Source: an uncultured Flavobacteriales bacterium (GTDB taxonomy: Bacteria > Bacteroidota > Bacteroidia > Flavobacteriales_D > Sanyastnellaceae). From it: a DNA stretch of 51,784 nt. Below, in pieces: positions 1 through 51,784 of this stretch; position 1 is the stretch's first letter; every line of letters begins with the position of its first letter. Made by a program: the position numbers and the translations under genes. The DNA lies in NCBI GenBank assembly GCA_938085105.1, contig CALKGK010000025.1, forward strand, positions 1 through 51,784. Reading direction: 5' to 3'. The notes below the pieces were generated by a model that was not told the origin of the DNA, ran no database searches, and saw nothing but the letters and a program-made list of their open reading frames with translations.

Positions 1-1445
1 TCAATCCGCTCTTTCCTCATGGATTGCACCGTATTCAAGTGATGGCCTTCATAAACCCTGCTGGTACTGGAGAAATCATCAATGAAATAAGCCTCGACAG
101 TCATCGTGCTGTCTGATTGCAGAAAGTGCATCTCCACCCCATTCAATTGCATGGCTTGCCAAACCGATTTCCACGCCCAAGGAATGACGTAAAACTTGGG
201 TGCCATGACGCTGTCTGTGACCATGTATTGATCGTAGTACTTGATTTCTTTGGTGAAGGGTTCATTCCGATCGTAACTCAACCGGGCATCACCACTTACG
301 TCACTTTTGGGGTATTTCGCTTCAAAACCTTTGAACGGCAGCATTCGATAGTGAAGGGTATCCAATTCCCACTTCAAGGGAAAAACTTTTTGCATTTGAA
401 CAGCTTCATCTGCCCGATCTTTCAAGGCAATCAACTCACTGGCATTTTGGCTCATGTACTTTGCCGTGCTCATCAAAAATTGATACGTACTCTCTACCCG
501 TTGGGCGAAAGGCTTCAACATGTGGGTTTCGGAAGTGTACCCGATGGTATTGAATAAGGCATTGTAGCCGGTGCTGTACCTTGGTGTTTCGAGAAAATCT
601 TTGATGCCTTCATCGGGAGTTCGCCCCATTCCATAAACGTAGGGCGTCATCCCAAATCCTCGTTTCTCCATGTCAGCATAAAGACTTGGCGACATTTTTT
701 CACGAATATATTCACCAATCTCCGCGCTTGCTTTATCTGGTTGTGTCGCAATCATGGTCATCACATATTGATAATCCGCCCCATTGCTCGTGTGGGTATC
801 GATGAACACGTGAGGGTTGAGACTGCGCAGTAACAGCACCAAACTTCGTGCGTTTTCGGAGTCCATTTTGATAAAGTCGCGGTTCAAATCCAAATTCTTT
901 GCATTTCCCCGAAAGCCATAAGCCTCTGGTCCGTTCTGATTTGCGCGCGAACAGCACCCCCGATTCAATGCACCACCAACATTATACACGGGCACAATCG
1001 CAATCACCAATTGATCGAGAATGGCCTGACGATCTGCATCTTGGGATTCGAGTATTCGCTCCACAAACTGCAAACTCGCGTCAATCCCACACGGTTCGCC
1101 CGGGTGGATGCCATTGTTGATGAAGAGTACAGGTTTATCCTCTGGCAGATCGAACCGACCATCGGCATCCAAAGGTAAAAGTGATTTCGTCAGGAAAAAA
1201 CAGTGCAAGGGCTCGCCCACATCAGTCATTCCCACTTCTAAAAAATGGGCTTCTTCATACCTATTGGCAAAGTACTGATAACGCGCTATGGCTTCCTCAT
1301 AGGCGATGGACTCGTTTCCTTGAAAAACCTCCTCCCGAGATTGTCCGTATAGCTGTTCACTCAAAGCCAGGTTAAAAAGAAAAAAGGTGAGTAAAACAGT
1401 TGATTTCTGACAAATAATTCGAGAAATTGAGATAAAATGCGTCAT
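1..1445 (-). CDS. M14 family zinc carboxypeptidase, secreted (C-terminus cut by window edge)
   Basis: Frame opens at an ATG at 1445 and runs off the left edge; 481 codons are visible. The N-terminus (residues 1-36) has a hydrophobic stretch ending in LYGQS, read as a signal peptide. The zinc site of M14 metallocarboxypeptidases is visible: HPGE gives His114 and Glu117, and DTHTSNG gives His218. Glu306 in SETHMLKPF is a plausible catalytic glutamate by position. The segment NLDLNRDF between the ligands is also typical of the family. The expected activity is removal of C-terminal residues from peptides outside the cytoplasm. It is transcribed divergently from the yqgE-like gene at 1509, so the 63 bases between them must hold both promoters. 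Whether a C-terminal sorting domain follows cannot be seen. Family call is firm; substrate is unknown. Confidence 0.88.
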   Translation of the reverse strand, partial: MTHFISISRIICQKSTVLLTFFLFNLALSEQLYGQSREEVFQGNESIAYEEAIARYQYFANRYEEAHFLEVGMTDVGEPLHCFFLTKSLLPLDADGRFDLPEDKPVLFINNGIHPGEPCGIDASLQFVERILESQDADRQAILDQLVIAIVPVYNVGGALNRGCCSRANQNGPEAYGFRGNAKNLDLNRDFIKMDSENARSLVLLLRSLNPHVFIDTHTSNGADYQYVMTMIATQPDKASAEIGEYIREKMSPSLYADMEKRGFGMTPYVYGMGRTPDEGIKDFLETPRYSTGYNALFNTIGYTSETHMLKPFAQRVESTYQFLMSTAKYMSQNASELIALKDRADEAVQMQKVFPLKWELDTLHYRMLPFKGFEAKYPKSDVSGDARLSYDRNEPFTKEIKYYDQYMVTDSVMAPKFYVIPWAWKSVWQAMQLNGVEMHFLQSDSTMTVEAYFIDDFSSTSRVYEGHHLNTVQSMRKERI

Positions 1446-1508
1446 TTTTTGAAGATTTGATCGAAAAGTAGCAACTTTCGTGTAGGATTTTGAGTTTAAG
1501 AAAAAGAA

Positions 1509-2084
1509 ATGTTTGACTTCACACCAAAGAACAATATACCATTAGGTCCGGGCAAAATCCTCATTGCCGAACCTTTTTTGTCTGACCCCTACTTCAAGCG
1601 ATCAGTGATCTTGCTATGTGAGCACAGCGATGAGGGGAGTTTTGGTTTTGTGTTGAACAATTACATTGAAATGGATTTGGATCAGTTGATGGACAACCTC
1701 CCAAACATGGAGACACGCATTAGCATTGGTGGTCCGGTTAAAAGCTCCAACCTATTCTACATTCATTCTGTGGGTTCTGCCATTGAGAACTCGGTACCGA
1801 TTGCAGAAGGTATATACATGGGAGGTGACTTCGACGCATTGCAGCAAATGCTCAAAACTGGGAAACTGGAACCTCACCAAATTCGATTTTTTGTTGGGTA
1901 TGCGGGCTGGAGCGCCAATCAACTTCATGAAGAGCTGGAGCAGAAATCTTGGATTGTGGGAGAAGCTGATCCTGAAATGCTGATGAGTACACAAGACAAT
2001 GAGCTTTGGAAGACCATTCTTCACGACATGGGCAAGAATTACGCTCGATTGACCGACCTCCCCTCCGACCCCAACCTCAATTAA
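1509..2084 (+). CDS. YqgE/AlgH family protein (UPF0301)
   Basis: A 191-residue protein, the usual length of the YqgE/AlgH (UPF0301) family. The N-terminal block from GKILIAEPFLSDPYFKRSV to EGSFGFVLN and the later IGGPV and YAGWSANQLHEE segments are the family's conserved parts. No signal peptide or membrane segment is seen, so it should be cytoplasmic. The molecular role of the family is not settled; AlgH has been linked to regulation in pseudomonads, but I would not transfer that here. The ATG at 1509 follows an A-rich stretch rather than a clear Shine-Dalgarno. It has no partner on its strand: the next plus-strand gene is more than 5 kb away. Confidence 0.9.
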   Translation: MFDFTPKNNIPLGPGKILIAEPFLSDPYFKRSVILLCEHSDEGSFGFVLNNYIEMDLDQLMDNLPNMETRISIGGPVKSSNLFYIHSVGSAIENSVPIAEGIYMGGDFDALQQMLKTGKLEPHQIRFFVGYAGWSANQLHEELEQKSWIVGEADPEMLMSTQDNELWKTILHDMGKNYARLTDLPSDPNLN

Positions 2085-2493
2085 ATCATTCTAAGCATGA
2101 TTTTCGTGGTGTTTGTAAACAAGCGCGAAAGAAGTAACTACACGTACAAAGTTATTCCATTGGCTTGATGTCTGTGCCTTATATTGTCTGAGAATTGATT
2201 CAGGATGGGCAGGAAGCGGACCAAGTGGATTGGTAGGAACCTGCGGTGGTGGATCGGCTTTAGATGGATTCTGGTTGATGAAGTTTATGGTTACAAAGTG
2301 AGGGTGTTCATCCACAAAGTGGCTCGAAAAAAGTTTTGAAGTCCAACATGAACTCCCGACCTTCGAAAAGCCAATGGTGGCGGGGGAGGGAGGGCCCGCC
2401 AGGGCTAGGTTTGAACGAGAAAAAATCGAAAAAAATTATTTCCTGTCGCTGTTTTCCCTTCTAAATCTTCTTTTCTTCACATCAACACGCACA
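2085..2493. other. Intergenic gap without a convincing gene
   Basis: About 400 bases between yqgE and the terminator at 2494. A 74-codon minus-strand frame (2315-2091) exists but has no family resemblance, no signal sequence and no promoter, so I do not call it. The only structure seen is a G-rich hairpin at 2378-2401. Confidence 0.5.
2378..2401 (+). other. G-rich inverted repeat, possible G-quadruplex or rho-independent stop without U-tract
   Basis: TGGCGGG (2378-2384) is the perfect reverse complement of CCCGCCA (2395-2401), with a purine loop GGAGGGAGGG. The plus strand therefore has several G-runs in a row in an otherwise A/T-rich gap. No T-run follows on either strand, so it is not a standard intrinsic terminator. 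Confidence 0.4.
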
Positions 2494-2523
2494 AAAAAAC
2501 CCTCTCAAATCGAGAAGGTTTTT
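2494..2523. terminator. Intrinsic terminator of the adhesin/sprF operon (probably bidirectional)
   Basis: AAAACCCTCTC is followed by a short AT loop and GAGAAGGTTTT; the stem has one mismatch and is flanked by T-runs on both strands. It lies just downstream of the stop codon of the minus-strand gene at 2547. Confidence 0.7.
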
Positions 2524-2546
2524 CAATCCATTTTCTTTAACACGAA

Positions 2547-3176
2547 TCAACCCGCGCTAAACTTAATTGCTTTTTCTTGCCAAACGTGAGGAACTAAATT
2601 CCCTTCACCGTCTCTTGAATGCCAGCGTCCGTGCAAATTCACCGACCCAGTAATCTTTCCTTTAGTGGTTAATTGCATCAACAATACTCGATTCTTATCA
2701 TCACCACGGGCTTGCAGCTGATCCGGTGTTACAAACCAAGCTCCGTCGTTAATGAGTATGTTCTTACCAGCCTCAAAATCTGTTCTGAAATCTTTCTCAA
2801 TGGCTACTGAGTCAGCCGTCATGGACCCAAAAAAGGTCACTGAATTCATATAATTGTTGTCATACCCAATGGTTACCCAAGAGTCATACTTCAATTTTGG
2901 AAATTGGTCCAATGCCGCTTTTTGAATGTCATTGGCCATCGCACCGCCTTTATCGTTCTGATAAAACGGACTGGTACTCTTCACCATAACTGGATTTCCC
3001 TGCTCTCCGAATACTGCGTCCAGCAAATCTCCACGGTTTTTCAATACTGCATATACTCGATAGGTTGTGTAACCATCAAAGCTTGCTACTTCTTCCACTT
3101 CTAAGCGCTCAAATTGCGCTTGTGCTGCTCCTGCTACAAACATAAAAAGGAGCAATAAGGAGGTGATTTTTTTCAT
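2547..3176 (-). CDS. Small secreted protein, stand-alone copy of the adhesin N-terminal domain
   Basis: 209 residues from the ATG at 3176 (the frame is open two codons further to a TTG, which I reject). Residues 1-20 (MKKITSLLLLFMFVAGAAQA) form a signal peptide. The rest is one domain of about 185 residues. It matches, block by block, residues of about 40-215 of the adhesin encoded upstream in the same operon: YTTYRVYAVLKN versus YVTYRVYVDVTN, YDSWVTIGYDNN versus LDTFWTVGNDDS, and DGAWFVTPDQL versus DGVVFSTNDQP. There is no T9SS C-terminal signal, so the mature protein should be periplasmic or released by another route. I do not know a named function for this domain. It is the last gene before the terminator at 2494-2523, 46 bases after the sprF-like gene. 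The gene itself is certain; a role as a companion of the adhesin is inference. Confidence 0.85.
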   Translation of the reverse strand: MKKITSLLLLFMFVAGAAQAQFERLEVEEVASFDGYTTYRVYAVLKNRGDLLDAVFGEQGNPVMVKSTSPFYQNDKGGAMANDIQKAALDQFPKLKYDSWVTIGYDNNYMNSVTFFGSMTADSVAIEKDFRTDFEAGKNILINDGAWFVTPDQLQARGDDKNRVLLMQLTTKGKITGSVNLHGRWHSRDGEGNLVPHVWQEKAIKFSAG

Positions 3177-3222
3177 AGTCAACGTTAATTTAAGGTTCGT
3201 TAGTCAAAAATGCTGCCAAAGG

Positions 3223-4177
3223 TTATTTTACCAAGCGACCACCAAGTCTACGCGGACCTAACAGTGATTTGCTGGTAAAACTTCCTTTTCTAGGAAGTAA
3301 ATAACCAATGGTGAGCTCGTGGGTGTGCGGGCTAAATGCTCGGGCATCACTCACAGTAATGTCGTAGCCATAAGCAAACACAAACGGGCCATATTCCATA
3401 CCAAGACCAAGACACACAGCATCGTTGTTACGGTAGCTTACACTCGCCCAAAATGAGTCCTGATAAAGTGTTCGAACATAAAAGTCAAACTGCACTGGTG
3501 ACGTTGCTGTAAACTTCACCAAGGCACTTGGCTGAATACTGATATCCTCATTCAAGTAGTACAAGTAAGACCCCATGAACATGTAATGTCTTACCCTTTG
3601 ATTATCGTCGGGTAGGAATCCTTCGAGATTCAATTTGGTTTGAAGCAACTGAGGAACCGAGGCACCAAAGAAATAGTTTTTACCATATACCATCATTCCA
3701 AAATTGGCATCGAAAGCCGTTTCTGACTCAACATTACCCAAAATGGCAGGATCGTTTTCATCCAATACTGTCAGCGCGGAATTATCAAATCGATATTGAC
3801 CAACAACTGCGCTTAATCCAAAGGAAACAGCGTCTTCATTATTGAGGTCGACCTTATACGTACCTGTGAGCTCCATCCCAGTATTGGTAATGGCTCCACC
3901 GGCATCGTCGCGAAAGAACACCCCTCCTACTCCTAACTTATTGGGCAATGAAGTGTGACCAGATAAAGTGTAGGTAGTTGGTGCTTGATCGAAGCCGGTC
4001 CATTGGTTTCGGTAGCTTGCCATGATTGGTGTATAAGGCTTGGTTCCTGCAACTGCGGGGTTCACCAAGTAAGTATTGGTAAGAAACTGAGTTCTTCGTC
4101 CCAATTGTTGCGCTTCAGCAGAGCCCATCGAAAAAATAAAAATGGCTGCTAGCGTTAGCGTATATAGTGTATTGCGC
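3223..4177 (-). CDS. PorP/SprF family type IX secretion outer-membrane protein
   Basis: About 318 residues from an ATG at 4177-4179 (stop at 3223). A signal peptide (residues 1-23, ending AEAQ) is followed by the PorP/SprF opening: QFLTNTYLVNPAVAGT and MASYRNQWTGFDQAP, then alternating amphipathic strands of an outer-membrane barrel. In Flavobacterium johnsoniae SprF is needed to export the adhesin SprB, and PorP/SprF proteins are commonly paired with substrates carrying type B C-terminal domains. Here the gene starts 11 bases after the stop codon of exactly such a substrate (4191-7289), so the two are almost certainly co-transcribed and form a substrate/partner pair. Length and domain order are normal for the family. 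Confidence 0.93.
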
Positions 4178-4190
4178 ATGATTTCCTGTC

Positions 4191-7100
4191 CTAATATTTG
4201 ATCGTTACCGTTCCTGTGATCGGCTCTTTCTCCTGATCATAAGTAATAATAAAGTAGTAATCGGCAACGGGAAGTTCACTTCCATTGTATCGTCCGTCCC
4301 ACGGTGTATTGTATCCTGTAGATTCAAAAAGTAGTTGCCCCCAACGGTTAAATACTTGAACGGATGACTGCGGGAAGAATTCCAAGCCTCCAATAGTCCA
4401 AGTATCATTCGCTCCATCTCCATTTGGAGTTAAAGCAGTTGCAATGAAGAAACATCCTTCAGTAGGTTCAACTTCAATGGTCTCCGTAATCGTACAACCA
4501 ATGGCATCAACAATGGTGACAATGTAGGTCTCTTCAGCCAAGCCAACGGCGGTTGCTGTAATCTGACCCTGCTCATCATTCCATTGGTAAGTGATGGGTT
4601 CTGTACCTCCTGAAACCGCTGCGGTTGCGGTCCCATCATTCTCGTTCCAGCAGGTTACTGGTGAAGAGAACATGGTCGCTGTCATATCGGTCAAAATGGT
4701 TGCACCAAGTGTTAAAACAGTATCGGTACTGCAGCCGGTTGAATCAAATACCACAAACTCATATTCGCCTTCGAAAAGGTTTTCCAAGTCCAATCCTTCA
4801 GGAACGGATTCCCATGTTAACGGTCCTGTACCTCCTACCGGAAAGATGTCGATGCTTCCATCATTCATTCCTGTGCAGGTGACGGGTGTCACGGTATTCA
4901 ATATTTCCAAAGGTTCCGGTTGGATGATCTCAAAATCTACACTGGTCTCACAACCGTTGTCATCCGAAATCAAAGTTCCGTTATAGTCTTGTGCACACAA
5001 TTGGTTCAAGTTGAGTTCGATGCCGTCAAAACTGATGAAGTAATCTCCCGTTCCTCCAGAAATGTCCAATTCCGCATCTCCATCACATTCTCCACCACAT
5101 CCAACATTAGAGGTACTCAAAACGGTGGCGGTGAGTAATTCTGGCTCTAGAATTTCAATGCTTTCAGTAACGCTACAACCTGATTCATCTTCTACAGTAA
5201 CGGTTACGAATCCTGGTGGACGGTTTTCAATGGTTGTCGGAACAACAGCAGCAAAGGGCTCGATCATCGAAATTGCTCCTGTTCCACCAGTAACACTTAC
5301 ATCAACTGTACCGTCGTTATCTCCAAAGCAAGTAATGTTTTCTGCCGTTAGAGTAAGCTCCAGTGCCTCGGGCTCCAATACCGCGACTCCATTCTGACTC
5401 ACCGTACAGAGGTCATCTGAAACGCTCACACTATAATTCTGAGCGGCCAAGTTCGTAAAGCAATTTTCATCCAAAATCCCAGATCCCACAGGTGTGATTC
5501 CAAATGTAATTTCACCAATTCCTCCGGTAATGTTGGTGATGCAAATCTCCCCATTGGTTTCTCCAGCACAAAGGATATTGCTCACTTCTGTTTCAAAGAC
5601 GATTTGCTCTGGCTCTAAAATTTCAAGGGTATCAATTACGAAGCAGTTGTTGCCATCGAAGGTCGTATGAATGTACTCTCCTGCGCACAAAGCGTTCGGG
5701 TTGGGTGCGGGCACTCCGTCAAGATCAGTGATCTCAAAAGTGTAATTCGGTACACCGCCCAAAACGTTTGCTGTAATCGTTCCATTACAGTCTCCAAAAC
5801 AAACGGCATCTTCAATGTCATAGGTGATGGTCATTCCATCGGGCTCAGTGAGGTCATACACTTCTTCAAAAACACATCCGTTTTCATCAGTAATGGTGAG
5901 TGTATAGATTCCAGTACAAATGTCTTGAATGTTCACGTCAATTGGGGCAGCAGAAGGAGCTGGCACATCCAAAGGTGGGTCAAAGCTCAAGGTGAGCAAT
6001 CCTGTCCCTCCATTGATTTGTCCTTCAATTCCCGCTTCGCAAACACCAGCACACTGAATTTCGGTAAGTGTTGGTTCGAAAGTGATTTCTGATGGACAAG
6101 CAATACTAAACTCTTCGATCACTTCGCATTGGTTTGCATCTCGAACGCGTACACTAAAATCTCCGCAGTTATTTACACAGCTGATGTCACTAAAACATTC
6201 ATTGTTGTTAATGGTATTGATCACATTGTCGTCACAATCCAAAAGTTCTATCGAGTATGGCAAAGTCCCTCCTACTACATCCACGCATATCTCTGCTTGG
6301 TCAGCTCCGAAGCATTCATTGTTTTGCGTGAACTCCATGCTTGGAACCATTTCAGTAGGCTCAACAAAAGAGAAAACTTGACTGGTGTCTCGACATCCGT
6401 ATCCATCAATCATGCTCACCAAATAATCTCCTTCAGTGAGTCCGGCAAAAACAGGGTCATCATTTTGAATCAACAACTGCTCGTCTGGATTCCCCATAGC
6501 ATCCACAGACCAAAGTTGGTATTCGAGGCTTTCGTTTCCGCCTCCACCAAATTCGACCGTTGCAGTGTTCCCAAAGCACTCTATGTCTTCAAGAACAGTA
6601 AACGTTTCGTCAATTGGGAACTCATCACAAGGGAATTGAATGCAGGTGGGCTCCATATTGAAGTTGGAGAATTGACCACCGTCATAGAAAACTTGGGCAG
6701 ACAAATCAAAGCACATCTCTCCACAAACGGTAAACTGCGCTGCTAAAATTCGGAGATCCGGCCCAGCAACAACGTTAGGTTGATCGTTGGTAGAAAAAAC
6801 AACTCCGTCATCTACGAGGTCAGTACAAATGTCATTAATAACAGTTGATACCGTGCCGTCGCTTTGATCGATCACCACCGTATGCGCTTCAAAAACAACT
6901 CCTGGATCAGAGCTATCATCATTTCCAACCGTCCAAAAAGTATCTAAGCACGTGTCTTCAAAACCTGGAATTTCACAAAGAGAAGCATTGAGTTGTGTAC
7001 CCAAATTCCCCGCGTTTTCACTGTCGTAGCATCCACAAGACCCCGTTACATAAAGGTCTTCAGGGTTCAAGGGGTCAACATCATCCAACAAGCCATAAAT

Positions 7101-7289
7101 CGCTGAGAGTTGGTCATCCTCGTTGGTTACATCAACATACACTCGGTAAGTCACATAACCATTGAAATCATAACCACCTATTACATCGTAGTAAACCTGT
7201 TCCACTTCTACCGTAATGCCCGTAATTTGAGCAATTGAGAGGGTTGAAATGCAGAGGGCAAATGCAGATAATAAAAACTTTTTTATCAT
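4191..7289 (-). CDS. Secreted SprB-repeat adhesin with type B (gliding-motility) C-terminal domain
   Basis: 1032 residues from the ATG at 7289. The frame is open to 7490, but that extension would run into the divergent gene at 7434, has no signal peptide and lies upstream of the promoter at 7332. Domains in order: signal peptide (1-21, ending SIAQ); an N-terminal domain of about 190 residues, shared with the small protein at 2547; about nine SprB-type repeats of 60-80 residues (each with a C-F/A-G start, a GGTG turn and a closing ENGC...LEP); and from about residue 948 the gliding-motility-associated C-terminal domain (ALTPNGDGANDTW, VQVFNRWGQLLFES, W-D-G-R). This is the T9SS type B signal. 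The protein should be exported to the cell surface and act in adhesion or gliding, by analogy with SprB. It is first in an operon with sprF and the small domain protein. Ligand unknown. Confidence 0.9.
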   Translation of the reverse strand: MIKKFLLSAFALCISTLSIAQITGITVEVEQVYYDVIGGYDFNGYVTYRVYVDVTNEDDQLSAIYGLLDDVDPLNPEDLYVTGSCGCYDSENAGNLGTQLNASLCEIPGFEDTCLDTFWTVGNDDSSDPGVVFEAHTVVIDQSDGTVSTVINDICTDLVDDGVVFSTNDQPNVVAGPDLRILAAQFTVCGEMCFDLSAQVFYDGGQFSNFNMEPTCIQFPCDEFPIDETFTVLEDIECFGNTATVEFGGGGNESLEYQLWSVDAMGNPDEQLLIQNDDPVFAGLTEGDYLVSMIDGYGCRDTSQVFSFVEPTEMVPSMEFTQNNECFGADQAEICVDVVGGTLPYSIELLDCDDNVINTINNNECFSDISCVNNCGDFSVRVRDANQCEVIEEFSIACPSEITFEPTLTEIQCAGVCEAGIEGQINGGTGLLTLSFDPPLDVPAPSAAPIDVNIQDICTGIYTLTITDENGCVFEEVYDLTEPDGMTITYDIEDAVCFGDCNGTITANVLGGVPNYTFEITDLDGVPAPNPNALCAGEYIHTTFDGNNCFVIDTLEILEPEQIVFETEVSNILCAGETNGEICITNITGGIGEITFGITPVGSGILDENCFTNLAAQNYSVSVSDDLCTVSQNGVAVLEPEALELTLTAENITCFGDNDGTVDVSVTGGTGAISMIEPFAAVVPTTIENRPPGFVTVTVEDESGCSVTESIEILEPELLTATVLSTSNVGCGGECDGDAELDISGGTGDYFISFDGIELNLNQLCAQDYNGTLISDDNGCETSVDFEIIQPEPLEILNTVTPVTCTGMNDGSIDIFPVGGTGPLTWESVPEGLDLENLFEGEYEFVVFDSTGCSTDTVLTLGATILTDMTATMFSSPVTCWNENDGTATAAVSGGTEPITYQWNDEQGQITATAVGLAEETYIVTIVDAIGCTITETIEVEPTEGCFFIATALTPNGDGANDTWTIGGLEFFPQSSVQVFNRWGQLLFESTGYNTPWDGRYNGSELPVADYYFIITYDQEKEPITGTVTIKY

Positions 7290-7331
7290 GATCGTTTCGT
7301 TTTCAAGACCAATTTCCGGACTCAGAGAAGT

Positions 7332-7339
7332 CAAAAATA
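7332..7339 (-). promoter_or_regulatory. Bacteroidota -7 element of the adhesin operon
   Basis: The minus strand reads TATTTTTG, a full match to TAnnTTTG, about 43 bases upstream of the adhesin ATG at 7289. I see no well-spaced TTG for the -33 element, so only the -7 box is called. Confidence 0.45.
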
Positions 7340-7394
7340 CCAATCTCTTTATTAAGTAATGCCCTTCAAGTAAAAAAGGTTGTCTGGACTTGGC

Positions 7395-7423
7395 TTGAAT
7401 TCGCCGTGAAAATAGAATATTTG
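7395..7423 (+). promoter_or_regulatory. Candidate promoter of the truC-like gene
   Basis: TTG at 7395-7397, 18 bases, then AATATTTG at 7416-7423 (one mismatch to TAnnTTTG). The ATG at 7434 is only 11 bases further, which implies a very short leader. Confidence 0.4.
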
Positions 7424-7433
7424 CACGACATTT

Positions 7434-8189
7434 ATGCAAGATCAACCCATCCCCTTTGAAGCTTCTTGGATTCTTTGGCAAGACGAGCATTATTTAGCTG
7501 CCTGGAAACCAAATCATCTTCTCGTTCACAAAACGCATTTGGATTTTTACACCAAAGACAGTTTACGTGATCGTATTCAGCAAGATACGGGAGAAAATTG
7601 GGAACCTTGTCATCGTTTGGATAAGCCTACTTCTGGGTTGGTGCTCTTCGCAAAGAACAAGTCCATTCTTCAACATGTTCAGCAAGAATTCATTCATCAT
7701 CGCATTGATAAGACTTACTACGCCTTGATGCGCGGATTCATTCCTGATGTTTTGGAGAACAAAAGAGCGCTTCGCTCAGAACATTCCGAAGAAGAAAAGG
7801 AGGCACACACGATTTTTATACCTTGCTCCTCTGCTGAAATGCCTTGGAGTGTTGGAAAGTATCCACAATCGAGATACAGTTTGGTGAAAGTTCGTCCACA
7901 AACCGGCCGGTACCACCAAATTCGTCAACACGCCGCGCAGCTCAGGCATCCCATCATTGGTGATCATCGGCATGGAGATGTCAAACACAACAAATACTTT
8001 AAACAAAACTTTCAGCCAACGGCTTTATATCTGCATGCCTACTCGCTCGAATTCAAACACACGGATGGTTCATCAAGAAAAATTTCAGCCCCTCTCCCAC
8101 GCTTTTGGAAACCCATTTTGGAACACCCCAATTGGAATCAGTCTTTCGATCTTGATTTTAATCAGTCTGAGTTCTTGTCACCGGAATAA
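7434..8189 (+). CDS. truC: RluA-family RNA pseudouridine synthase, TruC type
   Basis: 251 residues, typical for TruC. The catalytic motif HRLDKPTSGLVLF gives the nucleophilic Asp63. The second block (SRYSLVKVRPQTGRYHQIRQH) and the run HPIIGDHRHGDVKHNKYF match the TruC branch of the RluA family, which converts U65 of certain tRNAs to pseudouridine. There is no N-terminal S4 domain, as expected for TruC and unlike RluC/D. The protein is cytoplasmic. The 3' end overlaps the start of the DUF3089 lipoprotein gene in another frame by roughly 125 bases. The family is certain; the exact target (tRNA U65) is inferred from similarity to TruC rather than shown. Confidence 0.88.
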   Translation: MQDQPIPFEASWILWQDEHYLAAWKPNHLLVHKTHLDFYTKDSLRDRIQQDTGENWEPCHRLDKPTSGLVLFAKNKSILQHVQQEFIHHRIDKTYYALMRGFIPDVLENKRALRSEHSEEEKEAHTIFIPCSSAEMPWSVGKYPQSRYSLVKVRPQTGRYHQIRQHAAQLRHPIIGDHRHGDVKHNKYFKQNFQPTALYLHAYSLEFKHTDGSSRKISAPLPRFWKPILEHPNWNQSFDLDFNQSEFLSPE

Positions 8190-9150
8190 AACCTACAATC
8201 CGAGAACATTCACCGAGGTACCACCACCACAAAAACCCGATTACGATAAGCTCGAAGCCTGGGCCGCTCATCCACAAAAGGAGGACCTCAGCGACACTGT
8301 CCCTCTTGGAATAAACTCCAATTCAGACAGCCTTCTTGTCGATGTCTTCTTTATTCATCCTACCACCTTTTTACGCAAATCCGAAGCTTGGAATGCTGAA
8401 CTTGATGATGCAGAGGTGAATCGCTGGACTGCCGAAGGCCCCATTCAACATCAAGCATCTGTTTTCAACGAAATTGGAGCGATATACGCCCCTCGTTACC
8501 GTCAAGCACACATCAAAAGTTATTTTACGAATGTGGAAGACGGCAAAGGAGCCTTGGACTTGGCATATGAAGACGTGAAAACTGCTTTTGAACATTTTTT
8601 AGCAAACAGACCGAAGAACAGGCCTTTCATTCTCGCTGCACATTCCCAAGGAAGTACTCATGGAATTCGATTGATCCAAGAATTTTTGGACGGAACACCT
8701 TTGGCTGAGAAACTAGTGGCTGCTTACCTCATTGGAATGACCGTTCTGCCCGAAATGTTTGAGTATTGTGAAGCTTGTGAAAATTGGGGAGATCGGTCAT
8801 GCTACATTACTTGGATGACTTACGATCGGGGGTACAAGCCCTCCTTTTATTCTGAGGAGATGAAAGAAATTGAAGTTTTCAATCCCATCTTAGGAGGTAC
8901 ATTTCAAGGTGAAAACACAGCGAGTCAACACCTCGGAGTACTGGATAAAGACTTCGAGCTGAAATATCAAGAGAGCATTCTTGCTGAAGGCGTTGACGGA
9001 CTTTTATGGGTGAGAAAACCACGGATCCCATTTGGTTTTTTGATGAAGAAGAAAAATTGGCACATCGCAGATTACAACCTCTTCTACCTTAACATAAGAG
9101 AGGGAGTAGCCCAACAAGTAATCCAATTCTTTGTTCAAGAAAAAGATTAA
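8065..9150 (+). CDS. DUF3089 lipoprotein, alpha/beta-hydrolase fold
   Basis: About 361 residues if it starts at the ATG at 8065. A hydrophobic segment ending ILILISLSSC is a lipoprotein signal with the lipobox cysteine encoded at 8176-8178. That codon lies inside truC, so the start must overlap truC whatever codon is used. The frame is open further upstream, but ATG 8065 already gives a long (24-residue) n-region, so a later non-ATG start is possible. The body matches DUF3089: VDVFFIHPTTFL near the start, APRYRQA, and AAHSQGSTHG holding the nucleophile serine of an alpha/beta hydrolase. A lipid-anchored esterase or lipase-like role is plausible; the substrate is unknown. Family call is firm, start is uncertain. 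Confidence 0.8.
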   Translation: MVHQEKFQPLSHAFGNPFWNTPIGISLSILILISLSSCHRNKTYNPRTFTEVPPPQKPDYDKLEAWAAHPQKEDLSDTVPLGINSNSDSLLVDVFFIHPTTFLRKSEAWNAELDDAEVNRWTAEGPIQHQASVFNEIGAIYAPRYRQAHIKSYFTNVEDGKGALDLAYEDVKTAFEHFLANRPKNRPFILAAHSQGSTHGIRLIQEFLDGTPLAEKLVAAYLIGMTVLPEMFEYCEACENWGDRSCYITWMTYDRGYKPSFYSEEMKEIEVFNPILGGTFQGENTASQHLGVLDKDFELKYQESILAEGVDGLLWVRKPRIPFGFLMKKKNWHIADYNLFYLNIREGVAQQVIQFFVQEKD

Positions 9151-9191
9151 AAAATTGTAAATTCGGGCGAGTCATATCCAAAACTACTCGC

Positions 9192-12100
9192 ATGAAACAA
9201 ATTTTACGATCACTTAGCCTCTTTCTGGGGCTAATAGCTGGACTTTCAACTTCTGCACAAAACAACATTGAACTCAACCTCAGCACGGACTGCTGGGGAG
9301 GAGAAACTTCTTGGAACATTACTGACAGCAATGGAACCGAAGTAGCCTCATCAACAGGAACCACCTACGGAAGCCAAGAAACATTTCTGATTCCCTTAGA
9401 TTTAGCTGACGGATGTTACAGCTTTAACATCTCTGATACCTACGGAGATGGGATGTATGGATCTCAATACGGATCATGCTCCGTGGATGGAGACTATTCC
9501 ATTACCGACGCGAATTCCAATGTATTGGTTCAAATGACTGCAACCAATGCCGATTTTGGAAATGGAACCTCACATGACTTCGTTCTCCCGAACGGAGGAG
9601 GAAGCCCAGGTTGTACCGACCCTCTTGCATTGAACTATGACTCGTGTGCATCTACCGATGATGGTTCTTGTACTTATGAGCCTGTTACTGCAAGTTTCGA
9701 CGTTGCTTTAGGTTCAGGATGTGCAGGAAGCAGCATTGACCTCACTGACACCTCAACTGGAACCCCTACCTCTTGGTCTTGGGATTTGCCAGGAAGTGAT
9801 TTGGGTAGCTCAAACGATCAAAACCCAACAATATCCTACTCCACTCCAGGAGATTACACCATCACACTTACCGCAAATAATGACAACGGAAGTACGGATG
9901 TAAGTAGCCAAACGGTAACGATCACTGACGGTTTGATGATTGAAATTCAAATTGTTGCTGATAACTACCCTGCAGAAACTTCGTGGGAACTTGAAGATGA
10001 AGCAGGAAACATTGTTGCCAATGGAAATGCTACTGGTGGAATGTATTGCATCGCTGATGAATGCCACCGCTTTACCATGTTTGATACTTACGGAGATGGA
10101 ATTTGCTGTAATTACGGTGTAGGTTCTTTCACCATTCTTATTGATGGGGTTGAAGTAGCTACGGGAGGTGAATTTGGTGATAGCCAAACAGTGAATGTGA
10201 ACTGTCCTCCAGGAATCGACTGCAACAATGCGATTGCTGTTGACCTTGGTGAACACACCAACCCTATTGCTGATACTTGGTACACCTTTACCCCTGCCAG
10301 CAATGGTCAATACCGAATTACCACCTGTAATAGAGCTACTTGCGATACTCGAATTTGGGTTTACGACTATTGCAATATGCTGTTCTTTGACGATTCTGTA
10401 GAAGCTTCTTTGACCTACAACGATGATTTCTGTGGTGTTCAATCTGAAGTAACCCCGCTACTTGCTGGCGGACAAACCTATTATTTCCGAATTGGCTCTG
10501 CAGACAATGCTTGTGCAGGTGAGAACATTGGTTTCGCCTTGGAATACGTTGGTCTCGTTCAAGGTTGTATGGACCCACTTGCTTGTAACTATTTGCCCAT
10601 CGCCGAGGAGCCCGGAGAGTGTTTCCTTCCCGGAGACCCGGAGTGTCCGAGCATTGGTCCCGATCTAGAGATCTTGGGAGATGTATTTTACAACTCGATG
10701 TACTACACTACACTCGTGAATAACGATGAATGCTACATCAACGAGGGCTGCATGCAAGGATTCGGTGAACGCCAAATCATTCGTTTCAGCACACACATTA
10801 AAAACATTGGTACAGAAGATTATTTCATCGGAGATCCAAACGATCAGCCCGGTCAGTTTGAATTTGATGATTGTCACAACCACTGGCATTACGAAGGCTA
10901 TGCTGAATATTCTTTGTTTGATGATCTCGGTGCGCAGCTCCCACAAGTAGGTTTCAAAAATGGATTCTGTGTTCTCGATTTGGAATGTTCTGATGGTGGA
11001 ACAGCAAAGTATACCTGTGGTAACATGGGGATCACGGCTGGCTGTGGTGATATTTACTCGTCGAGCTTGGCTTGCCAATGGGTGGATGTTACCGACATTC
11101 CCGCAGGAACGTACACCTTGGTGATGAGAACCAACTGGGATCAATCGCCAGACGCCAACGGAAGCTACGAGTTGAGCTACGATAACAACTGGGCGGCGGT
11201 ATGCTTCTCCTTCGATAGAGATGCCAATGGTGATGTGATCAACTTTGAAAAATTCACCGATTGTCCTGTTTCTTTCGACTGTCAAGGTGCTCCTTTTGGT
11301 AATGCGCAACCCGATTGTGAAGGAAATTGCAACGGTATTGCCGTGAAAGGTGATGTGGATGGATCAGGTGATATTGAGCCTGCTGATTCTGATGTTTACA
11401 TTCAAGACATTCTTGGAGCAGATGCAGTCGTTAGTCCTTGTACTGATATGGACAACGACGGAAGCATTACCGTGACCGATGCGGCTTTGATTGCTGGCTG
11501 TGTTTACTACGGACCAGATTACGTTGAACCAGACGGAGTGCACGACCACTGTGTGTGGGACGATGAAATCACGAATCCGAACCACACAACAACGCTCAGC
11601 GTGGGTGAATTGAATACTGAATTGGGGTATGTTGATATCCATGTACTGAATCCAGACAATGAGATTGTGGGTTATGAATTTGAAGTTTCTGGGATGACCA
11701 TTCTAAGTGTAGAAAATTTGGCTGATCCCGCTGTTTATGACATTGCCCCTCAAGCATCATTGGGCGGTGTGAAGGTGATTGGACTTTCGTTCACAGACCA
11801 AACATTACCAAAGAACCTCACTCCCGTGCCACTTGTAAGGTTGAACTACCTCAATGTAACAGGAAGCGAAATTTGCGTTACTGGAATTACAGATGTTGTA
11901 AATGAAGACTTCCACAACGTAGCTACAGTGATTGGCGCTTGTCAACAAGTGGCCGCTGCTGATTTTGCTGATTTCACTTCTGACGTCATGAGCGTTTGCC
12001 AAGGAGAAGCCGTAAGCTACTTCGACCTCAGTTCTGGCAATCCAGATTCTTGGAGTTGGAGTTTTGGTGGTGGAACACCATCATCCAGCAATGATCAAAA

Positions 12101-12596
12101 CCCCGTGATCACCTACAATGCACCAGGCACCTATCCAGTGACGCTCACGGTGACGAACGCACAAGGGTCAGACAGTGAAACAAAAATGGCGTTCATTACT
12201 GTTGAAGCGGGGAACACGTGGTACTTGGACAGCGATGGAGATACTTATGGAGATCCAAACAATTCCATTTTTAGCTGCGATACGCCTGCAGGATATGTTC
12301 TGAATGCAGACGATTGCGATGACGAAAATGCAGCAATGTATCTCGGAGCTCCAGGTACTTTTGAAGGAATTGATAACAACTGCGATGGAAACGTGGACGG
12401 AGATGAACTAGCTCCTACTCCATGTATGGGTGATTTGAACAATGACGGAATGCGTGACATCTCCGATTTATTGCTGATTCTCCAAGATTACGGTTGTTCT
12501 GAGTCGTGTGGCTTGGCTGATGTGAACGAAGACGGTGTGGTGAACAACTCAGACCTCCTATCCTTCCTTCCAGGATTCGGGACATCGTGTGACTAA
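9192..12596 (+). CDS. Secreted multidomain lysyl-oxidase-like protein with dockerin-like C-terminus
   Basis: 1134 residues. Order: signal peptide (1-23); a TYGDG beta-domain (about 24-135); a GCT...DDGSC module (140-160); PKD domain (165-245); a second TYGDG domain (about 248-335); a beta-domain resembling bacterial pre-peptidase modules (340-460); a second GCMDP module; a lysyl oxidase domain (489-700); an internal dockerin-like segment (720-775); a cohesin-like domain (about 799-915); PKD (920-1005); MopE-like calcium motifs (1010-1068); and a final pair of dockerin-like EF-hands ending FGTSCD (1075-1134). The oxidase core is complete by eye: copper motif His562-x-His564-x-His566 and the expected quinone-cofactor pair Lys589 (GFKNGFC) and Tyr622 (DIYSSSLACQW). 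Lysyl oxidases oxidise lysine amines to aldehydes and so cross-link proteins. There is no type A or B T9SS signal. Activity and surface location are inferred. Confidence 0.87.
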   Translation: MKQILRSLSLFLGLIAGLSTSAQNNIELNLSTDCWGGETSWNITDSNGTEVASSTGTTYGSQETFLIPLDLADGCYSFNISDTYGDGMYGSQYGSCSVDGDYSITDANSNVLVQMTATNADFGNGTSHDFVLPNGGGSPGCTDPLALNYDSCASTDDGSCTYEPVTASFDVALGSGCAGSSIDLTDTSTGTPTSWSWDLPGSDLGSSNDQNPTISYSTPGDYTITLTANNDNGSTDVSSQTVTITDGLMIEIQIVADNYPAETSWELEDEAGNIVANGNATGGMYCIADECHRFTMFDTYGDGICCNYGVGSFTILIDGVEVATGGEFGDSQTVNVNCPPGIDCNNAIAVDLGEHTNPIADTWYTFTPASNGQYRITTCNRATCDTRIWVYDYCNMLFFDDSVEASLTYNDDFCGVQSEVTPLLAGGQTYYFRIGSADNACAGENIGFALEYVGLVQGCMDPLACNYLPIAEEPGECFLPGDPECPSIGPDLEILGDVFYNSMYYTTLVNNDECYINEGCMQGFGERQIIRFSTHIKNIGTEDYFIGDPNDQPGQFEFDDCHNHWHYEGYAEYSLFDDLGAQLPQVGFKNGFCVLDLECSDGGTAKYTCGNMGITAGCGDIYSSSLACQWVDVTDIPAGTYTLVMRTNWDQSPDANGSYELSYDNNWAAVCFSFDRDANGDVINFEKFTDCPVSFDCQGAPFGNAQPDCEGNCNGIAVKGDVDGSGDIEPADSDVYIQDILGADAVVSPCTDMDNDGSITVTDAALIAGCVYYGPDYVEPDGVHDHCVWDDEITNPNHTTTLSVGELNTELGYVDIHVLNPDNEIVGYEFEVSGMTILSVENLADPAVYDIAPQASLGGVKVIGLSFTDQTLPKNLTPVPLVRLNYLNVTGSEICVTGITDVVNEDFHNVATVIGACQQVAAADFADFTSDVMSVCQGEAVSYFDLSSGNPDSWSWSFGGGTPSSSNDQNPVITYNAPGTYPVTLTVTNAQGSDSETKMAFITVEAGNTWYLDSDGDTYGDPNNSIFSCDTPAGYVLNADDCDDENAAMYLGAPGTFEGIDNNCDGNVDGDELAPTPCMGDLNNDGMRDISDLLLILQDYGCSESCGLADVNEDGVVNNSDLLSFLPGFGTSCD

Positions 12597-12632
12597 ACCT
12601 GCAATGCTCTCTATTGCTTAGAGAATAGATCT

Positions 12633-12670
12633 ATTAAAAAGGCTACTCCAAATGGGGTAGCCTTTTTAAT
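12633..12670. terminator. Bidirectional intrinsic terminator between convergent genes
   Basis: ATTAAAAAGGCTAC (12633-12646) pairs perfectly with GTAGCCTTTTTAAT (12657-12670), extended by TCC/GGG around an AAAT loop. A T-run is present on both strands. It serves the lysyl-oxidase-like gene and the hydrolase gene at 12721. Confidence 0.85.
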
Positions 12671-12720
12671 GTTGGATGACGTGCTTGGATGCTTTGATTT
12701 TAGGCGAGGAGAAAATCGAT

Positions 12721-13542
12721 CTATTCTGGTGAATCAGACATCAACCAAGCTCTCAAACGTTCCCTGAATACTGGATAAACCGCGAGATTGTTGTGTTTTC
12801 CATCGGGAATAGTGACCATTTCATTTTTTGGATCTTCTTCAATCAACTTAAAAAGAGCAAAAGCGGAACGAAAAGGAACGAGTTTATCTTTTGTGCCATG
12901 AAAGATGAGAACCGGTGCGTCCACCTGCTTTATTTTTCGATCAGAACGAAGTGGATACCTTAGCAATAACTTCACTGGAATAAAAGGAGCGTGCTTAAAA
13001 GCGATGTGGGCTAAACTGAGGAAAGGAGTTTCAAGAATCAATGCATCACAATCATTCTTCGCCGCCAAAGGAACGGCAAAACCGCTCCCCAAGCTTCTTC
13101 CGTAAATGATGTGTTTATCGTAAGAAAATTCACGCTTTAACCACTTATAAACGCAGCTCATGTCTTCGTGCAAGATGCTTTCGCTTCGCTTCCCTTTACT
13201 TTTTCCATAGCCACGATAATCCAAAACCAGAACATCGTATTCAAAATCGGTCAACTCCTGCCCCATATGCGACCAGCGTTGCATGGACCCCGTGTTCCCA
13301 TGCAGATAAAAAATCACTCCACGAGCGCGTTCGGCATTGGTCTTGATCAACAAACAATGAATGGAGCCTTCATTAGGTGTGGGAAGCTGGAATTCCTCAA
13401 ACTTTTTGGTTAGTGCGAGCGACCTTGAACTCTTTCGATGAACGGGAATGAAAATCAAGCGCTCTTGGAAAAGGTAATACACCAAGCACAAAAGCAAGTA
13501 TAAAGACACGATGGTCGCAATGATACTGAAGACAACTAACAT
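12721..13542 (-). CDS. Membrane-anchored alpha/beta hydrolase (ABHD13/17-like)
   Basis: 273 residues. One membrane segment at residues 3-25, then an alpha/beta-hydrolase domain facing, by inference, the cytoplasm or periplasm. Visible elements are the oxyanion loop YLHGNTGS (about 79-86), DYRGYGKSKG, the nucleophile elbow YGRSLGSG with Ser150, the acid Asp219 in HGTKDKLVP and His250 in DGKHNNL, so the triad is complete. This resembles the serine hydrolases annotated as alpha/beta hydrolase or BEM46-like proteins; these have no single known substrate. Transcribed alone, with the shared terminator at 12633 downstream and the terminator of the next gene just upstream at 13555. Confidence 0.85.
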   Translation of the reverse strand: MLVVFSIIATIVSLYLLLCLVYYLFQERLIFIPVHRKSSRSLALTKKFEEFQLPTPNEGSIHCLLIKTNAERARGVIFYLHGNTGSMQRWSHMGQELTDFEYDVLVLDYRGYGKSKGKRSESILHEDMSCVYKWLKREFSYDKHIIYGRSLGSGFAVPLAAKNDCDALILETPFLSLAHIAFKHAPFIPVKLLLRYPLRSDRKIKQVDAPVLIFHGTKDKLVPFRSAFALFKLIEEDPKNEMVTIPDGKHNNLAVYPVFRERLRAWLMSDSPE

Positions 13543-13554
13543 TCTGCCATGATA

Positions 13555-13584
13555 CGAAAAAGCCCCGAACGAACGAGGCTTTTC
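13555..13584 (-). terminator. Intrinsic terminator of the gene at 13631
   Basis: On the minus strand GAAAAGCCTCG pairs imperfectly with CGGGGCTTTTTC around a GTTCGTT loop and ends in a T-run. Confidence 0.65.
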
Positions 13585-13630
13585 AATTTATTAAACAAAT
13601 CAAGTACTTTCTAGAATGAATAGAACACGA

Positions 13631-14368
13631 TTAAAATTCTTGTTTGAAGAATGGACTATCCCATTCGTTTACCGTCACATTCTTGAAGAACGCAAATCCA
13701 ATGTAAGTGATTGCCGCTGTGATGCAGACAGTGAACCAAGCAAAGAAGGCGAATCGAGCAAACTCCTCCGATGTATTCGCTAAGTTGAAGACCTGATCTA
13801 CCGGCACAATGAGGGAAATGATGAGCGAAAGTACCGCAATGCTGGCTCCTAGGGTGTAAAAGTTTCTCAATGGAAAAACGACCAAAGGTTTCCACCATTG
13901 CATATCTTTACCCCACTGATGCACCAAATAAAAGTAGCGGTCGCTCAACTGAATAAAGAGCAAAGGATCTTTATCGCAATCCTCCAATACAAAGCGTTCA
14001 CTTGGAGCAGCAATCATAAAATTGTTCAGTGGTTCTCCCACGGCACGTTGCACTTCTTTTACTTTACGGATGCCTTCTTCAGGGATTTCCCCTTTGAATT
14101 GCTTGCTATCGAGAAAGCGCAAGCGGTAGTTCAAGCACAATTCTTTGATCTCATTCCGACTAAATACCAAACGCGGATTTAAATTGGACCACTTGATTTT
14201 TGCTTGTTCGCCATTTTTTGCTTTAATCGCCTGCTTAATTTGGGATTCGAGATACACCTCTTCACCTAATATCTGAAAGGCATCTTTCACAAATTCCTCC
14301 GCAGACTGAAGATCTTGCGGACTCCGTTTTTCGATCAGGGTATCTCCTAAGTTGATGTTTTTAAACAT
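13631..14368 (-). CDS. Unknown protein with two C-terminal membrane segments
   Basis: 245 residues, ATG at 14368. I do not recognise the family. Residues 1-160 are soluble and mixed in charge, with a possible helical part (20-50), several aromatic residues (FIQLSDRYFYLVHQWGKDMQWW, about 138-159) and no obvious catalytic motif. Two membrane segments follow (about 170-190 and 204-228), so the soluble part is probably cytoplasmic and tethered. It sits alone between the hydrolase gene and the divergent icmF gene, with its own terminator. The 90 bases between its start and the icmF promoter at 14476 would carry its promoter. The reading frame has normal codon use for the window, so I consider it a real gene of unknown function. 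Confidence 0.75.
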   Translation of the reverse strand: MFKNINLGDTLIEKRSPQDLQSAEEFVKDAFQILGEEVYLESQIKQAIKAKNGEQAKIKWSNLNPRLVFSRNEIKELCLNYRLRFLDSKQFKGEIPEEGIRKVKEVQRAVGEPLNNFMIAAPSERFVLEDCDKDPLLFIQLSDRYFYLVHQWGKDMQWWKPLVVFPLRNFYTLGASIAVLSLIISLIVPVDQVFNLANTSEEFARFAFFAWFTVCITAAITYIGFAFFKNVTVNEWDSPFFKQEF

Positions 14369-14475
14369 GATGCTCGTTCTTTTCCATAATTCAACAAAAG
14401 ATAGAAAAAATTGTTGTCAGTGAACTCATCATCAGGCGTATTTAAGCCCTGTATGCATTGTTTCGGGGTATGAGC

Positions 14476-14506
14476 TTGGTATGGCACTGGAAATGGAATA
14501 AATTTG
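14476..14506 (+). promoter_or_regulatory. Promoter of icmF
   Basis: TTG at 14476-14478, exactly 20 bases, then TAAATTTG at 14499-14506, a full match to the Bacteroidota consensus. Transcription would begin near 14513, so the open frame upstream of 14527 cannot be translated from this promoter. This decides the start codon of icmF. Confidence 0.7.
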
Positions 14507-14526
14507 CCCCACAATCTGCATGCACT

Positions 14527-17500
14527 ATGGAAAATCAAGCTCCTTATAAACCAACGAATAAAGTTCGAATTGTCACTGCTGCCTCCCTTTTTGACGGTCA
14601 TGACGCGGCCATCAATATCATGAGGAGAATCATACAATCAACGGGTTGTGAGGTGATTCACCTCGGACACGATCGAAGTGTTGAAGAAGTGGTGGATTGT
14701 GCGATACAAGAAGATGCTCAAGCCATTGCAATGACTTCCTACCAAGGAGGACACATTGAATACTTTAAGTATATGCATGACCTCCTTCAAGAAAAAGGAG
14801 CTAGTCATATCAAAATCTTTGGAGGAGGTGGAGGAACCATTCTTCCAAGTGAAATCGAGGAACTTCACGCCCACGGTATTACCCGCATCTATCACCCAGA
14901 TGATGGTCGTTCAATGGGACTTCAAGGAATGATCAACGATCTCGTTCAGCGCAGCGACTTTCCCTCTGGAAGGGACATTGAAGCTTGTATTGAAGGAGTG
15001 AAAAGTAAGAACAGCGTAGATCTTGCCCGCATCATTTCTGGTGCAGAGAATTTCCCAGAAAAGTCAAAAGCAGTTTTGGATCAAGTGCATGACATGGCGA
15101 AGGGTTCGACGACTCCAATTCTCGGGATTACAGGAACAGGAGGAGCTGGAAAATCTTCCATGGTCGATGAATTGGTTCGACGTTTTTTACTCGATTTCCC
15201 AGAGAAAACATTGGCCATTGTTAGTGTTGACCCATCGAAAAGAAAAACAGGCGGAGCTTTGCTTGGTGACCGTATCCGCATGAATGCCATCAAGAACCCA
15301 CGAGTATACATGCGCTCCTTGGCAACCCGTCAAAGCAATCTCGCCTTATCAAAGCACGTTTCCGAGGCCTTGGCTGTGCTCAAAGCAGCGGAGTTTGACT
15401 TGATTATTTTGGAAACCTCTGGGATTGGTCAGAGCGACACTGAAATTATGGACCACTCCGATGTGGCTTTGTACATTATGACACCCGAGTTTGGTGCTGC
15501 CACTCAATTGGAGAAAATCGACATGTTGGACTTTGCCGACATGGTAGCGATCAACAAATACGATAAACGCGGCGCACAAGATGCCCTTCGCGACGTAAAA
15601 AAACAATACCGAAGAAACCATCAGCTTTGGGATGCTGAGGATGAAAGTTTGCCTGTATACGGAACCATTGCTTCCCAGTTCAACGACCCGGGAACCAATC
15701 GTTTGTACAAATCCTTGATGGATACCATCGCAGAGAAGACCAACACCCCTTTGAAGAGCACCATGGAAATCAGCGATGAGATGTCTGAAAAGATTTTCGT
15801 CATCCCGCCTAAACGTGTTCGTTACCTCTCTGAAATTGCCGAAAATAATCGCTCTTTTGACGAATGGGTGCACTCACAGGCTGAAATTGCTGACCAACTC
15901 TACGCTTTGGAACGCTCTTCAGAAACCATTCAAGAAAGTAAGCTGGAAGACAAAGACCGCTTGTTGAAAGGATTAGAAGAAAGTAAAAGCCAACTCCTCC
16001 TCGATCTCGATCCAAGAAACCTTGAAATCATTCGAACTTGGGAAGAGAAGAAAGCGCTCTACACCGCTCCAGAGTACGTATTTAAGGTTCGCGACAAAGA
16101 AATTAAGATTCAAACGCACACCAAATCTTTGAGTCATTCGGACATACCAAAAGTAGCCTTGCCGAAGTACCGTTCTTGGGGAGATATTTTGAAATGGAGC
16201 TTGCAAGAAAACATTCCGGGTGAATTCCCTTACACTTCAGGTATCTATCCTTTTAAAAGAGAAGGAGAAGACCCAACGCGTATGTTCGCTGGTGAAGGTG
16301 GTCCGGAAAGAACCAACAAGCGTTTCCACTATGTGAGCTTAGGCATGCCGGCCAAGCGTCTGAGTACCGCCTTTGATAGTGTGACTCTTTATGGAAATGA
16401 TCCAGCTTACCGACCAGACATCTATGGTAAAATTGGAAACTCCGGTGTGAGCATTTGTTGTTTGGACGATGCGAAAAAGCTGTACAGTGGATTCGATCTC
16501 GCCAATCCCAAGACCTCCGTGTCGATGACCATTAACGGTCCGGCCCCAATGCTCCTCGCCTACTTCATGAATGCCGCTGTAGATCAGCAATGCGAGCGTT
16601 ACATCCGTGAGCATGGATTAGAAGCAGATGTTGAAAAAGTACTTAAAGCCAAGTGGGAAGATCGCGGTTTTGCCCGTCCTAAGTACCAAGGCGATTTGCC
16701 CGAAGGAAACGACGGCTTAGGTTTGATGCTTTTGGGAACAACTGGAGACGAAGTATTGCCTCAAGACGTTTATGAGAAGATCAAGGCCGAAACCATGGCT
16801 GTAGTTCGTGGAACGGTTCAGGCCGACATCCTCAAAGAAGATCAAGCCCAAAACACCTGCATCTTCTCTACTGAATTTGCCCTTCGTTTGATGGGAGATG
16901 TTCAGTCCTACTTCATCGAAAATAGCGTTCGAAATTTCTACTCGGTATCCATTTCAGGTTACCACATTGCCGAAGCCGGTGCCAACCCAATTACGCAATT
17001 GGCCTTCACCTTGGCGAACGGTTTCACCTATGTGGAATATTACTTGAGTCGTGGAATGGACATCAATGCCTTTGGTCCGAACTTAAGCTTTTTCTTCTCG
17101 AATGGGATTGATCCTGAATACGCCGTAATTGGTCGAGTTGCTCGTCGTTTATGGGCGAAAGCACTCAAGCAGAAGTACAACGCCAATCCGAGAGCCCAAA
17201 TGCTGAAGTACCATATTCAGACCTCGGGAAGATCCTTGCATGCGCAGGAAATCGACTTTAACGATATCCGCACCACTCTGCAGGCCTTGTATGCGATTTA
17301 CGACAACTGTAATTCACTCCACACCAATGCGTATGACGAAGCCATTACTACTCCAACGGAAGAGTCGGTTCGCAGAGCAATGGCCATTCAATTGATCATC
17401 AACAAGGAATTGGGCTTGGCGAAAAATGAGAATCCACTTCAGGGATCGTTCATCATTGAAGATCTTACCGATTTGGTAGAAGAAGCCGTGCTATTGGAAT

Positions 17501-17907
17501 TCGATCGAATCACAGAGCGAGGAGGTGTTCTTGGAGCAATGGAAACCATGTACCAACGTGGAAAAATTCAAGAAGAGAGCTTGTATTACGAAACCTTGAA
17601 GCACAATGGCGAGTTCCCGATTATCGGTGTGAATACTTTCTTGAGTTCGAAAGGGAGTCCAACCATTGTTCCTCAGGAAGTGATTCGTGCGACCTCAGAA
17701 GAAAAGGAATACCAAATCAAGATGTTGGAGCAGCTTCAGGCGTGCAATTCTGGAAACTCAGAGCAAGCCTTGAAAGAACTACAACACGCAGCTATTAAGA
17801 ACGAAAACATTTTTAATTGCTTGATGAGCGCTGCCAAATACTGCAGTTTGGGCGAAATTACTAGCGCTTTGTTCGAAGTGGGTGGTCAGTACAGAAGAAA
17901 TATGTAA
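14527..17907 (+). CDS. icmF: Fused isobutyryl-CoA mutase/G-protein chaperone IcmF
   Basis: 1126 residues from ATG 14527; the promoter at 14476-14506 excludes the earlier in-frame start. Three parts: a B12-binding domain (about 15-150, with [10 protein letters not shown] carrying the cobalt-ligand histidine, and FGGGGGTI); a MeaB-type GTPase (P-loop GTGGAGKS at 203-210, with [20 protein letters not shown] following); and the acyl-CoA mutase barrel (about 560-1126, [20 protein letters not shown]). This order is that of IcmF, which interconverts isobutyryl-CoA and butyryl-CoA using adenosylcobalamin, with the G-domain protecting cofactor loading. Gln775 (AQNTCIF) stands where methylmalonyl-CoA mutases have Arg (RNTYIF); this supports an isobutyryl- rather than methylmalonyl-type substrate, though that comparison is from memory. 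Followed by a terminator at 17929. Cytoplasmic; role in branched-chain or short-chain acyl-CoA metabolism. Confidence 0.93.
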
Positions 17908-17928
17908 AGCAAAACAAACACTTATTCG

Positions 17929-17971
17929 AAAGCGAAAGTTGGGTGAATCATCATCCGGCTTTCGCTTTTTT
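17929..17971 (+). terminator. Intrinsic terminator of icmF
   Basis: AAAGCGAAAG pairs with CTTTCGCTTT across a loop of about 20 bases and is followed by T6. The loop contains the stop codon (17951-17953) of the convergent EamA gene, so the right half of the stem codes for its last residues. Confidence 0.65.
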
Positions 17972-18802
17972 GCTTCGCTTACTTAAGGTGTTGAGTGTAA
18001 CCCCGAGGATAACGAGGAAGATTCCAAGAAGGGACACTGTGCTCAGTTCTTCATCAAAATAGAAATAGCCAATACTCAAAGCGAGCAAGGCCCCGATGTA
18101 TTTTATGGGTGTGATGATGGCGGCATCTTCTCTGTGAATCGCCATGGCCATGAGGACCTGCGCAATCACGCTAAACACCCCAATAACGATTCCCAAGCCC
18201 CATTCATAACTTGTGATGGGCAGCCAGTTTTCAATGCTGACAAGCCCCATGATGGGCGTGGCAAGAAGGTGGAAGTACATGACGATGGTAACGGGATGAT
18301 CTGTTGTTTTGCACTTCATTGTGGCGAAATAGGCTACCGCAGCAAGAAAAGCAGAACAGGTACCGATGGCCAAAAAGCCAAGTGATACTCGAGGGTCAAA
18401 GCCCTTCACCAAAGCAATTCCCAACATCGCTATTCCCAAATAAACCCATTGGATGCGCTTCACCCTCTGCTTGAGAAAAAGCATGGCCAGGATAACCGTA
18501 AATACCGGAGATAAGTATTGTATCGTGGTGGCACTCGCTAAAGGGATGTTCTGAATGGTATAGAAGAAAAGACTGAGGGCGATCATACCAAAAAAACCTC
18601 GGATGAGCAGCCACTTTTTATTGACACCAAAGAAAGGCGATTTCAGACGCCAAACATAAACAGCACAAATGGTCAAAGAGACCAATGAACGCATGAAAAC
18701 CAGTTGCGTTGTGGGAATGAAGGAGAGCTCCTTAACACAAACATTGGCAAGAGTAAAAAGCACGACCGAACAGAACATTTGTACAATGGGTCCCCATTTC
18801 AT
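17951..18802 (-). CDS. EamA-family (DMT superfamily) transporter
   Basis: 283 residues with about ten hydrophobic helices in two halves, the EamA/RhaT plan of the drug/metabolite transporter superfamily. The first half includes FMRSLVSLTICAVYVW and LASATTIQYLSPVFTVILAM; the second has the matching AIITPIKYIGALLALSIGYF. The latter are the conserved positions just before the helix 4/helix 9 region. It would be an inner-membrane permease; substrates in the family vary (amino acids, metabolites, nucleotide sugars) and cannot be told from sequence. The C-terminus (SKRSKKAKAG) is positively charged, so it should face the cytoplasm. It converges on icmF, with overlapping 3' control, and lies downstream of the terminator of the CotH gene. 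Confidence 0.87.
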   Translation of the reverse strand: MKWGPIVQMFCSVVLFTLANVCVKELSFIPTTQLVFMRSLVSLTICAVYVWRLKSPFFGVNKKWLLIRGFFGMIALSLFFYTIQNIPLASATTIQYLSPVFTVILAMLFLKQRVKRIQWVYLGIAMLGIALVKGFDPRVSLGFLAIGTCSAFLAAVAYFATMKCKTTDHPVTIVMYFHLLATPIMGLVSIENWLPITSYEWGLGIVIGVFSVIAQVLMAMAIHREDAAIITPIKYIGALLALSIGYFYFDEELSTVSLLGIFLVILGVTLNTLSKRSKKAKAG

Positions 18803-18863
18803 TTCGCGAAGTTACAGTCCTCAAACGGAATTGAACAGCTTTGCTTGGAGTTTAGTCAAATAA

Positions 18864-18895
18864 AAAACGGGAAGCTCATCAGAACCTCCCGTTTT
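18864..18895 (-). terminator. Intrinsic terminator of the CotH gene
   Basis: AAAACGGGA (18864-18872) pairs with TCCCGTTTT (18887-18895) around a 14-base loop. On the minus strand a T-run follows directly; it lies 22 bases past the stop of the gene at 18917. Confidence 0.7.
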
Positions 18896-18916
18896 AATTG
18901 CAATTGTTTTTTACTT

Positions 18917-21900
18917 CTAGCGGATCACAGTGATGTGTCCTTCAATGACTTTCTCTTCGATTTCATGAACGGGCTTTACCTTCAACTTGAACATAAAAAT
19001 TTCATCGTTGATGTAGTGCGTTCCTCCTTGGTACGAACCGTTCCAAGCTTCCATGGGGTCAGTGCTTTCAAAAACCACTTCTCCCCAGCGGTTGAAGACC
19101 ATCAATTCATATTTCTCCACGTCGTAAGATCGACCAATAGGAAGGAACACGTCGTTTTTCCCATCGTTGTTCGGAGTGAAACTGTTTGGGATGTACATGG
19201 TAAACTCCTCTTGAGCAAAATTCGCTACAATGGTATCATTCTGGTTGATGTTGAAAATAACACTCGCATCTTGGTTCGACGGTTGAGCATTGTGATTTCT
19301 TGCTTCCCAAGTATCAAAAGTGTAGTAATCTCGGGGATAAGCATTGAAATCATAGTCAATTCCCCCTTCAACGGTTGCACTCCATTCGTCGTTCACAATC
19401 GTTCCATCATCTAAAACCACATAGCCTGATAGTGGCGGACTGATTTTTACAGTGAGGTCAAAGTGTGGAATCTCGTCGTAAACGGCCACAATATCATCGG
19501 TACTCGAAAGGTTGATGATCATGTCTGCACTGAACTCGTCGGGCGTCAAAACGTGGTTGTTCACTTCCCAGTGTGAGAAGGAGTACCAAATGTCGTTTGC
19601 AGTAGTAACAAAATTGAGATCGATACCTCCTTCGAGTTCTCCACTCCATGGATACGAAGCCAAAGGGGTTCCATCAATTTCAATATCTCCTGCTCCTGCT
19701 GGCTGAACATCAATGTTTACTGTATAGTGCTCAATGGCATTGAAGACCGCGATAACGGAGTCTGTTTGCGCAACATAGATTTCCGCTGGCAGCGCAAATT
19801 CATCCGGTGTTGGGTTAGCATTCAAAATTTCCCAATGATCGAAAACAAACCACTGGTTGGTTGGTACCGCATCCAAATTGTGCGTACCTGGATCTATCAA
19901 GAGTGTATTTGGATATGGCCCCATGATATCGCCATCCATTAAAATATCTCCTGCTCCCGCGGGTTGAACATCAAACATCACCATTTGTGGATCCAAGTTC
20001 TCTGCAAAGTGAGCGATGATCACGACGTCTCCATCAATAATGATTTCCTGGTTGGGGGCATTCGGGTCTGGGAAAATAACGTTTCCACTCTGAACTTCCC
20101 AAAACAAGAATACGCCCAAATCTGTGGTAGCTTCCAAGTTGATTGGCACATCAACCCAATATGTTCCCTCCCATGGAGACATGTCTTGATTGATATCGGC
20201 CTCGCTGATTTCCACTTCTCCTATCCCATCAATGATGATGGTTACAGTGGCTGGTTCCACGTTGTAACAGTCGGTCATTCCATCGATAACAGTATCATTG
20301 CATCGGTCCTCGATGAAATCGCGCATTTCTTGCACAGCGGCTTCCCAACCGGCATAAGTTCCTCCCCAACGATCGACTTGGCGTTGCATTTCAGGAGCAA
20401 TTCTTCCAGTCATTTCATCTAAAAGACCAATCATGTAGTCACAAGAAAAGTAGGTGTTCGACATGGAAGCCCAGCGATTGTAATACTCCGCTTGAAAATC
20501 GGGGTTGTCCAATAAAGCGTTGAACACGGGCACGTGACCTTGTCCACCAACATCTCCCATCCCTTCAGGATCACAAGGATCTGCATTTGGTGAAGTGTCG
20601 GGTATTCCAGTGTAATTGATGTAATGGCCAAATGAGGCATCACTGTCCCAAAGGGCGTACCTCCATCTTTTCGCTCCACCATCGGGGTGCCTTCCTCTCC
20701 ACCAGGCGGTGTTCCAGTTCAGCCAGTCCATGGATACGATATATGAATTCAGAATCATGTAATCGATCAAACTGGTTTGATTGTACACACTGGTTACGTA
20801 ATCGTAGTTGGCTGGATCGGACATGTCGTTGGTCGTCACAAAATCAACCAAATCATACCAATCGTCTCCACTACCGTATTCTTCCCAAGTTCCTCCCCAA
20901 GTCTTGAGGAAATCCACAAAGTTTCGGGGTTGGTTGTACTTATCTAGCGTGAAATCAATGTCATCCACTTTCTCACGATATTCATAAACTCCCCAGTATT
21001 CACCATTGATGTAAACAATACAGCTCTCACTGGTCCGCTCATCGAGTTTCATATTTGCAAGCTCACTTAAGGTATGCACATAAGCGTCGCGAATGTGGGC
21101 TCCATTTTCGAAGGAGTAATTATCATTTGCTGCGGCTTTGAAAATGAGCCTTTGAAAATCATCTCGATTGGTCAGGTTGAACAACTCCGCCAAAAGTGCC
21201 CAGTTTTGTCCCATTTGATCTCGGGTCACATAATCAAAACCTCTTTGTCCGTAGGCATTACTATCGTTTCCGTGCTCGTTTGAATCTCCGGTAGATTCTA
21301 CCCAAAACGCTCCGTTTTCGTCAAAAAACTCAATTGCAGTAAGCTCATCACCCATCCAAGTTCCATCACCCAATGTATTTCCTGCAATGTTTACCACGGG
21401 AATAACGTGTTGATCTGCTCCAAAGAAGTAAGTATTGGTTAAAATTTGAGAAGGAAGAATGTCTCCATTTGCGCTGTAAGCAATGGCACGAAGTGTTGAG
21501 GTGGTATTGAGGTTGATTGGGCCCGTGTACAAGGTTGAAGCATTGCTCGGACGATCGCCATTCAGCGTATAATAGATGCTCGCACCAAGCTCAGGTGTGC
21601 TCAAACCCACGTTGATTGCACCTCCGTAGTATCCTGATTCCGTATCGGCTTGAACTTCCGCAGAATAAGCCGATCCTGTAACACCGGCGTTTGCTGCTCC
21701 TGGTGTTGGTGTTGTGAAGATGACCCAATCTGCTGCTCCATCTGAAGATCTCCCGTAAGAGTGGTTCATTTGGTTGGGTTGAATGTCTGAAATGTAATTG
21801 AACTCGCTCAAAACCGTCCCTGAAGGATCAGTAAACACAACGGATTCTGGTTTGGTTTGGGTGATTCGGAATGATGTGTTTAAGTAGCCGAAGGTCATTG

Positions 21901-22204
21901 GATCGACCTCATAAAACCCCGTGCAAATCACAACAAGGTGTCCACCTGCTGGAACCATATTCCCGTTCGGAATTTCAAATTTTTGTGGATTGGTAGGATC
22001 GTCAGAAAGGAAGTATCCACCAGCATCAATCGCTGCTGCAGTTGGATTATAAATTTCGATCCAGTCTTCGAACTCTTCTTCCCATGCGTCGGGATCGAAG
22101 TCAAACTGATCATAATTGGCAGCAGAAAATTCGTTGAGTTGCAATTGTGAGAAAGCGCAAAGGCTCAAGAACAACAGACCGGTGCTTAGCAGGATTCTTT
22201 TCAT
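18917..22204 (-). CDS. CotH-kinase surface protein with lamin-tail domain and type B T9SS signal
   Basis: 1095 residues. Signal peptide (1-19, CAFSQ), lamin-tail domain (about 20-115; LNEFSAAN, WIEIYNP), a chitobiase/hexosaminidase C-terminal-like beta domain (about 185-255; GASIYYTLNGDRPS), then a CotH kinase-like domain (about 262-650). The CotH part shows YINGEYWGVYEYREKVDD and RYALWDSDASFGH, corresponding to the conserved glutamate/aspartate motifs of spore-coat CotH kinases. Four repeats of about 90 residues (about 690-1000) follow, each with a DVQPAGAGDI-type start and FDHWE or FSHWE, like InlB B-repeat or bacterial Ig-type modules. Residues from about 1005 form the gliding-motility C-terminal domain (YIPNSFTPNNDGKNDVFL, LMVFNRWGEVVFES). 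So the protein should reach the cell surface by T9SS. No PorP/SprF partner lies beside it. Extracellular protein phosphorylation is a possible activity, not shown. Confidence 0.88.
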   Translation of the reverse strand: MKRILLSTGLLFLSLCAFSQLQLNEFSAANYDQFDFDPDAWEEEFEDWIEIYNPTAAAIDAGGYFLSDDPTNPQKFEIPNGNMVPAGGHLVVICTGFYEVDPMTFGYLNTSFRITQTKPESVVFTDPSGTVLSEFNYISDIQPNQMNHSYGRSSDGAADWVIFTTPTPGAANAGVTGSAYSAEVQADTESGYYGGAINVGLSTPELGASIYYTLNGDRPSNASTLYTGPINLNTTSTLRAIAYSANGDILPSQILTNTYFFGADQHVIPVVNIAGNTLGDGTWMGDELTAIEFFDENGAFWVESTGDSNEHGNDSNAYGQRGFDYVTRDQMGQNWALLAELFNLTNRDDFQRLIFKAAANDNYSFENGAHIRDAYVHTLSELANMKLDERTSESCIVYINGEYWGVYEYREKVDDIDFTLDKYNQPRNFVDFLKTWGGTWEEYGSGDDWYDLVDFVTTNDMSDPANYDYVTSVYNQTSLIDYMILNSYIVSMDWLNWNTAWWRGRHPDGGAKRWRYALWDSDASFGHYINYTGIPDTSPNADPCDPEGMGDVGGQGHVPVFNALLDNPDFQAEYYNRWASMSNTYFSCDYMIGLLDEMTGRIAPEMQRQVDRWGGTYAGWEAAVQEMRDFIEDRCNDTVIDGMTDCYNVEPATVTIIIDGIGEVEISEADINQDMSPWEGTYWVDVPINLEATTDLGVFLFWEVQSGNVIFPDPNAPNQEIIIDGDVVIIAHFAENLDPQMVMFDVQPAGAGDILMDGDIMGPYPNTLLIDPGTHNLDAVPTNQWFVFDHWEILNANPTPDEFALPAEIYVAQTDSVIAVFNAIEHYTVNIDVQPAGAGDIEIDGTPLASYPWSGELEGGIDLNFVTTANDIWYSFSHWEVNNHVLTPDEFSADMIINLSSTDDIVAVYDEIPHFDLTVKISPPLSGYVVLDDGTIVNDEWSATVEGGIDYDFNAYPRDYYTFDTWEARNHNAQPSNQDASVIFNINQNDTIVANFAQEEFTMYIPNSFTPNNDGKNDVFLPIGRSYDVEKYELMVFNRWGEVVFESTDPMEAWNGSYQGGTHYINDEIFMFKLKVKPVHEIEEKVIEGHITVIR

Positions 22205-22591
22205 TTCTATTCGGTTTCGGTGTTAAAACCTCAAAAGATGCTGAAAGGTTGCATTCTTTGAGGAATAAGAAGCGCTTGCGGGTTCCAGGCACAGGCGTTC
22301 GTACAATTTAAATACAATCTTCTAGCGAAAAACCCCATTAGAAGGTTGATTTAGCGCACAATATACGGTGAAAGTCTTTATTAAAAGCGCAAGAAATGAG
22401 AACACCTTGGAAAGCAAAAAAGGGCCACCCGAAGACAGCCCTTACAACACTTAAACTAATTACTTAGCCGTCGCTTGTTCCCAAGGACTAGGTCAAGATA
22501 CTTTGAAGCACACTACGAAAAGTTCCAAAGGGGATGAAGTTCGCTTTGAAAGGTATGGTTTGATCGAAATGACGTTTTCTTCTAATGAAGG
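22205..22591. other. Gap upstream of the microprotein gene
   Basis: No ATG-initiated gene of useful length seen. It holds the 5' side of the CotH gene and the minus-strand terminator at 22416-22443. A plus-strand frame from about 22462 to 22681 is open and looks codon-like, but it has no usable start codon. Confidence 0.5.
22416..22443 (-). terminator. Orphan intrinsic terminator with UUCG loop, minus strand
   Basis: Minus-strand RNA would fold GGGCUGUC-UUCG-GGUGGCCC with every position paired (three consecutive G-U wobbles) and then U6. On the plus strand the same wobbles become A-C mismatches and no T-run follows, so the element works only on the minus strand. The nearest minus-strand stop codon is 336 bases upstream (22779). 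Confidence 0.75.
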
Positions 22592-22622
22592 TTGTGAGAT
22601 TTTAGCAAGTGGTGTATTTTTG
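22592..22622 (+). promoter_or_regulatory. Promoter of the 37-residue microprotein
   Basis: TTG at 22592-22594, 20 bases, then TATTTTTG at 22615-22622, a full match to TAnnTTTG. The ATG at 22640 is 17 bases downstream, giving a leader of about 10 bases. Confidence 0.6.
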
Positions 22623-22639
22623 CAAAAAAAGAAAGCATT

Positions 22640-22753
22640 ATGGGCCACGATCACGACCACTTAGAACCAGAGCAAAATGAAATTGGAGGACCAGTTACTT
22701 TTGCCATCTTCTGTTTTGCCATCGTTGTTTTGGTAATTTACTTTTTGAGCTAA
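22640..22753 (+). CDS. 37-residue single-pass membrane microprotein with His/Asp N-terminus
   Basis: ATG at 22640, TAA at 22751-22753. The N-terminus is MGHDHDHLEPEQNEIGG, followed by one membrane helix (about residues 18-36: PVTFAIFCFAIVVLVIYFL) and the stop one residue later. A consensus promoter sits 17 bases upstream, which supports it being real. It is shorter than most gene finders accept. I do not recognise it; small single-helix proteins with a charged tail are often accessory subunits of respiratory or transport complexes. The HDHDH cluster could bind a metal, but in such a short protein that is speculation. It lies antisense to the possible long 3' region of the minus-strand gene at 22779. 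Confidence 0.6.
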   Translation: MGHDHDHLEPEQNEIGGPVTFAIFCFAIVVLVIYFLS

Positions 22754-22778
22754 ACACCCGTTTGCTTGAGACTCGCTT

Positions 22779-23564
22779 TTAGAGCAACTCTCCCCCTATT
22801 TCCCGTGTCCAAAATCGTTCTCGAACGAGATGGCTAAGAAGGTTCGCGGCTTGTCCTGTTTGTCGGACGGCTTTATTCCACTTCACCTGCATATTTTCTG
22901 AAAAACTAGCACTCAATCTGCTGTAAGACAGCGCAGTGTATTTTTTAAGATCGGGGTACTCCAAAACCAGCTGCACTCTCGACAGTAATTCAGGATGAGC
23001 TTTATTCATCTCATCCCAAATGGTCGATATACCATCGATGACCACTACTCCTGCTCCGCTGTCAGCAATATCTTCGGCAATATTTAGCAAGGCCAATTCA
23101 TCCGCTTTCCCTTGGGAACTTCTTTTTCCAGCCAGAGAGAAATGAAACTCACGCTGACTCAATAAGTGAGTGGATTGAAGTTCGGATTCTTGCAGGTTGG
23201 AGAGGTAGTAGATTTTACGGCCTTTATCCTGAGCCATTTCCATCACCCCATCAAAAAACATCTTCGCATCAATTTCCGCTGCCAAAGGCTTGCCCGAAAG
23301 TACGGAAGCGAGGTACAGCATTTTACCCGCACCAATGGCTTTTCTTTTTTTCGTTGGGGTATCATGCTGCGTCAACTCGGTACAAAATCCCATGACTGAA
23401 GCCGCATCGAGAATGCATAAGTGCTGAAATTCCGAAGCGTCGAGATGGTCTTCTAGCTGGAGCAGCGAGTCATAAACTCCTGCTCTTTCGAAGGGAATAC
23501 CAAAAAGCCCTTCCTTGTACTCGTGTGAGATTAAAGTCATGTTCTTAGATTGAATTGTTTTCAT
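22779..23564 (-). CDS. Unknown soluble protein, weak resemblance to WecG/TagA/CpsF glycosyltransferases
   Basis: 261 residues from the ATG at 23564; the frame is open to a GTG at 23591, and an ATG at 23540 is a further option. No signal peptide or membrane segment. The order of elements recalls GT26 (WecG/TagA/CpsF) proteins: a segment SGKPLAAEIDAKMFFDGVME followed by GRKIYYLSNLQESE, where that family has its V-x-G-x-D-L and FLLGG parts, a middle AGVVVIDGIST, and a basic C-terminus with KWNKAVRQTG and RERFW. None of these is close enough for a firm call, and the usual GSPKQE motif is not visible. It follows the DPP11-like gene by 98 bases, so it may be the last gene of that minus-strand operon. 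Real gene; function open. Confidence 0.65.
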   Translation of the reverse strand: MKTIQSKNMTLISHEYKEGLFGIPFERAGVYDSLLQLEDHLDASEFQHLCILDAASVMGFCTELTQHDTPTKKRKAIGAGKMLYLASVLSGKPLAAEIDAKMFFDGVMEMAQDKGRKIYYLSNLQESELQSTHLLSQREFHFSLAGKRSSQGKADELALLNIAEDIADSGAGVVVIDGISTIWDEMNKAHPELLSRVQLVLEYPDLKKYTALSYSRLSASFSENMQVKWNKAVRQTGQAANLLSHLVRERFWTREIGGELL

Positions 23565-23662
23565 TCCAAACTTAGAACACGAGACGCGCACCGTTGTAAT
23601 CCGAGTGGATTTGCCTCTTGTAAGAATCTTTCCTATACCTACTTTTGCCTCCCGATAACTTC

Positions 23663-25882
23663 TCAGTTCTTTTGTGGCGCCTCAGCCTCGTTCATCATCC
23701 CTTCGAGCGCTGGGTCCTCCATTTCTGGGCTTTCTTCGCCCATAACCAAGGTCATCTCTTCAATCAAACGCTGTGCATCGGCATATTTATCCACGATAAA
23801 TAAAATGTATCGAATATCCACCATGATGTTTCTGCAACGCACAGGGTCAAATAGAATATCGCTCATGGTGCTTTCCCATGTGCGGTCAAAATTCAAACCG
23901 ATGAGCTGACCTTTGGCATTCAAGGCCGGACTCCCGGAGTTCCCTCCTGTGGTGTGATTCGAGCCCGTGAAGCAAACGTGAAGTTCTCCATCGTCAGCAG
24001 CATAAATACCGAACTCTTCTTTTGAAAGAAGTTCAACCAAATCAGCCGGTAAATCGAAATCAGCATCGCCGGGGATGTATTTTTCGAGGATTCCATTTGC
24101 CGTGGTAAAAGACTTGTAAACGATACCATCTCTGGGCACGCTGCCCTCTGCCTTTCCGAAAGTCAACCTCAAAGTGCTGTTAGCGTCAGACCAGTAAGTA
24201 TTGTTTGGGAAGAGGAGCATCTTGGTTTTGACATAAGCATGCATTTTCTCTTCAATTTGAGAATTAACCTCGTTGTAGATTGGACGAATTTTACTGTAGT
24301 AGCCGTCCACGAAGCTCGCTCCCAACTTGAAGATGGGGTCTGCATTCACTTTTTTCGTCCACTTTTTAACCTTTCCTGCTTCAAGGTCGGCAAGCATTTT
24401 CATCACCCCCTCCTCGCTGGTGAAAAGGCTTTTCTTATAGGCTGATTCACGGTAAGCTTTCACATCGCCTTTAAACTTTTGAGCGAGCACATCCAGTTCG
24501 TCCGGCTGTAAATCTTGACGAATGTGCTGCAGGTAAAGGGCCGTGATTTTATCAAAAATTTGTTCATCAAGTCCTTGCTGGTAATCCTTGAAAAAGCCTG
24601 TTGTAATGGCTTTCAAAGCGTCGATTTCTTCTTGAACAGCTCCCTTATCTTCCAGAGCTTCTCGGCTGTTAATGATGGTGTTGAAACCTCGAGCAAAAGC
24701 AGGAAGCTCAGGCCCGTAGTAATACCATTCAATGAAGGCATCTCTCGCCAACTGGTAATCTTGGTTTTGAATCGCCAAGGCATTGATCTCTTCCGGAAGC
24801 GCCGCTTCTTCCATTCCCTTCATCGCAGCCAATGATTTAAAAGCTTCCTCTTGGGCCAATTTCTGTTGAATTGCTTTGAGTTCGATGAGTCCCTTGTTCT
24901 GTCCAATCCATTTTTTGTATGCGTTGCTGATGCTCGATTGTTTCGCAGCATATTGAATACGAACTTTATCGCTACCTCTCATTGCTTGATCAATGATGGA
25001 CAAGCTCGACTCGCGCATGGCTAACCTCATCGGGTTGGCTTTTTCAACCACATAAGAAACCTGTGATGAAAGCAAGTGCTGTTCTGTTCTTCCCGGGAAT
25101 CCGAATACCATGGTGAAATCACCTTCTTTCACTCCATTCAAACTCACTTCTAAGTGTCTCGGTGCTTGGTATGCTTGGTTGTTCTCACTGTATTCAGCAG
25201 GAAGATTGTTTTCATCTGCATAAATGCGGAACATTGAAAAATCACCCGTATGTCTTGGCCAAACCCAATTATCGGTATCCCCACCAAATTTACCCACGGC
25301 AGAAGGTGGAGCTCCTACCAATCGAACATCTGAAAAAGTTTTGCTCACAATCATGAAGTAGCTGTTGCCGTAGTTGAATGGACGAATAACCGCTTCCAAG
25401 TAATCTTCCCCATTCAAGCGATCGGCGATCAATTCTGCTTTTTTCTTCTCAAATGCTTCTGGGTTGCTGAATGCTAAATCGAGCAATTCTTCACTCACAT
25501 CCATCATCTCAACAATAAAAGTTGCGGTTAAACCTGGGTTTGCGAGCTCATCAGCCATTGTCTTTGCCCAAAACCCATTCTTGAGGTAATCATTTTCAAG
25601 TGAAGAGTGGGATTGAATTTGACCATAGCCACAGTGGTGATTAGTGAGTAGAAGCCCTTGGTCTGAGATCACCTCAGCCGTACACCCTCCTCCAAAATGA
25701 ACAATGGCATCTTTGAGCGAACTGTTGTTCACGCTGTAAATGTCTTCAGCACTCAATTCACAGCCAAAAGACTTCATATCACTTTCAACGGCTTCGAGGA
25801 GCGTAGGAATCCACATTCCTTCTTTGGCGAAGGTATTCAGCCCTAAAAAGAGGCAAAGGGTAAGCACAAGTTTATTCAACAT
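23663..25882 (-). CDS. dpp11: S46 family dipeptidyl-peptidase, DPP11-like (Asp/Glu-specific)
   Basis: 739 residues, close to the 700-720 typical of S46 enzymes. Signal peptide 1-19 (ending TFA), so periplasmic. The chymotrypsin-type triad is visible: His in TNHHCGYG (82/83), Asp214 in PRHTGDFS and Ser649 in GGNSGSP. Arg667 in LNFDRTWES sits 18 residues after the serine, the same spacing as Ser655/Arg673 in Porphyromonas gingivalis DPP11, where that arginine selects acidic residues at P1; DPP7 has a small residue there. The enzyme should remove dipeptides with Asp or Glu in second position from peptides entering the periplasm. The C-terminus has an acidic extension (PEMEDPALEGMMNEAEAP). Its ATG overlaps the J-protein gene by 11 bases, so the two are translationally coupled. 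Confidence 0.9.
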   Translation of the reverse strand: MLNKLVLTLCLFLGLNTFAKEGMWIPTLLEAVESDMKSFGCELSAEDIYSVNNSSLKDAIVHFGGGCTAEVISDQGLLLTNHHCGYGQIQSHSSLENDYLKNGFWAKTMADELANPGLTATFIVEMMDVSEELLDLAFSNPEAFEKKKAELIADRLNGEDYLEAVIRPFNYGNSYFMIVSKTFSDVRLVGAPPSAVGKFGGDTDNWVWPRHTGDFSMFRIYADENNLPAEYSENNQAYQAPRHLEVSLNGVKEGDFTMVFGFPGRTEQHLLSSQVSYVVEKANPMRLAMRESSLSIIDQAMRGSDKVRIQYAAKQSSISNAYKKWIGQNKGLIELKAIQQKLAQEEAFKSLAAMKGMEEAALPEEINALAIQNQDYQLARDAFIEWYYYGPELPAFARGFNTIINSREALEDKGAVQEEIDALKAITTGFFKDYQQGLDEQIFDKITALYLQHIRQDLQPDELDVLAQKFKGDVKAYRESAYKKSLFTSEEGVMKMLADLEAGKVKKWTKKVNADPIFKLGASFVDGYYSKIRPIYNEVNSQIEEKMHAYVKTKMLLFPNNTYWSDANSTLRLTFGKAEGSVPRDGIVYKSFTTANGILEKYIPGDADFDLPADLVELLSKEEFGIYAADDGELHVCFTGSNHTTGGNSGSPALNAKGQLIGLNFDRTWESTMSDILFDPVRCRNIMVDIRYILFIVDKYADAQRLIEEMTLVMGEESPEMEDPALEGMMNEAEAPQKN

Positions 25883-26432
25883 CTTGGTCGGTTTTTAACA
25901 CAAATAAAAAGTAGTACACCCCATAAGTAAAGGCCAAGCCAAACAACATGGGGAGAAAATAATCATACATCGGACGCACTTCAACTTCAGGATCAAGCAC
26001 GTCATTTCGATAAGCCAGTAAAGGTAAAAAGGCTACAATAATTCCTAGTCCAATGAAAAAATAATTGCTAAATCGGTTGATCACCATGGCGGTTTTGAAC
26101 AAGCGCGACTGCTCAAACTTGGCATACTTGCAGTTGGCCAAATTTGCTGCCCGTGCTCTTGCCCGTTGCTGCTGTTGTTTTACCCAGAGTTCATAAACGG
26201 CTTCCCTCCTTTTTCGCTCTTCTTCCGTAAACTTCCATCTCCGAATGGATTGCCTGCGATCTTTATCGGACAGAAAAATATATGCTTCATTCACCTCTAT
26301 GAAGCGCTCTGCTGCCCAGCGTTCTTTGTTTTTGTCGGGATGGTATTCCTTCGCTAAGGTTCGGTATGCTGCCTTGATTTCGTCAAGGTTTGCATCTTCT
26401 TCTAGACCCAATATGTGGAAATAATTCACCAT
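25872..26432 (-). CDS. Membrane-anchored J-domain (DnaJ-like) protein
   Basis: 186 residues. Residues 1-65 are a J domain (YFHILGLEEDANLDEIKAAYRTLAKEYHPDKNK) with the essential HPD at 31-33, which stimulates DnaK ATPase. A basic, glutamine-rich stretch (70-112) follows, then two membrane helices (about 122-141 and 157-179). There is no Gly/Phe region, zinc finger or substrate-binding domain, so this is a class C J-protein that would recruit DnaK to the inner membrane. Its start codon directly follows the stop codon of the outer-membrane protein gene and its end overlaps the peptidase gene by 11 bases. The tight packing suggests a role in handling these exported proteins; that is inference. 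Confidence 0.87.
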   Translation of the reverse strand: MVNYFHILGLEEDANLDEIKAAYRTLAKEYHPDKNKERWAAERFIEVNEAYIFLSDKDRRQSIRRWKFTEEERKRREAVYELWVKQQQQRARARAANLANCKYAKFEQSRLFKTAMVINRFSNYFFIGLGIIVAFLPLLAYRNDVLDPEVEVRPMYDYFLPMLFGLAFTYGVYYFLFVLKTDQDVE

Positions 26433-27167
26433 TTAGAAGGACAAATCTACACCAATTAACCACCTCCCCAACTCATCATAAGCGCGCCCACCATTCACAT
26501 TTTCATCTGCTCTCCACAAGGCGGTCATGCGGTAGCGGGCAAAGAGGGCAAAGGAGTTTCTACCTATCCTACAACTCAGGTTGCTTTGAAAACGTTCAAC
26601 GTAGCCCAATTTTTTAAAGCGGTATTCTTGCACTCCACTCCCCATGGATTGTGCTGCGGGATCTTCCCGTTCGATGAGTTTGTTCACCCAAGCACCATAT
26701 TCCAGATCGGCCAGAAACATGATAAAATCCCCTCGTTTGTAGCCCGTCTTGCCCAGTTGGATGCGCAAGCCTGCAGACAAGCGGAAGTTATTCCATGTAA
26801 ACCGCTCCTTTGTATGAACCTGTCCTGGCGAGAATTGATTGAGCAAACTGTCTTGCCGAATGCTGTACGTTTTTCGATTGAATTCCAGGCCCCAAACACC
26901 TGCAAAAGTAGCATTGAACTTATAGCTTCCTCGTGTTCCATAAGCAAACAAGGCAGATGGAAATGAACTTTGAGCACTGTCGCTTTCGTTCACAGGTAGA
27001 ATAAATCCATAGGCCAAGTATCCTTCCTGAAAATACTTCGAATCCAATTTTTTCTTTTCCCAAGCAAGGGTGCTTTGATCTCTACCAAATACTTGTGTTT
27101 GTGCCGAGATTTGAATCGAAGATCCAAGCAGCAGCGCAAGAAGGAGGATGCAACTAGTTTTTTTCAT
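26433..27167 (-). CDS. Probable outer-membrane beta-barrel protein
   Basis: 244 residues from the ATG at 27167 (the frame is open upstream, but only this start gives a signal peptide: MKKTSCILLLALLLGSSIQISAQ). The mature part alternates hydrophobic and polar residues in strands (AYGFILPV, SYKFNATFAGVWGLEF, FRLSAGLRIQLG, FALFARYRMTALW) and ends in the aromatic IGVDLSF, as outer-membrane barrels do. Length fits an 8-10 strand barrel. No named family recognised. It overlaps the subtilase gene by 14 bases and abuts the J-protein gene, so it is coupled to both. Confidence 0.8.
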   Translation of the reverse strand: MKKTSCILLLALLLGSSIQISAQTQVFGRDQSTLAWEKKKLDSKYFQEGYLAYGFILPVNESDSAQSSFPSALFAYGTRGSYKFNATFAGVWGLEFNRKTYSIRQDSLLNQFSPGQVHTKERFTWNNFRLSAGLRIQLGKTGYKRGDFIMFLADLEYGAWVNKLIEREDPAAQSMGSGVQEYRFKKLGYVERFQSNLSCRIGRNSFALFARYRMTALWRADENVNGGRAYDELGRWLIGVDLSF

Positions 27168-28776
27168 TGGGCCAATATTCTTGAGTACACGTTTTATAAT
27201 GAACAACGAGGTACTGGTCTTTCTCCAGAAATCGAAGCGGGATCTTAGCGCCACGTGTTCCCTCAGCAAGCACTACAGCAAAACGAATCATTTTGCCTTC
27301 TTTGCTGCAAATCTTCCAATAAACAAAAGGAATGGTTCTGTTCATGGGGTAATCTTGCTCAATGAAGTCCTCCTCAAGAAAGACCTTAACTTCTTCCCCA
27401 TCCTCTTCAAATCGAAAATTTGCTACACTCACAATCGATTCAGTAAACAAACGCTGAGCTTGAGGGACACCTTTTCCATGCACTTCGTCGTAATATGGAT
27501 AAAGGTGTCCGGCGGACTCCACTTTTTCGAACAAGGCTTTCCACTTCAATTCGGGAAAGGCTTGTTTCGCACATGCTACAAAACCCGCAATCAATGGCGA
27601 TGAGAAGGAGGTTCCGGGTAGCATTTCAAGAGCTGCTTCGTTACCACTAGCGCATATAGCATATCCAAAGGCGGTAAGGTTGGGCTTGTGACTTCCATTC
27701 GCATTGGGTCCGTATGAGCTGAAACTGGTGGCCAGTCCTGTCCAAGGGGCAATTCCACCGATGGCCAGAACACTATCTGAATCCGCAGGTGCTCCCAAAA
27801 TTTGCCAAGGGTCGCTCCCTTCATTCCCAGCAGAACAAACCACCATAATGCCCTTCCTGGCTGCCATGTTCGCGGCTCTACTCACCAAAGCACTTTGTCC
27901 GTCCATGTCTTCCCAAGTATAGCGGTCTGAGGTATAACCTAAGCTAGAATTGATGACATGTGCTCCATTCCGATCGGCCCACTCTGCGGCTTCCAACCAA
28001 TATTCTTCTTCTGAGTAAAATTCCCAAAGGTTGCGCTCTGTTCTGGCCAAAAGAAAACGAGATCCTGTGGCTAATCCCATGGGCATTTCACCGTACTTTC
28101 CAGCAATGCACGAGAGTACGGCTGTTCCGTGAGCACTTCCGTGATATGGGTTCTCGTCCCTTCCTACAAAGTCGTAAGCTCCGTCAATTTGACCATTTTC
28201 GTAGAGGTGCTTCAGGCTTTGATGCTCATTCGCGCCACGAAATCCTGCATCAAGCACTGCAATTCGCACTCCTTCTCCGCTATAGCCCATTTGTTCAAAG
28301 ACCGTCCTCCCTAAAATCTCGGTTTGCGCCTTCAAGATCTGTTCATTGCGATTTTTGAACTGGGTTTGAAGTGAGCGGTTTTCTTCGCCCATTACTTCAC
28401 TCACTTCTACCCGCTTCGATCGCATGGGGTGTATTTCTTTTACAAAAGGGAGCTTCTCGAGCTGAAGGATGGCTTCTGGGTGAGCGAAACAAACGAGTCC
28501 GTTCAACCATCGAGACACGGTACTGATGCTTTGTACCAAATCTCTAGTCGACTCAATGTAGTGTTCATTCACAGGAAAGTCGGTCGAATCCATCAAATCC
28601 AGTCCTTCCAGTTGTCGGCGAGCTATGGCATCGGGATGAAGTTCTTCAAAGGGATCGTATTTCACATCCCGCTTATCGGTGAACGAAATCCAATACTTAT
28701 CTTGCGCCTGCAATTGAGCTGGTCCGATCAAGAATAGGATGAGGACAAAGCAGAAAATGGAAAAAATGCGATTCAT
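27154..28776 (-). CDS. Secreted S8 family serine peptidase (subtilase)
   Basis: 540 residues. Signal peptide 1-25 (ending QLQAQ), a propeptide-like region of about 130 residues, then the subtilisin domain with Asp176 (IAVLDAGFRG), His216 (GSAHGTAVLSC), the oxyanion Asn318 (SAGNEG) and Ser390 (GTSFSSPLIAGF). The last 110 residues form a beta-rich extension, but it lacks the YPNP opening and closing strands of a T9SS type A signal. So I cannot say whether it is exported or periplasmic. It is the first of four overlapping or abutting minus-strand genes (subtilase, barrel, J-protein, DPP11). Only 20 bases separate its ATG from that of the divergent ltaE gene. Confidence 0.9.
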   Translation of the reverse strand: MNRIFSIFCFVLILFLIGPAQLQAQDKYWISFTDKRDVKYDPFEELHPDAIARRQLEGLDLMDSTDFPVNEHYIESTRDLVQSISTVSRWLNGLVCFAHPEAILQLEKLPFVKEIHPMRSKRVEVSEVMGEENRSLQTQFKNRNEQILKAQTEILGRTVFEQMGYSGEGVRIAVLDAGFRGANEHQSLKHLYENGQIDGAYDFVGRDENPYHGSAHGTAVLSCIAGKYGEMPMGLATGSRFLLARTERNLWEFYSEEEYWLEAAEWADRNGAHVINSSLGYTSDRYTWEDMDGQSALVSRAANMAARKGIMVVCSAGNEGSDPWQILGAPADSDSVLAIGGIAPWTGLATSFSSYGPNANGSHKPNLTAFGYAICASGNEAALEMLPGTSFSSPLIAGFVACAKQAFPELKWKALFEKVESAGHLYPYYDEVHGKGVPQAQRLFTESIVSVANFRFEEDGEEVKVFLEEDFIEQDYPMNRTIPFVYWKICSKEGKMIRFAVVLAEGTRGAKIPLRFLEKDQYLVVHYKTCTQEYWPNEKN

Positions 28777-28796
28777 TTCGCAGTAAAGATAAGGAT

Positions 28797-29816
28797 ATGA
28801 TCGATCTCAGAAGCGACACGGTAAGTCAACCCTCAAAGGAAATGTTAGCACGGATGATGTCTGCCCCAACGGGCGACGACGTCTTCGGTGAAGACCCTAC
28901 TGTTATTGAACTTCAAGAGCGATTGGCTGATGGCTTTCAACAAGAAGCTGGGCTTTTCTGTCCGTCAGGAACCATGACCAACCAAATTGCGATCAGCGTT
29001 CATACTCGTCCGGGAGACGAAGTGATTTGTGACCGTCTATCTCACATCTACAATTACGAAGGAGGAGGAATAGCGAGAAATTCTGGATGTTCTGTCCGAC
29101 TTGTTCATGGAGATCGAGGAAGGTTCACTGCAAAAGATGTGGCGGAAAACATCAATCCATCAGACAGTCATTATTCAAGAACCAGCCTTGTGAGCATTGA
29201 AGACACCGTCAACAAAGGAGGAGGTGCCATTTATGATTTTGAAGAGATTAAAACCTTGTCTGAGTTCTGCAAAAAAAGCGCTCTTCCCTTTCATCTCGAC
29301 GGAGCCAGAGTGGTGAACGCCCTTGTTGAAACCGGAGTCTCTTGGAAAAGCTATGGAGAACAGTTCGACAGCATCTCGATTTGTCTCTCCAAAGGTTTAG
29401 GAACCCCTGGAGGATCCGTTCTTTTGGGAAGTAAAGACTTTATACAGGAAGCCCATAGAACTCGCAAAGTGATGGGCGGAGGAATGCGTCAGATAGGAAT
29501 ACTTGCCGCTGCTGGACTCTATGCTTTGGATCACAACGTTGAACGTTTAAAGGAAGACCACCGAAGAGCAAAGAAATTGGGTGAGCATTTGGCCGAATTG
29601 CCTTGGGTGGAGCGCGTAGAGAATGTAGATACCAACATCGTCATTTTTCACCTGGCAGACCAGCGACTTGCTCAGGATTGCATGGACGCATTAAAAAAGG
29701 AGGGCATACTCGCCCTCCCCTTTGGTACTCATCAAATGCGTTTTGTTAGTCATCTCGATTTTTCTGAGAACGACTTGAAAAAGACCTTGGAGATCTTGAG
29801 CAAATTGAAATTCTAA
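28797..29816 (+). CDS. ltaE: Low-specificity L-threonine aldolase
   Basis: 339 residues, the usual size. The start MIDLRSDTVSQPS is the conserved N-terminus of threonine aldolases. The PLP lysine is Lys199 in CLSKGLGTPGGSVL, with HLDGARVVNA (the PLP-ring aspartate) before it. The enzyme splits L-threonine and allo-threonine into glycine and acetaldehyde in the cytoplasm. It is a single gene, divergent from the subtilase with just 20 bases between the two ATG codons, so its promoter must lie inside the subtilase coding sequence. Confidence 0.94.
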   Translation: MIDLRSDTVSQPSKEMLARMMSAPTGDDVFGEDPTVIELQERLADGFQQEAGLFCPSGTMTNQIAISVHTRPGDEVICDRLSHIYNYEGGGIARNSGCSVRLVHGDRGRFTAKDVAENINPSDSHYSRTSLVSIEDTVNKGGGAIYDFEEIKTLSEFCKKSALPFHLDGARVVNALVETGVSWKSYGEQFDSISICLSKGLGTPGGSVLLGSKDFIQEAHRTRKVMGGGMRQIGILAAAGLYALDHNVERLKEDHRRAKKLGEHLAELPWVERVENVDTNIVIFHLADQRLAQDCMDALKKEGILALPFGTHQMRFVSHLDFSENDLKKTLEILSKLKF

Positions 29817-29849
29817 AAGTGCTCGAGGCTCCATGATCTGGATTGTTTT

Positions 29850-31715
29850 CTATTGCTTAACAATCATGCGTTGTGTTGATCTTCCTTCGCTGAGGGTGTA
29901 TCTCATCAAGTAGGTTCCTGAGGCCAGTTCAGCAATGGAGATGTTTTTCACGTAATCATTCATCGGAATCGTTTTGATCCATTGTCCGTGCGTGCTCCAA
30001 ATCGAAACCTCTCCTTGGGCTTCGGTGCTTTTAATGGTGATCTCATCTTGAGCGGGGTTCGGATAACAATCAAAAGCAAGAAGGGCTTCCTCAATGTTAT
30101 CACAAACATCCACGGTTACTGATATTGCGTCCAAAGCAGAGCAGCCGAACTCATTTTCTACATTTAGAATGAAAGAGTGGGTTCCGATACCCAAGGTTTC
30201 TCCATCGACAAGAAAAAATTGATTTGTGCTTTCATCTTGCCAAGAGTATTCAAAACCAAGCGGACCGCTCAACACCAATTGATCGTCCAAGCAAATGGTG
30301 GTGTCGCTTCCTAAGTTCAGGTTGACCTCGTTTAAGGCGTTCAAGTTGACATTTGCCGTAAACTCGCAGCCGTTGTCATCTTCCAACTCCAAGGTGTAAG
30401 TTCCTTCGTTCAAGTTTTCGTTGATTTCATTAATGGATACGAAGTCGTCTGGCCCTTCCCAGATGAACTCATAAGGAGCAGTACCACCGGTAACGTTTGG
30501 AGTGATGGAACCATCGGCCGAAATTGGACAATCGGGGTTTTCTACATTAAACGAAACCTGTATAGGAGCAGGATTGATGATGGTGTAAGACTCTGTAAAC
30601 ACATTTCCACAAGCATCGGTTGCGGTTAAAGTATATTCTCCAGCATCCAAACCTTCAAGATCTTGCTCAGTGCTTGAAAAACCATTTTCACCGCTCCAAA
30701 CACATGTAAAGTTTTCACCACTCCCTATGATGAATGGACGAATCGAACCGTCTCCACTCTCTCCTTTATCTGGAGCACAATTAATGCTGTTCACTTGAGC
30801 ACCAAGTTCCAAAACAGGATTTGCAATCGTTGCGGTCACAAACACGTTTCCTTGTGCACCATTCCAGCCATCGATTTGGAGGTAGTATTCTGTACCCGCC
30901 TCAAGACAAGAAGTGGTAAACGTTGAAGCGAATCCATTGGCAACACCACAACCGCCATCATCGTTGGCCGCAATGAGCTCATAAGTATCGAAATCGAGAC
31001 AATCATCTACCGAATACAACGCCATTTGGGTGTCAAAATCTGTTCCTTCCACACAAGAAGTAATGGTCAAAGGATCATTGGTTTCTGGAATGATGGTGAA
31101 CCAGATGGTATTGCTGAGTACATTTTCGCACCAATCTCCCGGAAAACCACAGCCACCATCATTTGGTGCAGGCTCTCCATTTTGAGCAGAAGCGTTATCA
31201 TTGTTTCCTTGAGCTGGAGCAGCACCAACCAACAATTGTTCGGATCCGCAAGGGAAGTCGACAAAAGGACCTTCGGGCAATTCCGCAACGAACTCAAATA
31301 CATTTCCAGCACCATTTCCATTGAAAGCCGCGAATTGCACTCCATCAATGAAGAGATCGAAAGACAAACCTCCATCGCCCCAATCATCAACATAATGAAT
31401 GCTGTACGCTTGTCCTTCCGTCAAACAAACATCTTCCAGGGTAATGCTGGTGTTGTTGGGGTAGCCATTCCCACCGTTGGAATCTTGATTTCCTCCCGTA
31501 TCGCAAGACACTTGAGCATCATTCCCTTCAATAAGAATGGGGCTTTCATCGCAGTCATCTCCTGCGAGCGTGAGTTGCCAGTAGGCTTCATAGCCCCAAG
31601 CGTCGGTGTTCATCACAAAAGTAACAGGCACTTCACCCGGAGCGCATTGGGCATGAATAATTGAGGGGAAAGAGCACATCAAAATGGCTCCCAATAAGAG
31701 TAAGGATTGTTTCAT
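29850..31715 (-). CDS. Secreted surface protein with SprB-like repeats and type A T9SS signal
   Basis: 621 residues. Signal peptide 1-22 (ending IIHA); a DWGDG beta-domain (about 28-145; related to the TYGDG modules of the gene at 9192); a pre-peptidase-like beta-domain (about 150-300; NTIWFTIIPETNDP, DTQMALYS, YYLQIDG); two SprB-type repeats (about 300-460); a further Ig-like segment (460-540); and a type A sorting domain from about 543 (FDCYPNPAQDEITIKS, SGTYLMRYTLSEG, RMIVKQ). The signal should direct export by T9SS and attachment or release at the surface. No enzymatic domain is seen, so it is probably structural or adhesive. Divergent from cvfB; a TAAATTTG box at 31748-31741 on the minus strand is a good -7 candidate. 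Confidence 0.87.
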   Translation of the reverse strand: MKQSLLLLGAILMCSFPSIIHAQCAPGEVPVTFVMNTDAWGYEAYWQLTLAGDDCDESPILIEGNDAQVSCDTGGNQDSNGGNGYPNNTSITLEDVCLTEGQAYSIHYVDDWGDGGLSFDLFIDGVQFAAFNGNGAGNVFEFVAELPEGPFVDFPCGSEQLLVGAAPAQGNNDNASAQNGEPAPNDGGCGFPGDWCENVLSNTIWFTIIPETNDPLTITSCVEGTDFDTQMALYSVDDCLDFDTYELIAANDDGGCGVANGFASTFTTSCLEAGTEYYLQIDGWNGAQGNVFVTATIANPVLELGAQVNSINCAPDKGESGDGSIRPFIIGSGENFTCVWSGENGFSSTEQDLEGLDAGEYTLTATDACGNVFTESYTIINPAPIQVSFNVENPDCPISADGSITPNVTGGTAPYEFIWEGPDDFVSINEINENLNEGTYTLELEDDNGCEFTANVNLNALNEVNLNLGSDTTICLDDQLVLSGPLGFEYSWQDESTNQFFLVDGETLGIGTHSFILNVENEFGCSALDAISVTVDVCDNIEEALLAFDCYPNPAQDEITIKSTEAQGEVSIWSTHGQWIKTIPMNDYVKNISIAELASGTYLMRYTLSEGRSTQRMIVKQ

Positions 31716-31757
31716 CGCAGGTTTGGTTTTTGGTTTCCCTCAAATTTAAAAAACTAA

Positions 31758-31791
31758 TTGAAAGTCTTTCAGAAATGAGTTATTACCTTTG
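31758..31791 (+). promoter_or_regulatory. Promoter of the cvfB-yaaA-FKBP-mtfA operon
   Basis: TTG at 31758-31760, 23 bases, then TACCTTTG at 31784-31791 (full match to TAnnTTTG). Transcription would start about 31798, leaving almost no leader before ATG 31801 and excluding the in-frame TTG at 31789. Confidence 0.55.
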
Positions 31792-31800
31792 CCTCTGCTT

Positions 31801-32652
31801 ATGGCGCAACCAGGAAGAATACAAGAACTCCCCATTTTACGCATCGAAAGGAACGATGCCTGGCTCGGAGAAGAAGAAAATGAAGTGCACTTGTCGCTGG
31901 CAGAATTGCCGGTCAAGGCCAAAGAAGGCGATCTCATTGAGGTCTTCGTTTATTTTGATGCAGAAGGAAACCTCATTGCCACTACCAAATTCCCCGAAGT
32001 GAGTGTGGGCAAATTGGCCTTTGTGAGAGTGAATCACGTCAACAAAGATCTCGCCTATGTCGATATCGGCTTGGACCGCGATTACATCATTCCCGCAAAG
32101 CATCAGCCCGATCGAATCATCGAAGGCAAAAAGTACCACATGACCATGCTCTATGTTCAGAAAGACAAAGATCTTGTTCTTTCAGCAGACATGAATGGGT
32201 ATTTGAGAAAAAGTGCTCGTGATCTTCAGGCAGGTGATCAAGTGGAAATTGATGTTTGGAAATGCTTGGACAATGGAGCGAAGTGCATCATTCAAGAGCG
32301 ATTCTGGGCCTTTCTTCCCAAGATGGAGCAAGTGTTCACCGTGAAACGCGGAGACCATCTCAAAGCTTGGGTGAAAGAAGTAAAAGGACGCGATGTCTAT
32401 CTTTCTCTTCAGGAACAAGGGGAAGAACGCATGGACAAGGCCTGCAAGAAAATCATGGACATGTTGGAAATGCACAATGGCTACGTTCGTTTGAACGACA
32501 AAACCTCTCCCGAAGAAATCCAACTGCGCCTTCGCATGAGTAAAAAAACATTCAAAAAAGCGCTCGGAATGCTCCTTAAGGACGGTTCCATCAGCCAAAC
32601 CCCACGCGCTATCAAGCTTAGCAAAAAAGAAAAAGCCAAGGATAAAACATGA
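31801..32652 (+). CDS. cvfB: CvfB-like S1-domain RNA-binding protein
   Basis: 283 residues from ATG 31801; the promoter position favours it over the TTG at 31789. The protein has the CvfB/YitL plan of S1-like beta-barrels followed by a winged-helix end: RIQELPILRIERN at the start, VGKLAFVRVNHVNKDLAYVDIGLDRDYIIPAKHQ in the second S1 domain, a third barrel (GDHLKAWVKEVKGRDVYLSLQ), and PEEIQLRLRMSKKTFKKALGMLLKDG at the C-terminus. Family members bind RNA; in Staphylococcus the protein affects virulence-factor expression. It is the first gene of an operon and overlaps yaaA by 4 bases. Cytoplasmic. Confidence 0.9.
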   Translation: MAQPGRIQELPILRIERNDAWLGEEENEVHLSLAELPVKAKEGDLIEVFVYFDAEGNLIATTKFPEVSVGKLAFVRVNHVNKDLAYVDIGLDRDYIIPAKHQPDRIIEGKKYHMTMLYVQKDKDLVLSADMNGYLRKSARDLQAGDQVEIDVWKCLDNGAKCIIQERFWAFLPKMEQVFTVKRGDHLKAWVKEVKGRDVYLSLQEQGEERMDKACKKIMDMLEMHNGYVRLNDKTSPEEIQLRLRMSKKTFKKALGMLLKDGSISQTPRAIKLSKKEKAKDKT

Positions 32653-33428
32653 TTGTACTTTTATCACCCGCAAAAACGCTCGACTTCGAAACCGAAGCAG
32701 TGACCAGTAGTGCTAGTCAGCCAGAGTTCCTCAACGAAGCGGAACAACTCATCTCCAAGTTAAAAAAATTGAGTTCAAATCAGGTTCAGAAGCTCATGAG
32801 CGTCAACCCTGAAATTGCCGAGCTCAACGTGCAGCGCTTTCAAACCTGGCAAACACCTTTTCACGGTGGAAACGCCAAACAAGCCATGCTCTCTTTCACC
32901 GGAGAAGTGTACCGCGGTTTGAGTGCGAATACCTTCAATGAACCCGAGTTCGAATTTGCCCAACAGCACCTTCGAATTTTGTCAGGACTTTACGGAATTC
33001 TTCGTCCGTTAGACCTCATCCAACCTTATCGTTTAGAGATGGGAACCAAGTTCAAAATGAACAGCAAGGCCGAGAATCTCTATCAATTTTGGGGAACTAA
33101 AATCAAAGATTATTTAGAGTCAGAAGAATCTAATAACCAAGCAATTATAAACCTCAGTTCAAACGAATACTTTAAGGTCGTTTGTCCAAAAGATCTCAAC
33201 AACAAAGTGATCCATTGTCACTTCAAAGATTTCAAAAACGGGGAGTACAAGATGCTCATGACCTACGCCAAAAATGCTCGTGGCGCCATGGCCAGATACA
33301 TCGTTAAAAATCAAATTGAAACTGTAGAAGGTTTGAAAGGATTTGATTTGAACAACTACCGTTACAACGAGCAATTATCCGATGAAACCAATTTCACGTT
33401 TACCCGTGAACAAACCCAAAACTCATGA
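32649..33428 (+). CDS. yaaA: YaaA family peroxide-stress protein (UPF0246)
   Basis: 259 residues, normal for the family. The N-terminus MIVLLSPAKTLDFET, the middle LSGLYGILRPLDLIQPYRLEMGTK, and GAMARYIVKNQI are diagnostic blocks. In E. coli, YaaA is induced under OxyR control, lowers free intracellular iron and limits damage from hydrogen peroxide, and it binds DNA. It starts 4 bases before the end of cvfB and ends 4 bases into the FKBP gene, so it is translationally coupled on both sides. Confidence 0.93.
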   Translation: MIVLLSPAKTLDFETEAVTSSASQPEFLNEAEQLISKLKKLSSNQVQKLMSVNPEIAELNVQRFQTWQTPFHGGNAKQAMLSFTGEVYRGLSANTFNEPEFEFAQQHLRILSGLYGILRPLDLIQPYRLEMGTKFKMNSKAENLYQFWGTKIKDYLESEESNNQAIINLSSNEYFKVVCPKDLNNKVIHCHFKDFKNGEYKMLMTYAKNARGAMARYIVKNQIETVEGLKGFDLNNYRYNEQLSDETNFTFTREQTQNS

Positions 33429-34123
33429 TGAAAAAAGCACCTCTATTTATTTTTGGGGCAGCCATTGTTGCCGCTTCTTGCAGCACAACCAGCCCCACTA
33501 CTCCTAGTTCAGCCAATTTGAGCAATCAGAACGATTCACTTAGCTACGCCATTGGTGTATCTATGGGAGGAGTTATGAAAGCGCAAGGATTGGACTCTTT
33601 GGATGCTGATCTCATTGCATTGGGTATTCGCGAACTATATTCGGATACTGCGGTGATGACCCCAGAAGACGCAGACATGTACACCCGAGTGCAGTTGCAA
33701 AAAAAGCAAGACGAAAAAGACGCTGCTGCAAAAGCGGAAGGACTCGAATGGCTTGCTGAAAACGGAGCTCAAGAAGGTGTTGTAACGCTTCCAAGTGGAT
33801 TGCAATACAAGGTGATTGAAGAAGGTACAGGAGCCTCTCCAGACGGAAACGATCAAGTAACCGTGCATTACCGTGGAACCTTAACCGATGGGACTCAGTT
33901 TGACAGTTCTTATGACCGTGGAACCCCAGCTACTTTCCAGTTGACCCAAGTAATTCGTGGATGGACTGAAGGAATCCCAACCATGAAAGAAGGTGGAAAA
34001 AGCATGCTCTACATTCCGTCTGATCTAGGTTATGGAAATAGAGCTGCACCCGGTGGAGCAATCCCCGCAAACTCTACCTTGATCTTCGAAGTAGAGTTGA
34101 TCAGCGTTTCGCCTATCGACTAA
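33425..34123 (+). CDS. FKBP-type peptidyl-prolyl isomerase lipoprotein
   Basis: 232 residues. The signal sequence ends in a lipobox (IVAASC, Cys19), so it is lipid-anchored. An N-terminal dimerisation-type region (about 35-110; SYAIGVSMGG, a helical RVQLQKKQDEKDAAAKAEG) resembles FkpA/Mip. The FKBP domain (about 125-230) has VTVHYRGTLTDGTQFDSSYDRG, VIRGWTEGI and YIPSDLGYGNRA. FkpA-like proteins assist folding of exported proteins by isomerising prolyl bonds. It overlaps yaaA by 4 bases and is followed after 10 bases by the mtfA-like gene. The start is ATG 33425; ATG 33428 would work equally. Confidence 0.92.
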   Translation: MMKKAPLFIFGAAIVAASCSTTSPTTPSSANLSNQNDSLSYAIGVSMGGVMKAQGLDSLDADLIALGIRELYSDTAVMTPEDADMYTRVQLQKKQDEKDAAAKAEGLEWLAENGAQEGVVTLPSGLQYKVIEEGTGASPDGNDQVTVHYRGTLTDGTQFDSSYDRGTPATFQLTQVIRGWTEGIPTMKEGGKSMLYIPSDLGYGNRAAPGGAIPANSTLIFEVELISVSPID

Positions 34124-34133
34124 TATCAAGAAC

Positions 34134-34922
34134 ATGTTTGGAGGTATTCTCGCCGTTCTTGTTTTACTTTTTGTGATCTGGCAAGTGATCTACTTTGTCC
34201 GCCGCAAAAAACAACGAAGCGAACTCCTCCCAAAAACTTTCCCACCCGCTTGGACCGATTTCTTAGTTCAGCGGGTGGCTTTTTTTGAGGGTTTGATTGC
34301 GGAAGAACGGAAAGACTTTGAACAGCGAGTTCTTCTGTTTTTGTCTGAAGTGGTCATCACCCCCGTGAAAACCAAAATCGACGATGAAGACCGTCTCTTG
34401 ATTGCTGCTTCCGCCTTAATTCCAATTTTTTACCTGGGCGAAAGCACCTATCCCAACCTCCGAGAGGTTTTGGTTTACCCCAGTGCATTTGATCACGATC
34501 ATCAATTTAAGAATCGAAAAGGCAGGATTGCTGGCATGGTTGGTAACGGCTACATGAATGGAACCATGATCCTCTCAAAAACCAGTATTCTTGGTGGTTT
34601 CATGAACAACAAAGACGCTCAAAACACCCCCATTCACGAATTTGTGCATCTCATTGATGCTTGGGACGGAGACATCGATGGAATTCCAAGCACCATTCTT
34701 TGCCAAACCTCCGTCATTCCTTGGATAGATGCTATTCGTCAGGGTATTGATGAAGTTCGAAAAGGCGAAAGTTCAATCGACGATTACGCAGGAACCAATA
34801 GTGCAGAATTTTTGGCCGTTAGTGCTGAGTATTTTTTCGAAAAACCGCACAAACTTCAAAAGGAACATCCAGAGGTTTATCGATTGATGAAAAAAATGTT
34901 CCGTTCTCCTGTGGAAAAATAG
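34134..34922 (+). CDS. mtfA: MtfA-like zinc-dependent peptidase (M90 family)
   Basis: 262 residues. One membrane helix (about 4-23) precedes the peptidase domain, unlike E. coli MtfA, which is soluble. The zinc motif is HEFVH (His168, Glu169, His172) with a later glutamate in NSAEFLAVSAEYFFE, matching the M90 arrangement. The segments LFLSEVVITPVKTKI and LREVLVYPSAF are conserved too. E. coli MtfA interacts with the glucose regulator Mlc; this function should not be assumed here. The gene closes the cvfB-yaaA-FKBP-mtfA operon. Topology predicts that the domain is cytoplasmic after an N-out helix, or the reverse; the RRKK following the helix favours a cytoplasmic domain. Confidence 0.9.
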   Translation: MFGGILAVLVLLFVIWQVIYFVRRKKQRSELLPKTFPPAWTDFLVQRVAFFEGLIAEERKDFEQRVLLFLSEVVITPVKTKIDDEDRLLIAASALIPIFYLGESTYPNLREVLVYPSAFDHDHQFKNRKGRIAGMVGNGYMNGTMILSKTSILGGFMNNKDAQNTPIHEFVHLIDAWDGDIDGIPSTILCQTSVIPWIDAIRQGIDEVRKGESSIDDYAGTNSAEFLAVSAEYFFEKPHKLQKEHPEVYRLMKKMFRSPVEK

Positions 34923-34996
34923 CCTGCTCCACGTGTAACCTCCCCTTCCCTTCTTGAGTATACATTGTAACGACAGCTCCAAAAGTCGTCACAATC

Positions 34997-37900
34997 ATGA
35001 AGCATTTCACTCTTCTTTTTTGCCTTTTCTTTCTTGCTCTGAGTTCGTCTAACGCTCAGGTTTCAAGCACTTCTTGTGGTTCGGAACAAGTGATGGAAAG
35101 AATGATGGACGCCGATTCGAATTACGTTCGGAACATCTTTATCTTGAACAAAAGAGCTCGCGCCCTAGAACGTGTACCCGCAAGCCAGAGAAGCAACGAG
35201 ATTCATTCCATTCCCGTTGTTTTTCACATCATCCACGAAGGGGAAGCGGTTGGACAAGGTTCCAATTTGTCGGATGAACAAATTCTGAGTGCCATGACGG
35301 CCTTGAACGAAGATTTTAGAAAAATTGCAGGATCTAACGGCGATGGAGATGGAGCCGATATCGGTATTGAATTCTGCTTGGCTCGAAGAACTCCTGAAGG
35401 AAATGCCACCAACGGTATTGTGCGTGTGGATGGGAGCGTTGTTCCGCTTTATGCCGAAGAAGGAATTCGTGCCTCCGGAGATGAAGGTGCGGTAGAATTG
35501 GATGTAAAAGCCTTGTCTACTTGGCCTCGCGAAGACTACCTCAACGTTTGGGTGGTGAACGAAATTGAAAACAACGATGCCTTGAATGGAATTCAGGGTT
35601 ATGCTTATTTCCCGGTCAATAATCCTGTTGATGGTGTGGTGATGCTTCACAACGCCGTAGGTACGGTAGGAAACATTAAGCCAAATACGGCTTTAAACAG
35701 AACCTTAAGCCATGAAGTTGGTCATTACCTCGGTTTGTACCATACTTTTCACAATACGAACGATTGCAGCGGAGAGAGCAACTGTGAAAGTCAGGGCGAC
35801 CGTGTTTGCGATACTCCACCAACGATTTTAAGTGTTAGCTGTGCTAATCCAGCCTGTGGCGGAACTCAGCAAACAGAAAACTATATGGACTATACGGCTG
35901 AATCGTGCAGAAACATGTTTACTGAAGGACAAAAAGTACGGATGCGTTCTACCTTGGAGAATGAACGAAGCTCCATCCTTTCCTCTGCCGGTTGTGTTCC
36001 TGTTACCGATTTTGATCTTGCCGTTACAGAAATCACTTCCCCAGTTCAAAGCTCTTGCAGCAATGAACTTTCACCCCGCGTTAGATTGACCAACTATGGA
36101 AACCTTACTGTAACTGCCACTGATATTGAATACGGTATCGATGGTGGTTTTGATTTTGACTTCTCTTGGTCTGGAAACCTGGCTAGTGGAAGCTCCATTC
36201 TTATCGATTTACCCGGTATTTCTAGTCCGATTGGCAATCATACCTTCAATGCACGAAGCCGAACTCCTAACGGACAAGCAGACCAGAACGAGAACAATGA
36301 CGGCATCAGCGGAGCTTATACCATTGCCAATGGAGCGAGCTTTAATTTGGCTGTAACCTTGGACTACTTCGGAACAGAAAATACCTGGAGCATTATGGAT
36401 GATAACGCCAATGAAGTGGCCAGCGGCGGACCATACATCAACAACAACCAAGGACTCGTCATGAACGAATCGATTTGCCTCAATGAAGGTTGCTACACCC
36501 TTTGGTTTTTTGATGCCTATGGAGATGGTATGAGCTTCACCAATGGAAACTACCTTTTTAGCGATAGTGAAGGAAATGAAATTGCCGCCAACTCAGGGAA
36601 TTTTGGAGACGAAGTGGCGCACCCCTTCTGTGTTGAAGTGGAAAACAACGCAGTAGCGCCAAGTGCCAACTTTAGTGCGAGTGAGACCAGTATTTGTGTT
36701 GGTTCATCCATCGATTTTCAAAATACGAGTTTGAATGAGCCCAATTCTTGGACATGGAGTTTTCCGGGAGGAAATCCTTCAAGCAGCACACAAGTGAACC
36801 CACAAAACATTGTCTATAACACTCCTGGAGTCTATGAAGTCGTGCTTACCGTAAGCAACGAAGCAGGAAGTGATACTGAAACAAAAACGAATTACATCAC
36901 TGTAAATGCCACACCCAACATCTCCCTAAACGGCATCAACCCTAGCTGCCATGGAATGAACAACGGAAGCATTTCACTAAGCGGAGCATCTGGAGCTAGC
37001 AACATCCTTTGGAGCACGGGATCAAGTGGTCAAAACATTAGCGGTTTGGCTGCAGGAAACTACAGCGTTACCGTGAGCACTGGTCCGTCTTGCTCTTCAA
37101 GTGCAAGCGTAAGTTTAATTGAACCCAACGAAATTCAAAGCAACTTCAACGCCAGTCAGCCTTCGTGCTTTGGTGAGAACGATGGGAGCATTCAAGTGAA
37201 CGCCTCGGGAGGAACTGGATCCTTGAACTATTCTTGGGACAACGGAAGCACAGGAAGCCAGATCAATAATTTGCTTGCCGGGCAATATACCTGCACCATT
37301 ACGGATGCCAACAACTGCAGCAGCTCAAACTCCATTGTGCTTCAAGAAACACCTGAATTGGATTTGAACTTAAGTGTTTTGAACATTTCTTGTGATGGAG
37401 ACCTCGGTTCAGCCAGCATTGCTCCTACAGGGGGAACAGCACCATACACGGTATTTTGGAGTACCAACTCCTCGAACATGGGGATTGATCAGTTGACTCC
37501 TGGGGATTACTCTGTGAGTGTTTTTGATGCCAATTCATGCAGCACAAGTGAGAATTTCACGGTAGTTGATGGAAACGAGCTCAACATCGTTCCAAGCATT
37601 CAAGGTGTTTCTTGCACCGGAGAAAGTGATGGATCCATCAGCATCGATATCATTGGTGGCACCGGAAACTACAGCATCTCTTGGTCGAATGGAAACAACA
37701 GTACTTCCATTGACAACCTCAGCACTGGAGAATACAGCGTCAACATCATTGATGAAAACGGGTGTCTTGGAGAAGCTACCTTTAATGTTCCAGAGAGCAA
37801 CCCCATCAACATCAACATCTTTAAATCAGACATCTCTTGTAATGGTCTGAGCGATGGAAGTGCACAAGCCAGTATCAGTGGCGGCACCGCACCTTACGAA

Positions 37901-39121
37901 TTGAGTTGGTCGAACAATCAAACGGGCCCCAACATTTCCGATCTTGAATCAGGCCAATATACTTTGGAAGTGCAGGACGCAAACGCTTGTTCAGCAAGCG
38001 AAAGCATCAATATCGTTGAGCCGAGTTTGATGAGTGCAAACATCTCTGTACTCGCCAATGAAAGTTGCGCAGGTGGGGATGGATCTTTGGCGGTGAATGT
38101 GCTCGGTGGTACACCTGGCTATACTGTAACTTGGAATACAGGAGCCCAAGGGATGGTGCTTGACAATTTGGTGGCCAATGAATATTCAGCAACGATTATC
38201 GATGCAGGGGCTTGTTCTTTGAACGTGAGCGGCACCGTAATTTTCGACTGTGAAATCGAAGTGCAGACCAGCATGTTGATCGATGAAGATTGTGGAGCTA
38301 CTGAACTGCATTTGGATGATTACATTCACTGCGAAGCTGTGGATGGAGCTGAAATGTACCAATGGAAAGTAGAAAACTTTGCTGCCGGTTTGTTTTCCGA
38401 GAGCTATACTATGGGGAACAACATCTCCTTGCTCTTGAGTGAAATCAATGGATTAGAGTATGCGATGAATGCCACTGTTCAGATTCGAGCTCAAAAAGAC
38501 GGAACATGGTCTGCATACGGTCCTGCCTGCATGATCTCCACTTCGAATGATGTTCCCGTTGCGCTTCTTTTCAAAAGCGATTGTGGTGCTACGCTCGAAC
38601 TTCAAGATCAGTTGAATTGTACTGCAGTTGCGGGAGCTTATGCTTACGAATGGGAAATTGCAGATGCTGAAAACAGCAATGTGTACCAAAGCTATGTGAA
38701 CCTCTTGAATTTAGGTCCCGAAATGGGCATTGAACCGGGTGGAAACTACACCGTGCGCGTTCGAGTGCAAGTGGGCAACCAATTTAGCGAATGGAGCAGC
38801 GCCTGTCCGATTAGTTTTGAAACGACTTCAGACCTTAACGACTTGTACTCCAATGGAAGTGGATTCCGTTTGTATCCTAACCCGTCAAATGGTGAAGAAA
38901 TTTCCATCGAAATGTGGAACCTTTCTGGAGAGCTTGACGTAATAGAATTCAAAGTCTTCGATACCGGAGGAAAGCTGATTGAAAACATTCAACTTTCCCC
39001 CATGGGAGAAGCGAAATTTACGACCACCTACCGTTTTGGTCGACGCCTAGCAGCCGGATTGTACTTCGTGCAATATCAGCTCGGGAACGACCTTAAAGAA
39101 GAGAAGTTGATTGTTAGATGA
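34997..39121 (+). CDS. Secreted M43 (pappalysin-type) metalloprotease with adhesin repeats, type A T9SS signal
   Basis: 1374 residues. Signal peptide (1-21). The M43 peptidase domain (about 50-335) has the extended zinc motif HEVGHYLGLYH (His239, Glu240, His243, His249) and the Met-turn NYMDYT (Met297), with a cysteine-rich stretch between. After it: a CARDB-like domain (337-445), a DAYGDG beta-domain (450-555), a PKD domain (about 558-640), six SprB-type repeats (about 645-1085; each with a C-x-G start and a GGT turn), two tandem copies of a 95-residue module (about 1090-1280, CGAT...LDD.I.C and WSAYGPAC/WSSACPIS), and a type A sorting domain (YPNPSNGEE, AAGLYFVQYQL, KLIVR). It should be a surface or released protease that also adheres. 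The two 95-residue modules resemble Fn3 domains. Confidence 0.92.
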   Translation: MKHFTLLFCLFFLALSSSNAQVSSTSCGSEQVMERMMDADSNYVRNIFILNKRARALERVPASQRSNEIHSIPVVFHIIHEGEAVGQGSNLSDEQILSAMTALNEDFRKIAGSNGDGDGADIGIEFCLARRTPEGNATNGIVRVDGSVVPLYAEEGIRASGDEGAVELDVKALSTWPREDYLNVWVVNEIENNDALNGIQGYAYFPVNNPVDGVVMLHNAVGTVGNIKPNTALNRTLSHEVGHYLGLYHTFHNTNDCSGESNCESQGDRVCDTPPTILSVSCANPACGGTQQTENYMDYTAESCRNMFTEGQKVRMRSTLENERSSILSSAGCVPVTDFDLAVTEITSPVQSSCSNELSPRVRLTNYGNLTVTATDIEYGIDGGFDFDFSWSGNLASGSSILIDLPGISSPIGNHTFNARSRTPNGQADQNENNDGISGAYTIANGASFNLAVTLDYFGTENTWSIMDDNANEVASGGPYINNNQGLVMNESICLNEGCYTLWFFDAYGDGMSFTNGNYLFSDSEGNEIAANSGNFGDEVAHPFCVEVENNAVAPSANFSASETSICVGSSIDFQNTSLNEPNSWTWSFPGGNPSSSTQVNPQNIVYNTPGVYEVVLTVSNEAGSDTETKTNYITVNATPNISLNGINPSCHGMNNGSISLSGASGASNILWSTGSSGQNISGLAAGNYSVTVSTGPSCSSSASVSLIEPNEIQSNFNASQPSCFGENDGSIQVNASGGTGSLNYSWDNGSTGSQINNLLAGQYTCTITDANNCSSSNSIVLQETPELDLNLSVLNISCDGDLGSASIAPTGGTAPYTVFWSTNSSNMGIDQLTPGDYSVSVFDANSCSTSENFTVVDGNELNIVPSIQGVSCTGESDGSISIDIIGGTGNYSISWSNGNNSTSIDNLSTGEYSVNIIDENGCLGEATFNVPESNPININIFKSDISCNGLSDGSAQASISGGTAPYELSWSNNQTGPNISDLESGQYTLEVQDANACSASESINIVEPSLMSANISVLANESCAGGDGSLAVNVLGGTPGYTVTWNTGAQGMVLDNLVANEYSATIIDAGACSLNVSGTVIFDCEIEVQTSMLIDEDCGATELHLDDYIHCEAVDGAEMYQWKVENFAAGLFSESYTMGNNISLLLSEINGLEYAMNATVQIRAQKDGTWSAYGPACMISTSNDVPVALLFKSDCGATLELQDQLNCTAVAGAYAYEWEIADAENSNVYQSYVNLLNLGPEMGIEPGGNYTVRVRVQVGNQFSEWSSACPISFETTSDLNDLYSNGSGFRLYPNPSNGEEISIEMWNLSGELDVIEFKVFDTGGKLIENIQLSPMGEAKFTTTYRFGRRLAAGLYFVQYQLGNDLKEEKLIVR

Positions 39122-39157
39122 TATAGGGTGGAGACCAATTTACTTGGTCAAAGAAAG

Positions 39158-39189
39158 GCCCGCTTTTCCTTACGGAAAGCGGGCTTTTT
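39158..39189 (+). terminator. Intrinsic terminator of the M43 protease gene
   Basis: GCCCGCTTTTCC and GGAAAGCGGGC pair around a TTAC loop (one bulge) and are followed by T5. Confidence 0.85.
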
Positions 39190-39232
39190 GATTTTAATTG
39201 TTTTTAGAAAGCGGTCTTTCATAACACTGCTT

Positions 39233-40234
39233 CTAACGAACAGGATACACAATTTGAGTTTGGTATTCTTCCGGTCCAGATACATCTGCCGGATCGTTCA
39301 CATACATCTCATAAGGAGATGCTCTCAATTCATATCCGTTGTTTTCAAGGTAATTGTCCATATTCTGCCACGTAGAACCCGTGCTTTCATACGGACCAAC
39401 ATGCAAAGCAGAAAGTGCCTTTCCTCCAGGAATAAAGCCCATATTCAAGTTGGTATCCAAAGGAATACTATCCGGTACCATAATAGCAAACTCTGCATCC
39501 ATAATGCCATTGTCGTAACGATGAACGATGTACATCGGCATTGAAATCATTTCACTTTCCCCTTTCGCAATTGCCTCCAAGATCTTTCCATAAGCCTCTT
39601 CATGGAGCTTTCCCGAAGCCAAATCCGCATCGCTCAGGCCATTTCGAACCCAACCAACGTACCAGGCATCCTCCATATCCAACACGTCTGCTTCGAAACG
39701 TTCTTGGCTTTCAACGTAGGTTTTCAATTGGTCCAAACTCTCACGATAATCTTTGCTTACGTTCTTTTCAATTTGAAATGCAACCATGAAGAAGCGCGAA
39801 ACAAAATCAATGTTTTCTTGATCCATCGTCCAGCTCACCAAGGTTCCCCCCTCTTTTGCCTCCAAATTCCAAGCAGCAAAACTTGATTTGTCGAAGCCCT
39901 CAAATTTCATTTCCATCTTCATGCTTTTACCCGCTTCAGCCTCAATGATTTCCTGACTCCCATTTCCTTCGCTTTCACTTTTCCAAGAGTTGATGGCACC
40001 AAGTCCACTTTCCGCCCCTGAGTATTCGTGAACCATTGCGGTATCTCTGGTTTGCCAAGCTCCCCATTCTTCCCAAGTTCTTAGGTCGGAGATTTCGGAA
40101 AAGACTTCTGCCGGACTAGCGGAGATCATTACCGTTTCTTTTACATGCATTTCTGTAGGTCCGGAAGCTGCAATAATGCAGAAGGCCAATACGATGACCG
40201 CCAGCACCATCAAGATAATTTTAAATACTTTCAT
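39233..40234 (-). CDS. Membrane-anchored SRPBCC domain fused to GyrI-like effector-binding domain
   Basis: 333 residues from the ATG at 40234; the frame is open 20 codons upstream from a TTG that I reject. One N-terminal membrane segment (about 4-25), then an SRPBCC (polyketide-cyclase-like) domain (about 30-165; VKETVMISASPAEVFSEISDLRTWEEWGAW), then a GyrI/AraC effector-binding-like domain (about 180-333; PMYIVHRYDN, GKALSALHVGPYEST, WQNMDNYLENNGY, Y-E-M-Y-V). Both halves bind small hydrophobic ligands in other proteins. No DNA-binding domain is present, so it is not a regulator of the AraC type. Divergent from the DUF819 gene at 40325. Ligand and function unknown. Confidence 0.85.
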   Translation of the reverse strand: MKVFKIILMVLAVIVLAFCIIAASGPTEMHVKETVMISASPAEVFSEISDLRTWEEWGAWQTRDTAMVHEYSGAESGLGAINSWKSESEGNGSQEIIEAEAGKSMKMEMKFEGFDKSSFAAWNLEAKEGGTLVSWTMDQENIDFVSRFFMVAFQIEKNVSKDYRESLDQLKTYVESQERFEADVLDMEDAWYVGWVRNGLSDADLASGKLHEEAYGKILEAIAKGESEMISMPMYIVHRYDNGIMDAEFAIMVPDSIPLDTNLNMGFIPGGKALSALHVGPYESTGSTWQNMDNYLENNGYELRASPYEMYVNDPADVSGPEEYQTQIVYPVR

Positions 40235-40324
40235 TATGTGTTGGTTTAAGGTGTTGTGATTCGAATGTACGAAATCTAAAAAGCACATTTGCAATTTGTC
40301 ATGCAGGCGTTGTACCTTGGCAGC

Positions 40325-41623
40325 ATGGAAGAAGCAATCGAAAAAGCACCCGCGCTCATTACCAACGATGCCGTGGTTTTAGGGATTTTATTGGTCATTT
40401 TAGGAGGTTTGTTTTATCTGAACAAGCTGAAAGTCTTTCAACAAATCTTTCGTTTCATCCCCCTTCTCCTGCTGTGTTATTTCATCCCGGCCATCGTCAA
40501 CAGTCTCAACATCATTGATGGTGAAACGTCGAACCTCTATTTCGTCGCTTCAAGGTACCTTCTTCCTGCAGCTTTAATTTTACTTTGTTTAAGCATCGAT
40601 TTGAAGGGAATTGTTTCGCTCGGACCGAAGGCGATCATCATGTTTTTCTCCGCCACAGTTGGGATTGTAATTGGTGGTCCGCTCGCCCTTTTGCTCGTGT
40701 CTTGGATTGAGCCCAGTGTTCTTGGGGGAGATGATCCCGAAGCGTATTGGCGAGGACTCAGCACCATTGCCGGTTCTTGGATTGGTGGTGGAGCAAATCA
40801 AACGGCCATGAAGGAAATCAGTCAAACGACCGACACTCAGTTTTCTGCCATGATCATTGTTGACGTGATTGTTGCCAACATTTGGATGGCTGTTCTTTTG
40901 ATCGGAGCTGGAATGAGTTCCAGTATTGATCGTTGGTTCAAGGCAGATAATTCGGCCGTGGAAACACTTAAGAGTCGAGTAGAATCCTACCAAGCGAGCA
41001 TTCAACGATACACCACTTTCCCCGACCTCATGGTGATTGCTTCCATTGCCTTTGGTGGAGTCGCTTTTGCCCACCTTGTGGCAGACGGTGTAGCTCCAAG
41101 CATTTCAAGCAGCTTCTCCTCCATTCTAGAAAGCAATCCCGACTCGTGGGTGAAGTACCTCAGCTCTCTCGAAAGCGGTTTCTTTTGGCTTATCATCACG
41201 GCAACCATTGTGGGAATAGCACTATCATTTACCAAAGCGCGCAACTACGAAGGGGCGGGATCGTCTAAAATTGGAAGTGTATTCCTTTATGTTTTGGTGG
41301 GAACTTTGGGAATGAAAATGGATCTTCCCGAACTCATTAACAACTGGGATCAATATTGGGCGGTGATCCTCATCGGTTTGATTTGGATGTTCGTCCACAT
41401 CGTGTTCTTGTTGATCATGGCCTTCATCACCAAATCCCCCTTCTTTTTTGTGGCTGTTGGAAGTCAGGCCAACGTTGGGGGAGCGGCAAGTGCTCCCGTT
41501 GTTGCTTCTGCCTTCTCCCCTGCCCTTGCCCCTGTTGGTGTGCTGTTGGCAGTTTTGGGTTATGCTGTAGGAACGGTGGCGGCGATTCTTTGTATGGGAA
41601 TCATGCAGTCTTTATCCATGTGA
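40325..41623 (+). CDS. DUF819 family membrane protein, probable transporter
   Basis: 432 residues from ATG 40325 (an in-frame TTG at 40289 would overlap the divergent gene's promoter region). About 12 hydrophobic segments; the DUF819 signature is seen in AGSWIGGGANQTAMKEI and, near the end, VGSQANVGGAASAPVVASAF, the paired re-entrant-like glycine-rich loops of this family. The family is related by fold to sodium-coupled symporters of the keto-acid/glutamate type, and no substrate is proven. It begins the plus-strand run 40325-45729, but no shared promoter is seen with the DsbA gene, 54 bases downstream. Confidence 0.88.
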   Translation: MEEAIEKAPALITNDAVVLGILLVILGGLFYLNKLKVFQQIFRFIPLLLLCYFIPAIVNSLNIIDGETSNLYFVASRYLLPAALILLCLSIDLKGIVSLGPKAIIMFFSATVGIVIGGPLALLLVSWIEPSVLGGDDPEAYWRGLSTIAGSWIGGGANQTAMKEISQTTDTQFSAMIIVDVIVANIWMAVLLIGAGMSSSIDRWFKADNSAVETLKSRVESYQASIQRYTTFPDLMVIASIAFGGVAFAHLVADGVAPSISSSFSSILESNPDSWVKYLSSLESGFFWLIITATIVGIALSFTKARNYEGAGSSKIGSVFLYVLVGTLGMKMDLPELINNWDQYWAVILIGLIWMFVHIVFLLIMAFITKSPFFFVAVGSQANVGGAASAPVVASAFSPALAPVGVLLAVLGYAVGTVAAILCMGIMQSLSM

Positions 41624-41677
41624 TGAACATGCCTGAGATTGCTTTGTTGGCAAAGGTGAATTAGAAGAATAAGGAAG

Positions 41678-42316
41678 ATGAAAATAGAAGTTTGGAGCGA
41701 TACGATTTGTCCGTTTTGTTATATCGGAAAGCGTAAACTAGAAAAGGCCTTGGCCAAAGTGGAGACCGATCAAGCGATTGAAATTGTTTGGAAGAGTTTT
41801 CAACTTCAACCCGATATTCCAAAAGATCTTCCCAAGTCCACCAGCATGATTGAGTTCTTGGCGAAATCCAAATCATGGAGCATTGAAGAATCCAAAGCCG
41901 CCCACCAGCATGTCACCCAAATGGCTGCAAAGGAAGGTTTGGAGTACAATTTCGACAAAACGATTGTTGCCAACTCCATGGATGCCAACCGCTTCATTCA
42001 TCTCGCGCAGCGTTTTGGTGTTCAAAATGAAGCAGAAGAATTGCTGTTTAAGGCCTATTTCACTGAAGGCAAGGATATCGCATCTCTTGAAACACTGGTC
42101 GAAATTGGAGAGTCCATCGGTATGGAAGCACAGGTGGTAAAAGAAGCCTTGGAAAGTGATGCTTTTCAACATGCGGTGAATCAAGACATCGAAGAAGCAC
42201 AGGCCATCGGTGTTCGCGGAGTTCCCTTTTTTGTGTTCGATCGAAAGTTGGCAATCTCAGGCGCTCAAGCTGACGAAGTTTTTGATGATACTCTTCGAAA
42301 AGCACTTGGAGAATGA
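41678..42316 (+). CDS. DsbA family oxidoreductase, FrnE-like
   Basis: 212 residues. The opening MKIEVWSDTICPFCYIGK has the thioredoxin-fold active site Cys11-Pro-Phe-Cys14. The alpha-helical insert (about 60-160) and the end GVRGVPFFVFDRKLAISGAQ, with cis-Pro in GVP, match the FrnE/DsbA-like 2-hydroxychromene isomerase family. No signal peptide, so it should be a cytoplasmic thiol-disulfide oxidoreductase. FrnE proteins are linked to oxidative-stress tolerance in other bacteria; this is a family statement, not shown here. Confidence 0.92.
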   Translation: MKIEVWSDTICPFCYIGKRKLEKALAKVETDQAIEIVWKSFQLQPDIPKDLPKSTSMIEFLAKSKSWSIEESKAAHQHVTQMAAKEGLEYNFDKTIVANSMDANRFIHLAQRFGVQNEAEELLFKAYFTEGKDIASLETLVEIGESIGMEAQVVKEALESDAFQHAVNQDIEEAQAIGVRGVPFFVFDRKLAISGAQADEVFDDTLRKALGE

Positions 42317-42454
42317 GCGAACGTTTACATTTCTAACGGGTAAGGCCTGTCCTACACCACCGGAAGATTCTTGGAAACAAAAGCTAAGAACCTGAAAATC
42401 ATGTAACCCCAGACTTCATTTTGCGTATTGTCAAGAAACAATTAATAACTTGTC

Positions 42455-42943
42455 ATGCGCACCACCCTCACCATACTTGCGCTGGTTTTTCTTTTTGCTC
42501 AACCGGTTCAGAGTAAACACCACTATACTTTTCAGTCTCTCCTGACGCTCAATCTCACCCAAGTGAAAGAGGTTCAGTTCATTTTGGAAAGACAACTTCA
42601 AATTGGAGATGAATGCACTTATGTTCAGAAATCCAAAAGTTTTGAGGTGACTACCTCTCAGCCCATTGAAGCAGAAAAGCTGAACAATGCCATCAACAAA
42701 GCAGGCCATTTTTTTCGAGTGATTCAAGGTAGCCACCCAGAAGAGTTGACTTTGAATAAAAGCACCGCTTCTCATAGCGAAGAACAGATGCTCAGACAGC
42801 GCTGGTTTGAAATCCACCACATGGCTTTGGACTTGGAGCTGGATGCCGCTGTTGAAATCCTCACTGAAGAGGAATTCAATACCCTCCACCCCGAAAAAAG
42901 AGCGAAAATTCAAGAAATAAAAACCATTGTCATCCTACCGTGA
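42455..42943 (+). CDS. Small secreted protein of unknown function, coupled to the downstream surface protein
   Basis: 162 residues with a signal peptide (1-20, ending VQSKH). The mature part alternates between a ferredoxin-like beta-alpha pattern (VKEVQFILERQLQIGDECTYV...KSFEVTTSQPIEAEKLNNAINKAG), as in HMA-like domains but without the metal cysteines, and an acidic helical C-terminus. No family recognised. Its stop codon TGA (42941-42943) shares one base with the ATG of the next gene (TGATG), so translation of the two should be coupled. It may act as a partner in folding or export of the surface protein; that is inference. Confidence 0.75.
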   Translation: MRTTLTILALVFLFAQPVQSKHHYTFQSLLTLNLTQVKEVQFILERQLQIGDECTYVQKSKSFEVTTSQPIEAEKLNNAINKAGHFFRVIQGSHPEELTLNKSTASHSEEQMLRQRWFEIHHMALDLELDAAVEILTEEEFNTLHPEKRAKIQEIKTIVILP

Positions 42944-44781
42944 TGAAACTCATTAGCACTTTTCTCGCTTGCATGGGGCTATTCATCATTCAAGCTCAGT
43001 GTCCGAACGACAATACCCTGATGTGGGACATTACTCCAACAGGTCCTGGCGACACTCAAACTGCAAACTGCGCTTGGGGAGGTGAAAGCTACCCTTTCAA
43101 TGTTACTCTTGGTGAAACCTATGAAATCAGCACTTGTGGCGGAAATTGGGATTCCCAAATCACCCTGTATGATCAAGGAGGTAACTTCTTGGCTTTCAAT
43201 GACGATTTTTGTGGATGGCAATCGTTCATCTCCTACACGGCTGCGGCTACGGAAACCATTTATGCTGTGGTGGACGAATACAATTGCTCCAACAATTCAA
43301 ATTGTGGAATAGATTTGTCGGTCACCCACCTAGGCGGAGCTGCACCAAGCAACAATACCTGTTTGGATGCTAGCGTGATTTCTTGCGGTGAAACGGTTGT
43401 TGGAAGTACAGCAAACGCTACCAACAATGGCGGTGTAAATTGCGGAACCAGCGTTTCTGCTCCTGGAGTGTGGTTTCAAATTATTGGCAATGGAGAGCTT
43501 ATTACACTGGACTTGTGTAACTCTTCCTACGACACGAAAATCAACGTTTACAGCGGTTCTTGTGGAAATTTAAACTGTGTTGGCGGAAACGATGATGATT
43601 GCGGCTACCAATCCAGCATCGGCTTTGCAAGTATTGACAATCTTGATTATTACGTTTTAGTTCAAGGTTATGGAGGTGGTACCGGTGATTTCGAAATATC
43701 AGTAAGCTGTGAAGAAATTAACCTGAACACAAGTCCGCAAGAATGCCAAGGCGCGGTAACCATTTGTGACGACAGTTCATTGGATGGAAACAGTGATGGC
43801 GCGGGGTACGTTCAAGATTTAAATGGAATCAACCAAGGATGCTTGAGTTTGGAGCACCAGTCCAACTGGTTTGTCTTTTCCCCCATAACAACTGGCCATA
43901 TTGAATTCACCCTCACTCCAAGCAACGGCATCGATTACGACTTTGCCATTTGGGGACCTTTTGAGCAAGAACAAACTCCTTGTCCGCCCGTCGGAACTCC
44001 CCTGCGATGTTCATACAGCGCACTATATGCCCCCACGGGATTGGTGATCGGCGCTGGCGACACGAGCGAATCTCCGAGCGGTGATGCTTGGGTAGAAGCC
44101 ATTGAAGTTGGTCCGAATGATTTGGACAAGAACTACCTCATGCTCATCGATAATTTTACCTCAGATAATTCCAGTTATTCCTTGGATTGGGACCTTACTG
44201 GAGTATCTCTGAACTGTGCGCTTCTGCTTCCTGTCGAATTGATCCGGTTTGAAGGACGTGCCTTGCAGGATCGAAATGAATTGATTTGGACCACAGCTAG
44301 CGAATACAACAACGATTATTTTGAAGTACAGCGATCGACGGATTTGATCAACTGGGAAGTCATCAAGCAAGTGGACGGATTGGGAAGTTCTCAAAATGAA
44401 ACCACTTACATGGCCAACGATGCGGAACGTCCTTACGGAACAGCTTACTACAGGTTAAGGCAAGTAGATTTTAACGGTGAAAGCGAATTGAGTCATGTCA
44501 TTTCCGTGAGTCATTTTCAGAAGCTCGACCTCATGGCGGTTTTTCCAAATCCGGGTAATGGAACTTTTAAAGTAATGTTCAAGATGTTTGAAGATGCACC
44601 TGTGACCCTTGTTGTGTACGATTTGAGTGGAAGAATCATTCATGAATCCAAGCTTCAAGGCAAAGAGGGGATTAACGATCTGATGCTCGACCTGACCACA
44701 GCAACGGCAGGCACCTACTTTTTGAAGTTCCTCGATGATTATGGAACTACGATGAGTCAAAGCAGAATTAGCATCAAGTAG
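42943..44781 (+). CDS. Secreted surface protein with type A T9SS signal
   Basis: 612 residues from ATG 42943 (a GTG one codon earlier is in frame). Signal peptide 1-18 (IIQAQ). Residues 20-260 hold two pre-peptidase-like or CUB-like beta-domains rich in cysteine (TISTCGGNWDSQITLYD, YDTKINVYSGSCGNLNC). A third beta-domain follows at about 270-430 (NWFVFSPITTGHIEFTL, YDFAIWGPF). The Fn3-like segment LIRFEGRALQDRNELIWTTASEYNNDYFEVQRSTD, common before type A signals, leads to the C-terminal signal (FPNPGNGTFKVMF, GTYFLKFLDDYG, ISIK). It looks like a binding or adhesion protein without an enzyme domain. It is coupled to the small secreted protein before it. Confidence 0.86.
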   Translation: MKLISTFLACMGLFIIQAQCPNDNTLMWDITPTGPGDTQTANCAWGGESYPFNVTLGETYEISTCGGNWDSQITLYDQGGNFLAFNDDFCGWQSFISYTAAATETIYAVVDEYNCSNNSNCGIDLSVTHLGGAAPSNNTCLDASVISCGETVVGSTANATNNGGVNCGTSVSAPGVWFQIIGNGELITLDLCNSSYDTKINVYSGSCGNLNCVGGNDDDCGYQSSIGFASIDNLDYYVLVQGYGGGTGDFEISVSCEEINLNTSPQECQGAVTICDDSSLDGNSDGAGYVQDLNGINQGCLSLEHQSNWFVFSPITTGHIEFTLTPSNGIDYDFAIWGPFEQEQTPCPPVGTPLRCSYSALYAPTGLVIGAGDTSESPSGDAWVEAIEVGPNDLDKNYLMLIDNFTSDNSSYSLDWDLTGVSLNCALLLPVELIRFEGRALQDRNELIWTTASEYNNDYFEVQRSTDLINWEVIKQVDGLGSSQNETTYMANDAERPYGTAYYRLRQVDFNGESELSHVISVSHFQKLDLMAVFPNPGNGTFKVMFKMFEDAPVTLVVYDLSGRIIHESKLQGKEGINDLMLDLTTATAGTYFLKFLDDYGTTMSQSRISIK

Positions 44782-44823
44782 TATTTTTAATGAACTTCGC
44801 CGCGAAAGCATTGTTTTGAAGCC

Positions 44824-45729
44824 GTGTTAAGAATCGCTTGGAGTCCAATTTACGCCCATCCCCTTCCAGAAAACCACCGTTTTCCTATGGAGAAGTATGA
44901 CCTTCTCCCCCAACAGTTGATGTATGAAGGCTTGATCGAGAGTCATCAACTTTTTGAGCCTAGTGGCCCAATTTCAGAGCAGGCCATCCTCCTCACTCAC
45001 GATTCCGAATATTGGAATAAGCTGAAAAGTTTGAGTTTGAGTCGGCAAGAGATTCGGAAAACGGGCTTTCCATTAAGCCAGGCACTTGTTGATCGAGAAC
45101 GAATCATCATGCAAGGAACCATTGATTGCATTCCTCATGCTATCAGGCATGGAGTATCTCTTAATATTGCAGGAGGTACCCATCACGCCTATACCAATCG
45201 AGGGGAAGGATTTTGCCTTTTGAATGATCTGGCTTTGGGTGCGAACCATCTTTTGCATCATCAACAAGCTAAAAAAGTGATGATCATTGACCTCGATGTT
45301 CACCAAGGTAATGGCTCTGCTGAAATTTTTGGGCAAGAAAATCGGGTGTTCACTTTGAGCATGCACGGTGAAAAAAACTATCCTTTGCACAAAGAGAAAA
45401 GTGATTTAGACATTCCCGTTTGGGATGGTATTGGTGATCGCGACTACCTCGAGCTTTTGGAAAAACATTTAACTCCAGCCTTGGATCATTTTCAGCCCGA
45501 CTTCTGTTTTTACCAGTGTGGAGTAGATGTGCTCAAGAGCGATAAGTTGGGGAGGTTAGGCTTAAGTTTGGACGCCTGCAAAACCCGAGATCGAATAGTG
45601 TTTTCGGCACTTCAGGAAAGAGAAATCCCCGTTGTTTGTGCCATGGGAGGTGGATATAGCGAGGACATCAAAATCATCATTGAGGCCCACGCTAATACCT
45701 TCCGTCTTGCTGATGAGCTTTACTCTTGA
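44824..45729 (+). CDS. Histone-deacetylase-family protein (class IV-like deacetylase)
   Basis: 301 residues, beginning with GTG at 44824. No ATG lies earlier in frame, and the family N-terminus (IAWSPIYAHPLPENHRFPMEKY) needs this start. The HDAC fold signature is intact: His120-His121 (GGTHHA), the zinc ligands Asp158 and His160 in DLDVHQGNG, and Asp240 in GVDVLKSD. The small size and this order resemble class IV and bacterial acetylpolyamine or acetoin-type deacetylases. Substrate unknown. It ends 10 bases inside the 3' end of the convergent ribA gene. Confidence 0.9.
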   Translation: MLRIAWSPIYAHPLPENHRFPMEKYDLLPQQLMYEGLIESHQLFEPSGPISEQAILLTHDSEYWNKLKSLSLSRQEIRKTGFPLSQALVDRERIIMQGTIDCIPHAIRHGVSLNIAGGTHHAYTNRGEGFCLLNDLALGANHLLHHQQAKKVMIIDLDVHQGNGSAEIFGQENRVFTLSMHGEKNYPLHKEKSDLDIPVWDGIGDRDYLELLEKHLTPALDHFQPDFCFYQCGVDVLKSDKLGRLGLSLDACKTRDRIVFSALQEREIPVVCAMGGGYSEDIKIIIEAHANTFRLADELYS

Positions 45730-46307
45730 TCGAGCATGTGGCCCATACTCTCCTTCTTGGTTCTCAAGTAAGGAGCATTTTCTTGATCTTCCGCTACAAT
45801 AATAGGAATTCGTTTCACAACTGTGATGCCCGTTCCTTCAAAGGAAGCAATCTTTTCTGGGTTATTGGTCAACAAATTGATCTTGCGAACACCTTTTGAT
45901 TTCAAATACTCAATCGCTGGTGTAAAGTCGCGATCATCGGCATGAAATCCTAGTGCTAGGTTGGCTTGGATGGTATCCATTCCTTCGTCTTGCAAGTTGT
46001 AAGCTTTGAGCTTGTTTTCAAGGCCAATACCACGACCTTCCTGGCGAAGATAGATGACTACTCCTCCATTTGATTCGATGTATTCACTTGAACGGTGGAG
46101 TTGTTCACCGCAATCACAACGCAGGGATCCAAAAACATCCCCTGTCATGCATTCGCTATGAATTCTAACATTCACCACCTCTTCTACGAGAGATTTTACC
46201 AAGGCTAAATGAGGGAAGTCGGGAAATTCACTGGAGAATGCTTCCAACTTAAAATTACCTCTGGTGCTCGGCATTCGAGCTGCTGTTGTTTTTATCACGG
46301 TTTCCAT
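45720..46307 (-). CDS. ribA: GTP cyclohydrolase II (riboflavin synthesis)
   Basis: 195 residues, the length of stand-alone RibA. Zinc cysteines 53, 64 and 66 (CMTGDVFGSLRCDC) are spaced as in E. coli RibA (54, 65, 67). The catalytic block IYLRQEGRGIGL and the following LLTNNPEKI are intact. It opens the GTP ring, the first committed step to riboflavin. It is not fused to RibB, as it is in many bacteria. I saw no FMN riboswitch in the 180 bases before it. It overlaps the convergent HDAC-like gene by 10 bases. Confidence 0.95.
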   Translation of the reverse strand: METVIKTTAARMPSTRGNFKLEAFSSEFPDFPHLALVKSLVEEVVNVRIHSECMTGDVFGSLRCDCGEQLHRSSEYIESNGGVVIYLRQEGRGIGLENKLKAYNLQDEGMDTIQANLALGFHADDRDFTPAIEYLKSKGVRKINLLTNNPEKIASFEGTGITVVKRIPIIVAEDQENAPYLRTKKESMGHMLDQE

Positions 46308-46487
46308 TTGAGATAATTATAATTGTTGAAGAGCAAAAATGTTCTCCGTGCAAAGTTAATTAAACTCTCTCTGAAAATATATTCTCACCTTCTAAATACT
46401 GATATCCAATACCGTTACGCTAAAAAACAAAGAATGAATCCAACTTGAAATTGAGTGAATTTTTAGCCGATCAAAAAGATTTGATGC

Positions 46488-49400
46488 TCATTCGCAATTT
46501 GTCCCGAAACTCCCCAAGAACAAGACCAAGTCTGCAGTATTGATGAATCCGTCCAAATTCAAATCAATTGGACAAGGGTTGAGAGCAGGGAATACACAAT
46601 TACCGTCATCAATGGTGGCTTGCGGATTGTAATTCTCGGCAACATCGTACATACATCCATGGATGATTGGCGTTGTACAACTTCCATCGTCATTTCCAGC
46701 GAAAGGATTGAACTCCATAAAGAAGGGACTCGTACATCCTTCACAGGCCTCACAAAATGCATAGCACACCACGTCGAGTTGAAGGGATTCATCACCAACA
46801 AATACTTCTCGGTTGTTCGATCCAAATCCATTCTCCACAGCACAAGGCGCTGGCACAACTTCATCTTCACCAAAGCTATTTCCGTTAATGAATTTATAGA
46901 AATAGGTGGTATTGGCGTCCAGTTGGGCGGTGTACTCATAGATCCCAAATCCAAGGTAATTCATGGGTGTTGACCCAGGGTTCCAACTTTGGAAATTGGC
47001 GGTAAGATGAACTCCATTTGGCGATACTTCGACGTTCGACATGTCTACACGGAAGGTCACACTCACCTGAGGAGAAACACACGCGGCACAGGTTCCGAAG
47101 CAATGCAAAGGCAAAACCACATCGGCCATTCCAATGGAAGCCTGTCTCAAGCCACCAATCAAACATGCTCCACCCGGTACTTCTTCTTCAGCGGAAGTGT
47201 TTCCGTTGATAAAAAGGTATTCAATGGAGCTTCCTTCATCCAATAAAATGCTCGTTTCCCAGATACTTCCGCCGACATTCACCAAGGGATTGGCTGTAGG
47301 GTCCCATCCATTAAAATCGCCATAAACATGAACCCCGTTGGGACTTACCGTCTCATTGTTCATGTCCAATCTGAAGGTGAGGGTATATTGAGGTAAGGGA
47401 CAAGCGCTGCACAATGAAAAGCACGGAGCATCAAGCACCACGTCTTCGTTAGCAAAAGTAGCTTCCCGATTTCCATCGATGGCGCATTCTACAGGAACAC
47501 TTTCATCTTCTCCCCAAGCATTTCCATTGATGAATTTGTATTGAGTCAAAGAACCAGCAGGCAATTCAACTTGTACTGACCAAATGCCGTTTCCTTGATC
47601 ACTGAGCGGCGTTGCAGCGGGGTCCCAACCTTGAAAATCCCCGGCGATGTGGACACCAAGCGGACTAAGCATTTCGTTACTCATATCGACTTGAAAAGTC
47701 ACTTGGATCGGTCCGATATTGCAATTGGTGCATTCTGAAAAACACACAAGGGGCAATGTAAGGTCATCCAAACCAAGCGACAAAGTTCGATTGAATTGTC
47801 CTAAGCCATTATCTACTCCACAATTGGATGGAACCGTTTCTTCTTCAGCGAATGTTAGTCCGTTCAAAAACTTATACTCAATCGTGGACAGAGCTGCAAG
47901 TTCTGTTGTGAATGACCAAATGCCGTTTCCTTCATCCGTCATCGCATCAACTCCTGCCACCCATGGTGGATCTTGAAAATTTCCTACGATGTAAACTCCA
48001 TCTGGACTCACCGTTTCATTGCTCATGTCCACCTGAACCGTGAGTGTGACATCATCCAAAACACAAGCATTGCAAGACCCAAAACACACGGCGTCGAGGA
48101 CGGTGTCTGAGCTTAAATGATTATGGAATCGGTTACCACTGTTTGCGCAAAGGGCAGGAACGGTCTCATCCAGTCCCCAAGCATTTCCATTAACAAATTT
48201 GTACTCGTAGGTGGTCAGCTCAGCCAAGTTCAAGGTGATTTCATACACTCCATCCAAATCAGGGTCAAGCATTTCCAATACACTCGGATCCCAATTCACA
48301 TAACTGGGATTTTCGAAGATTCCATCGCTGTTGGGGTCTGCGAAGTTACCTGCGATGAAAACGCCATCAGGTGAAATCACCTCAGCATTCATGTCTACCT
48401 GAAATGTTAAATCATAGCGCACGATTGGTGTAGTTCCCTGCCAGAAGGATGAACCATAATCATTTGCTCCTCCGGTAAAATTGAACGGAGCTGCACCACT
48501 GGCAAAAAGGGTAACATCATCCCAAACACCTCCACTCACAGCAACGGAAGCCCTTGTGTTGTTTCCACTACCCCATTGAACGTAGTCCATAATGGCGTTC
48601 ACATCCTCAAAAGTATTGGTCGAATACAATCCAATCTCTCCACTCGTTCCGGTCAGTGCCGGCCAGGAAAGCGTTAGCATTTCATTGGGGTCAAGAACAA
48701 GCGTTCCACTCACAATAGAAATGGTGTTGAGCTCATTGTAAATTGGAAAATTGCAAAGGAAATGATTGCTCAAATCAATGCTCGCGTTCCCTTGGTTTTG
48801 AAGTTGAACTTCATTGTTGTCCGGGTTGAAGGAAACAATTCTCACTTGAGCAGAAGGACTCACACAAGCCTCACAAGCATTCCAGCAAAATGGACCATAG
48901 ACGACATCTTGATCCAATGTAATGTTCCGATTGAAAAAACCATTGAGATTGCTTACACAGCTTTCACTTCCCGTGAAATTTTCTTGATTGCTCAGATTGT
49001 CAACAGAAAATTTGAAATCATAGCTACCTTCAGCTAAGGTGATGGTTGTGCTGTAGATGTTGTCAAATTCGGGGTCGGTAAGCACCTCGCAATTTCCACA
49101 GAAGCCATTCCAACTTCCTCCTACGGCAACCGTATTGAAGACCCCAGGATATTGCGACATATCGACCTCCAAGGTAAGCTCGTAGCTGTACGCACAGCTT
49201 CCGTCATCCACCTGAGCTAAAGGGTCGAAATTATCTGCATTGATATCTGTACAACCTTCAGGAAGAGAACAAGGATCGCAAGATGCAAAGCAATGCAGGT
49301 CCAAAACAAGGTTATCTACTCCAGTGCTGAAAGACCGGTTTCCATTGAGTTCACAAGCTGCTGGAACTTGTTCATCCAAGCCCCATTGATTACCGTTAAC

Positions 49401-49640
49401 GTACTTGTATTCAAAGGAACTTTGTTCGTCCAAGCTCAGGGTAATGGTCCAAATACCATTGCCTTGATCAATCATTGGAGTACTACTAGGCTCCCAACCT
49501 TGGAATGAACCAGCAAGATGAACACCATTGGGATCGGTTGATACTTGAGAAAGGTCTACTTGGAAAGTAACATCAACGCTTTGAGCTTGGAGGCCGAGCC
49601 CAAAAATGGCGCAGATTACAGCGAGAAAAAAAGTCTTCAT
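46488..49640 (-). CDS. Secreted protein with seven CBM20/48-like repeats and dockerin-like C-terminus
   Basis: 1050 residues. Signal peptide 1-19 (GLQAQ). Seven repeats of about 105 residues share the pattern VTFQVDMSNE..SPNGVHLAGSF and GWDP, then GNGIW, EYKFINGNxWGEDE.VP, C...GNR, and C-x2/3-C-x2-C at the end. This is the glycogen/starch-binding Ig-like fold (CBM20/CBM48 type) with its aromatic core. A lamin-tail-like segment (about 262-405) separates repeats 2 and 3. Two GCT...DDGSC modules and a dockerin-like tail ending CPIDLNLDG and FGTNCE finish the protein. There is no type A or B T9SS signal. It is followed upstream by the sugar-transporter-like gene, which fits a polysaccharide-binding surface role. 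Binding is inferred; the ligand is not known. A 15-base palindrome lies in the 124-base promoter region. Confidence 0.87.
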   Translation of the reverse strand: MKTFFLAVICAIFGLGLQAQSVDVTFQVDLSQVSTDPNGVHLAGSFQGWEPSSTPMIDQGNGIWTITLSLDEQSSFEYKYVNGNQWGLDEQVPAACELNGNRSFSTGVDNLVLDLHCFASCDPCSLPEGCTDINADNFDPLAQVDDGSCAYSYELTLEVDMSQYPGVFNTVAVGGSWNGFCGNCEVLTDPEFDNIYSTTITLAEGSYDFKFSVDNLSNQENFTGSESCVSNLNGFFNRNITLDQDVVYGPFCWNACEACVSPSAQVRIVSFNPDNNEVQLQNQGNASIDLSNHFLCNFPIYNELNTISIVSGTLVLDPNEMLTLSWPALTGTSGEIGLYSTNTFEDVNAIMDYVQWGSGNNTRASVAVSGGVWDDVTLFASGAAPFNFTGGANDYGSSFWQGTTPIVRYDLTFQVDMNAEVISPDGVFIAGNFADPNSDGIFENPSYVNWDPSVLEMLDPDLDGVYEITLNLAELTTYEYKFVNGNAWGLDETVPALCANSGNRFHNHLSSDTVLDAVCFGSCNACVLDDVTLTVQVDMSNETVSPDGVYIVGNFQDPPWVAGVDAMTDEGNGIWSFTTELAALSTIEYKFLNGLTFAEEETVPSNCGVDNGLGQFNRTLSLGLDDLTLPLVCFSECTNCNIGPIQVTFQVDMSNEMLSPLGVHIAGDFQGWDPAATPLSDQGNGIWSVQVELPAGSLTQYKFINGNAWGEDESVPVECAIDGNREATFANEDVVLDAPCFSLCSACPLPQYTLTFRLDMNNETVSPNGVHVYGDFNGWDPTANPLVNVGGSIWETSILLDEGSSIEYLFINGNTSAEEEVPGGACLIGGLRQASIGMADVVLPLHCFGTCAACVSPQVSVTFRVDMSNVEVSPNGVHLTANFQSWNPGSTPMNYLGFGIYEYTAQLDANTTYFYKFINGNSFGEDEVVPAPCAVENGFGSNNREVFVGDESLQLDVVCYAFCEACEGCTSPFFMEFNPFAGNDDGSCTTPIIHGCMYDVAENYNPQATIDDGNCVFPALNPCPIDLNLDGFINTADLVLFLGSFGTNCE

Positions 49641-49714
49641 GTTCAGTTTTGATTAAGAAGAGCAGAGGCACAAAAGAGCGCACAACTGCCAAACCAAAAG
49701 ATACAAAAAAGAAA

Positions 49715-49729
49715 GTGTTATTATAACAC
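49715..49729. promoter_or_regulatory. 15-base inverted repeat, candidate operator
   Basis: GTGTTATTATAACAC: 7 + 1 + 7, both arms perfect. It lies 75 bases upstream of the start of the 46488-49640 gene and just upstream of a near-consensus minus-strand -7 box (TATCTTTT, 49703-49696). Its other possible role, a weak terminator for the transporter gene at 49765, is less likely because the stem is A/T-rich and the loop short. Confidence 0.4.
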
Positions 49730-49764
49730 CTTACCACAAAGAATCAGGGCTAATTGTTCCTGTA

Positions 49765-51210
49765 TTATTTTTCTCCTTGGTAGGAAATAGCTGCCTTGTT
49801 CACAATAAACAAGTTGCTCAAAGCGGCAATGCCCAAAGAAACTCCTGCCAAAAGCATTGCATGAATTGCTCCTTCACCAAAGATACCCTCATAAATTGGC
49901 GTCAATGCAGTAGCTGCAGTGATTTGTGGTATGACAATGAACATGTTAAACAAGCCCATGAATACTCCCATTTTCTTAGCATCAATGAAGGACGAAAGCA
50001 TCGCGTAAGGCATGGAAAGAATTGAACCCCATGATATTCCGATGCCGATGAAAGAATAAATGAGGTCTTGCGGGTCTGTAATAAAGTACATGCTCATGAA
50101 ACCCAAAGACCCGGCAAGCAAACTCAACATGTGCACGTATTTTCTATTGATTCGTCGTTTCGCTGTGTACAGCGTTAAAAGAAGTGCGAAGGCCATTGAA
50201 CTCAGTCCATATATTCCCATGTAAGATCCCACCAAATCCGCAGCGTCGTTAAAGGCTTTATCTGCTGCTGGATAATCCATACTCTCTGCCAAAAACTGGG
50301 CACTTCTCGCTTGAAAGAATGCAATTTCGTCCAAACTCTTTCCGGCAAAAGAATCCATCATCATGGGCTCCGATAGTGTTGGTTTTGGGGCATGAAAAAT
50401 ATGCTCTGTCAGGGCAGGTGTAGCCAATGACCACATTGCAAAGAAGGCAAACCATGAGAAGAACTGAACGATTCCCAACTTCTTCATGGTAAGCGGCATG
50501 TTCCCAATGTTCTTCAATACTTCTAGGGTGGCTTTAACCAAGCCAGCATTCTCTTTCTTCTCCCGTTTGAAGGCCTCCATGTCTTCAGGAGGATACTCAT
50601 CGGTAGTGAATACCGTGTAAAGAATCGAACCTAAGAAAACCACCGCTCCAATGGCAAAAGCAATTTTAACCGACTCTGGAACCATTCCCGGAGCGGCTTC
50701 ATTGCTCACTCCCATTTGCTTCACTGCCCACGGCAAATTGGAAGCTACCCAAGTACCTATTCCAATGATCAAGGTTTGCATTACAAAGCCATATGATCGT
50801 TGTGAATCTGGAAGCTTATCGGCCACCAAAGCACGAAAGGGTTCCATGGAGATATTGATGGATGCGTCCAAGACCCACAAACTTCCAGCAGCAATCCAAA
50901 GTGCGGAACTGTGAGGTACGAAGAACAGGGTGATGGAACTGAGGATGGCACCAATCAGAAAAAACGGACGTCTTCTCCCCCAGCGAGGGTGCCATGTATT
51001 GTCTGATAAATGTCCAACAATGGGTTGAACGAGTAAACCAGTTAAAGGAGCCGCAATCCACAACATAGGTATATCGTGCTCATTCGCTCCCAATGTTTGA
51101 AAGATTCTACTCATAAAACCGCCCTGCAATGCAAATCCAAATTGTATTCCCAGGAAACCGAAGCTCATGTTCCAGATCTGGAAGAAGCCTAATTTTGCTT
51201 GTTTTCTCAT
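49765..51210 (-). CDS. MFS sugar transporter (SLC45/sucrose-maltose type)
   Basis: 481 residues with about 12 membrane segments. Near the first loop is DNTWHPRWGRRRPFFLIGAI, the RWGRRRPF signature of the SLC45/sucrose and maltose group of the major facilitator superfamily. ISMEPFRALVADKLP is a conserved part of the same group. A large loop between helices 6 and 7 (about 215-245) is normal for MFS. It is likely an inner-membrane proton symporter for a di- or oligosaccharide such as maltose or sucrose; the exact sugar is not fixed by sequence. Its neighbour downstream is the CBM-like repeat protein, consistent with a glucan-use locus, though no hydrolase is seen in this window. Confidence 0.85.
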   Translation of the reverse strand: MRKQAKLGFFQIWNMSFGFLGIQFGFALQGGFMSRIFQTLGANEHDIPMLWIAAPLTGLLVQPIVGHLSDNTWHPRWGRRRPFFLIGAILSSITLFFVPHSSALWIAAGSLWVLDASINISMEPFRALVADKLPDSQRSYGFVMQTLIIGIGTWVASNLPWAVKQMGVSNEAAPGMVPESVKIAFAIGAVVFLGSILYTVFTTDEYPPEDMEAFKREKKENAGLVKATLEVLKNIGNMPLTMKKLGIVQFFSWFAFFAMWSLATPALTEHIFHAPKPTLSEPMMMDSFAGKSLDEIAFFQARSAQFLAESMDYPAADKAFNDAADLVGSYMGIYGLSSMAFALLLTLYTAKRRINRKYVHMLSLLAGSLGFMSMYFITDPQDLIYSFIGIGISWGSILSMPYAMLSSFIDAKKMGVFMGLFNMFIVIPQITAATALTPIYEGIFGEGAIHAMLLAGVSLGIAALSNLFIVNKAAISYQGEK

Positions 51211-51278
51211 GTGTAAATTCTTTGAGGGTGGAAGATAATAAAACTAGTGTAATGCGTACACTTTAAGGCCTGTTAATG

Positions 51279-51318
51279 AAAAAGCCCCTTTCCTAGGTAG
51301 AAAAGGGGCTTTTTTTTT
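51279..51318. terminator. Bidirectional intrinsic terminator
   Basis: AAAAAGCCCCTTT (51279-51291) pairs perfectly with AAAGGGGCTTTTT (51302-51314) around CCTAGGTAGA, with T-runs on both strands. It terminates the minus-strand gene at 51330. Confidence 0.85.
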
Positions 51319-51329
51319 AGAGTTTATTC

Positions 51330-51784
51330 TTAATTACATGTTGTTCCGAGCACACTCAAGAACAAGAGCAAATCGGAAGCGTTGATCAGTCCATCTGCAT
51401 TAAAATCTCCCATACATGTTTCCGCTGTGAAATCACAAGTTCCGTCGTCCACATTTGCGTAGATGTTGAAATTGTTCGCAGCAGGGTTGGTACATCCTGG
51501 ACGAGAGTACACACAAGATCCGTCGTCGACAGTAGCTGCTGCATTGTAGTTATCAGCATCTACATAAGTACATCCGCTCACTGAGGTGAAGGTACAAGAG
51601 CCGTCATCGTTGTTCGCTGCTGGATCGTAGTTGTTCGCTGCTGGGTCAGTACATCCTGAGATGATACATGATCCATCGTCGTTGTTAGCGGCCGGGTCAT
51701 AGTTATCTGCGGCTGCATTCGTACATCCTGAGATGATACAAGATCCATCGTCGTTGTTCGCTGCTGGATCGTAGTTGTCAGCGG
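51330..51784 (-). CDS. C-terminal end of a Cys-rich repeat protein with dockerin-like tail (cut by window edge)
   Basis: 151 codons are visible and the frame continues off the right edge; the start is not in the window. The visible part is five tandem modules of 20-27 residues with the pattern GCT...A.NYDPAA..DDGSC, followed directly by a 30-residue C-terminus (ETCMGDFNADGLINASDLLL through GTTCN) like that of the genes at 46488 and 9192. No T9SS type A or B signal is present. Probably a long secreted protein with a Cys-rich stalk or linker, disulfide-bonded by the paired cysteines of each module. Confidence 0.85.
   Translation of the reverse strand, partial: ADNYDPAANNDDGSCIISGCTNAAADNYDPAANNDDGSCIISGCTDPAANNYDPAANNDDGSCTFTSVSGCTYVDADNYNAAATVDDGSCVYSRPGCTNPAANNFNIYANVDDGTCDFTAETCMGDFNADGLINASDLLLFLSVLGTTCN
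51435..51784 (-). repeat. Tandem repeats in the Cys-rich protein, period 72 bases in the outer copies
   Basis: ACATCCTGAGATGATACA recurs at 51651 and 51723, exactly 72 bases apart, with the surrounding sequence nearly identical. The copies nearer the stop codon have diverged in length (63-81 bases). All keep the reading frame. Confidence 0.85.

Follow-up and report, generated by a model that had tools for sequence, protein, structure and literature searches.

Results

In the same protein families of an uncultured Flavobacteriales bacterium and its relatives, a short dockerin tail and the type A domain of the type IX secretion system (T9SS) alternate at the C-terminus, and this tail has expanded in one family of the Flavobacteriales. 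Both observations are new; the dockerin repeat itself and the C-terminal GC-type dockerin are already known. Among the titles and abstract openings listed by literature searches, no description was found of a one-repeat tag, of its mass use in one family, of alternation with T9SS domains or of the hidden cohesin reported below. The analysis started from the window, which is the whole stretch of 51,784 nucleotides, and from an earlier reading of it made without database searches (the sequence-only reading).

Tail-bearing proteins of the window

Three proteins of the window had been proposed to end in the same C-terminal unit, and translation confirmed that the three tails are real. Two of them had been placed at 46488-46580 and 51330-51422, where tails are indeed present; however, the plus-strand translation there is unlike the motif, and both lie on the minus strand. 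The description as a single unit is right for 46488-49640(-) and 51330-51782(-) and wrong for 9192-12596(+), since the C-terminus of the latter consists of two repeats, CMGDLNNDGMRDISDLLLILQDYGC-SESC-GLADVNEDGVVNNSDLLSFLPGFGTSCD, followed by the stop codon. The features concerned are the following:

46488..46574, minus strand: one-repeat dockerin tail and stop codon (CPIDLNLDGFINTADLVLFLGSFGTNCE, E 5.3e-17, 0 residues to the stop), C-terminus of the CBM48-repeat protein
46488..49640, minus strand: tail-bearing secreted protein of 1050 aa with a Sec signal peptide, CBM48-like modules (PF02922, E 4.7e-26), GCxx..DDGSC repeats and a one-repeat tail
51330..51416, minus strand: one-repeat dockerin tail and stop codon (CMGDFNADGLINASDLLLFLSVLGTTCN, E 1.3e-16, 0 residues to the stop), on a protein cut by the contig end
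51330..51782, minus strand: partial tail-bearing protein, cut by the contig end, with GCT..DDGSC repeats and the tail
12423..12596, plus strand: two-repeat GC-type dockerin tail and stop codon (NF041540, 29.6 bits, cut-off 29)
9192..12596, plus strand: tail-bearing secreted protein of 1134 aa with a signal peptide, PKD, lysyl-oxidase-like domain, internal dockerin, cohesin-fold module, PKD, MopE motif and two-repeat tail
11346..11564, plus strand: internal two-repeat dockerin, residues 719-791 (PF00404, 22 bits, 23 with neighbours in the frame, cut-off 22.9; predicted fold with Z 8.5 to the double dockerin 8x39_A)
11577..11945, plus strand: cohesin-fold module in a predicted structure (pLDDT 93.2, Z 11.6 to 6kgf_C), undetected by Pfam PF00963

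Repeats of the form GC[TMY]xxxAxNYxxxAxxDDGSC stand upstream of many tails, in the window in 51330-51782(-), 46488-49640(-) and 9192-12596(+), and reach up to 13 in one protein of the same genome by pattern count. In 51330-51782(-) they correspond to a 72-base tandem repeat at 51593-51784; the product of this gene, made up mostly of these repeats, was without an NCBIfam match at E <= 1, and in Pfam it had nothing but weak matches.

Tail census in the genome of the window

A profile of 28 columns, built from the three window tails, was searched against the genome to which the window belongs (3.17 Mb, 99% complete) and gave 41 matches at E <= 10, far above chance. Positions were assigned to the best 38, which excludes three weak matches (E 1.3-4.9). 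Of these 38, 27 lie at the C-terminus with 0-5 residues left before the stop codon, 10 form the leading half of a two-repeat tail, 28-38 residues ahead of the stop, and one is internal, being a partial match (E 0.25) 286 residues from its stop. This gives 27 tailed proteins in the genome, of which 17 carry a single repeat and 10 carry two. The tail had been claimed to sit at the extreme C-terminus, and all 27 do so, within 0-5 residues of the stop; a unit found mostly in mid-protein, named beforehand as a refuting case, was looked for by the profile search and did not occur. A chance repeat or a mid-protein repeat was therefore rejected.

The alignment of the 27 tails has five invariant columns, corresponding to both cysteines, two aspartates and one leucine. 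The bracketing cysteines of the sequence-only reading are thus present in 27/27 rows, an invariance that is partly due to selection because the search profile itself contained them. The N-terminus was in hand for 21 of the 27 proteins, the other six standing outside the signal-peptide count, and all 21 have a Sec-like signal peptide with Gln as the first residue beyond the probable cleavage site (recognised by pattern in 15 and by eye in 6). The bodies that carry the tail are diverse and include lysyl-oxidase-like, endonuclease I, peptidyl-arginine deiminase, subtilase, GH16, lamin-tail and trypsin-like proteins as well as CBM48 repeats. Another tailed protein, L065:1844-4603, has DUF7619 (PF24595, E 7.7e-42). 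A perfect tail was also found on a bodiless open frame of 52 residues (G000:C47:79483-79566; L065:5412-5570), as would come from a broken gene, a frameshift or an assembly error. A signal of the sortase or PEP-CTERM kind was dropped as a candidate, the tail sequences having no hydrophobic segment with a basic end.

Identity of the tail

The profile of the 27 tails matched ten dockerin chains among PDB sequences, with E from 5.7e-13 to 3.1e-6, including 2y3n_B (E 5.7e-13, both halves) and 1ohz_B (E 5.7e-9). As it finds solved cellulosomal dockerins, the tail is a dockerin repeat, and the dockerin-like pattern that had been proposed is borne out by sequence homology. The suggestion of a new module did not survive, since the repeat is known and its two-repeat C-terminal form already has an NCBIfam entry, NF041540, under the name 'GC-type dockerin domain-anchored protein'. 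The one-repeat, cysteine-bracketed tail is a variant of this GC-type dockerin. In both, secreted proteins have dockerin repeats and GC..C cysteines at their extreme C-terminus; however, 17 of the 27 tails here are one-repeat, and on homologues the tails and T9SS type A domains replace each other. Only one of 21 matches listed in a genome search with NF041540 was over the cut-off (9192-12596, 29.6 bits against 29), and the same protein scored 22.8 bits in hmmscan, below it. One-repeat tails reach at most 19.5 bits. The two C-terminal repeats that mark NF041540 are found in 10 of the 27 proteins and are missing from 17, including two of the three window tails.

With cellulosomal dockerin type I (PF00404) the tails have in common the D-x-N-x-D-G repeat and the match to both halves of solved dockerins; they differ in their bracketing cysteines, in often having one repeat, in their varied non-cellulolytic bodies and in that no scaffold was found. 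Against a cut-off of 22.9 bits, PF00404 gave 22.6 bits for 9192-12596 in hmmscan, 23.2 bits for it with its neighbours in the genome search, and 15.4 bits for 51330-51782.

Exclusivity and alternation with T9SS domains

Other secreted proteins of the window had been read as carrying T9SS signals, and profile matches agree, with three type A and two type B proteins:

29850-31715, minus strand: type A T9SS protein
34997-39121, plus strand: type A T9SS protein
42940-44781, plus strand: type A T9SS protein
4191-7490, minus strand: type B T9SS protein
18917-22204, minus strand: type B T9SS protein

The contrast between these neighbours and the tailed proteins is therefore real. The type B protein 4191-7490(-) is directly followed by a gene of the PorP/SprF family, 3223-4179(-), the cargo-shuttle order given for type B in PMC12618676.

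Tailed proteins had been said to lack type A and type B signals, and none of the 27 matches TIGR04183 or TIGR04131 (E <= 0.001), so that the combination named beforehand as a refuting case was sought in all of them and found in none. The genome has 111 matches to PF18962, 100 of them over the cut-off, and none falls in a tailed frame when coordinates are compared by eye. In two protein families scanned across genomes, PF18962 was present in 41/48 and 19/22 of the tail-less C-termini, 60/70 together, and likewise absent from the other 10, and it was found in 0/37 of the tailed C-termini scanned, with 20 further tailed rows outside the scan. An ordinary T9SS domain overlooked by eye in the tails was rejected on these counts (0/27 and 0/37).

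The first of the two families is defined by residues 719-918 of the 9192-12596 protein, which have 74 relatives in 54 of 61 genomes of the family. Their C-termini comprise 23 dockerin tails and 45 type A-like ends; six rows without a scored C-terminus were left out (L113, L115, L132, L138, L362, L366). L342(+) was scored tail-less by the pattern and is counted as tailed for its plain two-repeat end, and L369, which matches through the internal dockerin only, is among the 23 tailed rows and outside the tree. Second BLAST matches that are other proteins were not used (L289, L292, L293, L371(+), L372(+), L376(+)). Twelve genomes have one tailed and one type A-like paralogue (G077, G080, G083, G086, G095, G110, G128, G134, G137, G148, G161, G170). 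A first tree of 41 rows had two tag changes, one of them forced; the tree of 73 rows, made by a quick method and with some long branches, has three, all forced by well-supported branches, so that this body has swapped one tag for the other three times or more, and the two coexist in a cell.

The second family is endonuclease I, with 63 matches in 47 of 62 genomes: 35 are tailed, including the protein of the window's genome, 25 are tail-less, and three were left out (L274, L306 and the first half of a broken gene in G165). Identity to the window genome's protein is about 45-62% for tailed rows (80% for a tailed congener added later) and 25-36% for tail-less ones; these are separate subfamilies and not strict orthologues, which corresponds to one old split. 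In addition, the tailed protein L068:1845-4280 of the same genome, with a two-repeat tail, is a member of the 'choice-of-anchor B' family (TIGR04312, 505 bits, cut-off 100), a name that we take to refer to members with different C-terminal anchors. The part of the sequence-only reading that proposed selection for sorting or attachment fits this interchange with the type A domain on homologues.

The alternation bears on a second explanation, by which the tail would itself be a T9SS signal, a further class of C-terminal domain (CTD) beside types A, B and C, with a PorV- or PorP/SprF-like shuttle of its own for which the dockerin fold would have been recruited as ligand. The tail replaces the type A domain and is never seen together with it, and T9SS substrates abound, as the 111 PF18962 matches indicate. 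According to two papers, several CTD families are recognised and accepted by T9SS, type B uses dedicated shuttles (PMC12618676), and type C is a further CTD family (cl41395; PMC10202324), which makes a dockerin signal read by T9SS a live rival. Like the CTDs of type A (TIGR04183/PF18962), type B (TIGR04131) and type C, the tail is a terminal tag carried by Sec-exported proteins from these same families; however, it has no type A or B model match and is a dockerin repeat of 28-60 residues and not a beta-sandwich, whereas type A and B CTDs are described in PMC12618676 as beta-rich and of about 100 residues or longer, against 28 for one dockerin repeat.

Distribution among genomes

The tail was found in 48 of 150 genomes sampled across the order at E <= 1e-5. 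In the window's own family it is present in 40 of at least 41 sampled genomes (G131 is without it), and eight genomes of the order outside this family have it, with 1-3 matches each. At least 35 tail matches were counted in 26 of the 41 family genomes listed, and 34 in the window's own genome, 29 in its congener G065 and 1-11 in twelve other genomes of the family; these counts are of repeats and not of proteins, and the highest are to be read as at least 55. In a sample of 395 genomes across the phylum, at E <= 1e-6 and with up to 21 candidates scored per genome, the tail was found in three: the window's own genome, another of its family and one of the same order. At the level of the order, 30 loci were sought and 27 read, all 27 having 27-34 residues from the start of the match to the stop. 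Among tail-poor genomes, 20 of the 22 matches read end in a cysteine-bracketed tail at the stop; the other two, both of G036, do not.

Named relatives were sought with five one-repeat tails as the query, and the best 80 of at least 138 confirmed loci were classified, with repeats counted by regular expression. Thirty-six are from Bacteroidota, mostly metagenome-assembled genomes of Flavobacteriales, and all of these are terminal, 21 with one repeat. Another 40 are from Planctomycetota, 37 of them terminal and 34 of those two-repeat; at least one (L222) of the three terminal loci counted there as one-repeat is a doublet by eye. The remaining four are other or unassigned. Planctomycetota are not known to have a T9SS. 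The occurrence of like C-terminal dockerins in that phylum argues against the tail as a T9SS signal, a reading that is here considered unlikely. For a planctomycete group, PMC6461901 proposes a surface cohesin/dockerin complex, the 'planctosome', with a proposed adaptor that has both dockerin and cohesin, and this proposal, taken with the terminal dockerins of the phylum, favours docking. The likeness lies in non-cellulosomal cohesin and dockerin modules on secreted proteins; the difference is the other phylum and, in the passages of PMC6461901 considered, that no alternation with T9SS domains is described.

A predicted cohesin fold in the 9192-12596 protein

A predicted cohesin-fold module, undetected by Pfam, is encoded in the window. 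Residues 719-918 of the 9192-12596 protein were modelled from an alignment of 41 rows (pLDDT 93.2, pTM 0.88); a prediction from five rows (pLDDT 49) was set aside. At E <= 0.001, seven of the eight Foldseek matches were cohesin or scaffoldin chains and one a cellulose-binding domain, the best being 2jh2_B (E 1.2e-4, TM 0.53 by target). A second aligner matched the module to the cohesin chain 6kgf_C (Z 11.6, 120 residues, rmsd 2.8 A), and its first 31 rows were cohesins or cohesin-bearing modules, among which 2o4e and 3kcp are presumed to belong; the first clearly unrelated row was a GH20 enzyme domain with Z 8.4. The 73 residues before the module (model residues 1-73) matched a double dockerin with Z 8.5. 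Pfam cohesin (PF00963) has 0 matches in this genome, and the cohesin in it was recognised by predicted fold, at residues 796-918 of the 9192-12596 protein. From the model and the reading of the tail, this one protein combines a dockerin in its interior, a predicted cohesin fold and a dockerin tail at its C-terminus. Having a cohesin fold in common, here a predicted one, does not by itself demonstrate binding.

Search for a receptor

Co-occurrence with the tails was looked for in two cohesin-like candidates, and neither follows their distribution. Among 18 chosen genomes that were searched, the cohesin family of the window has one match in the genome to which the window belongs. It is absent from G044, where the tail matches number at least 55, and reaches no better than E 0.6 in G119, with 47 tail matches. 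Its absence from these tail-rich genomes rules it out as a general receptor. Pfam cohesin was likewise rejected as receptor for its 0 matches in the window's genome, and no multi-cohesin scaffold was found.

The second candidate came from 12 neighbourhoods in tail-poor genomes, where by motif flags eight tail genes directly adjoin a gene with a T9SS-A motif; this neighbour is cut by the contig end in two and missing in two. Most of these tail genes lie in a conserved cluster that also encodes a TonB receptor, a FISUMP lipoprotein and a beta-barrel; Pfam was used to check one cluster, and the others were judged from motifs and appearance. In five of seven aligned cases, two segments of the T9SS-A neighbour are cohesin-like by eye; these segments matched no PDB cohesin by sequence and gave no alignment with a tested cohesin. 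A profile of one such segment was found in 13 of 62 family genomes and not in the window's own; ten of the 13 are in genera g4, g8 and g9, whose measured members have 1-11 tail matches, two are in g57 and one is a marginal match in the tail-rich G083. Its gene order is attractive, but the lack of a cohesin match and its presence mostly in tail-poor genera argue against this neighbour as the receptor where tails are many.

Clusters of two families of the order (L245-L252 and L255, e.g., L248:4659-18415) have T9SS-A-type proteins that share an N-terminal 'VVVEKYY' stretch, together with a TonB receptor and mostly a FISUMP lipoprotein and an OMP barrel, some being cut or without a member. The clusters also contain a single tail protein, with one repeat and no match in Pfam.

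These data bear on a piggy-back export, in which the tail would bind, in the periplasm, a cohesin-type protein with its own T9SS domain and both would be exported jointly. Many polypeptides that contain the cohesin-fold module finish in a type A-like end (45 of 68 scored rows in the 9192-12596 family), and the T9SS-A-motif gene directly adjoins 8/12 tail genes in the tail-poor neighbourhoods, as this would have it; however, the cohesin protein of the window's genome ends in a tail and not in a type A domain, and the tail-rich G044 and G119 have no such protein (E 0.6 at best in G119), which leaves joint export a quite remote prospect.

The tail may instead be only a C-terminal cap, a protective end stabilised by calcium and disulfide, with no partner or sorting role. 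A canonical dockerin that binds cohesin has two repeats, so that a one-repeat tail amounts to just half of it, and this, the invariant bracketing cysteines and the failure to find a receptor among the candidates would all suit a cap. Yet a cap need not exclude a T9SS domain (0/27 and 0/37) nor be so concentrated in one family, and the two-repeat form is a full dockerin; a mere cap is accordingly judged improbable.

Proposed role of the tail

Alternation, terminal position, exclusivity and lineage-wide expansion are as expected of a sorting or attachment tag, and homology to dockerins suggests docking to a cohesin-fold partner. Here it is proposed, with about an even chance of being right, that the tail is an alternative C-terminal sorting or attachment tag working by dockerin-type docking onto a putative cohesin-fold receptor. 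Sec-exported proteins of this Flavobacteriales family would carry, in place of the T9SS type A domain, a tag built of F-hand calcium-loop repeats, one or two in number, with cysteines on either side of each. After export the repeat may bind calcium and be locked by a disulfide, it would then dock non-covalently onto the cohesin-fold receptor, and this docking may attach or group the tailed proteins at the cell surface. A broader proposal is more doubtful than probable: that in this one family the T9SS domain has given way to the dockerin tag on dozens of proteins in each genome, so that T9SS bacteria would have a second surface-display system in parallel, with disulfide-locked one-repeat dockerins as the minimal tag and a putative receptor or shuttle.

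Few families of C-terminal signals, types A, B and C, are recognised in the T9SS field. Should a dockerin of 28 residues be able to stand in for such a signal on the same proteins, there are two possibilities: T9SS reads a signal of quite another kind, or the proteins are displayed by docking, which would be the principle of the cellulosome outside cellulose degradation. The tail is also a very small candidate display tag, and the natural swaps, with the same body and a different tail, are a ready set for testing what C-terminal signals do.
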